DNA of 64,000 nucleotides from Corylus avellana (taxonomy: Eukaryota; Streptophyta; Magnoliopsida; Fagales; Betulaceae), in NCBI RefSeq assembly GCF_901000735.1, contig NC_081546.1, positions 18,971,220-19,035,219 on the forward strand, written 5' to 3'. The notes under the pieces are model-generated. The model was given only the letters and a program-made list of their open reading frames with translations, did no database searches and was not told the origin of the DNA. Within the stretch, counting starts at the first letter, position 1, and every line of letters starts with the position of its first letter. Below are positions 1 through 64,000 of this stretch, piece after piece. A program made the translations under genes and the position numbers.

Positions 1-13
1 TTGCTTAGAAAAA

Positions 14-157
14 GAACGATTCCAATTAAGATTTGCATCTACTCTTCGACATCCCAATAGAGGAAGGAGAAAAAAGTCATAACATGTTTCTTCCACAAAA
101 GATATGTGGCAAAGAGTGACCCACTGTGAAGCCGGGAACGATTCCAATTAAGATTTG
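14..157. repeat. 22-bp direct repeat, two copies 122 bp apart
   Basis: The segment GAACGATTCCAATTAAGATT plus TG occurs at 14-35 and again, identical, at 136-157. The second copy runs directly into the GTAT microsatellite. No gene is visible in 1-150. The repeat looks like a small local duplication. Confidence 0.8.
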
Positions 158-266
158 TATGTATGTATGTATGTATGTGTGTGTGTATGTATGTATGTAT
201 GTATGTATGTACATCTATGTACGTATGTCTGTTTGTATGTATGTATGTATGTATGTATGTATGTAT
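154..266. repeat. (GTAT)n microsatellite
   Basis: Tetranucleotide GTAT/ATGT repeat with a short GT interruption, ending in a TA run. It lies 160 bp upstream of the MED8 pseudogene start. Apparent ORFs here (MYVCMYVC-type) are translations of the repeat. Confidence 0.95.
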
Positions 267-330
267 ATATATATATTATGATATTAAAATTATAATATTA
301 ACGATCATAGTAGAATATAACACAGATCAA

Positions 331-349
331 GCACGTGCATTGCACGTGC
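331..349. repeat. 19-bp perfect palindrome, possible Helitron-type hairpin
   Basis: Arms GCACGTGCA and TGCACGTGC flank a single T. Palindromes of the form GCACGTGC-n-GCACGTGC near an AT-rich end are typical of plant Helitron subterminal regions. No diagnostic TC start or CTRR end could be tied to it, so the Helitron reading is only a suggestion. A half-copy of the motif (AAGCACGTGCATT) recurs near 7465. Confidence 0.4.
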
Positions 350-426
350 CATCCCAAGTAGTGATTGGGAATGCGTTTTCCCAATTTAAGTCGATTAGTT
401 CCTTTGTCTGTCGGACGAGTTGTGCC

Positions 427-889
427 ATGGAGGGAGCGGTGGTGCAGAACCATCAATAGCAACAGTAGCAATAGCAGTAGCAGCAACAAGTGGAGAGGCT
501 GAACTCGATCCTGCAGTAGTAGCTGAACCTGGAGGCCATAAAGACGCGAGCCATCAGCCTATTCAAAGCCATCACTCGCATTCTAGAAGACTTCGACGCC
601 TATGCTCGCACCAACACCACCCCCAAATGGTCCTTCCCTCGCTCTTCGTTCTTTTTTTTACTCTCAAGGCTCAAGACTTAACCGCTGTCTCGAGAATAGC
701 ACAAACATAATTCCATTTTCAATTTCAACAAATTTTATTGTTTCTTTCTTGTGTTGTGCGCTAGGCAGGACATTTTGGGACAATATTTTATGGTAAATCT
801 TGAGCTTTTCAACATTGTTAATGAAATCAAGAAGGTCTCAAAGGCCTTTGTAGTACATCAAAAGAATGTCAATGCAGAGAATTCTACAA
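427..889 (+). pseudogene. MED8 (Mediator complex subunit 8) pseudogene, exons 1-2 only
   Basis: Exon 1 (427-629) starts MEGAVVQNHQ, passes through a glutamine tract and continues VERLNSILQ..LNLEAIKTRAISLFK, then ILEDFDAYARTNTTPKW. Exon 2 (765-889) reads QDILGQYFMVNLELFNI, then KKVSKAFVVHQKNVNAENST. These blocks match the conserved N-terminal half of plant MED8, a head-module subunit of the Mediator coactivator complex in the nucleus. Splice sites are intact (AAATG|GT at 629/630, CTAG|GCAG at 764/765, ACAA|GTATGT at 889). Six in-frame TAG stops at 457, 466, 472, 478, 517 and 520 all fall where glutamine is expected. Later exons (LPVMLSSKLLPE region) are not found; a gap and then a Mutator element follow. 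Retained intron rules out a processed copy. Family call is confident; nonfunction follows from the stops. Confidence 0.85.
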
Positions 890-927
890 GTATGTATATA
901 TGTATGTATGTATGTATGTATATATGC

Positions 928-958
<31 letters not shown>

Positions 959-1043
959 TGCATGCATGCATGTATGTCTATGTATGTATGTATGTCAATG
1001 TATGTATGTATGTATGTATGTATGTATATATACATGTATGTAT
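889..1043. repeat. (GTAT)n microsatellite starting at a splice donor
   Basis: A long GTAT/ATGT array with GCAT interruptions begins exactly at the GTATGT donor of MED8-like exon 2 and runs into the assembly gap at 1044. Its true length is unknown because the gap truncates it. Confidence 0.9.
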
Positions 1044-1143
1044 NNNNNNNNNNNNNNNNNNNNNNNNNNNNNNNNNNNNNNNNNNNNNNNNNNNNNNNNN
1101 NNNNNNNNNNNNNNNNNNNNNNNNNNNNNNNNNNNNNNNNNNN
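1044..1143. other. assembly gap (100 N)
   Basis: Exactly 100 N, the conventional placeholder for a gap of unknown size. It interrupts the microsatellite, so the distance between the MED8 pseudogene and the Mutator gene is not known. Confidence 0.98.
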
Positions 1144-1910
1144 TTACGTTTAGATCTAGTCTTCTTGTTCATATTTCTACCTAATCAAATCATGCCATGC
1201 AAGATGCATCAATTTCCATCCTCTGCAGTATTCAGTATAAACTACAAAAATAGATACAAAAATTTAAGATATTCAAATCTCAATCATTATTTTAAAATTA
1301 AATGATAGACATTTTGGATTGAACAATATTTAGTATTTCATTAATAAATAGTGATAAATAATAAGGTAAAATCTATACCATTTCGGTCTTTTGAGCTAGA
1401 GGTTTCAATAAGTGCGATATAGGGGTATTGGTTAAAATCATTTAATTAGCTAAGTTTCCTCCTTTTTTTTTTTCTTTTTTTTTTCTCCTTTTCTTTCTAA
1501 TGTAATTGACTAAGCTTGACTATTCTATTATGCATGTCTATATTTTTACAGATTTGGCTTTAATTAGTAATCAGCTACATCATCAAATCAGATTCCATGC
1601 AATGTTGAAAATCATTTACTCTAACAGTCAATGTAATATTATAACTCATATTATTGATGGGACACTCCAACTTACATCATGTGCACACAAGACACCACGC
1701 TACACATTCCTCTCAAATATTAAGAAACCTAAACCCTAAATCCTAACCCTAACAAATATTTGAATTATCACCTGGTTGTCTTGCTTCCAAAATATTTGCA
1801 TGTATTTTTAGGGTTTGAGCTTAGATTTGCATAACTTCATTCTTAAGCAATAATTATATTTGTAAACTTATTTAAAGTCGCTTCTCATACATTTTATTCA
1901 TTATTTTTGT
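1144..1910. other. AT-rich region upstream of the transposase gene
   Basis: No coding signal. It contains a T-rich tract at 1459-1490 and a few telomere-like CCCTAAA/CCCTAAC words at 1730-1755. The 5' terminal region and promoter of the Mutator gene should lie here, but no inverted copy of it could be recognised by eye near 9240-10740. Confidence 0.5.
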
Positions 1911-4900
1911 ATGATGTCTTTGAATCTAGTGTTCGAGGTTAGGTATGGCGGTAGATTCGACAGAAGTTGTGGTTGCAATTACGTGGGGGGAGAAGTTGTT
2001 GTTCTTGGTGAAGGGTATGATCCTGACAACTTATCTTTTTTTGAGCTTGAAGATATTTGTAAAGACTACGGGTATAAGCCAGGGGATCTAATATACTTCA
2101 GAGAACCTGATAAGACGTTAATGGGGGGTTTGCATTTAATCAGCTCTGATGCCGACGTATTGTTCATGGTTGGCTGCCATAAAGGGCAATGTATTGTGCA
2201 TTTGTATGTCGTGTGTTTTGGGGAGGGTCATGGTGATGTTGAGGATTACGAAGGAGAAGATGACGATGAAGAGGAGGGAAGGGTTGATTACAATGACCTT
2301 TGGTGGAAAGGCAAACTCAGTGATGATGAGGATTTATTTGATGTAGATGTTGACGAAGGCTATACTAGAGCTGGAGCAACCGGAGTAGGAACTAGTGAGG
2401 CTGGAACCGTTGGTGATGGTGATGGTGGTTATGACAATGAGGGTGAGGAGGAAGAAACAGGTGATGAAGAAGATGGGAACCATGGTGAGGCCCGCAAAAT
2501 TGATGCTTCTATTAGGTCCGAAAGTGGGAGTAAGAAAAATAAAAAATTTGAAGAAGTAGATGATGGTGACACAAACTCTGAAATGGCTAGAAGTGACATA
2601 TTGGAGTCACCACCCCATAGTGATGAGGAAGCTGAAGGGACATCTACAAAAACGCCCGAATTTCATCGAATGGACCTAGTTAACCCAGAGCTGCATCTCT
2701 ACATGACTTTCCCAAACATACAAATATTTAGAGAAGCTGTTAAAGAGTACAATCTTTTGAGGGGCAAGGAAATTAGGTTCAAAAAGAATGAAAGAGGAAA
2801 GTCTATTGTTGTGTGTAGGGATGACAAGTGTCGGTACCGAGTATATTCAAGGTAGGTTTCTGATGAACAAACATTTTAGATAAGATCTATGCAGCCTAAA
2901 CATGTGTGTGGTAGGCAATACAAGAACTCCATTGTGAACTCAACTTGGATATTGAACAAGTTGATTGAGAAGTTCCGAATTCAGCCGAATATGCCCTTGA
3001 ATGTCATACAACATGAAGTGAAGGAAAAGTGGAAAGTGGATGTGAGTCCAAGTATGATGTACAGGGCTAGGGCCAAGGCATGTCAAAAAATATTCGGGAA
3101 GCTTGAAGACCAATATGGTCACCTGTGGGATTATTGCGAGACATTGAGACAAACGAATAGGGGAAGTTGTATGATGATGAAGGTTGACAGGCCAAACCCA
3201 AATGTGCTTTCAAAGTTTGGAAGATTGTATTTTTCTCTTGCTGCAATGAAGAAGGGGTTTCTGGATGGTTGTAGGCCTGTCATAGGGGTGGATGGATGCT
3301 TCCTGAAAGGGCCATTCAAGGGACAATTGTTAGCTGCAGTTGGAAGGGATGGGAATAATAATATGTACCCAATCGCATTTGCTGTTGTCGAAGCTGAGAC
3401 CAAGGACTCTTGGACATGGTTTTTGGAAACCCTAGTGTCCGATCTTGGAGTGCATGAAAGGGGCTGCAGACCTACATTTATTTCGGATAGACAAAAGGTA
3501 AGTTATGTTACATTTAATTTTTGCTCATAATTTTCAAATCACACTTAAACAAATTTGTTAAATAATTTTATTATTTTGGTCATTTTTTCATGCATTATGA
3601 ATTTGTTGTTCAGGGTCTCATGCCAGCTTTAGAGTCTGTGCCTCCAACGGCGGATCATCGAATTTGTGTTAGGCATCTGTATGCCAACTTCAGAGACTTG
3701 GAGGGCCATAAAGGATTGGCATTGAAAGAGTAGTTATGGGCTGCAGCAACCGCATACACTGAACATGAGTTTACAACTCATATGGAAGAATTAAAGAAAC
3801 TTAGTAAGGATGCATACGATTACTTGACCCCAGTGGGTGGTCTCGGGCTTGGTTTAATGAATCTCCAAGGTGTGAGTTGCTGGTGAACAATATATGTGAG
3901 TGTTTCAACTCATACATCCTCAATGCTCGTGACAAGCCTATTTTGACAATGTTGGAAATGATAAGAAAAAAGTTGTTGAGGAGATATCAGGCTAAGAGGG
4001 AAGGGATTGCGAAGTTGACAGGGAGGTTGTGCCCTAGGATTGTGCAAAAATTGGAGGCAATTGGGTTGGATGCAATGGACTGCATTGCAACCTATGCTGG
4101 TGATGGAATGTTTGAGGTTTCTGCTCCCAGCAACAAACAGTTTGTGGTAGACCTACGTAGAAGACGATGTGGTTGCAGGCAATGGGAAATCACTAGAATC
4201 CTCTGTCCCCATGCATTTGCTACTGTACTCTATGATTGTGGGAATCCGGAGGACTATGTTGATGAATGCTACACAATCGAGACGTACAAGAAGGCATATG
4301 CACCAATAATTTACCCAATGCCTAGTGAGGAACAATGGATAAAGACCAGACATGATCATTTGGAACCACCTACAATTAGAGTAGCCCCCGGGAGACCAAA
4401 GAGGTTAAGAAAGAGGGCTCCTAATGAGAGTAGGGACCCCAAAAATCCTAACCGAATTAGGAAATTTGGAGCAAGGATGAGATGTGCGAAGTGTACTGGT
4501 TTGGGTCACAATAAGAGGAGCTGTCCACTTAATCAATCTTCAGGAAGTCAGCTTAATACCCCCCCTACAGCAAGTGTAAGTGTTATTCAGCCCTATTAAA
4601 TCGTCCTTAATATATAACCTGGTTTTAACTAGCTTGTTTTAGACTTTGTATGACATGCTAATATTTGTTTCCAATTTTTTATGCAGTCACAAAGTGTTGG
4701 GTCCAATACTCGAACAACTGGTAAAAGCAAGGCACGTGTTGTGGGCAAGGTAGACATTTTTAGGCGTTTGTACTGCCATTTTTTTACGGTTTGTAGGCAA
4801 ATGTAGTCACTTGACAATTGTTACATTTGATGTTAGCAGAAAGCTAAGGCGGTGAAAAGTAGTGGCAATGGTGGTCCCAGCCAGTCATCAAATGCAGTAA

Positions 4901-5184
4901 AGGTACTTAGAAATGATGTTGTTTTAGTAGTAGGTTTTCTCATACCCAATGCATTTGCTAATTTTTATTAGTTCATAATTTGTTCTTACTTTGTATGGTC
5001 TTGTTTAGAATAAAGGGGACTTGAACAAGAACAATACAGCATCTGGGTCAACCACTAGTCTACAAGCATCCACCATACTCAAGGTACTTAACTATATGAT
5101 AGCCGTCTTTACTTTGTACATTTATTCACCAAAACTCTAATATGACATATAACATCTTTGCTACCATCTAGTACTTATTTATTT

Positions 5185-5226
<42 letters not shown>

Positions 5227-6015
5227 CATTTGTTGTTTTTGCAGAAGGATAAGGGGAAAGTTCAGCCTACACATGCTCCACGTGGATTTGTAATCCCCAG
5301 ACTTGTTGATGAAAGAGAGCACACACCTCCCCCTGGATTTGGAGCTGAAAGAGGAGCAACACCTCTACCTGTTGAAGACCAATATACCGATCTCGCCCCC
5401 TTTGAACCTGGGGCAGGAATTACCTTACCTGCAGCATGGGGTAGGGTGGAAGGTACAGAAGATGCCCTTGAAATTCCTGTAATGGTCACAGGAGGTCCTG
5501 CATCAAGGACTCGTACATCTAATAGGATTAGAGGTATTTTCCGTAGTACACCTACCAAGGCTCCTGTACATATGGACCTCACTGAAGTGGTCCTCGCTGC
5601 AACTCAACCTTCACGTACAGGGCCTAGAACTAGAGGTGGTGGAACTGGAAAGAAAACTATGGGTGGTGGACCTAGAAGGGCTAAAATGGGGAGGGGATTT
5701 GCAGTTCGAGGTGGTGGAGGCAGAGGTGGTGTAGGCATTGATGTTGCAGGCAGAGGTGGTGCAGGCAGAGGTGGTGTAGGCATAAGTGTTGCAGGCAGAA
5801 GTGGTGCAGGCAGAGGTGGTGTACTCATGAGTGTTGCAGGCAGAGGTGGTATAGCTGCACCTACTACTGCTGCACCTCCTCATGCTGCTGGTACTATAGC
5901 AAAGTCTGATACTATCGCAAAGTTGAAAGGAAAATGCATTACAACAACAGTAGAAAAGGGTATTGAAATTATGGAAGCCAAGAGGAAATGGCTCAATCCA
6001 CAATGGAAGCCGTAA
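1911..6015 (+). pseudogene. MuDR/Mutator-like transposase (mudrA type), decayed
   Basis: Six exons can be traced: 1911-3497, 3614-4575, 4687-4749, 4840-4902, 5009-5083 and 5245-6015, all with GT-AG borders and phase-0 junctions, about 1,170 residues. Order of domains: PB1-like N-terminus (YVGGEVVVLGEGYDPDN), acidic linker, MuDR DNA-binding N-domain ending KCRYRVYSR, MULE DDE core (GVDGCFLKGPFKGQLLAAVG, then ISDRQKGLMPAL, then NNICECFNSY), SWIM finger CGCRQW..ILCPHA, CCHC knuckle CAKCTGLGHNKRSC, and a Gly/Arg-rich tail in the last exon. It would cut and paste its own element in the nucleus. In-frame TAG stops lie at 2853, 2877 and 3731, and a one-base-type frameshift near 3835 moves WSRAWFNESP out of frame, so this copy is dead. 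A TA microsatellite (about 5187-5223) sits in the last intron. Start chosen at the first ATG before the PB1-like block. Confidence 0.88.
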
Positions 6016-6221
6016 AGTCATGGACAATTAGCCTTATGTGTTTTTTGTGGTTTTGATATGTTTCATTTTTTGTTTCAATTGTTAGTGTCTCTTGAAGTTG
6101 GTAATGTGTATGGATAACAATATATGTGATTTTCATTTGTAATGTGTATGGATAACAATATATGTGGTTGGTTGTTGGATATATGTATGGATAACAGCAT
6201 ATGTGGTAGGAAGTTGGTAAT

Positions 6222-6940
6222 GTGTTGCAGATAAGTTATGACTTGGTTGGAAGTAGGTCGGAAATATGTGGACATTTTTTGTATGGAAATTGTGAATGTG
6301 TTGCTTGGTTACTTGCTGCAGTTTTTTTTTGTTTAATATGTGGAGGTACATACTTTTTACTTGGTTGGAAGTATGATACAAATATTGAGATATTTGCATG
6401 GAAATTATTCATGTATTGCAGGCTTACTTACTTGTTGGAGATTGATTTTGGTTTAAGATGTGAACGTACATAGTTTTGACTTGGTTGGAAGTAGATGAAA
6501 GAAGAAATGTGGACATTTGTTTTATGGAAATTGTGAATGTGTTGTATGCTTGTAATTACTTGTTGTAGATTTATTTTTGTTTAATATGTGGAGGTACATA
6601 CTTTTTACTTGGTTGGAAGTAGGATACAAATATTGAGATATTTGCAGGGAAATTATTCATGTATTGCAGGCTTACTTACTTGTTGGAGATTGATTTTGGT
6701 TTAAGATGTGAACGTACATAGTTTTGACTTGGTTGGAAGTAGATGAAAGAAGAAATGTGGACATTTGTTTTATGGAAATTGTGAATGTGTTGTATGCATG
6801 TAATTACTTGTTGTAGATTTATTTTTGTTTAAGATGTGGAAGTACATAGTTTTTACTTGGTTGGAAGTAGGTTGGAAATGTGGACATTTTTTATGGAAAT
6901 TCTGGATGTATTGTAGGCTTAATTATTTGTTGAAGATTAT
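6222..6940. repeat. tandem repeat, period about 249 bp, downstream of the transposase
   Basis: Blocks such as GTGGAGGTACATACTTTTTA (6341 and 6589) and GAAATGTGGACATTTG (6503 and 6752) recur with a spacing of 248-249 bp. Within each unit the phrase ACTTGGTTGGAAGTA occurs about twice, suggesting an older half-size unit. Around 2.8 units are present. It lies in the presumed 3' UTR and intergenic part of the Mutator element. Confidence 0.8.
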
Positions 6941-7954
6941 TTTATGTTTACGATGTTTTCCTTTTCCGTTTCCATGATTTATAGTGTTATTGGGACTCAT
7001 TTTAAGTCATTAGCTTTAGATTTGCATATTTGAAATGATTATTTGTAGGGTTATGCACAAGGTTGGGGTTGGGGTTGGTTGATGATCTATCTCACGCTAA
7101 GTCATAACAATCTTGGCTTTGCATTTGGTGGTTTTAAATGATTGTATTATTGAATTTTCATAATATATGCTTGCAAGATCCGTGTGTGTGCTTGTGTGAT
7201 TATGTTGGCCCATGGACCAGAATATCTTAAAAGACTACAAAATTACTGCTTGGTTACCAAATTGCGCACTGATAAACTAAGATAAATTATCGAAGGCTTT
7301 TTTTGGTTGCTGTTTTTGTACCTATGCCACAAATCTAAGATGTGGTGAAGTTGATTTGTATCTCATGTCTTTCATAATGGGAATAGATTTTCATAATTCT
7401 CAACTCGGTTGTGGAATAAAAGGTTTTCCTTTTCAATAATTTGCAAGTCGGTAGTGGAATTGTCAAGCACGTGCATTATAATTCTATAGTAAATCGTCAT
7501 TATAACACCCATTTAAATTATAAAGGCCGAGGGGAATTTTTTTAATAAGGTGCTCCACTTGTAATGATAAATGTTATTTTTAAAAAGTAAAAAATAAAAC
7601 TCAAAATACCCAAGTGACTTTATGGTCAAATGCATGCCATACACGCAATTCATGTATACGTAAAACAGGAAATTACAGTCATAGCAACTAATAAATTCAT
7701 TAAAAGTACATTACATTTCAAATAAGCTTTTACAATTACACGGCTCTAAAACGTACGGCATTGTGCTCCCACAATTACTTATGTTACAAAACACCACATT
7801 GTGCTCCCAAAATAACACAAAAATAAAAAAAACACAATGTCATCTCAAAATTACATAGACCTCAGTTCAACTTCAAACAGCCAAGCTTGCATTCATACGG
7901 ACCACTTAAAGTATATCCAAACAACAAAATGACAATGACACTTAAACAAATTAC
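6941..7954. other. spacer between convergent transposase and GRF genes
   Basis: AT-rich with no coding signal on either strand. It would hold the 3' ends of both convergent transcripts. AAGCACGTGCATT near 7465 resembles half of the 331-349 palindrome. Confidence 0.5.
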
Positions 7955-9216
7955 TCAGAAACACGCAAGAATTGTTTGGTAATTCTTCTTAACTGCATGG
8001 AGTTTGATCTCCCTAGTCTCTGCTTCCTTCTGATACCGGGCAATTTCTTTATCCATTTCTACCTTCAAACACAGATTTTCTCTCTCCATTTCTACCTTCA
8101 CCTTATTGACTTCAACTTGAACCATGTCTTCACACCGCTTTGCTTCTGACAACAATTTTTGGTGCTTTTGCCAGAACCAAGTTCCAACCCTTTTACATTT
8201 CGCACACAGCTCAGGATCAACCCATTCAAAGTAACCATAATCTCGGTTGATCTATAAAATAGTAAACAAGTATTAATCACCAATCTAAACACATAAAATA
8301 TTACACATACCCATTTTTTTATAGTTACATATAAAATGGGTAAATGGTGAAGTTTTTTTCACAATCAATTTTTTTTTTTCCGCTACACTATCGAATATGA
8401 TAGTGTAGTTGATAAACCAAAATCCATAAAATTCAATACCTAAACCCTAAACCATTACTCAAGCATCACGCCTAACCATTACACATAAAATTTTAAAATG
8501 CATAAACCTTATGGATGCTCTTATATATTGACAATAGAAGCCATGAGCGAGAAGTATGGCATGTTCAAACCCTAAACCCTAAACAAATTATAACAAATAA
8601 CTAAACCCTAAAATAACCCAACAAAGAACCCACAACCATCACTACTCAACTTAAACACACATAACCAACAACGAAAATTAAAACCATAACCAAGACATTA
8701 TCAATACTTACCCAAAACCCTAAAGAACACCCTATAAAAATTACAACCATAAACAAGAAATGGATAAAGAGTTTGAAGAACTTGCCCAAATTTTGGTTTT
8801 CAACCATTACACAAGCATCACACCTAAACAAATTATAACAAATAACTAAACCCTAAAATAACCCAACAAAGAACCCACAACCATCACTACTCAACTTAAA
8901 CACACATAACCAACACCGAAAATTAAAACCATAAACAAGAAATTCAAACAAGAAATTATCAATACTTACCCTAAACCTTAAAGAACACCCTACAAAAATT
9001 ATAACCATAAACAAGAAATTACGTGTTTGAAGAACTTGCCCAAATTTTTGCAACACTCATCATAAACATAAAACGTGCCTTGTAATTTTTGCAACCCACA
9101 AACCTCCTCCCAAAATTGTGCTCTATTTGAGCTGTTTTTACAACCATCGGCCGCTCACAGTAACAAAGCCTCTGCGATGAACATGAAGCTCCAGAACTTG
9201 AAGTATACTCCATCAT
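7955..9216 (-). CDS. GRF-type zinc-finger protein with coiled coil, two exons
   Basis: Exon 1 (9216-9079) encodes MMEYTSSSG..LCYCERPMVV, then HNFGRRFVGCKNYK; exon 2 (8251-7955) continues INRDYGYFEWVDPELC and then a charged heptad-like helix (EVNKVKVEMERENL), total about 144 aa. This is the GRF zinc-finger family (At4g04775-like): CxC, GRRFxGC and GYFxW. These small proteins are thought to bind nucleic acid; their plant role is unproven. The fourth metal ligand, normally Cys before GYF, is Tyr here (TAT for TGT), so zinc binding may be impaired. The only in-frame junction uses a GC donor (AAG|GCACGT) with a TTTATAG acceptor, a rare but known intron class. An in-frame ATG at 9234 is possible, but the second copy lacks it. 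The gene converges on the Mutator transposase and may be that element's second gene (inference). Confidence 0.7.
8583..9000. repeat. 248-bp tandem duplication inside the GRF gene intron
   Basis: The segment beginning AACAAATTATAACAAATAAC occurs at about 8583 and again at about 8831, and both run through the same stretch about CCATCACTACTCAACTTAAA to CTTGCCCAAATTTT. Short CCCTAAA words occur in both. This enlarges the intron to about 830 bp. Confidence 0.85.
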
Positions 9217-9682
9217 TGCTCTCTCTCTTCGCAATAAATCAATACAAGGGGAAACAAAAATTTGTTAACAATAAATCAACATCACAGAGTTAGGGATAAC
9301 CAAATTAAAAACCCCCTCAAGAAAACCCCAATTTACGAAAAACCCTAGAACGATACTACACATTTCGGTGTAAATTTACAAATCAAATAAGGGCAAAAAC
9401 TTACCTCGTCGTACACAAATGCGCAAAGCTCCAAACTTTGGGTTGATCTCGAGTGGGTGTCGGGTAGCTTGTCGCGTGGCTGTCGGAGGTGGGTTCTACC
9501 TCTCTCGGGTCCCTTTCGCTCGTGACTCAGCAACGTCCTCCCCTCCCTCGTGCGTGCTGGGTTTTTCCAGACCTTTTCAGTTTTGTTTATTTGCTGTTTT
9601 AACTAAGTTTAAGTCTGGGTTGGGTTGGGTTGGGGGTTGGGTCAGCAGGGTCGGGGCGTGGGTCAGCTGGGTTTGGGCGTGG

Positions 9683-9782
9683 NNNNNNNNNNNNNNNNNN
9701 NNNNNNNNNNNNNNNNNNNNNNNNNNNNNNNNNNNNNNNNNNNNNNNNNNNNNNNNNNNNNNNNNNNNNNNNNNNNNNNNNN
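9683..9782. other. assembly gap (100 N)
   Basis: Gap placed between the two copies of the GRF 5' region. Sequence on its right side (from 9783) matches sequence from about 8738, well inside the first copy, so the join could be a scaffolding artefact or a real tandem duplication. Confidence 0.98.
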
Positions 9783-10733
9783 AAATTACAACCATAAACA
9801 AGAAATGGATAAAGAGTTTGAAAAACTTGCCCAAATTTTGGTTTTCAACCATTACACAAGCATCACACCTAAACAAATTATAACAAATAACTAAACCCTA
9901 AAATAATCCAACAAAGAACCCACAACCATCACTACTCAACTTAAACACACATAACCAACAACGAAAATTAAAACCATAAACAAGAAATTCAAACAAGAAA
10001 TTATCAATACTTACCCTAAACCCTAAAGAACACCCTACAAAAATTACAACCATAAACAAGAAATTATGTGTTTGAAGAACTTGCCCAAATTTTCGCAACA
10101 CTCATCATAAACATAAAACGTGCCTTGTAATTTTCGCAACCCACAAACCTCCTCCCGAAATTGTGCTCTGTTTGAGCTGTTTTTACAACCATCGGCCGCT
10201 CACAGTAACAAAGCCTCTGCGGTGAAGATGAAGCTCCAGAACTTGAGGTATACTCCATCATTTCTCTCTCTCTTCGCAATAAATCAATATACAATAGAAA
10301 ACAAGAATATGTTAACAATAAATCAACATCACAGAGTTAGGGATAACCAAATTAAAAACCCCCTCAAGAAAACCCCAATTTACAAAAAACCCTAGAACGA
10401 TACTACACATTTCGGTGTAAATTTACGAATCAAATAAGGGCAAAAACTTACCTCATCGTACACAAATGCGCAAAGCTCCAAACTTTGGGTTGATCTCGAG
10501 TGGGTGTCGGGTAGATTGTCGAGTGGCTGTCGGAGGTGGGTTCTACCTTTCTCGGGTCCCTTTCGCTCGTGAGTTAGCAACGTCCTCCCCTCCCTCATGT
10601 GTGCCGGGTTTTTCTACACCTTTTCAGTTTTGTTTATTTGTTGTTTTAACTAAGTGTAAGTCTGGGTTGGGTTGGGTTGGGGTTGGGTCAGCAGGGTTGG
10701 GGTGTGGGTCAGCTGGGTTTGGACGTGGGTTAG
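9783..10733. repeat. second copy of the 8738-9682 segment
   Basis: About 950 bp nearly identical to 8738-9682. It covers part of the GRF intron, exon 1, the 5' leader with a GAG|GTAAGT donor-like site near 10450, and the G/T-rich stretch of TGGGTTGGG-type words ending in GTGGG. Differences are scattered single bases. It could be an unpurged alternative haplotype or a true tandem copy. Confidence 0.85.
10124..10261 (-). pseudogene. GRF zinc-finger exon 1, duplicate without exon 2
   Basis: Encodes MMEYTSSSGASSSPQRLCYC, then FGRRFVGCENYK, matching exon 1 at 9079-9216 with a few substitutions and the same GC donor at the exon end. No second exon follows before the gap at 9683-9782, so the GYFxW half of the finger and the coiled coil are missing. 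If the gap hides sequence the copy might be longer. As shown it is a partial duplicate. Confidence 0.7.
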
Positions 10734-10779
10734 GGTGTAACCACTTGATGGGGGTATTTTGGGCACAAAATCGCATAAA

Positions 10780-10839
10780 GTGATCACGTGCGACGCACGT
10801 GATCACTGTTCCGTCAGTCAAAGCGGCTTTGACTGACGG
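10780..10839. repeat. two adjacent perfect palindromes
   Basis: First (10780-10806): arms GTGATCACGTGCG and CGCACGTGATCAC with one central A. Second (10811-10839): arms CCGTCAGTCAAAGC and GCTTTGACTGACGG with one central G. Only four bases separate them, so the 60 bp can form two consecutive hairpins. CACGTG cores are also G-box words. No gene can be assigned to them. Confidence 0.9.
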
Positions 10840-10844
10840 AATGC

Positions 10845-10901
10845 CTGAATTGCGAAAAATTGAAACTTTAGGGGGGTGGATTGCAAAAATTGAAACTTTG
10901 G
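10845..10901. mobile_element. fragment of a foldback element related to 53344-53764
   Basis: The phrases AAATTGAAACTTTAGGGGGG and GTGGATTGCAAAAATTGAAA match the inner terminal repeat of the foldback element at 53344-53764. The preceding GGGGTATTTTGGGCA block (10751-10765) may correspond to that element's GGGGCAATATGGG block. The assembly gap at 10902 truncates it. Confidence 0.6.
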
Positions 10902-11001
10902 NNNNNNNNNNNNNNNNNNNNNNNNNNNNNNNNNNNNNNNNNNNNNNNNNNNNNNNNNNNNNNNNNNNNNNNNNNNNNNNNNNNNNNNNNNNNNNNNNNN
11001 N
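10902..11001. other. assembly gap (100 N)
   Basis: Third 100-N placeholder; it interrupts a foldback-element fragment. Confidence 0.98.
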
Positions 11002-12562
11002 CAAAATATTAAAGTAATTAGTAAAAACATAGAGTTAAACATAAGAAACCATTTCTCTACCGCTTTTACCACCACTGTGCTCATCTTTATGCTAGTATTA
11101 CGCTAACTTCAATTTTTTTTACCTAGCTGTACGTGATCCCAAAATAACAAATGTTCAGTTATATTTCAATTTCAATAACTAATACAAATATTTTTTAAAA
11201 ATGAATGATCAATTATCCCAAAATAACAAATGCTCAATTATAAAAATGAATTTTTTTAGGGAGACCCTACTATGCGGTCGATCTGCAAACAATGCCTTTT
11301 GCAGCATCCAATATTTGACTAACACATCACCTTTTTACACAAGTACACAATAAAACTAAAACACCTAATAAATTCCTCTTCTCTTTAATAAATCAAATGG
11401 GTTTAAATTTTTCCTCTTCTTCTTCTCTGAAACACGCTTCTCCTCTTCTTTTTCCATGTTCGTCGATTTTTTCATGTACTGAAAGGGTTGCAGCGCACAC
11501 GATGGGGTCTTGCCAAACCCATCGTGAACGCCCAGCAGCGTTCTAGGTTGGCTTTTGTCGTTTGGGTTGGCGTTCTGGGCGGTCAGGCGTTTAGCCAAAC
11601 CCATGCCAGAATGCTGGTCGGTAGCGTTCTGGGCGTTCTGGGTTGGGTAGCTGGGCGTTCTGTCAAACCTATGCCGGTTGTCTAGGTTGGGCGATTGGGC
11701 TTTCCGGGCGGCAGCAGAAACGCCCCCCTCCCTCGCTCCTGTCTCTCTCTCTCACTCCGGCTCAAGCGTCCACAGCCTCCACCTTTCACCGAAAGAGAAA
11801 CCTGAGTCACCAAGCCACCATCTGGCGCCACACGTTTGCTGGTTTGCCGAGAAGAGCTTGGGTTGGGTTTTTTATAAATCGAAAGAAATAAAAATTTATA
11901 ATACCCACTAAATTTAATCTCTCAATATCAAATAGAGGCAAGTCCAAGTAATAATCATTCAACAAAATTGAAAAAACAGAGCTTGAGCAGTGGAAAAAAA
12001 AAAATTGAAAAAAATAAAATAAAAAAATTGCAACAAACTCACCTTGCTAAAAGGAACAAACCAACAAAAAAAATATGCCGAATACGATTGAGCGTTGGGT
12101 AAGGGCGGCAGCGATTGGGCGAGGCTTTGAGCAGGGGTGTGTCTTAGTTTGTTAGGGATGAATAAGATAAACAATGGGTATATTAGTGTTTTTATTCCAG
12201 TGTTGGAGGTCTCATTCTATTAATTGTATCTAGCTTAGGTGTACATCTTCTATTGGTTGCTGCAATACTTAGCTTTTGCAGGTGGACCGCATAGCAGGTT
12301 TTCCCATTTTTTTTATATTTTTAAATTTGGGCACCCTTTAAATTTTTTGTTTAATTTTTTTTTTTTTTTTTTTTTCAGTTTTAGGTTTTTTCTGGAAGTT
12401 TTATTATTATTACTATTATTATTTTTTATTTTACTAAGGGTAGTTTCGTCATTGTTGGGACATTGACAATATTTGGTAATTTTGGAGGAACATTGTCGCA
12501 ATTGAAAGTTTGGGGGACATTGTTAATTAGGTAGTAGTTTGAAGGGTATGTGGACTTTCCCC

Positions 12563-12565
<3 letters not shown>
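11002..12565. other. intergenic DNA with a GC-rich island
   Basis: Mostly AT-rich. A short duplication of CCCAAAATAACAAATG occurs near 11140 and 11218. 11480-11880 is richer in G and C, with repeated GGGCGTTCTGG and CAAACCCAT words and a CT run, but no reading frame resembles a known protein. 12340-12425 is T-rich. Confidence 0.4.
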
Positions 12566-12567
<2 letters not shown>

Positions 12568-12595
<28 letters not shown>

Positions 12596-12641
12596 GATCT
12601 CGAGATCTTAGTATCTCGAGATCTAATAATAATAATAATAT
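12568..12641. repeat. ATT/AAT hairpin centred on AGATCTCGAGAT
   Basis: An ATT repeat ends in AGATCTCGAGAT, then a short CTTAGT loop, then ATCTCGAGATCT and an AAT repeat. Arms of roughly 30 bp are perfectly complementary. A related shorter copy lies at 18586-18631 beyond the LINE. Confidence 0.85.
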
Positions 12642-13013
12642 ATTTATTGCCATGAAATATAGTTATTTTTAAAGTAAAGATTAAAGCATGGTTAAAAGAT
12701 GGTTAGGAGAAAGAAGAATAGTTGTGATGTCAAGCTGTTTACCTAGAACTTGTATGTCCTTTGTGATTAAGCTCTTTTCATAAAAAAAAATATTTGTGCA
12801 ATAAAGAATTTTTGTACGTCCTTTGTGATAATTTCAATAACTAATACAAATATTTTTTAATCAATAATAATAATAATAATAATAATATTTTTTGGGAAAT
12901 TCATATTTCATTACAATTAATAGATTATAATAACAAAACAATAATTACCTCTAGATAATGAGGTTAAACTGTAGTTTTTTTTTTTTTTTTTCAAATGAGA
13001 TTCGAATATATTA

Positions 13014-13483
13014 TTAACCAAAGAACGTGAAGTTCAGCCATAACAATTTCTTGAATACATAGTGGAATAAAATCTCTCCCAAATGCTCTCCATTCAAGTC
13101 CAAGGCCAACTTACCAACCCTATGTGCCACCTCGTTGCAGATCGTCTTACGTGTTGGACGCACCATGCATTGCAGCTCCAAAGTGCCATCTTCACATCCT
13201 CCAGAAGATGTCCAAATTGTGCCCAGCTTCTTTCCTTGCACTGGAGAGCTTGAACCACCATTAGGGAATCCCCTTCCAGTATTAAATCCATTACTCCCAA
13301 CTGTCGAAATAGGTATCCTGCTTCCCAAACCGCCATTGCTTCAGCGATGAGGGGATCAGTTATATGAGGCCTGGTCGAACATCTTGTTGCTATGACCATT
13401 CCTTCATGGTTGCGAACGACTATACCCACCCCCATCCGTTTACTCTCAAGGTCAAGAGTCGTATCCCAGTTGCATTTCATCAT
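13014..13483 (-). pseudogene. LINE RNase H domain
   Basis: Reads CNWDTTLDLESKRMGVGIVV, then EAMAVWEAGY and LEGDSLMVVQAL, giving the Asp, Glu and Asp of a plant LINE RNase H. A frameshift at about 13190 moves the C-terminal part (CNEVAHRVGKLALDLNGEHL) into another frame. The domain would degrade RNA in RNA:DNA hybrids during retrotransposition. It directly follows the zf-RVT domain on the minus strand. A homologous fragment is at 58124-58512. Confidence 0.85.
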
Positions 13484-13501
13484 CTCCGAAGGTGGCCTTC
13501 G

Positions 13502-14424
13502 CTAGACTTCCTTAACTTGGTGGCCAGCCTTCTTAGTCTCAAGTCGTGCACTTTGCTCAACCTTATTAGCAACTTCCAGTTGGGCTGTACCGTATTGAAT
13601 CAAAAGCGATGGAGAGCCAAACACCCCTTCAAATACCAACTTATTCCTCCGCAACCAAATTTGCCTAGCAATACATGCTACCAAATTGATTTCTTCCTCG
13701 TCTAGCCGTCCCACGAGTTTCTCAAAGATGTTCAAGAAGTCTTCCTCATTGCTGGTGCTTTTTTGTATCTTCATCGGGCAACCAAACCATACATCCTTTG
13801 CTATAGGACAGCTCCAATGTGCATGCCCAAGAGTTTCCACTTCCGTCCTGCATACAGGACATAGGGGATCCGTTAACACCTTCTGCTTAACCAAATTTTC
13901 ATTGGTAGTTAAGATGTTACTACATGCCTGCTAGATGAATGTTCTAACCACCCTTGGCCCACCTAGTTTCCAAATTTTCTTCCACACCTGGTGCCTGGAT
14001 TTTCCTTCAGAACTGCCCCCCTCACCCTGGATCCCAACATCCTTGGCTTGTGTTAAGCACTCTAAACCGTAAAATTGCCATGCTTATTGACTTCCCACAT
14101 AACCTAGTTTCTTTGTGAATTTGGGCATATGGCCAACCCGCATATAATTTGAGCTTCCTCTGGAAGAAAAATCTCCTCCACCAATGGGATGTTCCACCAA
14201 TTTGTGTCAAAATCAATCAGCTCACTAACTTTTGCCTTTCCTTCAAGCAGCCGAACTGGTGATTGAATTGCATGAGTTGTCTTCGTTGGTATCCATCGGT
14301 CCTTCCAAATAGAAATAGACCGCCCATCTCCAACTCTACACACCAAACCTTCTTGCAATAGTGACTTCGCATTCCAGATGCTCCGCCACGCATAGGACAG
14401 TTTTTTCCCTAAGGAGGTCTCCAT
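13502..14424 (-). pseudogene. LINE zf-RVT region
   Basis: Two frame segments are visible. 14424-14104 carries YAWRSIWNAKSLLQEGLVCR, then GDGRSISIWKDRWIP. 13894-13502 carries DPLCPVCRTEVETLGHAHWS, then CPIAKDVWFG, the CPxC...H..xxC pattern of the zf-RVT domain, followed by RQIWLRRNKLVFEG. Stops and shifts separate them. This region connects reverse transcriptase and RNase H in plant LINEs. Confidence 0.85.
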
Positions 14425-14627
14425 GAAAGAGTCACCAAAGAGTTAAGATGTTGAAACAACCTTCACCCTTGTTTGGTCAATAGTGCCATGTTAAAACATT
14501 CCAAGTCTCGAAATCCCATACCCTCTAACTCCTTAGTTCTTTCCATCTGCTCCCAACTCATCCATGCAATTTTATTCCCGTTCTCCTTGTGTCCCCACCA
14601 AAATTTAGACATCATAGAATTTATGTC

Positions 14628-15760
14628 TCAGCATAAAGTTTTGGGCAGCAGGAAAACACTCATAGTGTACGTCAGAATTGCTTGTACCACGGCCTTAAAC
14701 AGCACCTCATTCCCAGCTTGAGACAAGAACTTCTCTTTCCAGCCATATATTTTTTCCCAGATCCGCTCCTTTATCCCCTCAAAAGATTTAGTGCTATACC
14801 TCCCAACAAGCGCTGGCAGCCCTAGATATTTTTCATACCGTTGGGTAGAAGCCACCCCTGCAATCTGAGATAAGACCCCTCGAGCTTCGGTACTAGTGTT
14901 ACGGCTAAAAAATATGGAAGTCTTCTCTTTGTTAAGTTTTTCACCCGAAGCATTCTCATACCTTTCTAGTACCTGAAGTAAGCATGACAGTTCAGCCTCC
15001 TTAGATCTGCAAAATAAAAGACTGTCATCCGCGAAGGAAAGATGATTCAACCGCATACCACCTCGAGTGATAGGCAAACCCATTATACCTCCTTCCCTCT
15101 CCACCCTGTTAAGGGCTATACTGAGCCCTTTAGCACATAGTATGAAAAAGTATGGTGATAGAGGGTCTCCTTGCCTCAGGCCACGCGTAGGGGTGATCAT
15201 CCCATATGCTTGCCCATTAATGAGGACCGAGTATTTGACCGTGCACACACAAGTCATAACTAGATGAACCAATCTATCCGCAAATCCAATCCTCTTCATC
15301 ACCGATTCCAGAAAATCCCATTCAACCCTATCGCAGGTCTTGCTCATGTCTAATTTTAAAGCCATGTACCCTTCCTTTCCCATCAACCTTGTGTCCATGG
15401 TATGCAAGGCCTCAAAAGCAATGAGCACATCATAAGTGATGAGTCTTCCAGGGATAAAAGCACTTTGATTAGAGGATATGATAGCTGCCAAAATCATATT
15501 TAGTCTATTTGCCAACACCTTGGCAATGAGCTTGTAGATGACATTACATAGGCTTATTGGGCGATATTCCGTAATACGGGATGGGTTTTTGATCTTAGGT
15601 ATCAGGGCAATATTGGTTACATTTATTGCTGCATCAGAAACATCATCATTCAAAAATTCAAGAACTGCTTTACAAACATCACTACGTACCGTACTCCAAG
15701 ATCGTTGATAGAAATAGGCTGAGAAGCCATCCGAACCTGGAGATTTGAGAGATGCATCTG
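14628..15760 (-). pseudogene. LINE reverse transcriptase
   Basis: Conserved blocks in order: SPGSDGFSAYFYQRSW, NVTNIALIPKIKNPSRITEY, RPISLCNVIYKLIAKVLANR, NQSAFIPGRLI, ALKLDMSKTCDRVEW (first catalytic Asp), GLRQGDPLSPYFFILCAKGL and SFADDSLLF, where FADD stands for the usual YADD. A frameshift lies near 15745 between the linker and this domain. The enzyme would perform target-primed reverse transcription. This copy is broken. Confidence 0.9.
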
Positions 15761-16390
15761 TACAAGCACCTTATCTACTTCCACCATCTCGAATATGCTG
15801 AACAACCTAGAGTTCATACCTTCCGTCACCCTTGCCTGCATGCCTCCTAAAAACTCCTCCATTCCTTTGGTGTCACTGATTTTGAATAGCTTTTCATAGA
15901 AAGAAACAAATGCTAGGCTGATTTCTTCAATCTTTGACCATTCTTGCCCTTCATCGTTAATAATCCATTTGATAGTGTTGACTCTTCTACGGTGGCTAGC
16001 CCATGCATGGAAGAATGGTGTGTTTCGATCCCCATTGTTGTACCAACTTTGTTTGGCTCTTTGTTTCCACCTTGTATCTTCATGAACCAACAAAGAATCA
16101 ATGTCTTCTTGAAGCTTCTTAATGGCCGTATGCTGCTCGAGTCCCTCCAATTTTTGCAGTTCGGCTAGCTCCTTAGTTTTTTCCTTTACTACAGACTCGT
16201 TTTTCCCAAATTTGGATTAGCTCCACCACTGGAGCTTGGTCTGGCAGCTTTCTAATTTCCTTCTCACCGTCTTCATAGCTCCACCGCCCACACCTTCCTC
16301 TTCCCAAACCCCCTAGATAATCTCCCCACACTCCTTATCAGGTAACCAACTGGCTTCAAGTTTAAACCCCCTCCTTCCGCCTCTTTCCCT
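15650..16390 (-). pseudogene. LINE endonuclease-to-RT linker
   Basis: Contains the family signature RAKQSWYNNGDRNTPFFHAW followed by ASHRRRVNTI, typical of plant L1 ORF2 between endonuclease and reverse transcriptase. Upstream the frame EASWLPDKECGEII continues but is broken by a TAG and a TAA. Confidence 0.8.
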
Positions 16391-16392
16391 TT

Positions 16393-17175
16393 TCAATTTG
16401 TATTAAAAGAGACAAGCAACGGATTGTGGTCCGAAGACCTGGTTGCCAAAACAAAGACACTTGCTGATTTATGCATACCACACCAACCACTATTTCCAAC
16501 CACTTTGTCCAACCGTTCTTGGGTGAAGCTCCCATCTTGACGTTTGTTAGTCCAAGTAAACCTAGGGCCCGAGAACCCCAGGTCACCCAACAAACAATCC
16601 TCAAGAACTGTTCTAAACGAAGCCATCAGCCCCTCTTGCATCCTGTTTGTGCCTAATTTTTTGGATTGGTGCATTATTTCATTAAAATCCTCAACACAAA
16701 GCCATGGTATAGGGGAGAAAACCTTTTGGTGTGAAAGAAGGTCCCATGACTCCTTTCGTTTTGCTGGATCAGGGTTGCCATAAAAGCCCGTAAGCTTCCA
16801 CGATAACGCATCCTCGCGTAACGTCATAATAGCATTTATGTGTCTCCGAGAGTAATTTTGAATTTCAAGTTCCTCCACAACCTTCCACATGAGTTCTAAC
16901 CCTCTACTTCTTCCCATAGGTTCTACTACAAAGAAACCTGCAAAACCAAGCTTAATTCTCAAACTTTCCATTCATTTTTTATTACTGATAGTTTCCACCA
17001 TAAATAAAAAGCTAGGCTGCTTTTCCATCACCAATTGGCAAAGATTACAAATTGTCTGGGGGTTTCCAGGCCCTCGGCAGTTCCAACTTATGAGACTCAT
17101 TGGGTCTGGCGAGGCTACGCCGCAGCCTCCACCAATACATTGTTGTCCATTCCCTACTTTCTCAGTCCCCTGCAA
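16393..17175 (-). pseudogene. LINE apurinic/apyrimidinic-type endonuclease
   Basis: Begins MSLISWNCRGPGNPQ, then LFMVETIS (catalytic Glu region), TGFYGNPDPAKR, EDFNEI, FSGPRFTWTNKR and the terminal SDHNPLLV. One in-frame TGA at 16972 separates the first 42 residues of the domain from the remainder. This enzyme nicks target DNA to start insertion. Upstream (17154-17471) a low-complexity charged linker leads back to the ORF1 remnant. Confidence 0.88.
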
Positions 17176-17737
17176 CTCTTGTTTTTTTTTGTCCCCAAGC
17201 TCTCAATTTCCTGCATGCCTGCCTTCCGTTTCTGTGCACCCCCCTCCCCCCATACATTGCTAAACCCCGCCCCTCCCCATATTCCTCCCCGAGCCTTTCG
17301 TTTCCACATTCTGACATTTTTTCCTTTTTCCTTTGCCGTCGTATCCTCCTCTCCCTGATCAATCTCCATTATTTCCTGCTCTCCTATATTTTCCACGATC
17401 CTTGATGTCATCATCTCCCCACTATTTTCCCCTCCACCTATGACTACTCTAATCTTCTTTGGGCCTTCCATAACAGTCGTTGTCCCCTTCCCTTTCCCCC
17501 TTACTCCAGTGGGACCCTCTGAAGAAGCCTTGACACTTTCCTAGTTCGTACCTTGCTTAGCATACTCACTCCCTGCATGGCACTATCCCGCAATTACGTG
17601 TTCCCTCCTCTTTGCTGTGTCCCCGTTTCATGTGGACATTCTTTCCAAACAAAGTTGTTTTGCCTGCGACTGAATCTCCATCGATCTCAAGGGTTGAGTA
17701 TTTTTAGCCAGGTCCGTGATTTCCTGAGGGAAAGAAT

Positions 17738-18031
17738 CTACACCTTTACTGCTCCCCTCCTCCTTGTTATGGCTATATTGACAAGGGTTTCCGAAGCTAG
17801 CAGAAGATGCCTTGTGTGGACACCCTCGTCGAGTTGGCTCGCCGTCACTGTATCGCTCCTTCTCTTAAGTAAAGCCACCGCCCCATCACCACCAGATTTC
17901 CACCATGGATCTTTTGCCCTAAGCCACACACCCCATTTTTTCTCTCCTTCTTCTGCATTCCTCTGTTGGTTAGGCTTCACCGTACACCCTTTTTCCCCAT
18001 GGAGAACTCTCCCACAGTTGAAACAAAACAA
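17738..18031 (-). pseudogene. LINE ORF1 remnant with CCHC zinc knuckle
   Basis: Contains CFNCGRVLHGEKGC, a C-x2-C-x4-H-x4-C knuckle, followed by KKWGVWLRAKDPWW, matching the WLRA motif after the knuckle in plant LINE ORF1/DUF4283 proteins. Such proteins bind the element RNA. The N-terminal domain is missing. Confidence 0.75.
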
Positions 18032-18585
18032 CTATAGCTAAACCCTTAGAACTACAATCTCTAACTCCGGCAAAACAGGCTTCTCATATAAATATGAGTT
18101 AGTATGAATAGAAAGACATAATACATTACAATCATTATCTATTATAAACTTACATTTTGAGGGCTTGGTGGTGGTACTACTGTGCCGTAATATTGTAATT
18201 GATAGGCTAACGGCTTCAACCTTATGATAAATATTAAATTGTCAAACTATCAGTGTTTAGAAAAAAAAAAAAAATCTTTATGTTTGAAAAGTAATTGCTA
18301 TACTCACTTTTCTTCAACATTGTCCTTGTAAGGCCACACCTTCTCTGAAGCAAAAACAGTAACTGTCAATAACAAACAACCTTGTTAAAAATATTTGTAC
18401 ATTGCTGACTATCGTCTAGTTATACTTAATTAAATTTTACATGTGATTTCTATTATCATAGCTTCTGACATGCATCTCAATACAATCATCTTGATATTTT
18501 CCTCATATATTTGTTTTACAAGTCCTGAAATAAGGAAAATCAACGTTAGGATACTCATTCAAAATATTGAAAGAAATATTTCAAT

Positions 18586-18631
18586 TAGATCTCGAGATAC
18601 TGAGATCTAATTATTATTATTATTATTATAA
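18586..18631. repeat. AGATCTCGAGAT hairpin, second copy
   Basis: AATTAGATCTC and GAGATCTAATT are inverted around GAGATACT, followed by an ATT repeat. It resembles a shortened form of 12568-12641, about 6 kb away on the other side of the LINE. Confidence 0.75.
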
Positions 18632-18649
18632 AGAATATGAATCTAATGA

Positions 18650-18745
18650 TCAACCATCTAAGGTGGTAGTTTAATGAGAATCTTCATACTTGATTAATAT
18701 ACGCACTAGGACATTGGTTCGAATCCAACAATGAGAATCAAACCG
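18650..18745 (+). mobile_element. possible tRNA-derived SINE fragment
   Basis: Box-A-like GGTGGTAGTTTAATGAGAAT at about 18661 is followed 45 bp later by GGTTCGAATCC, a perfect RNA polymerase III B box, at about 18716. The sequence does not fold as a complete tRNA and no A-rich tail was pinned down. Confidence 0.35.
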
Positions 18746-19486
18746 AATTGTTAAAACATGACATGTTTCGCTAACACATATAGTCCTAATTGTAGCATCT
18801 CACATCTTGTTTTAGGTTGACATGGGACTTTACACTATCCTATTCAACTGGCTAAAAGCCTCGCCTGTTTGGAGTAAGGAGGATAAAAGGAAAGTATGAC
18901 TAAAAAAGTTTTAATCTCAAAATTCATGTTCTACTAACACTTAATATTAAAATAATTTGCTTGGATTTTGTAGGTAACAAATGGATTGGTCGGCATGAAT
19001 TACATATATTGCTCTCATAGCGGAATACCTCGACAATTATACAATGCATACGAGAGTAAATTCAAAGGTATGACTTCAAAATTTAGTTATTTTACTTAAA
19101 TATTTTTGGCATAGGATGAATCATTCATTAACGTAATGTTACAGAAGAGCAAATATAAGTCGAATGAAGTGGTCATCCACTGGTGACACGACATTTACCG
19201 CGGATACTACAATGACTCAAAATAGTAGCATGAGCTTTAATGGCATTCATTGGTAGAAATGCATGCTTCCAGTTAATCAGTATTGGGCTGGGCTGGACAT
19301 CAAAACCATTTGATAACGTCTCAGAAGTCATAGGCGTCTCTTGGTCCCTTAGAAGAACAGTTGAAAATCATAAAGCTGCAAAGAACATCACTATCCAACC
19401 GGACAACAATAATTTTGTTGACCAAAATTTTAAGGAGCTAAAGAGAAAAATGACAAAGAAAAATGATAAAAATAAATAAAAATAAA
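18746..19486. other. intergenic DNA with one exon-like segment
   Basis: 18974-19067 is bounded by TTTGTAG and AAG|GTATGA and reads VTNGLVGMNYIYCSHSGIPR, then QLYNAYESKFK, without a stop. I do not recognise the protein. No neighbouring exon could be identified. The rest shows no coding signal. Confidence 0.25.
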
Positions 19487-22297
19487 AATCCAAAGACAAC
19501 CCCATTGAGATGGCCTTAAAGGTGATGGTGGATTCCCTTGAAGCTCATTCTGAGGTTGTGGTGACGTATATTCCTCGGGTTCAGAACACTGCAACAAATT
19601 TTTGGCATCGTTGGCAAGAAAATTGTCATGTGAAGTAATGAAATATGGCTTTGCCAAAAATAAGTCTCCTAAATACAAGAAATTCTCAGATGGCCAGTAA
19701 AAAGAGGATCTTGACATGGTTAACTTGCTGCAAAAATCTATAATATGGGAAAATAGTATTCCGAGGGTTTTGAAGAAAATGCTCCTAGAATATCTACTTT
19801 TGACTATACTCGAAGTAAAAGAAGAAAAAGACTATGAAGTGATTAGGGTGATGTGTGCAACAATTATTCAACCTTAACCAAAATCCATAAAAGATTTAGA
19901 AAAGTTGATGAAAAGTATCACTTTTTATTTAAAAATTTTCTTTAAATATTTTTCATGAGTATTTTCTAATGTTGATTTTCCTTCCTTCAAGACTTGTTGA
20001 ACAACTAGAAATGGGAAATGTAGAGAATATTATTTAGAGATGCAAGTCAAACACAATGATTAAAGAAGAAAGACGAGGAAAAATGCTAAAAAAGAATCCG
20101 AAGACAACTCCATTGACAATGCCTTAAAGGTAGTAGTGGATTCACTTGAAGCTCATCGTGGGGTTGAGGTGATGTATATTTCTTGGGTTCATAACACGGC
20201 AGCCAATTTTTTGGCATTGTTGACAAGAAAAATGTCATGTGAATTAATGAAATATGACTTTTCCAAAAACAAGCCTTCTGAATACAACACATTCTGGGAT
20301 GGCGAGCAAAAAGAGGATCCTGACAATGTTTGCTGCAAAACTCCATGATATGGGAAAATAGTATTTCGAGCGTTTTGAAGAAATTGCTCATAAAAGATCT
20401 ACTTCTGACTACTTTTGAAGTAAAAGAAGAAAAAGACTATAAAGTGATTAGCGAGATGTGTGCGTAAATTATTCAACCGACATCGAAATTCAAAGAAGAT
20501 TTAGAAAATTTGATGAAATGTAGAACTTTTGTTTGAAATATTTCTTTAAATTTTTAAAATGAGTATTTTCAAATGTTGATTTTCCTTCCTTCAGGACTTG
20601 TGGAACAACTAGAAATGGGAAATGTAGAGCAGATTATTTGGAGATACAAGTCAAACACGATGATTAAAGAAGAAAGACGAGGAAAAATGATTAAAAAAAT
20701 TTAAAATTTAAAATTTAAAATTTAAAAAAAAAAAATTAAAAATTTTAAAATTTTTAAAAAAGAATCCAAATACAACCCTATTGACAAGGCCTTAAAGGTG
20801 ACGGTCGATTCACTTGAAGCTCATCCTGAGGTTCTAGTGACCTATATTCCTCGGGTTCATAACACCGCAACCGATTTTTTGGCATTCTTGGCAAGGAAAT
20901 TGTCATGTGAAGTAATGAAATATGACTTTGCCAAAAACAAGTCTATTACAAGACATTTTGGAATGGCAAGCAAAAATAGGATCCTGACATGATTAACTTG
21001 CTGCAAAAATCCTTGATATGGGAAAATAGTATACTAAAGGTTTTTTTTTAAAAAATTGCTCCTAGAAGATCTACTTCTAACTACTCTTGAAGTAAAAGAT
21101 GTAAAAGACTATGAAGTGATTAGCGTGATGCGTGCAACAATTATTCAACCAGCACCAAAATTGAGAGAAGATTTAGAAAAGTTGATGATCACTTTTTATT
21201 TGAAATATTTCTTTAAATATTTTGAAAAATGTCATGTGAAGTGATTAACTTGTTGCAAAAATTCATGATATTGGAAAAATACTATTCTGAGCATTTTGAA
21301 GAAATTGCTCCTAAAAGATCTACTTCTGACTACTTTCGAAGTAAAAGAAGAAAAAGACTATGAAGTGATTAGTGTGATGCATGCATAAATTATTCAACAA
21401 GCACCAAAATACAAATGAGATTTTGAAAAGTTGATGAAAGGTATAACTTTTTATTTGAAATATTTTTATTGAGTATTTTATAATGTTGATTTTCTTTCCT
21501 TCAGGACTTGAGGAACATCTAGAAATGGGAAATGTACAGCAGATTATTTGAAGATACAAGTCAAACACGATGATTAAAGAAGAAAGACGAGAAAAAAAGG
21601 CTAAAAAAGAATCCGAAGAAAACCCCATTGACGCGACCTTAAAGGTGGCGTTGGATTCACATAAAGCTCATCCCGAGGTGGTTGTATTGTATATTCCTCG
21701 GGTTTAGAACACCGCAGCCAATTTTTTGGCATTGTTGCTAAGAAAATTTTCATGTGAAGTAATTAAATATGATTTTTCCAAAAACAAGTCTATTGAATAC
21801 AAGGCATTCTAGGATGGCCAGCAAAAAGAGGATCCTGACATGGTCAACTTGCTGCAAAAATCCTTGATATGGGAAAATAGTATTATGAGGGTGTTCAAGA
21901 AATTGCTCTTAGAAGATCTACTTCTTACTACTCTCGAAGTAAAAGAGGCAAAAGACTATGAAGTGATTAGTGTGATACGTGCAACAATTATTCAACTAGC
22001 ACCAAAATTGAGAGAAGATTTAGAAAATATGATGAAAGCTATCACTTTTTATTTGAAATATTTGTTTAAATATTTTGAAAATGTCATGTGAAGTAGTTAA
22101 CTTGCTGCAAAAATCCATGATATAGGAAAATTGTATTCCGAGCGTTTTAAAGAAATTGCTCATTGAAGATCTACTTCTGACTACTTTCAAAGTAGAATAA
22201 GAAAAAGATTATGAAGTGATTAGCGCGATTTGTACATAAATTATTCAACCAGCATCAAATTCCGAAGAAGATTTAGAAAAGTTGATGAAATGTATCA
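19487..22297 (+). repeat. tandem array of 0.6-0.85 kb units with degraded reading frame
   Basis: Units begin AATCC(A/G)AA at 19487, 20095, 20763 and 21609. Each carries the frame DSLEAHPEV.VTYIPRVHNT, then FLA.LARKLSCEVMKYDF, then LLQKS..WENSI and KDYEVISVM. Extra 3'-half copies lie at about 21235-21608 and 22083-22297. The IPRVxNTAxxFLAxLA segment resembles the end of a Ty3/gypsy RNase H domain (IPRxxNxxADxLAxLA), so the unit may derive from a polyprotein; the rest is unrecognised. Every unit has stops. Copies differ by many substitutions, so the array is old. Confidence 0.8.
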
Positions 22298-22299
22298 TT

Positions 22300-22505
22300 T
22301 TGCAAGTTGGGGGTGGCTGGGCCACCCCCAACTTGCAACCCCCAAGCCAAACGAGGGTGGCTCAGCGACTTCCAAGGTTCTTAGGGGTGGTTCGGCCACC
22401 CCCATTTTGCAAGTTGGGGGTGGCCAAACCACCCCCATAGGCCATAGGGTAGCTTTGAGCCACCCCTTAGCTAAAATGGGGGTGTCCGGCCACCCCCAAT
22501 TTTCA
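22300..22505. repeat. GGTGGC/GCCACCCC hairpin cluster
   Basis: A chain of inverted GGGGTGGC and GCCACCCC words. The first hairpin (about 22301-22336) pairs GCAAGTTGGGGGTGGC with its complement around a short loop. Flanking DNA to the right (22613-22850) looks like one arm of a foldback element; no matching left arm is seen because the tandem array abuts it. Confidence 0.7.
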
Positions 22506-22509
22506 ACCC

Positions 22510-23498
22510 CTTTTTGCTTTGTTTATTTTATTTTTAAATTGAAGTTACAATTTTATATATATATATATATATATATTTTCTGCGGCATACATGGCACCAA
22601 AAACATAAGTACCAATTATGATATAAGGCCACGTCATCTGGTCTACTGATTTGGCCTCAATATATGGCATTAGGGACAAGTGTCACCATTTTACGCGTGC
22701 TGACATGGAGATTCATTAAATATTTGGACAGAACATGGATAGAAGTACCAAGTGAGTATTTTAAATATTCACAAGTACTAGTTGTGACACATTTTGAAAC
22801 CAGGGGGTTCGTTTAATTTTGACCCTAAGCACATGTACTAAAATTGTATTTAACCTTAATAAATAATCTTGATCTTTCAAGCTCTTTATCTCGCTGGGCT
22901 CCACCAAAGCCCACGGGCCCCCTTTAGACCCACTAATCTCAATCTTTCAAGCTCTTTAACTCCCTGGGCTAGACACCGAAGGGACATGGTTGGGACTCGC
23001 CAAGACCTGGTCGGAGCACCGTCAGGACCTGGCCAAGACACCGTTGCGACTAGGTTGAGACATTGCCGAGACTCGGTCGAACCTTGCAGGACCCGACCAA
23101 GCTACCACTGGGACTCGGTCGGGACATTATCGTATATATGTGTGTGTGATTTTCCCTACACGCCAAACACTAAAAAATGTTTTCAAGAAAATATTTTTTG
23201 ACGAAAAACATTTTACGTTGAAACAAAGGGAGCTGAAGTAAAAAAAGTAAAATAAAAAATAAAAAGTAGAAAAAAATAGATAATATATAAATTCGAGAAA
23301 TGATTAAATTCATTCTTTTTCAACTATCTTTTAACTATCTCCATAGTGAATGGATGAATCCACCATTGAATTTGTAGGGTGTTCACATGAGTCTACAATT
23401 TAACGGTTGATTTATTGAATTTGTAAAAAAAAAAAAAAAAAAGACGGTTTAAAGATGGTTTAAAGATGATGGTGTAACATGCCTCTATAAATTTTGAC
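22510..23498. other. intergenic DNA with a TA run and degenerate minisatellite
   Basis: A TA microsatellite lies at about 22555-22577. 22970-23130 repeats the words GGGACTCGGTCG and AAGACACCGT in degenerate form with about 30-bp spacing. 23285-23430 has weak similarity to the MITE at 23499-23646. No gene is seen. Confidence 0.4.
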
Positions 23499-23646
23499 GA
23501 GAAATAATTGATGTCAATATTTTTCTCATCTCATCTTACAAATCAACTCAGTTAATGGTGAACCTCACAAATCTAATGATTAATCTATTGAATTTGTAGG
23601 ATGATATGGAAAAATATGAGAAAAATATTGACATGAATCATTTCTC
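23499..23646. mobile_element. Mutator-type MITE with 9-bp target duplication
   Basis: 148 bp with long imperfect terminal inverted repeats: GAGAAATAATTGATGTCAAT at the left and its near-complement ending CATTTCTC at the right. Perfect 9-bp direct repeats AATTTTGAC flank it (23490-23498, 23647-23655), the length made by Mutator transposases. A relative is at 31999-32178. Confidence 0.85.
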
Positions 23647-23989
23647 AATTTTGACCATAATATCTGTTTCAAAGAGAAATGTTTTTCTTCATTCTTTTTC
23701 CGCTTGATCCTACGTGGCAAAATGTCACGTTCACATTCCTACCTCAAACTACCACTTAATTGATAAAGAAATATTATGGGTCAATAAATTCTCCATATTT
23801 GGCTCATATTCCCTTACAATCAACGATTAGATTTATAAACTTATGTAGATTCCACATAAGTCAATAATAGACCTCACAAATCTAATAAAATTGTGAATGT
23901 CCCCAGCTATCAAGTTTTAATTGAGTGGTAGTTTCCCTTTCTTTTTTTTTTTCAGAAAAAATTACTTTTGAAATTGAAAACACGCTTTC

Positions 23990-24275
23990 TATCAGACCTC
24001 TCTCTCTCTCTCTCTCTCTCTCTCCACCGGCGGTGCTCCTCCACAACCCACGGTTTGGGTCCTCACCGGAAACGCCTCTCTGCTCCTCCACCGGTAACGC
24101 CTCCTCTCTTTCATATCTAAACTGGCGGTGCTCCTCCACAACCCACGGTTTGGGTCCTAACCGGAAACTCCTCCTCCACCGGTCACGCCTCTCTCTCATA
24201 TCTCCACCGGCGGTGCTCCTTCACAACCCACGGTTTGAGTCCTCGTTGAGATACGCGTCTCTCCTCCACCGGTAA

Positions 24276-24312
<37 letters not shown>
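23990..24312. repeat. minisatellite of about 80-100 bp units between CT runs
   Basis: Three units sharing GGCGGTGCTCCT.CACAACC and CACGGTTTG(G/A)GTCCT begin near 24028, 24124 and 24210. CT microsatellites flank it at 24000-24023 and 24274-24312. Apparent ORFs on both strands here are low-complexity translations. Confidence 0.8.
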
Positions 24313-24316
<4 letters not shown>

Positions 24317-24666
24317 TTGGATTTATTTAGAATTTGAATAAATAACTACTCAACTAACACTAAGCTTATCTTTTGTTTTTGGTTTTTTTTTTTTTTTTTT
24401 GAACTATCAAAACCAACTTGAGTTAATCTAAAAAGACATTGGCTTTCAACCATCATATTAGGATGTGATGGTTAAGAATGCAAATATAGAGATACCCATT
24501 TGAATTTTATGTTTTATTTCGGTGTAATGGGGCTCATATTGATTTTCTGACCAATTCCAAGCATGCCCATTTGGTTATTTTGATATAAAGTTATGCCCTC
24601 TGTTAAGAGGATTGAGTACGGTAGCTTATTCCCTTCCATGTTTATAAGAAGAAACAATGCTGCAAG

Positions 24667-25028
24667 TGATAGTGAAAATCATGGAGTAATTCCTAGAAGG
24701 GCATGCATCAAGGAAGTGGGGGGTAGTAGCTTAGTGGGTAGTTATTATCCTTGTTTATGTTAGTGCTACATGGGTAGTTAGTATTCAGCTGTTATGTTAT
24801 GTTAGTGGGTAGTTATGTGTTATGGGCTAGTGGGTATCATGGGTGGTTACTAAATGTGTTGTGAGTAGTGGGTTGTAAGCCTAGTATAAATCAAGAGTCT
24901 AGAGATTGGTTGGGGGATTGACTTGTAATCTGACTTGTGTCTTGTGGTTTGTCTCCAACCCTTAAGTGGAGTTCATTATCTATCACTTATCTACATATTT
25001 CTGTTCAATTTATCGTGGGTTCCTATCA
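24667..25028 (+). mobile_element. solo LTR, probably Ty1/copia
   Basis: 362 bp starting TGATAG and ending CTATCA (perfect 6-bp inverted ends), flanked by the 5-bp direct repeat GCAAG at 24662-24666 and 25029-25033. A TATA box (TATAAAT at about 24885) sits two thirds along. There is no internal domain or second LTR nearby, so unequal recombination has removed the rest. Copia assignment rests on size and is tentative. Confidence 0.88.
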
Positions 25029-25033
25029 GCAAG

Positions 25034-26211
25034 ATGCTCTTATCCAATTATTTTGATTTCAGTTCAAACTAAGGTTGTGTTTGTTTATATTAAATATTTA
25101 TAGAATGTCACTTTTCTGTTCAGACAGAAAATGGCTTGAATATGTATACACATGGTTGATATGTTCCAAGGAGTGCATGAGTTTGTAATTTTGGATTTGA
25201 AAGAAGCATACGAAAGTGAGGAATTCAGAATTGGATATACAGGAAAAGTCTGATTTTCACTTATGATATAGGTTTTTATGTTGACTCAAAATTGGTGTTA
25301 CATTGTCATACTTATTGAACTTAATTGTCAAAAGTTTTGGTATGTTGAGTTCTTTTTAATTAATATCTTGCAATTTACTTTGTCGAGAAATGAAAGGAAC
25401 CACTTATTATTAAATTCTACTGTGTCCACCCATGTTAGTTGGACTGATTTTTTTGGGGTACTTGGATATTTTTGTCGAGCTTTACCTTAATTCTATTAGT
25501 TTTCCATAGTATGTAAGCTTGAAACACAACACCTTATTGATCACATCAACTAGGCTAATTCCATATACACAAAAGCCAATTGTTGATTTCCATTTATATT
25601 GATTTCTTCCTACTGCATGGGAACTTGACTGGAAGAAAAATTCATTTAGAATATTCTTTCGTCCTAAAGCTGATTTTGAACTTTGTATCACAGATTGAAT
25701 TTGAGTTCCTCTAAGTTCTACGTGTCAGATTGATGGTTTTTTCTTTTTTTGGGTCTTCTGTATCTTTTTTTTTTTTTTTTTTTTTTTCTTCTATGAATAA
25801 CTTAACACTTGTTGACGTGACATTGTATTAGAGTGTTTATGACGTGTCAAATGAGACATGTGGCAGATAACAAACTATTAACTTTGACGGTGAAGTAACA
25901 GATGTACCTATTTTAAATTTGAGCAAAACATAAGGACTAAATTTAAATGAGATGAAAACCTTGGGGCTAAATATGATTTTTCTCTTAATTTTATTACGTT
26001 ACTTATTTTATACACTTAATATTTTAGAAGTATTCTTTAATCTTTCACCTTAATTCTTTAGAGCCAAGCAAGCGGCCGAAACTGCAAATAAATCATTGAA
26101 ACAGCATACCGCTTACGTCTTGTTTGTCATGTGGGTTCAACACTTCTCCTGGGGGTGGGTATGACTATGAGCATCTAGCTGCATCCCCCATCGAAGTTGA
26201 ACCGTCTTTCA
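25034..26211. other. region upstream of the PPR gene
   Basis: AT-rich. 25790-25990 (CTTGTTGACGTGACATTG through GGGGCTAAATATGATTTTTC) resembles one arm of a foldback element without its partner. No TATA box for the PPR gene could be assigned. An in-frame TAG at 26176 closes the frame above the PPR start. Confidence 0.4.
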
Positions 26212-28251
26212 ATGACCTACTTTGTGATTGCTTGGAGGAGAATCCGAATGCGCAGCCCATACTTGGCTGTTTATGGACTTAGGAATATGCAGCCCTTTTG
26301 TGGTTGGCCAATGTTGACTCGCATATCTAACAATGGGTCTGTTCCATCAATTTCTTTCACCTCAGCTTCGATACCCAAGAGTTCTTTTCGGGGCACAGAC
26401 TTATATTCATTAAATAAAAAGATCTCCCATTTGATCCGGACTGGTCGGCTTTGTGAAGCGAAAACCGTGTTTGATAATGCGAAGCACCGAAACACTGTTA
26501 CCTGGAATTCAATGATAAGTGGGTATGTCCAACAAAGAGAGCTGGCCAAGGCACGTAAGTTGTTCGATGAGTTGTGTGAAAGAGATATTGTGTCGTGGAA
26601 CTTGATGATATCAGGTTATATATCGTGTCGTGGAAGTAGGTATATTGAGGAGGGGAGGACCTTGTTTGATAACATGCCGGATAGAGATTGTGTTTCGTGG
26701 AACACGATGATCAGTGGGTATGCAAAGATTGGCAAGATGGATGAAGCCTTAGTCCTTTTTAATAGTATGCCTGAGCGGAGTGTCGTTTCTTGGAATGCTA
26801 TGATTACTGGCTTTTTACATAATGGTAATGTAGAGCGTGCTATTGAGTTTTTTGAACGAATGCCAGAACGGGATGCGGCTTCTCTTAGTGCACTTTTATC
26901 GGGTCTTATTCGGAATGGTGAATTGGATAAAGCTTCAAAAGTTCTGACTGAACACGGTAACAAGGATGAAGCCAGAGAAGATTTAGTGCATGCATATAAT
27001 ACTTTGATAGCTGGCTATGGTCAGAGGGGAAGGATTGAAGAAGCTCGACACCTTTTTGATCAGATTCCATTTTGTCCTGATGGAGGTAAGGAGGGAAATG
27101 GGAGGTTCGAGAGAAATGTGGTATCATGGAATTCTATGATTACGTGCTATGTGAAAGCGAGAGATATTGCTTCTGCCAGGGAACTTTTTGACCTCATGAC
27201 AGAAAGAGATACTTTTTCCTGGAATATTATGATCAGTGGCTATGTCCATTGTTCAAATGTGGAAGAGGCCTCAAAACTCTTTAGTAAAATGCCAAATCCT
27301 GATACCCTGTCATGGAATACAATGATCTCAGGGTCTATGGAAATCGGTAGTTTAAAACTTGCTAATAATTTCTTTGAGAGGATGCCCCAGAAAAACCTGG
27401 TATCGTGGAACTCCATGATAGCAGGGTATGAGAAAAATGAGGACTATAAAGGAGCGGTTAATTTCTTCACTCAGATGCTACTTGAAGGAGAGAAACCTGA
27501 TAGACACACTTTGTCTTCAGTTCTCAGTGTGTCTACTGGGTTGGTGGATCTTCACCTGGGTATGCAGATTCATCAGTTGGTCTCAAAGACAGTTCTTCCA
27601 GATGTGCCCATAAATAACTCTCTCATTACCATGTATTCAAGATGTGGGGAAATAAACCAGGCACGGACCATTTTTGATGAGATGAAACTAAAGAATGATG
27701 TGATCTCCTGGAATGCAATGATTGGAGGTTACGCATCTCATGGATTTTCTGAACAGGCACTTGAACTTTTCAAATTGATGAAAAGGCTTAAAGTGCGGCC
27801 TACATATATAACATTTATTTCGGTTTTGAATGTGTGTGCTCATGCAGGATTAGTTGAAGAAGGTCGGAAGCAATTCAAATCCATGTGTAGTGAATATGGT
27901 ATAGATCCACAGGTTGAACACTTTGCTGCCCTTGTGGATGTTGTGTGTCGACATGGGCAGCTTGAGGAGGCCATGGATTTGATCAATAGGATGCCATGCG
28001 AACCAGATACGGCTGTGTGGGGTGCATTATTAGGTGCTTGTAGGGTGCATCACAATGTAGAGTTGGCTGAAGTTGCAGCTGAAGCGTTGATGAGACTTGA
28101 ACCAGAAAGTTCGGCCCCATATGTGTTGCTATATAATTTGTATGTTGATATGGGACAGTGGGACAGTGCAGCAAAATTGAGAACGATGATGGAAAAAAAA
28201 AAGATCAGAAAGCAACCGGGGTATAGTTGGGTTGATTCTTCGTGTTTCTGA
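26212..28251 (+). CDS. MEF9: PPR protein of the PLS/E class, MEF9-like mitochondrial RNA editing factor
   Basis: Single exon, 679 aa from the first ATG after an in-frame TAG at 26176. An N-terminal stretch rich in Arg, Ser and Thr and poor in acid (about residues 1-70) suits a mitochondrial targeting peptide. Repeated pentatricopeptide motifs follow, such as TVTWNSMISGYVQQRELAKA, VSWNTMISGYAKIGKMDEAL and VSWNAMITGFLHNGNVERAI. The C-terminus is an E domain (AVWGALLGACRVHHNVELAE to KQPGYSWVD) with no DYW deaminase. Repeat order and text match Arabidopsis At1g62260/MEF9, which is needed for C-to-U editing of mitochondrial nad7; the ortholog is slightly longer. E-class proteins need a partner deaminase. 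The frame is intact. Ortholog assignment is from memory of the Arabidopsis protein; function here is inferred. Confidence 0.9.
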   Translation: MTYFVIAWRRIRMRSPYLAVYGLRNMQPFCGWPMLTRISNNGSVPSISFTSASIPKSSFRGTDLYSLNKKISHLIRTGRLCEAKTVFDNAKHRNTVTWNSMISGYVQQRELAKARKLFDELCERDIVSWNLMISGYISCRGSRYIEEGRTLFDNMPDRDCVSWNTMISGYAKIGKMDEALVLFNSMPERSVVSWNAMITGFLHNGNVERAIEFFERMPERDAASLSALLSGLIRNGELDKASKVLTEHGNKDEAREDLVHAYNTLIAGYGQRGRIEEARHLFDQIPFCPDGGKEGNGRFERNVVSWNSMITCYVKARDIASARELFDLMTERDTFSWNIMISGYVHCSNVEEASKLFSKMPNPDTLSWNTMISGSMEIGSLKLANNFFERMPQKNLVSWNSMIAGYEKNEDYKGAVNFFTQMLLEGEKPDRHTLSSVLSVSTGLVDLHLGMQIHQLVSKTVLPDVPINNSLITMYSRCGEINQARTIFDEMKLKNDVISWNAMIGGYASHGFSEQALELFKLMKRLKVRPTYITFISVLNVCAHAGLVEEGRKQFKSMCSEYGIDPQVEHFAALVDVVCRHGQLEEAMDLINRMPCEPDTAVWGALLGACRVHHNVELAEVAAEALMRLEPESSAPYVLLYNLYVDMGQWDSAAKLRTMMEKKKIRKQPGYSWVDSSCF

Positions 28252-29598
28252 TGATGGTGCTGCACTAATCAATCGCACTGATTCAAGGAATCACTGAGGT
28301 TACTTTCCTATATCATGTTTGTTGGTCCCTCTAAATTATGAGCATGTAAAATCGGTCTACAGTTTTCAGTATGCTCGTTTGTATGATGCATGCGGAGATA
28401 AAATTTAGGAGAAAAGGTAGAAAAGATCAGCTTGAATGAAATATTTGAGCACTACTCCTCATGTTGGTTGGATTCAAAGGAAAGAAGACTGTCGTGAGAA
28501 GTGAAATCAACATTTCTACTGGCATTTTCTGCTTTTGTGAATGTTTACATATAAGCTGGAGCAGATGATTTTGGATGGGGAAAACTCTGTGAATATGAAT
28601 TATACATGTTGCGCTGCAGATACTTTACAGCTTGGAGGTTTGCCAAACACTTACTTTTTGTTTCACTCATGAGCATCAACAATTGTAAACTCTGGTTAGC
28701 CCTAGTCTTTATGGTTCATACTGCCACCCAACTGAGATAACAACTGTCTTAGTGCATGCATTTCAATTATTCATGTATGATTCATGAACAGAACTTTTAT
28801 AAATAATGCCTACAATACTCATGTAAGTTCTATGTCCCTACACCTAATGATAGAATAGCAAGTCTGAAAGCTATATTAGAGCTATGTAAAAATTCTCACT
28901 GTGAATACATCTATAACTATTTGCTTCATCTTCCCCTTTCCTGGAATTCAATTTATGCACTCTCTAACTTATCTATGAGATTTCCCCTGTTTTCAACATT
29001 TGAACCTGTCATAGATACCTCTTAGATCCTATTTTCTTGTTCCTTGGCAATTGTTTGGACTTAGCAGGGTTTGTGGTCATGTTTTTTGTTTTTGCAAGAA
29101 ACAAATGCATCTTCTTTGTGTGGAGACTAAGAATTACATCTCCCAACATATGGATGCATAGGGAGAGTCTAATGAGTGTTGGTGGAACTTCCTTCATGGA
29201 ATGGACCTAGTGCCATAATTCCATTGGAGTGTGATGGTTTGAAATTTTTATGACAGGTGGGGCATTTTGTTGCTATCTGCTGCCATTGTTTTGAAATGTT
29301 TGGCTCTACCATTGATCGACAATCTCAGCCATGCTTGTTGAATTAGATCATCTTTTCATGACTTAGTACAATCAGTGTAGAATTTCATTAATATTTGAGC
29401 TGAAAGATTTTTTATTGTCTTCTAGAGACAATTTTTACAGAGTTAACAAGTTAGGAGTGAATTGGCCATGTTTTGTCACTTGAATATGATGGGAAGGATT
29501 ACTAGTGACCAATATTAGTGTTGTTGTGAAAATTAATTAATGAAGCTCAAATGACAATATACTTGTTTTATGCAGAACATCCAGTTGGTACTCACCAA
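28252..29598. other. PPR 3' region and spacer
   Basis: No coding signal and no repeat recognised. The PPR 3' UTR must lie at the left end. Confidence 0.4.
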
Positions 29599-29607
29599 TT
29601 TGTTTTG

Positions 29608-30171
29608 GGGAAAATATGCTAGGATCCCTGACAATACACTAAAGACCTTAGTTTCTAATTTTGCAAATTTAAGACCTGATTTTGCAAGATTTTAATCTAG
29701 GACATCTGTCCATTTTCCCTAAATAAATAACAAAAATTACATGAAAATACAATTATGTCCTTTTTTTTAAAAAAAAAATAATAATAATAATAAAACAAAA
29801 GGTCACGGCCTCCACACAGTCAAGGTGGTAGCGAGCCATCCCCAATGACCAGGGTGGCCAGCCACCTCTAACCAGGTTGGGTTGCTGTAGTTTTCTTTTT
29901 TGGTACTTTAAAAAATTTTAGTAGGAAAGGCATAATTGTACTTTCATGTGATTTTTGTTATTTATTTGAGGGAAAAATGGATGGAGGTCTTAGGGCCTAT
30001 TTGGGTGTGTTTGAGGGACTAAAATTGCATTTAACACTCAAAAAGTCCGTTTGAATAAAAAGTACTAATTTGGTAAAAAAAACTTGAAATTGGGTCCTAA
30101 ATTTACAAAATTGGAAACTAGGGTCTTAAAGTCAATATGGCAAGCACAAGGGGATCTTAGCATACTTTTCC
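29608..30171. mobile_element. Mutator-like foldback element with GGTGGC core
   Basis: About 160-bp imperfect inverted arms (GGGAAAATATGCTAGGATCC on the left, its complement ending AGCATACTTTTCC on the right; inner parts share AAATAACAAAAATTACATGA). The centre (29815-29885) holds CAAGGTGG, GGGTGGCCAGCCACC and similar words. Flanks TTTGTTTTG and TTTATTTAG match at 7 of 9 bases, a decayed Mutator-size duplication. Confidence 0.75.
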
Positions 30172-30359
30172 TTTATTTAGGGAAATGCTAGGTGCTCTCC
30201 TGATGTCCTAGTCCTAGGCGGAATTTAATTAAAAACAAAAATTAAAGTGGCCCCCCCACCACCGGTTTTTTTGTCAATCGGTTCTCCAATTATTTTCTCA
30301 ACCGGTTTAATTAAATTCCATAAATAATGCATCGTCATCTTTAATTTTAGGTTAATTCT

Positions 30360-30620
30360 CTCTCTCTTTCTCTCTCTCCGTCTCTCTCTTGCCGCCGTCA
30401 CGTCGAGACACCAGAGAATTGCCTTCGTCTCTGTCGAGATCCACCGGAGAACGTTGTCACCGGAACGGAACCTATTCCACTGTTGTCTGGAGGTACAATT
30501 ATTTTGCCATTTTTTTCTCCGGTGAATTCTTTCTTTCTTTTTTGTTAATCCTATTTTGCACTTCTTTTCTCCGGTGAATTATTTTACCCTTATTTTGTCA
30601 TGTTTTGTTAATCCCGTTTT
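30360..30620. other. CT-rich segment with repeated TTTTCTCCGGTGAATT
   Basis: A CT-rich start is followed by a GC-rich stretch (GCCGCCGTCACGTCGAGACA) and two copies of TTTTCTCCGGTGAATT about 50 bp apart. It resembles a gene leader, but no coding exon follows, and the arm of a foldback element begins soon after. Confidence 0.3.
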
Positions 30621-30680
30621 TCTGTTGAGGTGCTAAGAAATCATAGGAAAGGGAAATAAATTGACATTTAGAATAGTAAA

Positions 30681-31040
30681 ATAATTAAACGTCGACACGT
30701 GTCATGTAATTAATTTTTTATTTTTTAAAAAAAGTTTTAAAAAAATTAAAAACATATATATTTTCAAAAAATAAAAAAAAAATTTGGCCACCCTCATCTG
30801 GCCGGATGGGGGTGGTTTTGGCCATCCCCTTGGCTCCATGGGGGTGGCTCACTAGGGTGGTTTCGGCCACCCCCTTCACACCAACGGCCACCCCCTTGGC
30901 ACCTTGGGGTGGCCCATGGCCAAAGGGGGTGGCTACGGCCACACCCAATTTTTTTTTTTCATTTTTTTTTTTTTGAAAAAATATATATTTTTAAATATTT
31001 TAAAAAAAATATAAAAATTAATTACATGACATGTGTAGAT
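30681..31040. mobile_element. foldback element with GGTGGC core
   Basis: Left arm ACACGTGTCATGTAATTAAT and right arm ATTAATTACATGACATGTGT are inverted around a core (30783-30945) of GGGGTGGC and GCCACCCC words. The right side seems to extend to about 31176 (CGGAATTTTTACGGAGATAT) without a left counterpart, so the left end may have been replaced. Confidence 0.65.
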
Positions 31041-31176
31041 GTTTAATTGATGCTAACGTGGCATTCTGTTAATTTTTGGACGGAATTTTTACGGAGATAT
31101 CATTTCCGTCTTTATGAAAACCACAAGTACCTTCTATGATATAAATCAAACCCTAGGAGGGTTTTTAGTATTTAGC

Positions 31177-31998
31177 CCTACTTTTAATTAGGGGGTAAAT
31201 GCATATGTAGTTATCAATAATATTTGCATCTATATCCGCATAATGCGATTATTATTCTTAGGTATTCGCATTTTCATCCATATCATGCGAGTTATTGCAA
31301 TTATTATTATTCCAATTATTTCAAAAGCCCAAGAAAACATGGATTTGGGTTTGCTATCTAAAACATATCAGAAACGAATCCTCTCCATTTCAAATGGAAT
31401 GGAGAAGAGCCATTTAGGCAAAATAGTATAAAATTTAAGACAATATTGTCCTCATTTTTTAAAATTAAGACATCCTTATCCCACCATTTTGCCTACATGA
31501 CTCCCTTCCATTTCAAATAAAATGGAGAGGATCCATTTGCAAACATATATATCATACAACATTGGCATTGAAAATATTCAAAAAAATAAATAAATATCCC
31601 AATCTTTCATTTACATTTCTTGCATGCACTCGTTGATTTTAAATCAAAACCAACATATGTGATAATTGGATATAATATCAAAGAAGATGTAGATAAGAGC
31701 TGGATATTGAAGTCTTGAGGATGTTGATTACCAAAGGATATTAATCTCTACGAATTGGGAGGTAGAAAAAGTTTTTTTCAACCCAATCTCTGACACGTGC
31801 TAATTTTTTTAATATGTGATAAATATATGTTTTTTATATATATATTATTAATACTATTATTAAAAGCATGTAAAAAGCATATACTATGAAAAAAGTACAT
31901 CTTCTCACATGTCCGCTTTTAAATATTAAATTGAAAGAATTTTTCAAAATAAACCAATTTGTAAAAGATTTATTTTATATTGTTGATGAAAATAAATT
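31177..31998. other. AT-rich intergenic DNA
   Basis: No gene. The phrase CCATTTCAAATGGAATGGAG (31385-31404) and CCATTTCAAATAAAATGGAG (31507-31526) recur with GAGGATCCATTTG-type context, suggesting a small old duplication. Confidence 0.35.
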
Positions 31999-32178
31999 TA
32001 GAAATACTAGAGGTCAATACTTTTCTCATATTTAGCCATATTCTCTTTCAATCAACCATTAGATTTGTGGACTTCACATAAGTTAATGGTGGACCCCGCA
32101 AATCTAATAGTTGATCTGTTGAATTCATAGGAGAATATGCATCAAATATAAAGAACTTATTGACCCCTAACATTTCTC
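31999..32178. mobile_element. Mutator-type MITE with 9-bp target duplication
   Basis: 180 bp; arms AGAAATACTAGAGGTCAATA and the complement ending GACCCCTAACATTTCTC. Perfect 9-bp repeats AAATAAATT at 31990-31998 and 32179-32187. Inner text (ATTAGATTTGTGGACTTCAC) is shared with the 23499-23646 element and a partial copy at about 23770-23890. Confidence 0.8.
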
Positions 32179-33130
32179 AAATAAATTAGGTTAAGGTTAT
32201 GGACATCTTTTCAACATTGGCACTCTTTGGAGAGGTGCCAAACGAAGAGAGTTTATTAGGCGCTACTAGGTCTAATTCCGTTCCATCACCTTCTTCGTCT
32301 GTCTACATTATATCACAACGACTTCTATCTAAGAATTATTCAAAGTCTTGCTTGGCATCTGTAAGGGAATTTTGTTTTCTTGGTCATTTTCGACACATGT
32401 TTGGTTGGAAGTTGGAAGTGGGTCTTCGGAAACCCGAGAAACTAGAACCGACCCAATCTTAATTTATTAAAAGAAAAAAATAAAATTAAAAATTAAAAAA
32501 GGTCATGAAACGCTGTCGTTATAAACCCCTAAGATATAAGCCTAATTTTTCAGAAATCCTTACACCCTAGTCATTCTATTGTTAAGGTTCTTGCCACTTC
32601 ATACACCTTTCTCATATCTCTACTGAGACTCCCACAAGCAATCCTCCAACCCCCTTCTTTATTTTTAAAATTTAATATACTTCATTACTACCGACTAAAA
32701 TATCTGAAAAATGTTATATTTATCAAATTTTTTCTCCAAAAGTTAGTTTTCAAATAACGTATCACCATCCCATGAGATTTATTATTTTAGAAAATGTGTC
32801 ACCATCCACCATCTCATGGAATGATAACACATCACTTAAAAACTAATTTTGAGGAGAAAATTTAGTAAGTGTAATATTTCTCAAAAATATCTAATAACTA
32901 ATGTGCTATCAACAACATGTATTCCTATTATTGACCGGTGGTGACTATCCACTCCTTTCCTTTAAAAAAAATTAATTAAAAAAAAATAGTTTTTTTTTTT
33001 TTTTAGTTTTATATATTTATTTATTTTTATTAAGCGTGACACAAGTTGTCATTTTATTGACGCTAACATGGCACTTAACGGAATCTGTTAAATATTTTAA
33101 TGGAATTTGACTCAATGTGCTAATTTTTTT
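32179..33130. other. intergenic DNA, one unassigned 87-codon frame
   Basis: 32199-32462 is an open frame (MDIFSTLALFGEVPNEESLL and onward) I do not recognise; it may be chance. 32700-32890 contains the inverted phrase ATATTTATCAAATTTTTTCTCC and its near-complement GGAGAAAATTTAGTAAGTG, another small foldback. Confidence 0.3.
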
Positions 33131-33133
33131 TAT

Positions 33134-33612
33134 AGCAAACTTTACTTTAAACCCCTGAATTACCATGCGATTTGACAAGTCACTCCTAAACTTCAAAACC
33201 TCTCAATTTGAACCCATGAACTTTCAATTGCAGTCAATTCACCTCCCTCCATCAACTTTTGCCGTTAAAACCCTTAAAAAGACAAAATTACCCTTCAATT
33301 TTCTTTTTATTAAAAAAAAAAAGAAAAAAAATTGAAAAAAGAAAGGGTCACAAGGTGGCCCAACCGTGGGTCACCTTGTGATTTTTTTTTTTTTAATTTT
33401 TAATTTGAAATTAAGGGTAAATTTAAAATTTTATATAAAAAAAGGGTATAAACGTCATTGTCTCACTTTTAACGTTTAAAATTTGATGGAATTGTTCAAA
33501 TTGACTACAATTGAAAGTTCATGGATTCAAATTGAGAAGTTTGAAGTTCGTGAGGGGGGAAGGGGGTCTTGTCAAATCGTGTGGTAATTCAAGAGTTTAA
33601 AGTGAAGCTACC
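33134..33612. mobile_element. foldback element with nested hairpin core
   Basis: Arms of about 110-150 bp: ACTTTAAACCCCTGAATTAC at the left, GTAATTCAAGAGTTTAAAGT at the right, and inside them CATGAACTTTCAATTG against CAATTGAAAGTTCATG. The centre (33348-33381) is a second perfect hairpin, TCACAAGGTG and CACCTTGTGA around GCCCAACCGTGGGT. Flanks are T-rich and only loosely similar. Confidence 0.8.
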
Positions 33613-34661
33613 CTTTTATTTTATTTTTTGTTTTGCATATCATAGGAACCTCTTGGTTCACTTTGATAGGACATAGAGTGATTTGTAATTTAAGCTAATC
33701 ACATAGATTGATTTTGAATTTATCCTTTTTTTCTTTTCGTTTCTTAGATGTAACAACTAGGGCGTCTCTTAGCTAATATGACAGTGTTCATCATTTTTAA
33801 GGGCTTATCCAGTGATTGATGGGCAGTGCCACATCAGCTTAGTTGAATGAGGACATAGTATGTAACATTACTCAATCTAATTACAATATGTTCCTACCAT
33901 AAGCATAAGATTATCGAGCAAGACGATATTTCCAAGTAAAGCGAGAATAAATCATTCACAAAACTGATGTAGCCACAATAGAGTCGAAGACACACTCCAA
34001 ACATCCGAATGAACCAAGTAAAGAGGACATATTTAAACTAAGCTAAAGAATAAAAATAGATATTCTATTTCAATTTTTTTTTTTTTTACAGTAATATTTA
34101 TTTCTTTTATCAATAAAATAATTAACAAGTGTGGCCAAAATCTTATATGATCTTTTGAGAGAGAAATAATAATGTGACATTCTTCCTGTTCAGGCACTTC
34201 CCAAGGGACAGTGGAGCAAGTTGGAAGTCAAGAAAACATAGATAGAGAAATATTAGTGCCATGCACTTTTGTTATTCATTCTTCTCTTAATCGATTTTTG
34301 ACAAGACTTGCATGAATATCATAGTGCTTTGTCCAAACACTACTTACCCGTAACCTTTCCAATTAAGTCTCCCACTAAATCATGGAGCCATTATCCACTA
34401 TGCCAAGCACCACAACATTATTCAAGTAGAATTTTGTTTTTATTTTGTTTTTCTGTAAATTATTATTACCCGTCTAAGCATATTTTTAGACGGCCAAATT
34501 GATAACCGAATATGATCATCTCCACTTTATTTTAGTGTTTTTAAGAGGGACAAAATTGTCATTTTAACTTTTTAAACATTTTTACCCATATAAAAAATAT
34601 CAACCGACTTCTCTTCATTTTTTTTTTTTAATCATTTTCCATTGATATCAGGGCTTCTGCA
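33613..34661. other. intergenic DNA
   Basis: AT-rich; no gene or repeat recognised in this stretch. Confidence 0.35.
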
Positions 34662-35016
34662 TGTTAAATTATTTGATTAAATAATTAAATTTATTTATTC
34701 TTATTATTTTAAGCTTTTTTGAAATAAGAAGTGATTTTTTTTTTTTTTTTGACATATCCACACAAGGGAAGGGGGGAGAGGGGATTCGAACTAGTGACCT
34801 CTGCTTTATGAGGCGTGGTCTACTGTCGATTAAGGTACCTCCTGAGGAACATGGTATCAAAGCTAGAAATCTAGAGTTAACTTCGTTAATTCATACTCCA
34901 TTTAAATTAAATATTTCACGGGTTGAATTTCACTTTTTAAAAAATAAAATAAATGGAGTTCACACATGGAGAAGAATATTAAAGTATTGCGATTTTATAA
35001 ATAAAACATAAAAATA

Positions 35017-35061
<45 letters not shown>

Positions 35062-35080
35062 GTATTGTGATTAAATCTAG
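34662..35080 (+). mobile_element. TRIM retrotransposon relic interrupted by a SINE
   Basis: The left terminal repeat starts TGTTAAATTATTTGATTAAA and resembles the 77-bp LTR of the intact TRIM at 44046-44263. It is split by a tRNA-derived SINE, after which AACA and the primer-binding site TGGTATCAAAGC (34852-34863) follow. A purine tract GGAGAAGAA and a decayed right repeat starting TATTAAAGTATTGCGATTTT at about 34978 are present. TAA microsatellite (35026-35059) lies near the end. Confidence 0.6.
34735..34847 (-). mobile_element. tRNA-derived SINE
   Basis: On the minus strand: a box-A-like stretch after GAGGTACCTTAATCGACAGT, then box B inside AGTTCGAATCCCC, then a G/C-poor body and an A-rich tail (plus-strand T run 34735-34750). 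The plus strand shows GGGGATTCGAACTAGTGACC. A sister copy is at 53009-53115. It is nested inside a TRIM terminal repeat. Confidence 0.65.
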
Positions 35081-36190
35081 ACATTGAGCCTTTGAAGGAC
35101 TGGAAAGCCAAAAAAGCAGAATGGAGAAGAGTTGAAAAAGAGAGAGAAGGGTCCAAGTTATTTTGTGGGAAGCTAATGCCTAATGGGACATGATTCTTAA
35201 ATTGTTGCCACGTGGCATACTTAAATTTCTCCGTAATTAGTTTTGATGTTAATATAAAAAGTGATAAATATATATTATATCATAATAATAATAATAAACG
35301 AAAAGAGGATGGTTTGTTTTATTTAGTGTGACGCAGGGCTAAAGCGAAAGCGTAGAGGAGGTGGGGCAGCCGGTGGTGTCAGCGCGCCTAACGGAAAGCA
35401 AATCCCACGTTGCCACCATTTACAACCACTAACCGAAAACCTTGACGGGAAAATAAATAAAAAATTAAATAATAATTACAAGTTGGCAATTATCGAGACA
35501 CGACTGACTCATCATCTGAGTCACTTTGTCAGCCTTTGGACCACCACACGCCCAATACAAATCCCATTCACATAAATACATAAACATATGGATAGAAATC
35601 TCAGCAAGACAGCGACAATGTTTATTGCTCCAATTGCTACTTAGAGACTTAAGAGTTTTAATTGACTTTTCTTTTTTCTTTTTTTTTTAATCGAGAGTTT
35701 TTATAGACTTTTTTATGAGAGTAATTGCTTGAGTAGCCTAAAATTTATTTGAATAAGTGATTTTTGTAAGATGGAAATTTTTAGCCGAATATGAGTTTAT
35801 ATGATCCACTTGGCCGAGTGAATGAGATTTAGATTCACTGGAATTTCAGTTTTTGAAATTTCAGATTTAGGCTATCTATTTTTTATCTAAGAGTCATTAT
35901 TCTGCCGCGTATCCCATTACTAATAAAATAATAAATATTTATTATTTTATTAATAACAATGACAATTGGATAGAAAATTGACCGTCTGAATTCGAAATTT
36001 CAGAAACTGAAATTCCCTAAGAATTTCAGTAGATCTTGATCCAAGTGAATGGCCCCGCGGTCCAAAATTTGTTTAGACAAGTAATTCATTTCATATGAGT
36101 TTTCTTACTATTGTTGTTCAAATTACTAGCAATTTGAACAAAAGATTATTAAAAACCCAATTCATGTCCGCATATCTCCCGATGAGTACA
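35081..36190. other. intergenic DNA
   Basis: 35330-35410 is richer in G and C (GCGAAAGCGTAGAGGAGGTG) without a recognisable frame. Near 35840-36020 GAATTTCAG-type words occur in inverted orientation, possibly an old foldback. No gene. Confidence 0.3.
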
Positions 36191-36438
36191 GAAAAATATT
36201 ACATATCACACAAACATTTCGTGGTCGTAGCGGGATCTACTATAAGTAGCCTGTATATCAGCCATAATTAAAAAAATGCACTCAATAGTTATTAGACCAT
36301 GTCATATCAACTTTGAAAAATATTACATACCACACAAACATTTCGTGGTCGTAGCGGGATCTACTATAAGTAGCCTGTATATCAGCCATGATTAAAAAAA
36401 TGCATTCAATAGTTATTAGACCATGTCATATCAACTTT
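36191..36438. repeat. 124-bp tandem duplication, two nearly identical copies
   Basis: GAAAAATATTACATATCACA starts copy 1 at 36191 and GAAAAATATTACATACCACA starts copy 2 at 36315. Only a few bases differ over 124 bp, so the duplication is recent. Confidence 0.9.
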
Positions 36439-37137
36439 ATAAGATATTTTATAAAATGATTGTGTAAATGTACCATTACTCTTTAAAAAACCTAAATAAA
36501 AATGTCGTATAAACTATTTATAAAATAAAAAATGTGATTTATTGCCGGAGAATGCTAATAATAGCATCTCTTTCCACCAAACAATCTTGAATAAATTACT
36601 CATGACATTGAAAAAATTAAAAAGAACAAGAATAAATAACTACCATATGAGGTGCTAATGAGGCCACATCAAAAGTAGCAGGAATTGTTTATTTATTTAT
36701 TTATTTACAGCTTTAAGGCTGAATTTTCAAACCACGTGCCTTTACTGTACAGAATTAACAATAGGCAGTCCACGCAAGCAAGAAGAAAAATACAAACGAA
36801 ACTCCGAAGAAGTCTTCCATCCACATTCCTCCATCCTTACAATTTACAGAGAGGATTAGAGAGAGTGTAACGACAACAGACAAAAATTACAGACTCAATA
36901 AGAAACTTCCCACAAGTCTCAAACCCTTTCTCAAGAAAAAAAAAACCCTTAAAAGCAAGAGAAAAGACTTTTGCTCTTTCTCTAATTTATTTTTCAAAAT
37001 TAAACATCTCTTCCCATCAACCATAATTTACATTATAAATTATAATTCCTTGAGAATTATAACACAAAATTAATAAGAACAAGAAAACATCCCCCCACCA
37101 TTACACATCAACCTCCTCTGCTCTTTCAACTCTTTGG
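36439..37137. other. downstream region of the 167-aa gene
   Basis: AT-rich. The 3' UTR of the minus-strand gene should lie in 36800-37137. No other gene seen. Confidence 0.35.
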
Positions 37138-38227
37138 TTAAGCCACAGCAGATATGCTACAGTTTCTCCTATCTGTGCCGAGGCAATCGAAGCCCTCGAC
37201 CCGAACCGTGGCGGGTTTGTGCCCGAAGTTCATTCGGACGCATCCTCGGCCTTTACGGGCGGAGGGCGAGGGTGGTGCAGCCGCCGCCGGAGGCGGAAAA
37301 GGGGTGGTGGCATTCTCATTGAAAAACTGGGCATCTTGGATTACAGGGTTAGAAGCCCTGCTTGGTGGAGATCCACAGAAAAATGGTGGCGAAGAAGCTA
37401 CTTGGTTACAGGATCTCTCCGCAGAATTTCCCTGTTGATGGAAAAAAACAGGTTCATTTTATTTTACTTGAAAGGTACATGGCAACTGTCACGTGCACAG
37501 CTGTATTACTCAAAGCAATCAACTTTGTCGTAAAGGAAGTAAATTAATTTAATTAATCAACTACAAAATTCTTGAATTAAATCGATTTTAGTTCATTAAC
37601 AGCAAATCTCTGGCTATATATACATGGTAAGCACCAGACCATATCTAACAGATATCCAGGCCAATCTGGACCATCCATTAAAAGAAAAAAAGTACAAAGA
37701 TAAATAAATCTCAACAATCCATTTATCATCATTTTTCCTTCTTGATTTGGGTCGGGAAATAAATTCAATCCCCATCTTGGGTTTTCAAGAAAAATGAGGA
37801 AATTAAAAAAAAAAAAAAAAAAATTCTAAAAAAAACCCACAAATCGAACACAAAAAGGAAATACTAACAGCAATAACTGCACAGAGACGAACCTTAGTGA
37901 GAATGATATCCAAAAGCTCTGTTCCTGCTCTTGAATCTCCGGTCTCTCTTTGATGACTGGCGACAAGCAAAAAAAAAAAAAACAAAATCTTAGGGAAAAA
38001 AAAAGAACAAAAAAGGAAAAATTCCCAAGTTCATAACATATTAACAATCCTACAAAAACATTTTTTGGTGGAGAGAGTTACTTGATGGGCCATCTGAAGG
38101 AGGAGGGTGGTCTGAAATGGTGATCGTTAAAAGAGGAGGGATCAAAGAGGCCCATATCCAACCGGCGAGGCTTAGGACAAACCACCGAGTAACCCTCCAT
38201 CCTCATCTCCTCCTTGCAGCCTGCCAT
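37138..38227 (-). CDS. conserved plant protein of unknown function, 167 aa, three coding exons
   Basis: Exons 38227-38082, 37956-37893 and 37431-37138 join in frame through AA|GTAACT, AAG|GTTCGT and consensus AG acceptors. The protein starts MAGCKEEMRMEGYSVVCPKP, passes WPINHQRETGDSRAGTELLD and IILTK, then SSPPFFCGSPPSRASNPVIQ, a Pro/Ala-rich stretch, GCVRMNFGHKPATVRVEGFD and CLGTDRRNCSISAVA. I recognise the PPR-free, motif-rich layout as a conserved small angiosperm family without known function; there is no enzyme motif, signal peptide or membrane segment. A 5' UTR intron (38274-38401) is likely. Intact frame, canonical splice sites and dense conserved motifs make this a real gene. Location and role are unknown. 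Confidence 0.8.
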
Positions 38228-38273
38228 GGCGTTTTTCTGCACCAAAATCTTCCAAGATCTGCACCCACCACGC

Positions 38274-38401
38274 CTGCACACACCCAAAAATTACTTCTTT
38301 TCAGACCCATAATTCATACCCGCCAAAAACAGAAAATTCTGTCACCCAAGTTCATTAAAGTTCAAGTTTTTTTTCTCATTCGTCAGCCTTAACTAACATA
38401 C
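38274..38401 (-). other. probable 5' UTR intron of the 167-aa gene
   Basis: On the minus strand CGGTAG|GTATGTTAG at 38402/38401 is a strong donor and GGGTGTGTGCAG at the 38274 side a strong acceptor, 46 bases before the start codon. Upstream leader sequence is GA-rich (AGAGAGAGAG near 38520). Confidence 0.55.
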
Positions 38402-38968
38402 CTACCGTTCTGGGCTTCTCTAAAAACCAAAAAAAAAAAAATTCTCTTGACCAAAATTTAAAACAGTCCATGAAAACATGTACGGATGTAAAACAAATAT
38501 GCAGATCTGACCCACAAACAGAGAGAGAGAGAGGGGGAGCTAACCGGAGTTCCTTAACCGCTCCTCTCAGACGAGGAGGAGGATGTCAACGGAGAAGGAA
38601 TAAGGGTTGGGGGGAGAAACAGAGCAAAGCAGAGATTTTTAGGAAAGAGAGAGTGAAAGAGACAAAGGAAGAGAGTGAATAAAGAGGTCGGCTTGAGTAT
38701 TCATAGACGGTACGAAAGAGGGAGTGTGGCAACCTAGATGAGATTCGCTATGGTGTTTGTGGGCACATGTTCTTCACTGTGGGATCGGGGTTTTCACCCG
38801 TGTGATTGGGTTTCCTCTGGGATTTCGTGCAGAAGGGAATCCTGGGAGATATGGGGAATCTTCGCCTTTATTTTCTGATGGAGGATAAAGGGGTCGGGTC
38901 TGGTCCACATGATGCATCCATGTCCCCTTTTTATTGGCAATGCTCTTTTTGAGATCTGAGCCTTTGAT

Positions 38969-39017
<49 letters not shown>

Positions 39018-39018
39018 T
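38969..39018. repeat. (CT)n(TA)n microsatellite
   Basis: About 26 bases of CT followed by about 24 of TA, roughly 740 bp upstream of the 167-aa gene start. GA/CT runs are frequent in plant promoters, but a role is not shown. Confidence 0.9.
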
Positions 39019-39274
39019 GTTTTAGGAAACTATATATACCTCTATATAATGTTTTTTTTTTCCCTAATGATTTAATTTTTACAATATCCTTAATCTACCA
39101 TTTTTTATTTCTTTTTTCTTTTCTTTTTTTAATTTTCTTTTTTTTTTTTTGTCTTTTTCTCATTTTTCTAATTTTTTTTTTTTAACTGTTGTATAAATTC
39201 TTTTACCTTTTTATTTATTATTTTGGACACGAAAGAAGGATATTTAAAAGACATTGCAAAAAACTTAAAATATT

Positions 39275-39525
39275 AAGAAGAATATTTGTAAATAAGGTGA
39301 TAGTTAGAAATAAATAAATGTGGATTTTTTCTTTTTCCCTATTTTGATAAATAGGACAAAGAGAGAGAAGAACACTCTTCCTCATCAATTTTGTTTCTGA
39401 AAAAGATCATTAGAATATTAACTTTAATAATAAATGGTGTCAAAAAAATTTTTTTTAATAATAAATGCTAGTTTTGAACTTGTAAAATATTTTTAGTAAA
39501 TTCAATGGTAAGGCTTTTAGTGTAA
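39275..39525. repeat. direct repeat, partner at 40810-41065
   Basis: Shares AATAAATGCTAGTTTTGAA, CATTAGAA.ATTAACTTTAAT and AAATTCAATG.TAAGG.TTTT in the same order with 40810-41065, at perhaps 75-80% identity. The pair brackets a hAT-like element. Confidence 0.65.
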
Positions 39526-39672
39526 ATAGTATTTTTTATTTTTTATTTTTCAAATTGTTGGCCAATGATTATTATTATTTTTTATTAATCTAGGATTTGT
39601 GTATGTGATAATTCAAGTGTTCGGTTTATCCATACGTTAGAACAAGAAAAGTCTATTATTATGCTTATTTGT

Positions 39673-40410
39673 AGGGTTGTAATCGGGTCTAGTATTGACC
39701 GTTCAAGTTCTGTTCGTTTAATTTTATTCTGACACACGTGATGAGTTCGAGCTTTATCACCAATGACACCAAACTAAATAATTTGTTCAAGCACAACTAA
39801 TGTATTTTTCGAGTGAACTCAAGCTTGTTCATAAGTTGCTTAATTAACTTATTCATTCTTTATGTACAAGTAAATATCATGATTTTCTTTTTTTTTTTCT
39901 TTGTAATCTAAACTAAGTATTAGTTAATTAATTATTGTTAAGATTTTATCATTTAAGTTAATTACAAAATTAACTTGAATTTTAAATAATTCAATCTTGA
40001 CTTTATAAGTATATTTTATAGTATATATATAAATTCATTGCGCGCGTGCACACACACATATGGTTATATATACAGATAAATATACCCATGTCCACAAAAA
40101 CATACATATATCTATATTAATACTCACAATAATAATAATTCAAACTGTACCAATTATATTAGGAAAATAATTCCTCTTTACTTAAGATGTTGCAATTATG
40201 AAATTAAAACAATACTATAAAATAATAAAAATAAAGTTATTCGAGATTATACAAGATTATACAAGTCAAGCCAAGTTTATATGAGTATAGTTCCTTTAAT
40301 GATCGAGTATAATTTTGTGTTCACGATCGACTCGTTTATTGAACGAACCGAATTCGAGTTGAGCGGGTATCGCATAAGTTGTCGAACAAACTTACTCATT
40401 TACTCTACCT
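39673..40410. mobile_element. hAT-like non-autonomous element
   Basis: Ends AGGGTTGTAATCGGGT and a right end of ACTCATTTACTCTAC type, with inner CGAGCTTTATCACC and CGAATTCGAGTTGAGCGGGT blocks. TAGGGxTGTAATCGAGC ends are familiar from plant hAT families. The 8-bp flanks TTATTTGT and CTATTTGT differ at one base, matching hAT duplication size. No transposase. Confidence 0.5.
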
Positions 40411-40809
40411 ATTTGTGTGTACAAAGTTTCTCTTTGTTATAAAAAAATTCAATAATGAGAATGTTTAGTCTTTTATAGTTAAAATCTTAGTGGTAACACT
40501 TCTTTCTTTCTTTTTTCAAAAGAAAAATGTTTACAAACAATATAAAACACTCAAAATTATTCTTACATTTACGTTACATCTAAATACTTTTTCAAATAAA
40601 AAACAATCGATTTAGAGACCTAAAGAGAAAACGATTGTTATGTTTGGCTAGAAAGCCTAGGATGACCCATCTATTAAAAGATAACTTAGGTGTGTCCCAT
40701 TACACTTGTAACTTATTAGAACTAAAATTAAAACATATGATTAATGCGGTAGAGAAACATTTGTAGTTTCAATGGTAGACTAGGGAGAGATTATAAAAAT
40801 TGAAATAGT

Positions 40810-41065
40810 AAGAGAAATATTGTAAATAAGGTGGCAGGGACAATGAGATAAATTAATGTAGTTTTCCTTTATTTTTTCTATATTGATTAATAAGAAAAAA
40901 GAAAAAGAAGACACTTCTCGCTATCAATTTCGTTTCTAAAAAACAATCATTAGAACATTAACTTTAATCAAATATAGTGTCAAAGAAAAATTTAATAATA
41001 AATGCTAGTTTTGAATTTGTAAGCCATTTTAATAAATTCAATGATAAGGTTTTTAGCATAAATGA
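40810..41065. repeat. direct repeat, partner at 39275-39525
   Basis: Second copy of the 250-bp repeat described for 39275-39525. It could be a segmental duplication or remains of terminal repeats of a larger element; no PBS or polypurine tract was seen between them. Confidence 0.65.
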
Positions 41066-41130
41066 TTTTTTTTTTTTTTTTTTTTTGGGTTACAGCATAA
41101 ATGGGTTTATTGAATTTCAATAAAAAATTT

Positions 41131-41494
41131 GGAAAAAATGCGAAATCAGTCCATGTGGTTTACCTGATTTGCAATTAACTCCCCATGGTATCAAAATGAA
41201 TTCAAAGGTTCCTGATGTATGCCAAAAAGACAATATAGTCTTTATAATTAAATTTCGTTCACTGATTTAACAAATTCTGGTAGCATGCAACGTTAGAGCC
41301 AATAAAATTGTAATGCTTATCCGATTTAAGTCAGTGTCATACTAATGAAATCTGTTAAATTAATGGACAAAATTTAACTGTAGGGACTATATTGTTTTTT
41401 TAGCATACGTTACGGACTTTCGAGTTCATTTTAATACCATGGTGAGTTAATTGCAAATCAGGTAAACCACAAAAACTAATTTTATATTTTTCCC
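41131..41494. mobile_element. Mutator-type MITE with long arms and 9-bp duplication
   Basis: 364 bp, arms of about 140 bp; GTGGTTTACCTGATTTGCAA in the left arm against TTGCAAATCAGGTAAACCAC in the right. Perfect 9-bp direct repeats TAAAAAATT flank it (41122-41130, 41495-41503). Confidence 0.88.
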
Positions 41495-41503
41495 TAAAAA
41501 ATT

Positions 41504-42450
41504 CATTAATAATAAAAAAAAAAGAATACATATTCTTTTATAATTAAAATCATAGTATTCTTGCATTTATAAACTTTTATATGTATTTTGAAGTATACCC
41601 TTTTGTTTTGGGAGAAGAAACCATGCATCCAATGTTGCTATATATATATTTTGATGATGGACTATATTGATTTTCAATCTGTCTTATTGGCCGTACAATG
41701 AGATACTTATGAAAACAAATGAATAAAGTAGAACAACTTCGCAACAAAGCATCCATCATAATATTGCCACCTCCATCCAAAGATTGATGCTTGATGCTGA
41801 ATTCTGCTTTGATATCTACAGTGCTACTCCCTCACCTGTCCCCCATGATTGTTATTGTTATCAAATAAGGGTTCGGATAGGATCGAGGGTATTTTGAGGG
41901 TCATGTTTATGTCTGCGTCCCTTGCATAAAGGGTTAGAGAAAGGGTTAGGGTAGAGTTACAGGGTCTTGTAATCAGGGCATGCTCTCTGTTTGCTTCCTC
42001 TATTTTGGTGATTGAACTGCTTTATACAGAAGAAGAAGACTGAGTCAATTTTTTGGGCCATGAATTGAATATCTATCAAGTTTGCTTGATATACAAAAAT
42101 GCCAAAAGACGAAATGAAGAATAAGATAAGAAGTTGTTTATTTTCTTCTTGTTGTTTTAGTAGGCACATAACCATGGGAAGCACATAGTTTATAGCTCAA
42201 ATAGCCCGATGTCAAGGAGAAGTTTCCAACATATTTGAACAAAAAAAATATATAATATAAATGAATGATTGATTTGTTTGCGTTTTTATTTTTTACCTCT
42301 TATTTTGAGAGAACAAGTCAAAGCCCATTGTTTTTGGCAGCACCCGAAGCTTCAAGGATGATTAGTTGCATACATATACTAAATTGGATGCGATCCTTTT
42401 TCTCCTAAGAGTAAGCGTTACAATTGAACCAGTAATCATGCTCAATTTAT
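41504..42450. other. intergenic DNA
   Basis: No gene recognised. Contains AAGGGTTAGGGTAGAG near 41949, a chance telomere-like word. Confidence 0.3.
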
Positions 42451-42537
42451 CGTTAAAATATTGATCAAATGATTAGATTTATATATTTTCATCAGTTTAA
42501 GTTTTTGGGATTAACCGTGATTTAACATAATATCATA
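42451..42537 (+). mobile_element. TRIM terminal-repeat relic
   Basis: CGTTAAAATATTGATCAAAT through CCGTGATTTAACA matches the 77-bp terminal repeat of 44046-44263. It is followed by TAATATCATA, a decayed TGGTATCAGA primer-binding site. No right repeat is recognisable. Confidence 0.5.
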
Positions 42538-42780
42538 GTAAATGTCTTAAATTCAAACTCTACTCCGTCATTCACTTCCCCAATTCATTTAAATATTCCA
42601 CATGTTACAAACTAGCTATGTTATGCTGAACTAAAAATAAGATGCAGCCTTCTCCTTGAACACAAAAAGCACAATATTGATCTTAACAAATTAAGAGAGT
42701 GTTTAACAGAAAATATATCGTTTAAAAGTGCGTTTTTAAAAAAGTTGCCTTAAACAGATCGTAAGCCAAACTCTTGACAG

Positions 42781-42782
<2 letters not shown>

Positions 42783-42841
<59 letters not shown>
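42783..42841. repeat. (AT)n(AG)n compound microsatellite
   Basis: About 28 bases of AT followed by about 31 of AG. Confidence 0.95.
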
Positions 42842-42846
<5 letters not shown>

Positions 42847-44045
42847 GATGATGCTTAGCACAAAAGATATGATCCCCCCATTCAAGGTGGAAAAGACAAA
42901 GATAGTTGGAGGTGGGAGGGCTCAAGTGGTGTGTAAGCCCACCCAGTCCCTTTCACAATCTCTTCATTGTTGCTGGCTTCAATTCATCCACATGCCACTG
43001 CCCAGCAATCAACAGGACTTTGTCATAGTGGTAAAGTGGCAATTTTTCATTAAATTTTTGTAATGTTGAGGTTAATAGGGCTACCTGCCCAACCAGTCTC
43101 TTTCACTCCCCCTTGTGCTCCCTAATTACTCCTTTTTTTTTTTCTTTTTTTTTTTTAAATGCTGAATAGGGGCTCTGGGACTTTTATTTATGGCTGACCC
43201 AAATTTGTTGGTCAGTGGGCCTTTGAAATGAAATAGGCAGTAGCATTGGATGGATTTGAGAGAGTTGTATCTAGAATGACGGCCAGTTATTGTGTTGTGA
43301 AATGACAGACAAATGAGAGAGTTGTATCTAGATTCTACCTTACTGTACTGATACTTCTAAGCAGTCTACAATGAGAAGCAACTAGAACCGGCTAGATTAT
43401 GTTAATACAATGACTATGCACATGTTGGTCTTATGGTCAGTTTATAAGTGTGAAGAAAAGTCTCACCACAACATGTTTAATTTTCAATTTGAAAACTCTT
43501 AAAGACAATTAAAGGTTAGAGTGACACATTGTTAATGACGACGGCACAACCTCTGATACTTAAGTCAATAAATATATCAAAGTAAAGTGATATGAGATCA
43601 AAAGAAATAGATAATACAACGTACTAGTATTTCGTCTCCTACCAACCTTATATAGGTTAGGTCTTAATTAATTTGGTCGTACGCCTGTATGAGGCGATTG
43701 TCGTCGATCAGCCATCGATTTGGCCTTTGATCATGCTAGAGACTGTAATCCACCTTACTTGTGGTGCTTTGGTAGATTTTGCCTTTATCGAAAACTCAAC
43801 GAATCCTGCCTTTTTGATAGGGGTTGAGGGGTCATTTTCCCTTTAGTAGGCTGCCTGGAGAATAGGTGCCTAAATAGGGATCTTCCCTCCTAGACTTGCG
43901 CTCCATACAATATTAGGTTTTGGTGGGCTTGCTAACCCGTTGGGGCCTATGTTTGGGCCGACCTGGTACCGCAGTAGTGAGGGCTTCAGACATGTGGAGC
44001 CTATAGGAGTTGATTGGGCTAAGCCTTAATTGTAACCGTCCCTTA
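42842..44045. other. intergenic DNA, unclassified moderate-GC block
   Basis: 43670-44040 has mixed composition (GTCGTCGATCAGCCATCGAT; GGGCCGACCTGGTACC) and no frame resembling a protein. It may be a non-coding part of a retroelement, but no ends were found. Confidence 0.3.
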
Positions 44046-44263
44046 TGTTAAAATAATGATTAAATGATTAAATTTACATCTTCCTATCAGTTTAAGCTTT
44101 TAGGACAAGTGATAATTTAACATGGTATCAGAACCAAAGTCCTGTGATTGTTGGGCTGGAAGTTTGAGTCCACGTGTGCGGAAGAGTGTTTAAGTAATGA
44201 TTAAGTGATTAAATTTACTTATTCTTATTAGCTTAAACTTTTGAGACAAGTGATAATTTAACA
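44046..44263 (+). mobile_element. complete TRIM retrotransposon
   Basis: 218 bp with two 77-bp terminal repeats (44046-44122 and 44187-44263), both starting TGTT and ending TTTAACA. TGGTATCAGA (44123-44132) after the left repeat matches the initiator-methionine tRNA primer site. GGAAGAG just before the right repeat is the polypurine tract. Perfect 5-bp duplication CCTTA flanks it (44041-44045, 44264-44268). It has no coding capacity and needs an autonomous LTR element to move. The repeats differ at several bases, so it is not new. Confidence 0.93.
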
Positions 44264-44268
44264 CCTTA

Positions 44269-45022
44269 TTCTCTTGAGCTACTTGTGCCTGCCAATAAAA
44301 ATTAAGAGGAATTATGGATGCCCATTCCAAATTATAACCCTACTCTATACTCCATGAGCCTAATGCTTGGCTTAGTAAGAAACAAATCGTTGCAGCAATA
44401 CAATTGTACTCAAGAGGAACCAGAGATTGGAATAAAAATTATGAAAAAAAAAAAAAAAAAACATAAATCAAATATCTAAGATAATAACGTAACATTTTTG
44501 GTTAAATCATTAAAGCCCATGCTGTCTGGTTACATCACAAAAGGTTGGATTTACTCCTTTATTTTTCTCCCTTCTCCTTTGTGGGGTCATCTGAGTCTAC
44601 AAAGTCCCTTGAGTGTACCATGTGCTGATGTGCTTGCGACCTTTTTATTCCACAGCAGCAGCCTTGATCATTCTTCTTTTGGTCAGCTCAAATCCCTTAT
44701 TGAAAACTGTAGTTAAAAAGCTAAAGTGAACTAATTAAAGCTACCCTTGTCTATATCTTCATGTTCCTTGCTTTGTCTTTCATCTTTCCCTTTCACTATT
44801 GATGAAATCATGTGCATAGCCAACCCATCTAAACTCTCCTTTCATGGATTCCATCTCTCCAAAATCCATGCCACCCACATGTAATTACCGAGATTTGCAG
44901 GGCCGCTTTGATTGTTTTTTTTATATTATTTACAAAAGGGTGTCAAGGATATTCATCATCTTGTGCAGTCATGCACATTCATTGTCTAGTCAGGAAGCAA
45001 CTTAGCAATATAATATGGTGGG
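44269..45022. other. downstream region of the DUF1666 gene
   Basis: No coding signal. An A run lies at 44443-44461. The 3' UTR of the minus-strand gene should occupy the right end. Confidence 0.35.
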
Positions 45023-47538
45023 TCAGTGTGCTGGGAAGAAAAGTGTTGAGGAATCTCTTTGTAATTTACCTTCCAAAACTTTCACTTTGCTCATCTTCTC
45101 TTCACACCAGTGCATTTGTTCTTCACCTATGTCACTCATTCTCATAACCCTAGACACCACTTTCAGGTCTATTAGACCCATCAATATCTCCATCTCTTCA
45201 TTTGCATTCAATTTTCTTTTTCGCAAGCATTTTCGAACACGCCGAAGATCTTTGAGCTTCATCTTCTTCTGCAGATGCAGTTAGTGTGAATATGTTAATT
45301 AATTAGAAGTTTGGACAAAAAAGGTTGTCCTTTTGAGGATTATTGCTCTAAAATCAAATGTAGGCTTACTTTTTTATTAACTTTCTTCATCAGCTGGAGA
45401 AGAGTTGGATCAACTGAACCTCTTCTGCCTCTCCTGAAAAATGCTGATATCAGCTGGCATGGTTTTTCCCTGTCAGCCTTGAGAAAATGCATGAAAGTTC
45501 GGATTCCTTCTTCCATTATCATCAGAAATTCTGGCGATGAAATTCTTGATCCAAAATCAAACTCCTTCTCATCATCTTCCGAATCTTAAAAACACATTCA
45601 AACATTCATCTTCAAAATATGTAATAAAAAGGAATTCCTATCAGTTAAATAAAAACGTGAGTTGCTTCATAATTTTAATGGTTCATAAAATGCACTTTAA
45701 CATTAAAATCGTACGTTTTTCTAAACATAACCCATTGTCTACGATTTTAAAAAACAGATTTTTCTGAATCTGCTTTTGGTTTACAAAGTCGTAATGTCAA
45801 ACGCACTCTAAAAGTACCTCGGTATTCCGGCACCAGAAGCAATTTTGGTGCCAAAAGCCTCATCCTGGCATAAACCTCAGGTCTTCGGCCTTGCTCATAA
45901 GGTTCATTCTCTATATATCGCTGCAAAAGAACCTGGAATTGCTGAAACTCTTGGGCGACATTGGCAGGACAGCCGGGGTCAGGATCACGGCGTGAAGCTC
46001 TCTTCTGTTGAAAATTCTTGTAGTTCCAATTGAGAGCTTCCCATGTTAAGCAAATCTGAGCCACATAGGCTGCCTCCAGTTCACGATATGGGTTCTGTCG
46101 CCGGACATCTGACGGCCGTTTGTTTGCCGTCGCAAACTTATGAACAAGCCTCTCCGATATTGATCTTGGACACACTTGAATCGACCTAAGTGACTCTGCA
46201 ATTTGGTTGCTATATGATTACTATAAATTTAATTTAAATTTTCCTAAACATAGCATTAAACAACAAAACAATTAAACCCAACGGGTTGGCTCGAGTGCTT
46301 CATGTATTTATTATTTGTAACTCTGTTCTTTTGAGTTCTTGTAACTCTAAACTCTTGAGTTCTGGGAATCTAGTATGGTGAAATTCTGGATACCCGGTTA
46401 AAAGTAAAAGAAAAAAAGAAAAAACGGTTTGAAAGGGGAAATACCTGTTTCATGTAGCTTTTGTGCACTGATTCTGTCAAGGAACATCATTTCTTCATCG
46501 TATTTCTGAAAGACTGTGTAGGATTCCCACTTGGGGCAACTCCTGCGGGAAGAAGAAGAAAATGGATCCTGATCAGTCCCGGAATCCCTGCAATTAATGG
46601 AGCTTCTCCACTCGGATGAGCTCTTGGATGTGGAGCCAACGGTGCAGGAGTCACCAAAGATCTCATCGTCATTTTCTTGAGCTACAAGCTTCTTTTTCTC
46701 CAACTTGGCTGGTGCAATAGTAAAGAATTTCTCGTCCTCGAAGAAATTTGTCTCTGCCTTCTTGTCTTCATTGCGAAAGTGATCATCTTCTGCAGCAACA
46801 TAAGCAACATCATGAGATCATTGAGTGGGAAGTATTGCAAGTACTACTGCAACATGTGAAGAATGTAACAAACTTTGATGCTAGACATGATGCAGTTTAC
46901 CGTGACAGTTTTTGTCGTTGTCTATAGTTGTTTTTGGCATGGTGGGGCCGCCATGATTTGGAACAGAGCTGAAAGCAGAGTCATCAGAATCTCTTGGAGG
47001 GATTTCCTCATCTTCAAACATGTCATCACCTTCGAGTGAGTCATCAACAGGGAGAATTTCAGGGGCATAATCCTCATCTGGGTCTTCATTTATGCTCATG
47101 AATTCTTGCGAAAGAGATTGATTCCTCTGAGGGTGGCTGTTTGGTTGAAAAAACAGAGCTTCACTGCCATGAACGATGTCGGCCACCAGATGATCTTGAT
47201 CAAGGCACTCAACATGAAAACGCCTTTCTTCTTGATCTTCCTGTGCTTCTTCTTCTTCCTCATCATCCGAGAACAAGTTATACTCGTATCCATTTTGTTT
47301 TCTGCAACACAAATATACAAAAAACTTAATAAAAAAAAAAGGAAAAAAAAAAAAGGCAAGCAAATGAATACACTGGAAAATGAAAAGAAGACCTGAAAAA
47401 GGTTGGATTGCTGCCAAGAAAATGGAAGAGCTTGGCAAGCAAAAGGGTGGAGCAGTAGAAGAAGAGGAAGAGAAGAAGGAAAGAGCTTGAGACATTGCAG
47501 AAAAGCCTAACAAGAGCTTCTTCTTTCGAACATGGCAT
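45023..47538 (-). CDS. DUF1666 / ribosomal protein L34Ae-like protein, six exons
   Basis: Exons 47538-47393, 47301-46901, 46789-46445, 46195-45818, 45584-45370 and 45268-45023 join in one frame with GT-AG borders to give 576 aa. The N-terminus MPCSKEEALVRLFCNVSSSF is followed by a hydrophobic segment (about residues 15-40, LLLFLFFYCSTLLLAKLF), so membrane attachment is likely. An acidic middle (FSDDEEEEEAQEDQEE) leads to the DUF1666 domain: CPRSISERLVHKFA, then LEAAYVAQICLTWEALNWNY, RRPEVYARMRLLAPKLL and LKDLRRVRKCLRKRKLNANE. The L34Ae name is historical; I know no proven ribosomal role. Length and exon borders fit the family. Start chosen at the ATG before the conserved hydrophobic exon; an in-frame ATG 51 bases upstream is less likely. 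Confidence 0.88.
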
Positions 47539-47741
47539 TTTCTTTGTTGCTGCAGCTTCAAAATGAGTTCCCAAGAGGCACCCCTTCACAAAGCAAAGCA
47601 GGCTCCTAGAAAAAGGTGCCCTCAGGTTGCTTTCGTGCCATCTCTCCCTTGTTGGTCAAAATGATCCCTTTCTTTCCAATATACAAAATGTCAAATATGT
47701 CCTGCAATGTTAACTTTACCTTAATCATCTTCAAATCATTA

Positions 47742-47757
47742 TATATATATATATAAA
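47742..47757 (-). promoter_or_regulatory. TATA-like run upstream of the DUF1666 gene
   Basis: On the minus strand TTTTATATATATATATAT lies about 205 bases before the start codon, a plausible TATA region giving a leader of about 170 bases. It may equally be only a microsatellite. Confidence 0.35.
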
Positions 47758-48050
47758 AGAAGTAGACATTAAACATGGTTTTAGGAGAAAAAGAAGGCAT
47801 AATTAACAGATGGGTCAGTTAATTTTATATGTGAAATTTAGTTTTAATACATTATGTAATGCATCATACTTTCTTATTTTTAACCATTTTTGTTCCAAAA
47901 TTCAGTATAATTTGCTGTACTCCTTTTGTGCTTGACTATAGATTTTATAGTTAACTTTTGTGGATTATTTGCACTGGTTAAGTTACTCAATCAATTACTT
48001 TCTTTTTTGGATTATTATCTATGACTCAATTAAGATAGACAGATGATTAG

Positions 48051-49390
48051 TGATAAGTGCCAAATATTGCATATTTGAACCCCTTTATTTACATTAGTTA
48101 ATCCTTTAGCTGTGTCGTTATTTAATATTTTGTGTTAGTTTTGTGTTTTTAGTGTTTTGTAGGTCATTGAAGAAAAACTGCAGCTTTAAAGGGAAAAATG
48201 CGAAGTTTGGAAGAAAGCATACTTTGAGAAGACCTAGATTGTGTGGTTAAGTCTAACCAAATCTAAGGAAAGGTTAAATCAGATTAAAGTTCAGATTGGA
48301 TAAGATTTCGGATCGGATTCAAATTCAGATTCTGCACACGTCTTAGTATTTTGACCATAACTCTCCGCTCAAATATCGGATTGAAGTGATTCAAACGGCA
48401 TTAGAAAGCTAGCTCAAAATACTACAATTTGTTGTGAAATAGAATTTTCGTAATTCGGACGGGTTTTATGTCAAAATCGCCCCGCAATTAAGAGACACAA
48501 ATTTGGACGAATCCTAGTCCGATTTCAGACTTCTATTTTGACTGGGAGACAGACTTCCGAATTATCTAGGTTTACTTGGGCTTCTAGGACTTCCCTAAGC
48601 CTATAAATAGACTTCTTTGCATTCAAGAAAAGAGACACAATCCCAGAGAGCAAAATTCTTTTGTTTAGTTTTTCTTTAGGTTTAGGTTTAGGTTTAGATT
48701 TTATTTTTTATGTGGAGCTAAATTCCCAACTAAGGTTGGGGATGAAGCCTCACCGATGAAGAACAACATCACTTTTATGTAAGTTTTTATTATTCTGATT
48801 TTATTGGGTTTTTTATTTCAATTGTTTTACTTTTAATCAATTGTATGGATTGATTCTTGGATATCTCTTGTGATTCAAGGATACATGTGATGATTTGAGA
48901 TAATTTCATATGATTGATTGCTTGGCTTTTAACTCATAAAAATTGGATATCCCTTGTGATTTGTTCTACGGATACATCTGGTGTTTCAATTGAATTTGGA
49001 TTCCTTTTGTGATTTGGTCAATGAATGGATACATGGGATGGTTTTGATTAATTCTTTGAAGCATAGTAAAACATATCTATGATTTAATTTGTGAGAACTT
49101 CGGATTAATATTGATGAACATAAAGTATGTTGTTATGATTTGGTGAGTGTGAATTCCCAAACCTTAGTACCTTTATCCTTAGATTTACTTATTTTATTTA
49201 GTTTATGTTTATCCTTTAATTTTCAAAACTCAAAAATCAAAACCCTTTTGGAACTAGATTAGGATTTAATTAGTTTAGATATAAATTGCTCTTTCAAAAA
49301 TACAATTCTCTGTGGGATCGACCTCGCACTTGCAATCCATTAAACTACAATTGATTCGTGCACTTGCGAGTTAAATAAATTTGCACAACA
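48051..49390 (+). mobile_element. solo LTR, Ty3/gypsy type
   Basis: 1,340 bp from TGATAAGTGCCAAATATTGC to TTTGCACAACA, with perfect 5-bp duplication ATTAG (48046-48050, 49391-49395). TATAAATAG at 48602-48609 marks the promoter. The end contains GGGATCGACCTCGCACTTGC and GATTCGTGCACTTGCGAG, as in Athila/Tat-type gypsy LTRs. No second LTR or internal region is nearby. Confidence 0.92.
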
Positions 49391-49508
49391 ATTAGCTCAG
49401 AAAAAAACAAAAAAAATTGTGATAGATTATTAGATATAAGTCTATGACATTTAACCGATATTCCCAGCTCTAGGCAATACGTCAACCCAATGAGAGTTGG
49501 AATTTTAT

Positions 49509-49880
49509 GAGGAAACTTCATTTACTCCCAAATCTTTCATTATTTTCGTAATCATACCCTTAAACTTTAAAAAGTGTCAATATCGAGTCTCCATATTTCA
49601 AAAGTTTGCAATATCACCCATTCGTTAGGGTTTTTTGTTCAATCCTAACCAAAGACGCTGAAATACCCAAAATGTTTTCAAAATTAAAGAAATTTTATAA
49701 ATTTTATAGGGGGTATAAGGGGCATTTCACCTGTCAACCGCTTGATTTAACTCTAAATACTAATGGTAGATATGACCTTACAAACTTTTGAAAGATGGCG
49801 ACCCGATATTGACACTTTTTAAAGTTTAAAAGTATAATTGCAAAAGTAAAAAAAGATTTGAAACTAAGTAAAATTTCTCT
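49509..49880. mobile_element. Mutator-like foldback MITE
   Basis: Arms of about 130 bp; the core shared phrase AACTTTAAAAAGTGTCAATA appears inverted as TATTGACACTTTTTAAAGTT. Flanks GAATTTTAT and TAATTTAAT match at 7 of 9 bases. Confidence 0.8.
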
Positions 49881-51341
49881 TAATTTAATTTGAAATGAGC
49901 TGCATTGTGTATGGTTAAACAAACCAGGAGGAATCATCTTTAATACTCTTTGCATGCTTTAAAAGTACAGAAACCTTGTATTAAATGGGAAATTAAAGTA
50001 TAAAATCCTACTCCACAACAAAGGTCCTATCCCATCCAAAAAGATATAAATAAATAAATAAATGAAAATGAGACTAAAATCAAGTTACAAGCATTGGTAA
50101 ACATATATGGATTCTTTCTGCTTTACAAAAGAAATATTAAAATAATAATATATCAATAAAAATTTGAAGAGGGATGACATTACATTTACATGGATCAATT
50201 TAATATAGGCTTGAGGGTATTCTTTGCCTCCTAATGGAACAAAGAGCCTTTTTAAAAAGTTGAGGGTGAAGTTGTCAATTGGGGCTTCTTTTTTGATATC
50301 TTCTTACTTCCTCCTTCTCTTTAACTTTGTCGCTAAGCTTTCTCAGCAGCCTGTGCTCTAAATTGGATTTATCCATTTAATGGCACACATTATCCGCCAT
50401 TTATTAATCTTAGACCAAAAATTGTTATATACCATATTTTTATTTTACAATTATTGAATAATGTTGATGTGACGATCCAAATCAATGTTTAGATTTTATT
50501 TTTTTTAAAACATTAACTCATGTTGTTGTGAGATAATTGCACGTAAAAATATAATTCATAATATTACTCATAGTTAAGGGTGACAATTCGTGTTCGCATG
50601 TTAGGTTTGAGTCGTGTCGAGACATGAGTATAAGACTATAGATGTCAACTTTAATCGGACCCATTTAATTAAAAGGGTCAAACACTTCAACTCTAATCCT
50701 CTAATTTTGTATTGGATTCATGAGTCGTATTAAAAATTGTCAGCTTTGCTCATAGTAGACTAAATATTTTACATTATCCATAACTCCAACTCATTTGTAG
50801 TGAATGCTTACCATATGGGTAAGGGAATTGGACCAGTAACTTGAGCCCGGCCCACTCTCAGGTCCAACCGTTAAAAAAAGTCAATGGGTCTTTGCTGATT
50901 AAGAGGATTCTTGTTGTGTAGTCGATTCTTTGAATTTGAAAAAGAAAATAAATAAATAAAGACAAAAAATCTTATTTTTTTGAACTCTTTAGTCCAAGAA
51001 GATGTGGCCCCTTCTCTTTCTAGGAAGGATTTGGGAGAAAGTGGCATCCAAGAAAACAATGAAGGAGCCCGTCAAATGTATAAATAATGATACGGGGTAG
51101 GAGGGGTGGAGGCTGCAGCCAAGATTTTGGTTAGGGGGTTAAAGCTTTTTTTTTTTTTTTTTTTTTTTTTTGTAACGAATGAAAAAAGAAGAAGTAAAGT
51201 TGAAAAAAATTTGATTAAAATAATTAAAGAATATTACTTAACGAACTAAATAAATACTTCAAAAAAATTTAATTATTATTTTGAACATATAAATATAACT
51301 TATAATTTATTTTCATAAACAATTAAATATAAAATAATGAT
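49881..51341. other. intergenic DNA
   Basis: AT-rich with a T run at 51147-51171. No gene or element recognised. Confidence 0.35.
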
Positions 51342-52058
51342 AAAAAACAGTTACAATTTATTTGAGTTTACCACCGAAGTTTCAAATTGTATAAATAGAT
51401 GGTATCTGATTTATGGGTAAACACTAGTTTAGTGCATCCGTCACATTCTACTAGGCCAAATTAACTAACTGCCATGTGTCATAATATAAACATGCCACGT
51501 GTCCTAAAAATAAAAAAAACTAAAAAAATATTAAAAAAAAAACTAAACTCTAAAAAATATTAACCTCCGTCATTTTGGCTATTGGGAGTGGCTCAACACC
51601 CTTAGGGCCAGAATGGAGTGGCCGAACCACCCCTAATAGCCAAAAAAGGGTGGCTGAAACCACTTCCAAAAAGCCACCCTAGAGGCCATGGAAATGGTTT
51701 TGGCTACCCCATGTGGTCGGTCTAGGAGTGGTTTGACCACCCCATAACCTTTGGGGGATGGCTAGACTACCCCCAAAGCCTTTGGGCCTACCCCCTTTTT
51801 GGCCGTTGGGGGTGGCCGCCAAAATGGGGTGGTGAGGCTACCTCTTTTAAAAAATATTTTTTAATTATTATTTTTTTAGGACACGTGACACGTTTATATT
51901 ACAACATGCATGTGACAATCTATTAATTTGGGCTAACAGAATGTGACGAAGGTACTAAATTAGTTTTTACCCATAACTCAGGCACCATATGCGACGCAAT
52001 TTGAAACAAAAATAAAAAAGTGAAAACTTAGGTACTACAAAGATAATTAACCTTTTTT
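51342..52058. mobile_element. foldback element with GGTGGC core
   Basis: Arms of roughly 180-200 bp; left TTTCAAATTG, TTTATGGGTAAACACTAGTT, CCACGTGTCCTAAAAATAA against right AATTTGAAA, CTAATTTAGTACC complement and TTAGGACACGTGACACG. The core (51585-51840) is a chain of GAGTGGC, GGGGTGG and CCACCCC words. No clean target duplication was found. Confidence 0.75.
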
Positions 52059-52572
52059 ATATATTCCTATAATACGCTTATTCTTTTAAAAACTAAAATA
52101 AAAATTTAATAAAATAAAAGACTAAACTAAACTATTTTTTCAACAAAAAGAAAAAAAAATCGGGCGAATAAATACAAAAAAAGAAGAAGTTCTTTTGGAA
52201 TAAATAAAAAATTAGTCACTGTAGTTGGTATAAAAAATATGGATAAATACAAAATCGAATCTTGTGGATGGCTTAAATTACAAATCATTCCATGTCGTAT
52301 GAAAGTTAAATCAGAGGTTCTTCGGATAATTAGAAAAAAAAAAAAGAAAAAAAAAAGAGGTTCTTGGTATATGAAAAAAAAAAAAAAAAAAAACTAATTT
52401 AGTCCTTGAAGTCAAATTCTATTAAAAAATTTGATGAATTTTGTTAAATGTCACATCAACAAAAATGGCATCACATGTCATTCTTAATAAAAAAAATTAT
52501 AAATATTTAAACTAAAAAAACTAAAAATGTTTTTTTTTTTAAAAAAAAAAAAGAAAAAAAGAAAAAAGGAAA

Positions 52573-52915
52573 GGGGTGGCTCCACCCCCAAAGGTGCCGG
52601 GGGGTAGCTCTACACGCACCCCCCCTCCCCCCCGACCATGTCTGGGGTGGCTCATGGGCCAGCACAAAGGTGGGGGTGGCCAAAAGATTAGGTGTGGGAT
52701 GGCCAGCAGGCCACCCCTAGCTAATGGGGGTAGACGAGCGCCACCCTTGGCCACCCTAGCTGTGGCCGGCAAGTCACTCAGAGGTGGTCGGGCGTGGCGC
52801 TCGGCCACCCCTATTGGCTAGGGGTTGCGAGCCACCCTATATCGGATCTAGGGTGGCCCACGAGTCACCCGCCACCCTTTGCCTCCTCTAGGGGTGGCTC
52901 GCAGGCCACCCCTTT
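52573..52915. repeat. GGTGGC/GCCACCCC hairpin cluster
   Basis: A 340-bp G/C-rich island in AT-rich DNA, with many GGGGTGGC and GCCACCC words in both orientations. Left DNA (52240-52530: ATTTAGTCCTTGAAGTCAAA; CATCAACAAAAATGGCATCA) looks like one arm of a foldback element; the right arm is replaced by other sequence. Apparent ORFs here are repeat translations. Confidence 0.7.
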
Positions 52916-53008
52916 CATTTTTTTAAAATTACTTTTTAGTTTTTAAAAGAATAAGGGTAGTATAGAAATAGAAAAAATGTAGCATTTTTGACACACTTTG
53001 GTAATTTT

Positions 53009-53115
53009 TTTTTTTGACATGTTACATAAGGTAAGGGGGAGGGGGGATTCAAACTAATGAACTCTGCTTTATTACGCGTGGTCCACAGCCGATTGAGCTA
53101 TTCCATGGGAACAAA
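53009..53115 (-). mobile_element. tRNA-derived SINE, second copy
   Basis: Matches 34735-34847: plus-strand GGGGGGATTCAAACTAATGA, then CTCTGCTTTATTACGCGTGG and CACAGCCGATTGAGCTATTC. On the minus strand GAATAGCTCAATCGGCTGTG is a good box A. Box B has a TTTGAATCCCC variant. The A tail is the plus-strand T run at about 53007-53017. Confidence 0.65.
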
Positions 53116-53343
53116 ATAAGAATAACACACTTTGGTAATTAGATGAGCTACTTTAGCACATTTTAAACATTGGGCTCTTTTAAAAACAGTTGCTAGTGAG
53201 GGCTCTTTTTTTATATTTTTCCGTTTAAATAAATTATTTGTTTTGAAAATTATAGAAGAGAAATTTTGGAAAGAAGGCTCACATCATACAATGTAACCGG
53301 TTAGATTTGATTTAGTTATTGAGCCATTGACTCATTGTTTCAA

Positions 53344-53764
53344 GGGAAAATTACAATTTACCCCCCAAAGTTGACAACATTTTTCAATTCGAACACCAAA
53401 GTTTCAATTTTTGCAATCCACCCCCCAAAGTTCCAAATTTTTGTAATTTGACCAATTGTATCCAAAACTTCCCATATTGCCCCTACTTTTTATTTTTTTA
53501 TTTTTTATAAAAAATTTTAAAAAAATTCAAGGTGGCCGTAGCCACCCCTTTGCCCATCTGGCCATTTTTGCATCTCCAATTTTTTTTTTCATAAAAAATA
53601 AAATAAAATTAAAAAAAATCAGGGGCAATATGGGAATTTTGGGATAATATTGGTCGAATTGAAAAAAATTGAAACTTTGTGGGGGTGGATTGCAAAAATT
53701 GAAACTTTGATATTCGAATTGAAAAATGTTATTAACTTTAGGGGGTAAACTGTAATTTTTCCTT
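53344..53764. mobile_element. foldback MITE with GGTGGC core
   Basis: Arms of about 115 bp: AATTACAATTTACCCCCCAA, then ACATTTTTCAATTCGAA, GTTTCAATTTTTGCAATCCA against their complements on the right. Core CAAGGTGGCCGTAGCCACCC near 53530. GTTTC occurs directly outside both ends, a possible 5-bp duplication, but the ends are ambiguous by a base or two. Confidence 0.8.
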
Positions 53765-53927
53765 GTTTCTAACTGTAAAATTGTAAAATTTTTACAGATA
53801 TAGACTACTAACCTTATAAGATTCACAAGGCGATCTCATCTATCAGAATCGGAAAAGCTTTAGCCAGTATGTTAGTTGCCATCAGGTGTCACTTTTGTAA
53901 TATTTTACTAGTGTTGGGTGTAATATG

Positions 53928-55271
53928 TAAATAATTTTGATAGTATATATAAAGTATAAAAATATCAAGTTGTCACTAAATTGATATTGTGAAAAAGAAA
54001 TAAAAAGATATAAAGATAAATGAAAATGTAGGGCTTTGATATCCACCACTAATCATATTTAGATAATATAACAATATGCCAATGATCCAATCATATTATG
54101 AATACCTAATGTTTGCCAACTTAAGGGTATGAGTGTCTACTCCTTAAGCTATTGATCTCCCTAAGCAACGAATTATGTATGAGTGTCTACTCTAATTCTT
54201 TTATTTCTTAAAGGATTTAGCATGGATGTCTACTAAGTTGATCTTTAAGAAAGTATAAAATTGTGGAAATCGACAAACACATAAGGCATAGGGCATGGAT
54301 GTCTACTCCTGGTTCCCCATGTTGATTAACCCAAGAACTCGGCGTGGATTTCTTTTGTTACTCTTATTAAACCCAGGACTCAGTTATCCAAATTGATTTA
54401 ATTAACTAGTCATACCACATGCATATGTTGATCAGACAAACACATATGAGGAATTCAATAAAACAAGAATTAATCAAGTTAAGCATCACAATATGATTAT
54501 CACAAATGTGCCAATATTGAAATATTGAATAAACATAATTAGAGCTTCAATCTAGCCTTCCTAAAGAGTTAGTTACTCATAATTAAAATAAAATTAAAAA
54601 AAAATGGAAAGAAAGAACCGAAAACTACTCTTAGAAGTAGCCTCCAAATTTCTCCCCCAAAGTTGTGTCTATTGATGGATGATTATTCTAAAGGTTTAGA
54701 GGTCTTATTTATAGGCTTAGAAATAATCTAGAAAACCTATAAACCCTAGTAAAATTGAAGGGTTTAGTCCTAGTGCAACTAGGATTAGAAAAACCCTAAT
54801 ATGGAAAGCAAAGGAAGTCTGGTCACAACTTCTAGAATTCTCTAGTGCATGGGTGCGCTCGATCGCAGCCCTGTGTGCGCTCGATTGCACCTCTACAATC
54901 GATCGTATGTCTTCTGCGCTCGATAGCAATGCGATCGAGTCTTCTCTTGTGTGCACGAGTGCACGCCTTGCTCTTCACGTCTGGACTTCTCTGGAAGTGC
55001 ACTCGATCGCAGGTCCCCTATGATCGATCGCACTACCAGAATGCTTTTGCTTGCTTTAAATTTTCTAGTTTTTTCCCAATTTTGTCCTTTAAGCCTGATA
55101 CTTCCAGAAATACTTTCTTTTCTTCCAAAAACCTAGAAAACAAAGAAAATACAAAAAGAAAGTAAAATAGTACAAACTAACAAAAACTAAGGAATTAACA
55201 AATATAAGTTAAGGGCTAAAATATGAATATTTTGGCACTTATAATACGATGTTTTATTTCAAGACGTATCA
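53928..55271 (-). mobile_element. probable solo LTR, Ty3/gypsy, related in layout to 48051-49390
   Basis: Read on the minus strand it starts TGATACGTCTTGAAATAAAA, has TATAAATAAG about 560 bases in (54706-54713), and runs 1,344 bp. ATATG lies directly outside both ends (53923-53927, 55272-55276). The far end reads ATTATTTA instead of the expected CA, so that border is less sure. 54853-55034 repeats CGATCGA/TCGATCGCA words in the U3. Confidence 0.65.
54853..55034. repeat. degenerate TCGATCGCA word cluster in the LTR U3
   Basis: The words GCTCGATCGCAG, GCTCGATTGCAC, CAATCGATCGTA, GCGATCGAGT, CACTCGATCGCAG and GATCGATCGCAC recur every 15-40 bases. CpG-rich and unusual beside the AT-rich remainder. 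Confidence 0.6.
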
Positions 55272-55539
55272 ATATGGATATGAGACGGGAGATGTAACAA
55301 TTGGTGCAAACTGTGTTTCAAGAAGATAAAGCAAAGGAAATATGTGGTATAGCAGTATGTAGTGTCCCAGAATTTTCAAAGCTATTTAAATAGATTATTT
55401 TGATAATGATGTTATTTTAATATCCATTGCAGCTAAGGATTTTTAATTCTTGGGAAATTTATGAGAGTGGTAATTAGAGAATGGTAATTGGTGAAATAAT
55501 AGGATAGTAAATGGTAGGTATAAGGATGGTAGAATAAGA

Positions 55540-55995
55540 AGGTAGAATAGTATAGGGTAGATAGAATAGTATAGGGTTGGTGAAATAGTATAGGGTTGGT
55601 GAAATAGTAAAATGAGGGTATAATTGTAAATTGAAGATAGAATGAGGGTATAATTGTAAATTGAAGGTAGAATAGTATAGGGTTGGTGAAATAGTATAGG
55701 GTTGGTAAAATAGTATAGGGTTGGTGAAATAGTAAAATGAGGGTATAATTGTAAATTGAAGATAGAATGAGGGTATAATTGTAAATTGAAGGTAGAATAG
55801 TATAGGGTTGGTGAAATAGTATAGGGTTAGTGAAATAGTAAAATGAGGGTATAATTGTAAATTGAAGATAGAATGAGGGTATAATTGTAAATTGAAGGTA
55901 GAATAGTATAGGATTGGTGAAATAGTATAGGGTTGGTGAAATAGTATAGGGTTGGTGAAATAGTAAAATAAGGGTATAATTGTAAATTGAAGGTA
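55540..55995. repeat. higher-order minisatellite in the LTR U3
   Basis: Short units (AGAATAGTATAGGGTTGGTG, AAATAGTATAGGGTTGGTG, AATGAGGGTATAATTGTAAA, TTGAAGGT) are arranged in blocks of about 105-126 bp repeated three to four times. It ends about 20 bp before the LTR TATA box. The long minus-strand frame of PTLYYFTNP type is translated repeat, not a gene. Confidence 0.9.
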
Positions 55996-56016
55996 GAATA
56001 GTGATTGATTTTCTCC

Positions 56017-56024
56017 TATAAATA
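56017..56024 (+). promoter_or_regulatory. TATA box of the 2.1-kb LTR
   Basis: TATAAATA in context CTCCTATAAATAGAGCTC, immediately after the U3 minisatellite, followed about 30 bp later by a pyrimidine-rich leader. Confidence 0.75.
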
Positions 56025-57579
56025 GAGCTCTTCTCCTTCACAATTTTCACCACTCATCTCCTCTCCCATCTCTTGCATATATTCTTCCTTCTTCCGCTTT
56101 TTACTCGGTCTTTCTTCTTTCTAAGAGTGTTTACTCAGAACAGAGAGAGAAATGGCGAGACCAAGCGCTACAAGAAAGAAAGAACACAAGAGATAGCGGA
56201 CTTTAGAAAGTAGTTTCAAAAGATATACTAGTGGTGTTAGTCATATTGGAGCAACTAGATTCCTTCATACCACTTTTAGCTTCAGTCTAGAGGTAAGTAA
56301 ATTCACTACCCCTTCTAAAATTACTTCATGTCATGCTATTTATTCATTCTTTAGTAAATTGTAAATGATTATTTTATTTATGTATTATGAAGTTATGTTG
56401 CATGCATGAAGGATTTCTAAAAGAATTATCTAGAAAGTTTCTATTTATTTAAACGCTTTCTAAATACAACAAGTTTATATTTGAAAAGGTTTTCAATTTG
56501 AGAAAAGAAAGTTGAGAAATGATGATGATTATAAGAAAGAAAAATGATGATAAACCCTCCTACATGTTGCCCTAAGATGCATCAAAAGAAGTACAAAGAA
56601 AAGTACAAGAGATGAGATAAATGTTTATGAAATGAGGGCACATGTATGGAGGAGAGTATTTTTGGCCCCAAGATAAGTAAAGATGAAGTTCGGTACCGAT
56701 ACTCGGATGGAGGCGAAACCACTGAAGGAGGCTATGCCAGAAGGTGGTATTCCATCAACATGACCGTTGAGTGCACCAAGAAAAGAGTTAATTGACGGTC
56801 GGGCATGGCTGAGGCCACAGTTCAGTGCCATGGTCACAAGGACCCGCAACCCTCGTGCACAGGGGTAATAGTGTACATGGGCCTTATTATGAGAAAATGA
56901 TACTATATTTTCAACGATGATATGCTATGATGATTTACAAAGATTATTTATAATGATGCATTATGATGATGATTTATAAAAATGATTTACAACAATGATC
57001 TATTACTAGATGTAATAGTATGTATATGTTACGGGAGATGCAACCGTACATACAGGTATTATTATGGCTAGAATTATATTTATTTGCGAAAACGATTTTC
57101 AAAACTGAGAACAAGGAGTAAAACTATTTATGGTTGTGGATTTTACTTGCTGGGCCCCTTTGGGCTCATTCAGTTTTATTTCTTGTTTTCAGGTAGAAAG
57201 GATGCTGGGATAGGAGGCCGGAATGGGGACGGGAATAATTATTAATTTTCAAAGTCTTTCATATCAGTGATTATAATAATATGATATTCCGCAACTAAAG
57301 TTTAATGTTTTCTAATTTCGCTTGTAATAAAATCTCTTGAATAATGTTTTATACATATTTTGTATCCTTTAAAATCAAGTACTCTGATAGACCTTATAGA
57401 TCTTTGCAAGAACTTTTGTTGTAAAAGAAGAAAAGTGGCAAACTCAGCCTTAACGGGCTGGGGATGTTACACAGTATGTCCATAGACTTGTAGTGACAAG
57501 CTAGTCTAGTCGGGTGCAACAAATGGAGCTTTTACTGTGCATAGTGGATGTCACATGGCAAAAGAATGAAGAATGAATG

Positions 57580-58512
57580 ATGAAGGGAGCTATTCCAATC
57601 CACAGGTGATGGAATTATTATGGAAGGATATCTGGAAGGTCAAGGGATTAAGGGTGGTCAAGACTTTTCTATGGTAGGCTTGCAACGATATTTTACCAAC
57701 CAAAGAGAGTTTATTTAAGCGATATATTAATTTGGATCCTCTTTGTCCCATTTGTGGTATGGAAACTGAAATACTAGGACATATTCTGTGGAGTTGTCCA
57801 TCGGCAAAGGATGTGTGGTTGGGATGTGATCCTCAGATTCAAAAGCGCACAAGTGATGTTGCTGAGTTGATTCACATTTTTGAGATGTTACCGTCAAGAC
57901 TTGATGTGGATCATATGCAATTTGTTGCAACGATAGATCGGCAAATTTGGTTGAGGAGGAATGTTTTTATTTTTGGTCGTGATTTTCTGGATATAACTTC
58001 CCTGATTCAACGAGCTACGGAACATGTTGATGCTTGTAATAAGGCTACACAGAGGAGTGTTGTATCTGACGTGATCCCAAGGCCGTCTCTTGTAATTGTA
58101 TGGCAGAAACCTTATATGGGTGGCTAAAAATTAATTGGGACGCATCCCTGGATTTGCACCAAAACAGAATAGGAATTGGAGTAATAGTTCGAAATCATAA
58201 AGGAATGCCTATAGTGATGTTCTGTGCAGTGATGTCTGAACTGACTATGGCTTTTGAGATGTGAAAAGTTGTGGAACTTGCAGCTCAACTGGGTCTTCGA
58301 AGTTTCATTTTGGAGTGAGACGCTTTGATCATTGTTCGAGCTTTGATGAAGGAGGATGATTGCTGGAGTTTGTATGGAAAAATTGTGAATGTTGCAAGGG
58401 CCAAGTTCAAATATTTTCATGAGTGGGAGGTAAAGCATGTGAGCAAAGTAGCCAATGGAGCTGCTCATCGCTTAGCTAAAATGGCATTGGGGTTGAACGA
58501 GGATAGATTGTA
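57580..58512 (+). pseudogene. LINE fragment: zf-RVT and RNase H
   Basis: Reads LLWKDIWKVKGLRVVKTFLW, a TAG, then DPLCPICGMETEILGHILWS, CPSAKDVWLGC, RQIWLRRNVFIFGRDF, and in another frame NRIGIGVIVRNHKGMP and AIIVRALMK, FHEWEVKHVSKVANGAAHRL, AKMALG. This matches the zf-RVT and RNase H parts of the 12975-18040 LINE, in opposite orientation. Stops and a frameshift show decay. The upstream part is missing; the 2.1-kb LTR lies just before it. Confidence 0.85.
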
Positions 58513-60942
58513 GAGGGAAAACTTTCCTTTACGTATGTAAGAGCTGTAATCGCTTTGTTTGTTTGTATTCGCATTTCTTTGAATGAATATAACTGAAAAT
58601 CACTTAACAGGGAAAATATCACAGTTTATGCAGAATTAATAGATATTTAAATATAAGTACAATCACCAAAATATGAAAAATCACACACAAGAATTTTGGT
58701 GACGAAGAGGAAACTTTTTAGGAAACGATCTAAAAGTAAAACCTCTCCGGGGCAGCCAAACCCAGGAAAGCACTATCAAATGATTATCCAGAGATTACAG
58801 ACACTAGGAATACTTACAACCTGAAGCAAGCCCTTGACTCTGTAAGATTGAAAAGCCTCCAACTCGTCTCCTCGCTCACAATCTCCTTCAACGTGATTCT
58901 CCTTTACTAGATCCTTCCGATAGACTTCTCAATAAAGCTCAATGAAACTAACAATAATCCTCTAAAAGGAATAATTAGGCTCATACATATTTTCTCTCTA
59001 ACCACAACTTCTCACGAAACCTAGGGTAGAATTTCGTACATCTCTCTCTGTAAAGATGTATATACACCCATGACAAAAACCTAGACCTGACACACTTAAA
59101 ATCACATTTTGGGGCGTAAAACTTACGGGGTTTCTAGAACTGCTGTCCGGACAAGGCATGCAGAAGGTGAAAATCAACAATCATCAGCAATCTGGAATTT
59201 CCATCTGTCCTTGATCAATAGCTTTGATTGATGAGTGTTTGTGTTTTGATTGAGCTCAAACTTTACAGGGACGTTCATGACACATGAATTTACATTATGA
59301 ATGGTTAAGATTTGATTCTGAGCATTCTATATTAGTGTTTGAGCTCGTGGTCAATAGCTTTTGCATTTTGGAACTAAATTAAGCAAACACAAGAACTAAC
59401 AATAACCAATTCAAAATAAATAAATAAATAATCATCTAATAAGACTAATATTTCTTTAGTGTTTAAAAATTCAAAAGAACAACATCTCAACCAAAAATTT
59501 AACAAACAAAATAGAAACATATTCAATTCTCAACCCAAACCCAAATTCAAATTGGTGTTAGCTACAAATAAACTTTCTAGAAAAATATACATAAAGGTAA
59601 TCAATTCACAGCCGCAGAAAATTTGTACATAAAAATAAAAAAAGGTACATCAAAGCAACGGAACTTTTGATTATTACAGTTAATATTAGAATCTTCTATT
59701 AGCCCGCTAAAAATCCATCCAATATATTATCTTAAATTTGAAAGTTGAGATTTTTATTAAAGAAAAAACATATCATGAGAATACAAATTGAAAAAAAAAA
59801 AACAAAAAAAAAAAAATTGCAACAAAGCCAGAAAGTATGAGTATTGTTAATTCATATTAACAATAAGAAGCATAAAAGTCAAACAAAAACACACTATATT
59901 TTTATCAAAGAAAAATCATATACAGAGAATACAAAGTGGAGGAAAGAAAAAAAAAACATATGAACTCGCAAATAAGTAAATACCCAATCATAAAGTTTTA
60001 CAGAGAAACACACTAACTTGAAGAATAATAGCAGAAACAAAACTGAGAGAAAGACAAACGTAAAGGAAAGAAAGAGAGAGAGACGTGGAGAGGGAGAGAA
60101 AGAGAGAGAGAGAATTGGTATTTAAAATATTCCGTACCCTAACATTTTTTTTTTTTTTGAGAAACCTAAACGTATTAATATACATATTTAATGAAATCTC
60201 AATCTCGTATAGCTAGGGTGGGAGAGAGAGAGAGAGAGACGGACGTGCTTTGATTTAGAGTGAGAGAGAGAAACGTGAGTTAATAAAGAGAGAGATTAGA
60301 AGGTATTAAAACAATTAATTCATTAAAAAAAATCGTGTGTGTTGATAAATATAGAGATCATAAGGCATTAAGACACTTAATTCATTACCAAAAATTCATT
60401 ATTAAAAACTGGTTTTGAAAAACCGATTCAATCTTTGGGTTCACTCTTCGAAGGGTTCAATTATTAAAATTATGAGTAAAAAAACTGATTTATTATTTAA
60501 AAAGTGGGTTCACGCCACATGTTGCAATTCTAGGCAATTTTAGGAGGGGTTTCGACTATTATATATATATATATATATATATATTAACACACTAACTAGT
60601 AGAGCATCTCCAAAAGAGTAGCCAATAATATGACTATTATTAGCCATTTTTTATCTCATAGAATACCAAAAATAGATTTTTTTTTCTTTTTATTTTATTA
60701 TTTTTTTTTTTTTTCAAGTATAGTTATATACTATCCTTGTACTATAGTTAATTAGTTATACATAGTTTACTACACTTATAACTTGCTCACATTATACATA
60801 TAATGTAGTTTTTATTATCTAATTATATATTATAACATATTATTAATTTACTACCTATAGACTATAGTTATATCCTATATTGTATAATATGTCTTATATA
60901 GTTACATATTATATATTAATACTATAGATAAATATATAGAGG
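58513..60942. other. intergenic DNA, part repeat-like
   Basis: 58680-59200 contains TTTTGGTGACGAAGAGGAAA and CTCCGGGGCAGCCAAACCCA, phrases I associate with dispersed plant retroelements, but no ends or domains were found. 60060-60290 has GA runs; 60562-60583 is a TA run. No gene. Confidence 0.35.
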
Positions 60943-61169
60943 TTGTTCAAAAATTCACGTTTGAACTTTGTTCAGATCATAATTAAAGAATTTAATAGTG
61001 TAGCTCGAGCTCAAGCTCGACCTCGCCCGAGATTCCAACAAGCCGAGCTTGAACACACATTTCATAACTCATCTCAAACTTGAGGTCGGCTCGAATATGC
61101 ATCTTCATAAACGAATCAGTCTAGAAATCCTAAAGTGCGGCTCGATTATAGCCCTACCCATACCTTATT
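60943..61169. mobile_element. hAT-like element fragment
   Basis: On the minus strand GGTAGGGCTATAATCGAGCC begins the element and GCTCGGCTTGTTGGAATCTC, GAGCTTGAGCTCGAGC follow, as in plant hAT MITEs with TAGGGCTGTAATCGAGC ends. The other end is not clear. Confidence 0.45.
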
Positions 61170-61394
61170 ACAATATTAATCTTCTGATTGGCTCTACATA
61201 CGTACTAAGTTTCTCATTGTTATATATATAAAGAATAAGAAAGTGTAAATTACCCATTAAACTAAGCTCTAAACCCATTTAAAGAAATCTTAAAAATAAC
61301 GCAATTACCTAAACATTTAAAGAATTAGGGATAAATGCAAAATTGGTCTTACCTCCATCAGTTTGAAGTTGTTTTATTTTCTAAAATAAAAGGT

Positions 61395-62050
61395 TTCAAT
61401 TAGGCATTTAAAGATACAAAGGTGGTAAACACATTTGATTTAGCTTTAAGAGGAAACATCCATGAATATCTTGAAAAATCATCAATAAAAACAACATAAA
61501 TTTTGTATCATTTTATAGAAGTGGTGGGTGAAATCCACACATCACTACAAATAAGCTCCAAAGGAGCAATGGTTACACGGCTTGAAGTAGGGATAGCTAA
61601 TTGTCTACTTATTGCTAGTTGACACGAGACACATAGTGAGGGATTGCACTTTATTCTAGAAAGAAGAAGTTGCCGGTTTTTCAAAAAATGCTGCAAAATA
61701 AGAGAGTGTGGATGACCTAGTCTCCTATGCCAAACCGAATGAGATGTTTTGACTTTATTCAATACCATAAGAGCTCTTGCCTTATTCTTGAGGAATTGTT
61801 GCAGCTGCACAGAGGCACCCTTCACTGGCCCCCTGTAGGAGGATCTCCCCAGTTGTGCTATCCTTAACAAGAAAGTAAGAGTGAGTTCATTTAAACGAAC
61901 AATTGTTATCTTTGCAAAATTTGTTTATAGAGAGAAGGTTGCCTTAGGCATCTGGACAATGCATATTATTTTTCAAGTGAATAATAGAATTAGAAAAAGG
62001 GGAAGAGAAAGATCTTATGTCCCAACAGTAACCATGTCATCTCCCTTGTA
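61395..62050 (-). pseudogene. Ty1/copia polyprotein fragment: GAG-pre-integrase and start of integrase
   Basis: In order: NLLSINKFCKDNNCSFK, a TGA, LVKDSTTGEILLQGAS, VWHRRLGHPHSLILQHFL, CVSCQLAISRQLAIP, PLELICSDVWISPT, a stop, then FIDDFSRYSWMFPLKAKSN. This is the pre-integrase zinc region (H, CxxC) leading into the integrase core. Protease, the rest of integrase, RT and LTRs are absent. Several stops; a dead fragment. Confidence 0.88.
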
Positions 62051-62205
62051 AGGCTGTTGTGGTGTCAATTTGTCAAGTTTCCCTGTGATGTGATGGTTAG
62101 TTGCACTATTAGCCAATCAGTCTCCTTCATGAAGTGTATTGGTTTGAGACACCATGGCTACAAGCTCAGTTGGTTATTTCATGTTTTCTTTTCAAGTTTA
62201 TGTTG

Positions 62206-62382
62206 GAGAGTGAGAGACGCTTGCCGAGGCGTGCATACCACGTGCCCGGCAGTATTCCGCCTCCTCGCCACGCCTTTCACCCGTGTTGATGCAATTTGGG
62301 ATTTTTGTTTTATTTTTGTTGTTTGGTTTTTTAATGGCTTTCTCATGTATTTTCGCAGCTTCGTTTGTATTATGCTGCTTTT
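62206..62382. repeat. RALF upstream segment, repeated at 63834-64000
   Basis: GAGTGAGAGACGCTTGCC, GCGTGCATACCACGTGCC, GTTTTATTTTTGTTGTTTGG and TTTTTTAATGGCTTTCTCAT recur in the same order at 63834-64000 with moderate divergence. It contains CCACGTGCC, an ACGT-core word. Confidence 0.85.
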
Positions 62383-62551
62383 GTGTTGTGTGGGTTACTG
62401 TCTCCCATTTGTCAATTTCCCATACCACTTAACAAGAATAAAAAAAGAAAAGAAAAGGAAAAGGTCAAGTACAAATTGCAAGTACACCACTCAGCCATTT
62501 TAGCAAATACAAAGACCAAGTCTTTTACCCCAAAAATAGCCATTGAAATAC

Positions 62552-62560
62552 ATATATATA
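62552..62560 (+). promoter_or_regulatory. TATA box of the RALF-like gene
   Basis: ATATATATA in context GAAATACATATATATAGACC, 59 bases before the start codon, leaving a leader of about 30 bases. Confidence 0.6.
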
Positions 62561-62618
62561 GACCAAGAAGGTGAAGGGGATTCTCCTATGCATATCATAT
62601 CAACTTGGGAGGAAGAAG

Positions 62619-62843
62619 ATGAAGCCATGGTTCTTGTGCATGGTTCTTATAAGCATGGCAGTGTTGGTAGATGTGTTAGGGGCTACAAATATCAACCCTG
62701 GGGTGCTTGACCCATGCAAGGTACCTGGAGCAAAAGACCCAGGTTGTCCAACTAACAACCAGCATTCTGGTGGAGTAGCTAACCAATATACGCGTGGTTG
62801 CTCAGGGAATAATCGTTGTCGCGGCAACCCTCGCCATCCTTAA
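62619..62843 (+). CDS. RALF-like secreted peptide precursor, 74 aa
   Basis: The start at 62619 gives MKPWFLCMVLISMAVLVDVL, a signal peptide probably cut after LGA. The mature part holds DPCKVPGAKDPGC and QYTRGCSGNNRCRG: four cysteines with the C-x5-C end (RGCSxxxRCRG) diagnostic of Rapid Alkalinization Factors. RALFs are apoplastic ligands of FERONIA-type receptor kinases and of LLG and LRX proteins. This copy lacks the YISY motif and the RRxL processing site, so it belongs with short unprocessed RALF-like peptides, many of which are reproductive; receptor choice is unknown. An in-frame ATG at 62571 lies before the likely transcript start and is not used here. Single exon. The duplicated upstream sequence suggests a tandem gene beyond the window. 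Confidence 0.85.
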   Translation: MKPWFLCMVLISMAVLVDVLGATNINPGVLDPCKVPGAKDPGCPTNNQHSGGVANQYTRGCSGNNRCRGNPRHP

Positions 62844-63833
62844 ATAAAAAAAGGAGGTTATCATGAATTAATTTAGAAACAAATAATATCGAGGTGCATT
62901 AATAACCATATATTATGTGTTGTTATGCTTTTATATGGAATGGAACGATTTTTTTGAGGTTCTTTTTTTTTTTTTCATGTTTATCTTGTAACTCTACTGC
63001 ATTACTGATATGTCAGTTCCAATAAACTTTTGATTTCTTGATTTTTTTAATAAGGATTGATCCTAGTTGGGATGGATGACATGACTATAAAAGAACATCC
63101 AACTAAAAATTAATGGTTAATTTTTACTAGCAAGTTATACAAGTTGTATAATATCCTCATCCACGACAAAAACAAAAATAAGAACAAATCAAACGTGATA
63201 ACTTCATCCACAAGGCCGACTCGTTAAGCCCAACCAATTCTTCTATTCTTTTTAGAAATGCTAAATATGATACATTCATTTCACCTTCATTCTAGATGTG
63301 GCAATGCTCATCAACTCTTGTATCAACCAATTTTTTTTTTTTTAATATATAACAAGGATTGATCGACGCATTAAGGACTATCATGTCAGCATTATGAGAT
63401 ATTTGTAAAATAAAAAATAATTTCTAGCATTACTTTAAATATATAGATATATCTTCATTTTTTTTTATCAAAAAATAATGTCATATACCACATTTTTATC
63501 TCACTATCCCAGCATGTTAATGTGGCAGTTTTAAAAAACTCTTGATTTTTTTTTTTTTTAAAGAGTTAATTTTCAATGTCAACTTATATAAGTCGTATAA
63601 TATCCTTACCGGGGATATTCAAAACATGATGAAGACAATAACAAAAACAAATCAAACAACATGTTGCAGCAAGATTTAATGAATGTATGTTCAACACTTC
63701 TCTCTATCAAGATGTACTCAGCTCTGCCGCTCACGCCCCCACACGTGCCACTCTACCACCTTCCTCAATCTCTCTGATTAATATAGCCAGCCTTCGTGCC
63801 CTGGTTCGATGATAACGCGCCACTACACGTCAG
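62844..63833. other. RALF 3' region and degenerate internal repeats
   Basis: AATAAACTTTTGATTTCTTG near 63021 may contain the polyadenylation signal. TTATACAAGTTGTATAATAT (63135) and ATATAAGTCGTATAATAT (63585) with nearby AAAACAAATCAAAC-type text show a second, older duplication with about 450-bp spacing. No gene. Confidence 0.45.
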
Positions 63834-64000
63834 CGAGTGAGAGATACTTGCCGGTGCGTGCATAACACGTGCCAAGCAGTATTCATCCTCCTTGCCGCGC
63901 CTTCCACCTGTGCTGCTGCAGTTTTGTTTTATTTTTGTTGTTTGGTTTTTTAATGGATTTCTTATGTATTTTGCCAGCTTTGTTTTTATGAGGTTGCTTT
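63834..64000. repeat. second copy of the RALF upstream region, cut by the window edge
   Basis: Matches 62206-62382 and ends at the window border at GGTTGCTTTT, before the position where the TATA box and coding region would come. Confidence 0.85.

Follow-up and report, generated by a model that had tools for sequence, protein, structure and literature searches.

Are the mudrA-type transposase gene and the small GRF zinc-finger gene that face each other in the hazel genome chance neighbors, or are they two parts of one transposable element? The question is raised by a window of 64,000 nucleotides of Corylus avellana (contig NC_081546.1, positions 18,971,220 to 19,035,219), the whole stretch of DNA analyzed here, in which a first-pass annotation had placed a transposase on the plus strand opposite a GRF gene on the minus strand, with about 1.9 kb of tandem repeat-containing DNA between them, and had proposed that both might belong to a single MuDR-like element. 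Domains and reading frames bore out this arrangement, with a spacing of 1.94 kb from stop codon to stop codon. The features of the gene pair, in window coordinates, are as follows.

1914..6015, plus strand: mudrA-like transposase gene, pseudogenized (PF03108, PF10551, SWIM, reading frames)
~1914-2852, 2856-3500 and 3616-3883, with 3808-4576 in another frame, plus strand: transposase coding pieces (reading frames)
up to the stop codon at 6013-6015, plus strand: further transposase exons (reading frames)
5708..5850, plus strand: 45-base repeat coding for the Gly/Arg/Val-rich transposase tail (repeat analysis and translation)
6234..6956, no strand: tandem array with units of ~120-128 bases between the convergent genes, present in several other copies too
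7955..8251, minus strand: GRF gene exon 2, coding for the latter half of the finger and a coiled coil (acceptor TATTTTATAG/ATC)
8578..9048, minus strand: repeat within the intron of the GRF gene, its copy number varying among other elements
9079..9216, minus strand: GRF gene exon 1, start codon and first three zinc cysteines (reading frames, copy comparison)

The plus-strand gene carries the domains of a MULE/MURA transposase, with Pfam scores of 44.9 bits for PF10551, 28.5 bits for PF03108 and 20.0 bits for SWIM, each above its cut-off; a zinc knuckle scored 19.2 bits, below the cut-off of 22. Relatives of this transposase were found in Corylus and Alnus. The apparent ATG at 1911-1913 reads AGG in 16 of 18 other copies, AGA in one and ATG in one, and from this comparison the common start looks to be position 1914. 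Premature TAG codons occur at 2853, 2877 and 3731, where CAG stands in 14, 17 and 15 of the 18 other copies, respectively, and the frameshift near 3840 is a 10-base deletion relative to these 18. With three stops and this deletion, the window copy lacks the intact transposase of an autonomous element; seven other copies of 96–98% identity have open frames of 541–554 codons over the queried transposase exon.

The GRF gene is damaged as well. Exon 1 looks as if it ends in a GC-type donor (AAG/GC), and exon 2 of the window copy has a stop ahead of the membrane segment. The fourth zinc cysteine, present in 29 of 29 other GRF loci, is a tyrosine in the window, and the window protein scores 24.9 bits against Pfam PF06839, just below the cut-off of 25.9. 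The joined GRF exons of another copy, L046, reach 35.5 bits, which identifies the domain as a GRF zinc finger. Stops are present in the GRF gene of many copies.

Such a pair could arise if a MULE had landed next to a GRF gene of the host, or a GRF gene next to a MULE, and the window alone, showing neither a 5' repeat nor a duplication, would fit that explanation. We therefore turn to the rest of the genome, where the first-pass annotation had suggested looking for a convergent GRF gene beside other transposase copies. A GRF-exon match lay within 12 kb of 56 of 150 scored hazel matches to the window transposase exon, and of 14 of the 19 closest copies. Every one of the 56 nearby GRF matches was downstream of the transposase on the opposite strand, 53 of them at most 6.1 kb away, whereas shifted positions gave a mean of 1.02 and a maximum of 7 (500 shifts). 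With other MULE transposases as a control, GRF was nearby in 2 of 150 matches, both upstream. The 56 pairs are not fully independent, since two C6 transposase matches share one GRF locus.

Pairing was seen from 100% down to ~56% transposase identity; element ends were read in copies at least 85% identical to the window, and the remoter pairs are defined by distance and strand alone. GRF identity fell with transposase identity (Spearman 0.91 over the 56 pairs), also clade by clade. Distances of the two genes correlated with a rho of 0.58 over 14 close pairs (16 of 2000 permutations as high) and of 0.54 over the 11 closest (73 of 2000). No GRF match was found within 12 kb in 5 of the 19 closest transposase copies; in two copies without a match, L010 and L015, the alignment to the window breaks off within the gene, as it does in the GRF-bearing L011. 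Below 70% transposase identity a GRF match accompanied only 12 of 90 matches, so that most remoter lineages either have no GRF gene or have one that is too diverged.

The ends of the element are the second line of evidence. In nine copies readable at both ends, the terminal inverted repeats enclose the transposase and the GRF gene; in all nine, one end precedes the transposase and the other lies past GRF exon 1. The 9-bp target duplications, which the first-pass annotation had named as a check, flank both genes and do not fall between them; with borders placed by eye and a terminal-base mismatch allowed in four copies, they are perfect in 7 of 9, match at 8 of 9 bases in one, and are absent from the copy at C5:0.18 Mb (5 of 9 bases). 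One of the duplications is a plain TA run, and in a flank control of 72 pairings between different copies the best match was 8 of 9. In the two copies whose repeats were measured over their whole length, the repeat alignment spans 686–698 bp at 94–95% identity; a third copy, with 484 bases of one repeat compared, gives 466 bp at 84%. A terminus-like motif was absent from ten internal loci scanned, which cover part of the element interior. Six measured copies range from 8.3 to 17.0 kb. The long terminal inverted repeats and 9-bp duplication (8–11 for MULEs) of a Mutator-like element are thus supplied by the other copies.

Orientation, shift control, the control with other MULEs and copy comparison together refute chance neighborhood for the family, and we give it practically no credence. 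Given the constant orientation, the shift control, and ends and duplications that lie outside both genes, we conclude that a hazel Mutator-like family very probably carries a transposase and a convergent GRF gene that travel together as one two-gene element. The window holds a damaged member of it, bounded by the following features.

1144..10901, plus strand: remaining part of the putative two-gene Mutator-like element, with 100-N assembly gaps on either side (1044-1143 and 10902-11001)
9783..10728, minus strand: second copy of 8738-9682, 95.8% identical, across a 100-N gap (9683-9782)
10266..10901 (approximate), plus strand: 3' terminal inverted repeat, running into the gap at 10902, with the outermost ~53 bases lost

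As had been noted earlier, the window copy shows no matching inverted repeats of its own (none were found in 1150-11300). It keeps only the 3' repeat, which was recognized through other copies: aligned with positions 54-679 of the 5' repeat in the copy at C1:24.26 Mb, it matches at 86.5% over 643 columns. On the left side, similarity to other copies ends at the gap at 1044-1143, six of them aligning from 1144 or later and none to 1-1043, and by this comparison the 5' repeat of the window copy is missing. The proposal of a single element is therefore upheld by the other copies, and the window copy itself is, judged from its sequence, a degenerate relic of a two-gene Mutator-like DNA transposon because its transposase and GRF gene are damaged, its 5' end is missing and its 3' end is cut at gaps. 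The duplicated stretch at 9783..10728 contains another GRF exon 1 (~10263-10126). Whether this doubled 5' end is a true tandem duplication or an assembly overlap is evenly balanced: its two copies differ by 4.2% and internal repeats are expanded in three other copies (L040, L046 and L061), but the two abut opposite sides of a 100-N gap, and in L049 and L057 a single stretch matches both.

How might the two genes be expressed, and what would the second one do? The 5' terminal repeat presumably drives the MURA-type transposase and the 3' repeat the opposing GRF gene, the latter because the repeat ends close to the GRF start codon (its alignment stops at or within ~10 bases of the ATG in the two fully measured copies). 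The product would be a protein of ~175 residues in which a GRF zinc ribbon and a long helix precede a single membrane segment and a short tail. The membrane segment is conserved, and this segment and a CSW motif are also kept in metagenome relatives and in P0125 of Shorea laevis, which belongs to a plant order other than that of hazel. The structure predicted for P0125 from an alignment of 17 sequences (mean pLDDT 68) has one long helix, 74–161, and does not resolve the zinc finger. A PDB profile search with the GRF protein gave two weak matches, both to NEIL3 (E of 0.04 and 0.14). The C-x-C...C...C zinc ribbon is common to the hazel protein and the GRF domains of APE2, NEIL3 and topoisomerases, which are repair or topology enzymes; in the hazel transposon, by contrast, it is one part of a protein that also has a long helix and a membrane segment.

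For GRF exon 2, dN/dS was uninformative as to selection, the median of 0.62 over 63 pairs being the same as in off-frame controls (0.54 and 0.66). Together with the stops in many copies and the lack of a GRF match at most remoter transposase matches, this would fit a gene captured once, in the manner of a Pack-MULE, and carried along without a role. Captured gene fragments normally decay fast, however, whereas here the pairing persists to ~56% transposase identity, six paired GRF loci only 26–30% identical to the window exon retain uninterrupted frames of 116–132 codons, and Shorea has retained both the membrane segment and the CSW motif; we consider a role-free passenger improbable.

Our tentative preference, at somewhat below even chances, is for an accessory protein of transposition. 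GRF domains of repair enzymes bind single-stranded DNA, and the finger of the hazel protein would likewise attach to DNA, probably in its single-stranded form, while the membrane segment would hold the protein at the nuclear envelope or endoplasmic reticulum; by analogy, it would play the helper part of MURB in maize MuDR. The main alternative, possible but rather less likely, is a role in anti-silencing or in interaction with the host, comparable to that of VANC in Arabidopsis Hiun; among the accessory genes of plant MULEs, VANC is an anti-silencing one (PMC6446971). A membrane anchor may be easier to explain for a factor acting on a host pathway than at a synaptic complex, but a zinc finger of a kind that binds DNA points to an interaction with nucleic acid.

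The hazel element resembles maize MuDR (mudrA/mudrB) in that its transposase faces a second gene, and differs in the product of that gene, a GRF finger combined with a membrane segment; according to the first-pass annotation, mudrB has no relationship to GRF fingers. MuDR also has long terminal repeats and 9-bp duplications. Its second gene, too, is in opposite orientation to the transposase (PMC9168764 and PMC6446971). Abermu, from barley and other plants, is likewise a MULE with an opposite-strand second gene, ORFR, which in type II lies between the transposase and the 3' repeat, and with duplications that are mostly 9-bp and A+T-rich; ORFR is of unknown function and diverges faster than the transposase, and the only complete dicot Abermu reported, from Sedum album, lacks it (PMC9168764). 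GRF goes unmentioned in the Abermu text, a difference from the hazel element. VANDAL/Hiun and plant mobile domain (PMD) MULEs also carry an additional ORF or domain, in many cases antisense, the accessory motifs listed for plant MULE groups being PMD, DUF, FAR1 and unknown ORFs; GRF, which the hazel element has, occurs 0 times in the text (PMC6446971). No MULE with a GRF gene appeared in the titles or abstract openings among the literature matches listed, and viral contigs scanned for a transposase with GRF gave no confirmed relatives.

The first-pass annotation had also supposed that the abundance of plant GRF genes would be explained by travel in Mutator elements. For hazel this is partly supported, in that 61 of 114 loci similar to the window GRF exon have a transposase match of the window lineage within 12 kb; for plant GRF genes in general it goes beyond the hazel data. 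On balance we favor a new eudicot class of two-gene Mutator elements with a membrane-anchored GRF accessory factor, of which much of the abundance of small GRF genes would be the footprint. Some of the small GRF genes of plants thereby gain a likely identity as transposon genes, with the caution for annotators that such genes may belong to transposons. The Mutator superfamily gains a new type of accessory protein, a GRF finger with a membrane segment, and the role of the second Mutator gene, an old question, becomes testable in a second system.

The window corresponds to C6:18971220-19035219 of the 369.9-Mb, 12-contig hazel genome. On its plus strand is a transposase gene whose product has DBD_Tnp_Mut, MULE and SWIM domains, and a GRF zinc-finger gene on the minus strand opposes it. 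The 1.94 kb between their stop codons include a tandem array. The window contains the following features:

1144-10901: Mutator-like element, cut on both sides by assembly gaps
1914-6015, plus strand: transposase gene
9216-9079 and 8251-7955, minus strand: exons of the GRF gene
~10266-10901: persisting 3' terminal repeat of the element
14628-16971, minus strand: broken LINE-like reverse transcriptase and endonuclease frames (by eye from translations)
19446-22301: large direct-repeat array, whose longest pairs measure about 0.6-0.85 kb and are 82-85% identical
26197-28251, plus strand: 684-codon open frame resembling a pentatricopeptide-repeat (PPR) gene (by eye)
53341-53765: 425-base palindrome-like element with ends resembling the termini of the two-gene family, possibly a miniature non-autonomous relative

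The first-pass annotation had proposed that the two genes belong to one element. With the transposase exon at window 2880-3527 as query, 150 matches were scored among 508 candidates, and GRF exon 2 gave 135 matches (150 of 190 candidates scored), which formed 114 loci once neighbouring pieces were merged. A GRF locus lay within 12 kb of 56 of the 150 scored transposase matches (53 of these within 6.1 kb), counting two C6 matches with one common GRF locus, and in all 56 cases it was downstream on the opposite strand. Pairing by identity to the window transposase was 14/19 at 89% or more, 30/41 at 70-88%, 9/69 at 60-69% and 3/21 at 50-59%. Shifting the GRF positions around each contig (500 trials) gave a mean of 1.02 neighbours and a maximum of 7. 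Among control MULEs, the best 150 of 614 PF10551 candidates with no overlap with the scored transposase list, two had a GRF match within 12 kb, both upstream on the opposite strand and so without the convergent plan.

We examined the ends in 11 close paired copies (at least 85% identity), reading past the transposase in all 11 and past the GRF gene in 10 of them. On the 5' side homology among copies breaks off at GGGAAAATTACAGTTTA..., and on the 3' side at the mirror image of GGGAAAATTACAGTTTA. The terminal repeats of two copies match at 94-95% over 686-698 bases, and those of a third at 84% over 466 bases, with only 484 bases of one repeat compared. Borders were placed by eye, with a terminal-base mismatch tolerated in four copies, and the 9-base flanks of the nine copies readable at both ends were identical in seven (one a plain TA run), agreed at 8 of 9 bases in one (in an A run) and at 5 of 9 in one; the remaining two of the 11 are gapped at the 5' end. 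The best match among 72 flank pairings across different copies was 8. The six elements that were measured are 8.3 to 17.0 kb long, and no terminus-like motif was found in ten internal loci scanned, which cover part of the interior. The ends and their duplications enclose both genes, which are thus carried in one transposable unit, as the copy pairing, ends and duplications together bear out. Matching repeats had escaped notice in the window because its 5' repeat is missing at an assembly gap and only the 3' one persists.

The repeats also bear on how the genes begin. The repeat alignment reaches the GRF ATG itself in the copy at C5:0.18 Mb and ends ~8 bases before it in the copy at C7:11.23 Mb. 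A donor-like GTGAGT lies inside the terminal repeat, AGG immediately precedes the transposase ATG (1914) in 16 of 18 other copies, which would make an acceptor, TTTTTGTAG, and TTGCAAAG precedes the GRF ATG. We infer that the repeats supply both genes with a common promoter and non-coding first exon. The GRF introns of four other copies (L040, L046, L047 and L062) contain units of ~245-260 bases in varying copy number.

Across the 56 pairs, lower transposase identity went with lower GRF identity (Spearman 0.91, the pairs not being independent). In a tree of 45 transposase copies, the 15 most distant of which were selected for carrying GRF, GRF identities group by clade (84-100, 70-75, 49, 36-52 and 26-35%). 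Transposase and GRF distance matrices correlated with a rho of 0.58 in 14 close pairs (16 of 2000 permutations as high) and 0.54 in the 11 closest (73 of 2000). For GRF exon 2, dN/dS did not stand apart from its off-frame controls and gave no sign of selection.

The window copy itself is a relic. Its transposase codons at 2853, 2877 and 3731 are TAG, as each also is in one other copy, against CAG in 14, 17 and 15 of 18 other copies, respectively; each stop is therefore read as CAG altered from C to T, consistent with the decay of methylated DNA. A 10-base stretch found in 17 of the 18 is absent, shifting the frame. In the GRF gene the fourth zinc cysteine, present in 29/29 other loci read, is tyrosine, and the frame stops ahead of the membrane segment, as in three of the 29 (two further loci read N there). 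The transposase frame of L019, the C7:11.23 Mb copy, ends at codon 314, the same codon as in the window, and L019 has a perfect 9-bp duplication. It apparently carries the window's defect and yet has apparently transposed, which suggests that defective copies are mobilised in trans. A second element of the family in the same orientation (C6:18966338-18966628 plus L096, C6:18968000-18971219) terminates in its 3' repeat ~2.6 kb before the window begins and has two stops in its GRF exon.

In copies with all four cysteines, the GRF protein has ~175 residues comprising a GRF finger (profile score 35.5 bits; cut-off 25.9), a long helix, a 19-residue hydrophobic segment (mean hydropathy 1.8 to 2.7 in seven proteins computed) and a short tail. 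Among 27 relatives obtained by profile search are proteins from Carpinus fangiana and Shorea laevis (P0125, 48% identity over 88%); the AlphaFold model of the Shorea relative places the long helix at residues 74-161, with the finger not resolved. VCSW, opening the membrane segment, is invariant in 17 aligned relatives and KKNY just ahead of it nearly so; many hazel GRF loci have ACSW instead. The same figure of 27,495 bases is given for the metagenome contig of a transposase relative (P0052) and of a GRF relative (P0138), which likely sit on one contig.

The transposase would cut and insert the element, and the GRF protein may assist. GRF fingers of repair enzymes bind single-stranded DNA, and the membrane segment suggests placement at the nuclear envelope or ER. 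We rank first, tentatively, a helper with a role like that of MURB. An anti-silencing factor comes second and is rather unlikely. That the protein has no role ranks third and strikes us as improbable.

A second gene opposed to the transposase, as in the hazel element, is known in MuDR and Abermu (PMC9168764), and other plant MULEs carry antisense PMD genes (PMC6446971); GRF does not occur in the text of either source. By title and abstract start, with Repbase and subscription journals outside the search, no description of a GRF gene in a MULE was found. We therefore take the hazel element as a new variant, in which what we call new is the GRF kind of second gene, the opposed second gene itself being already known.
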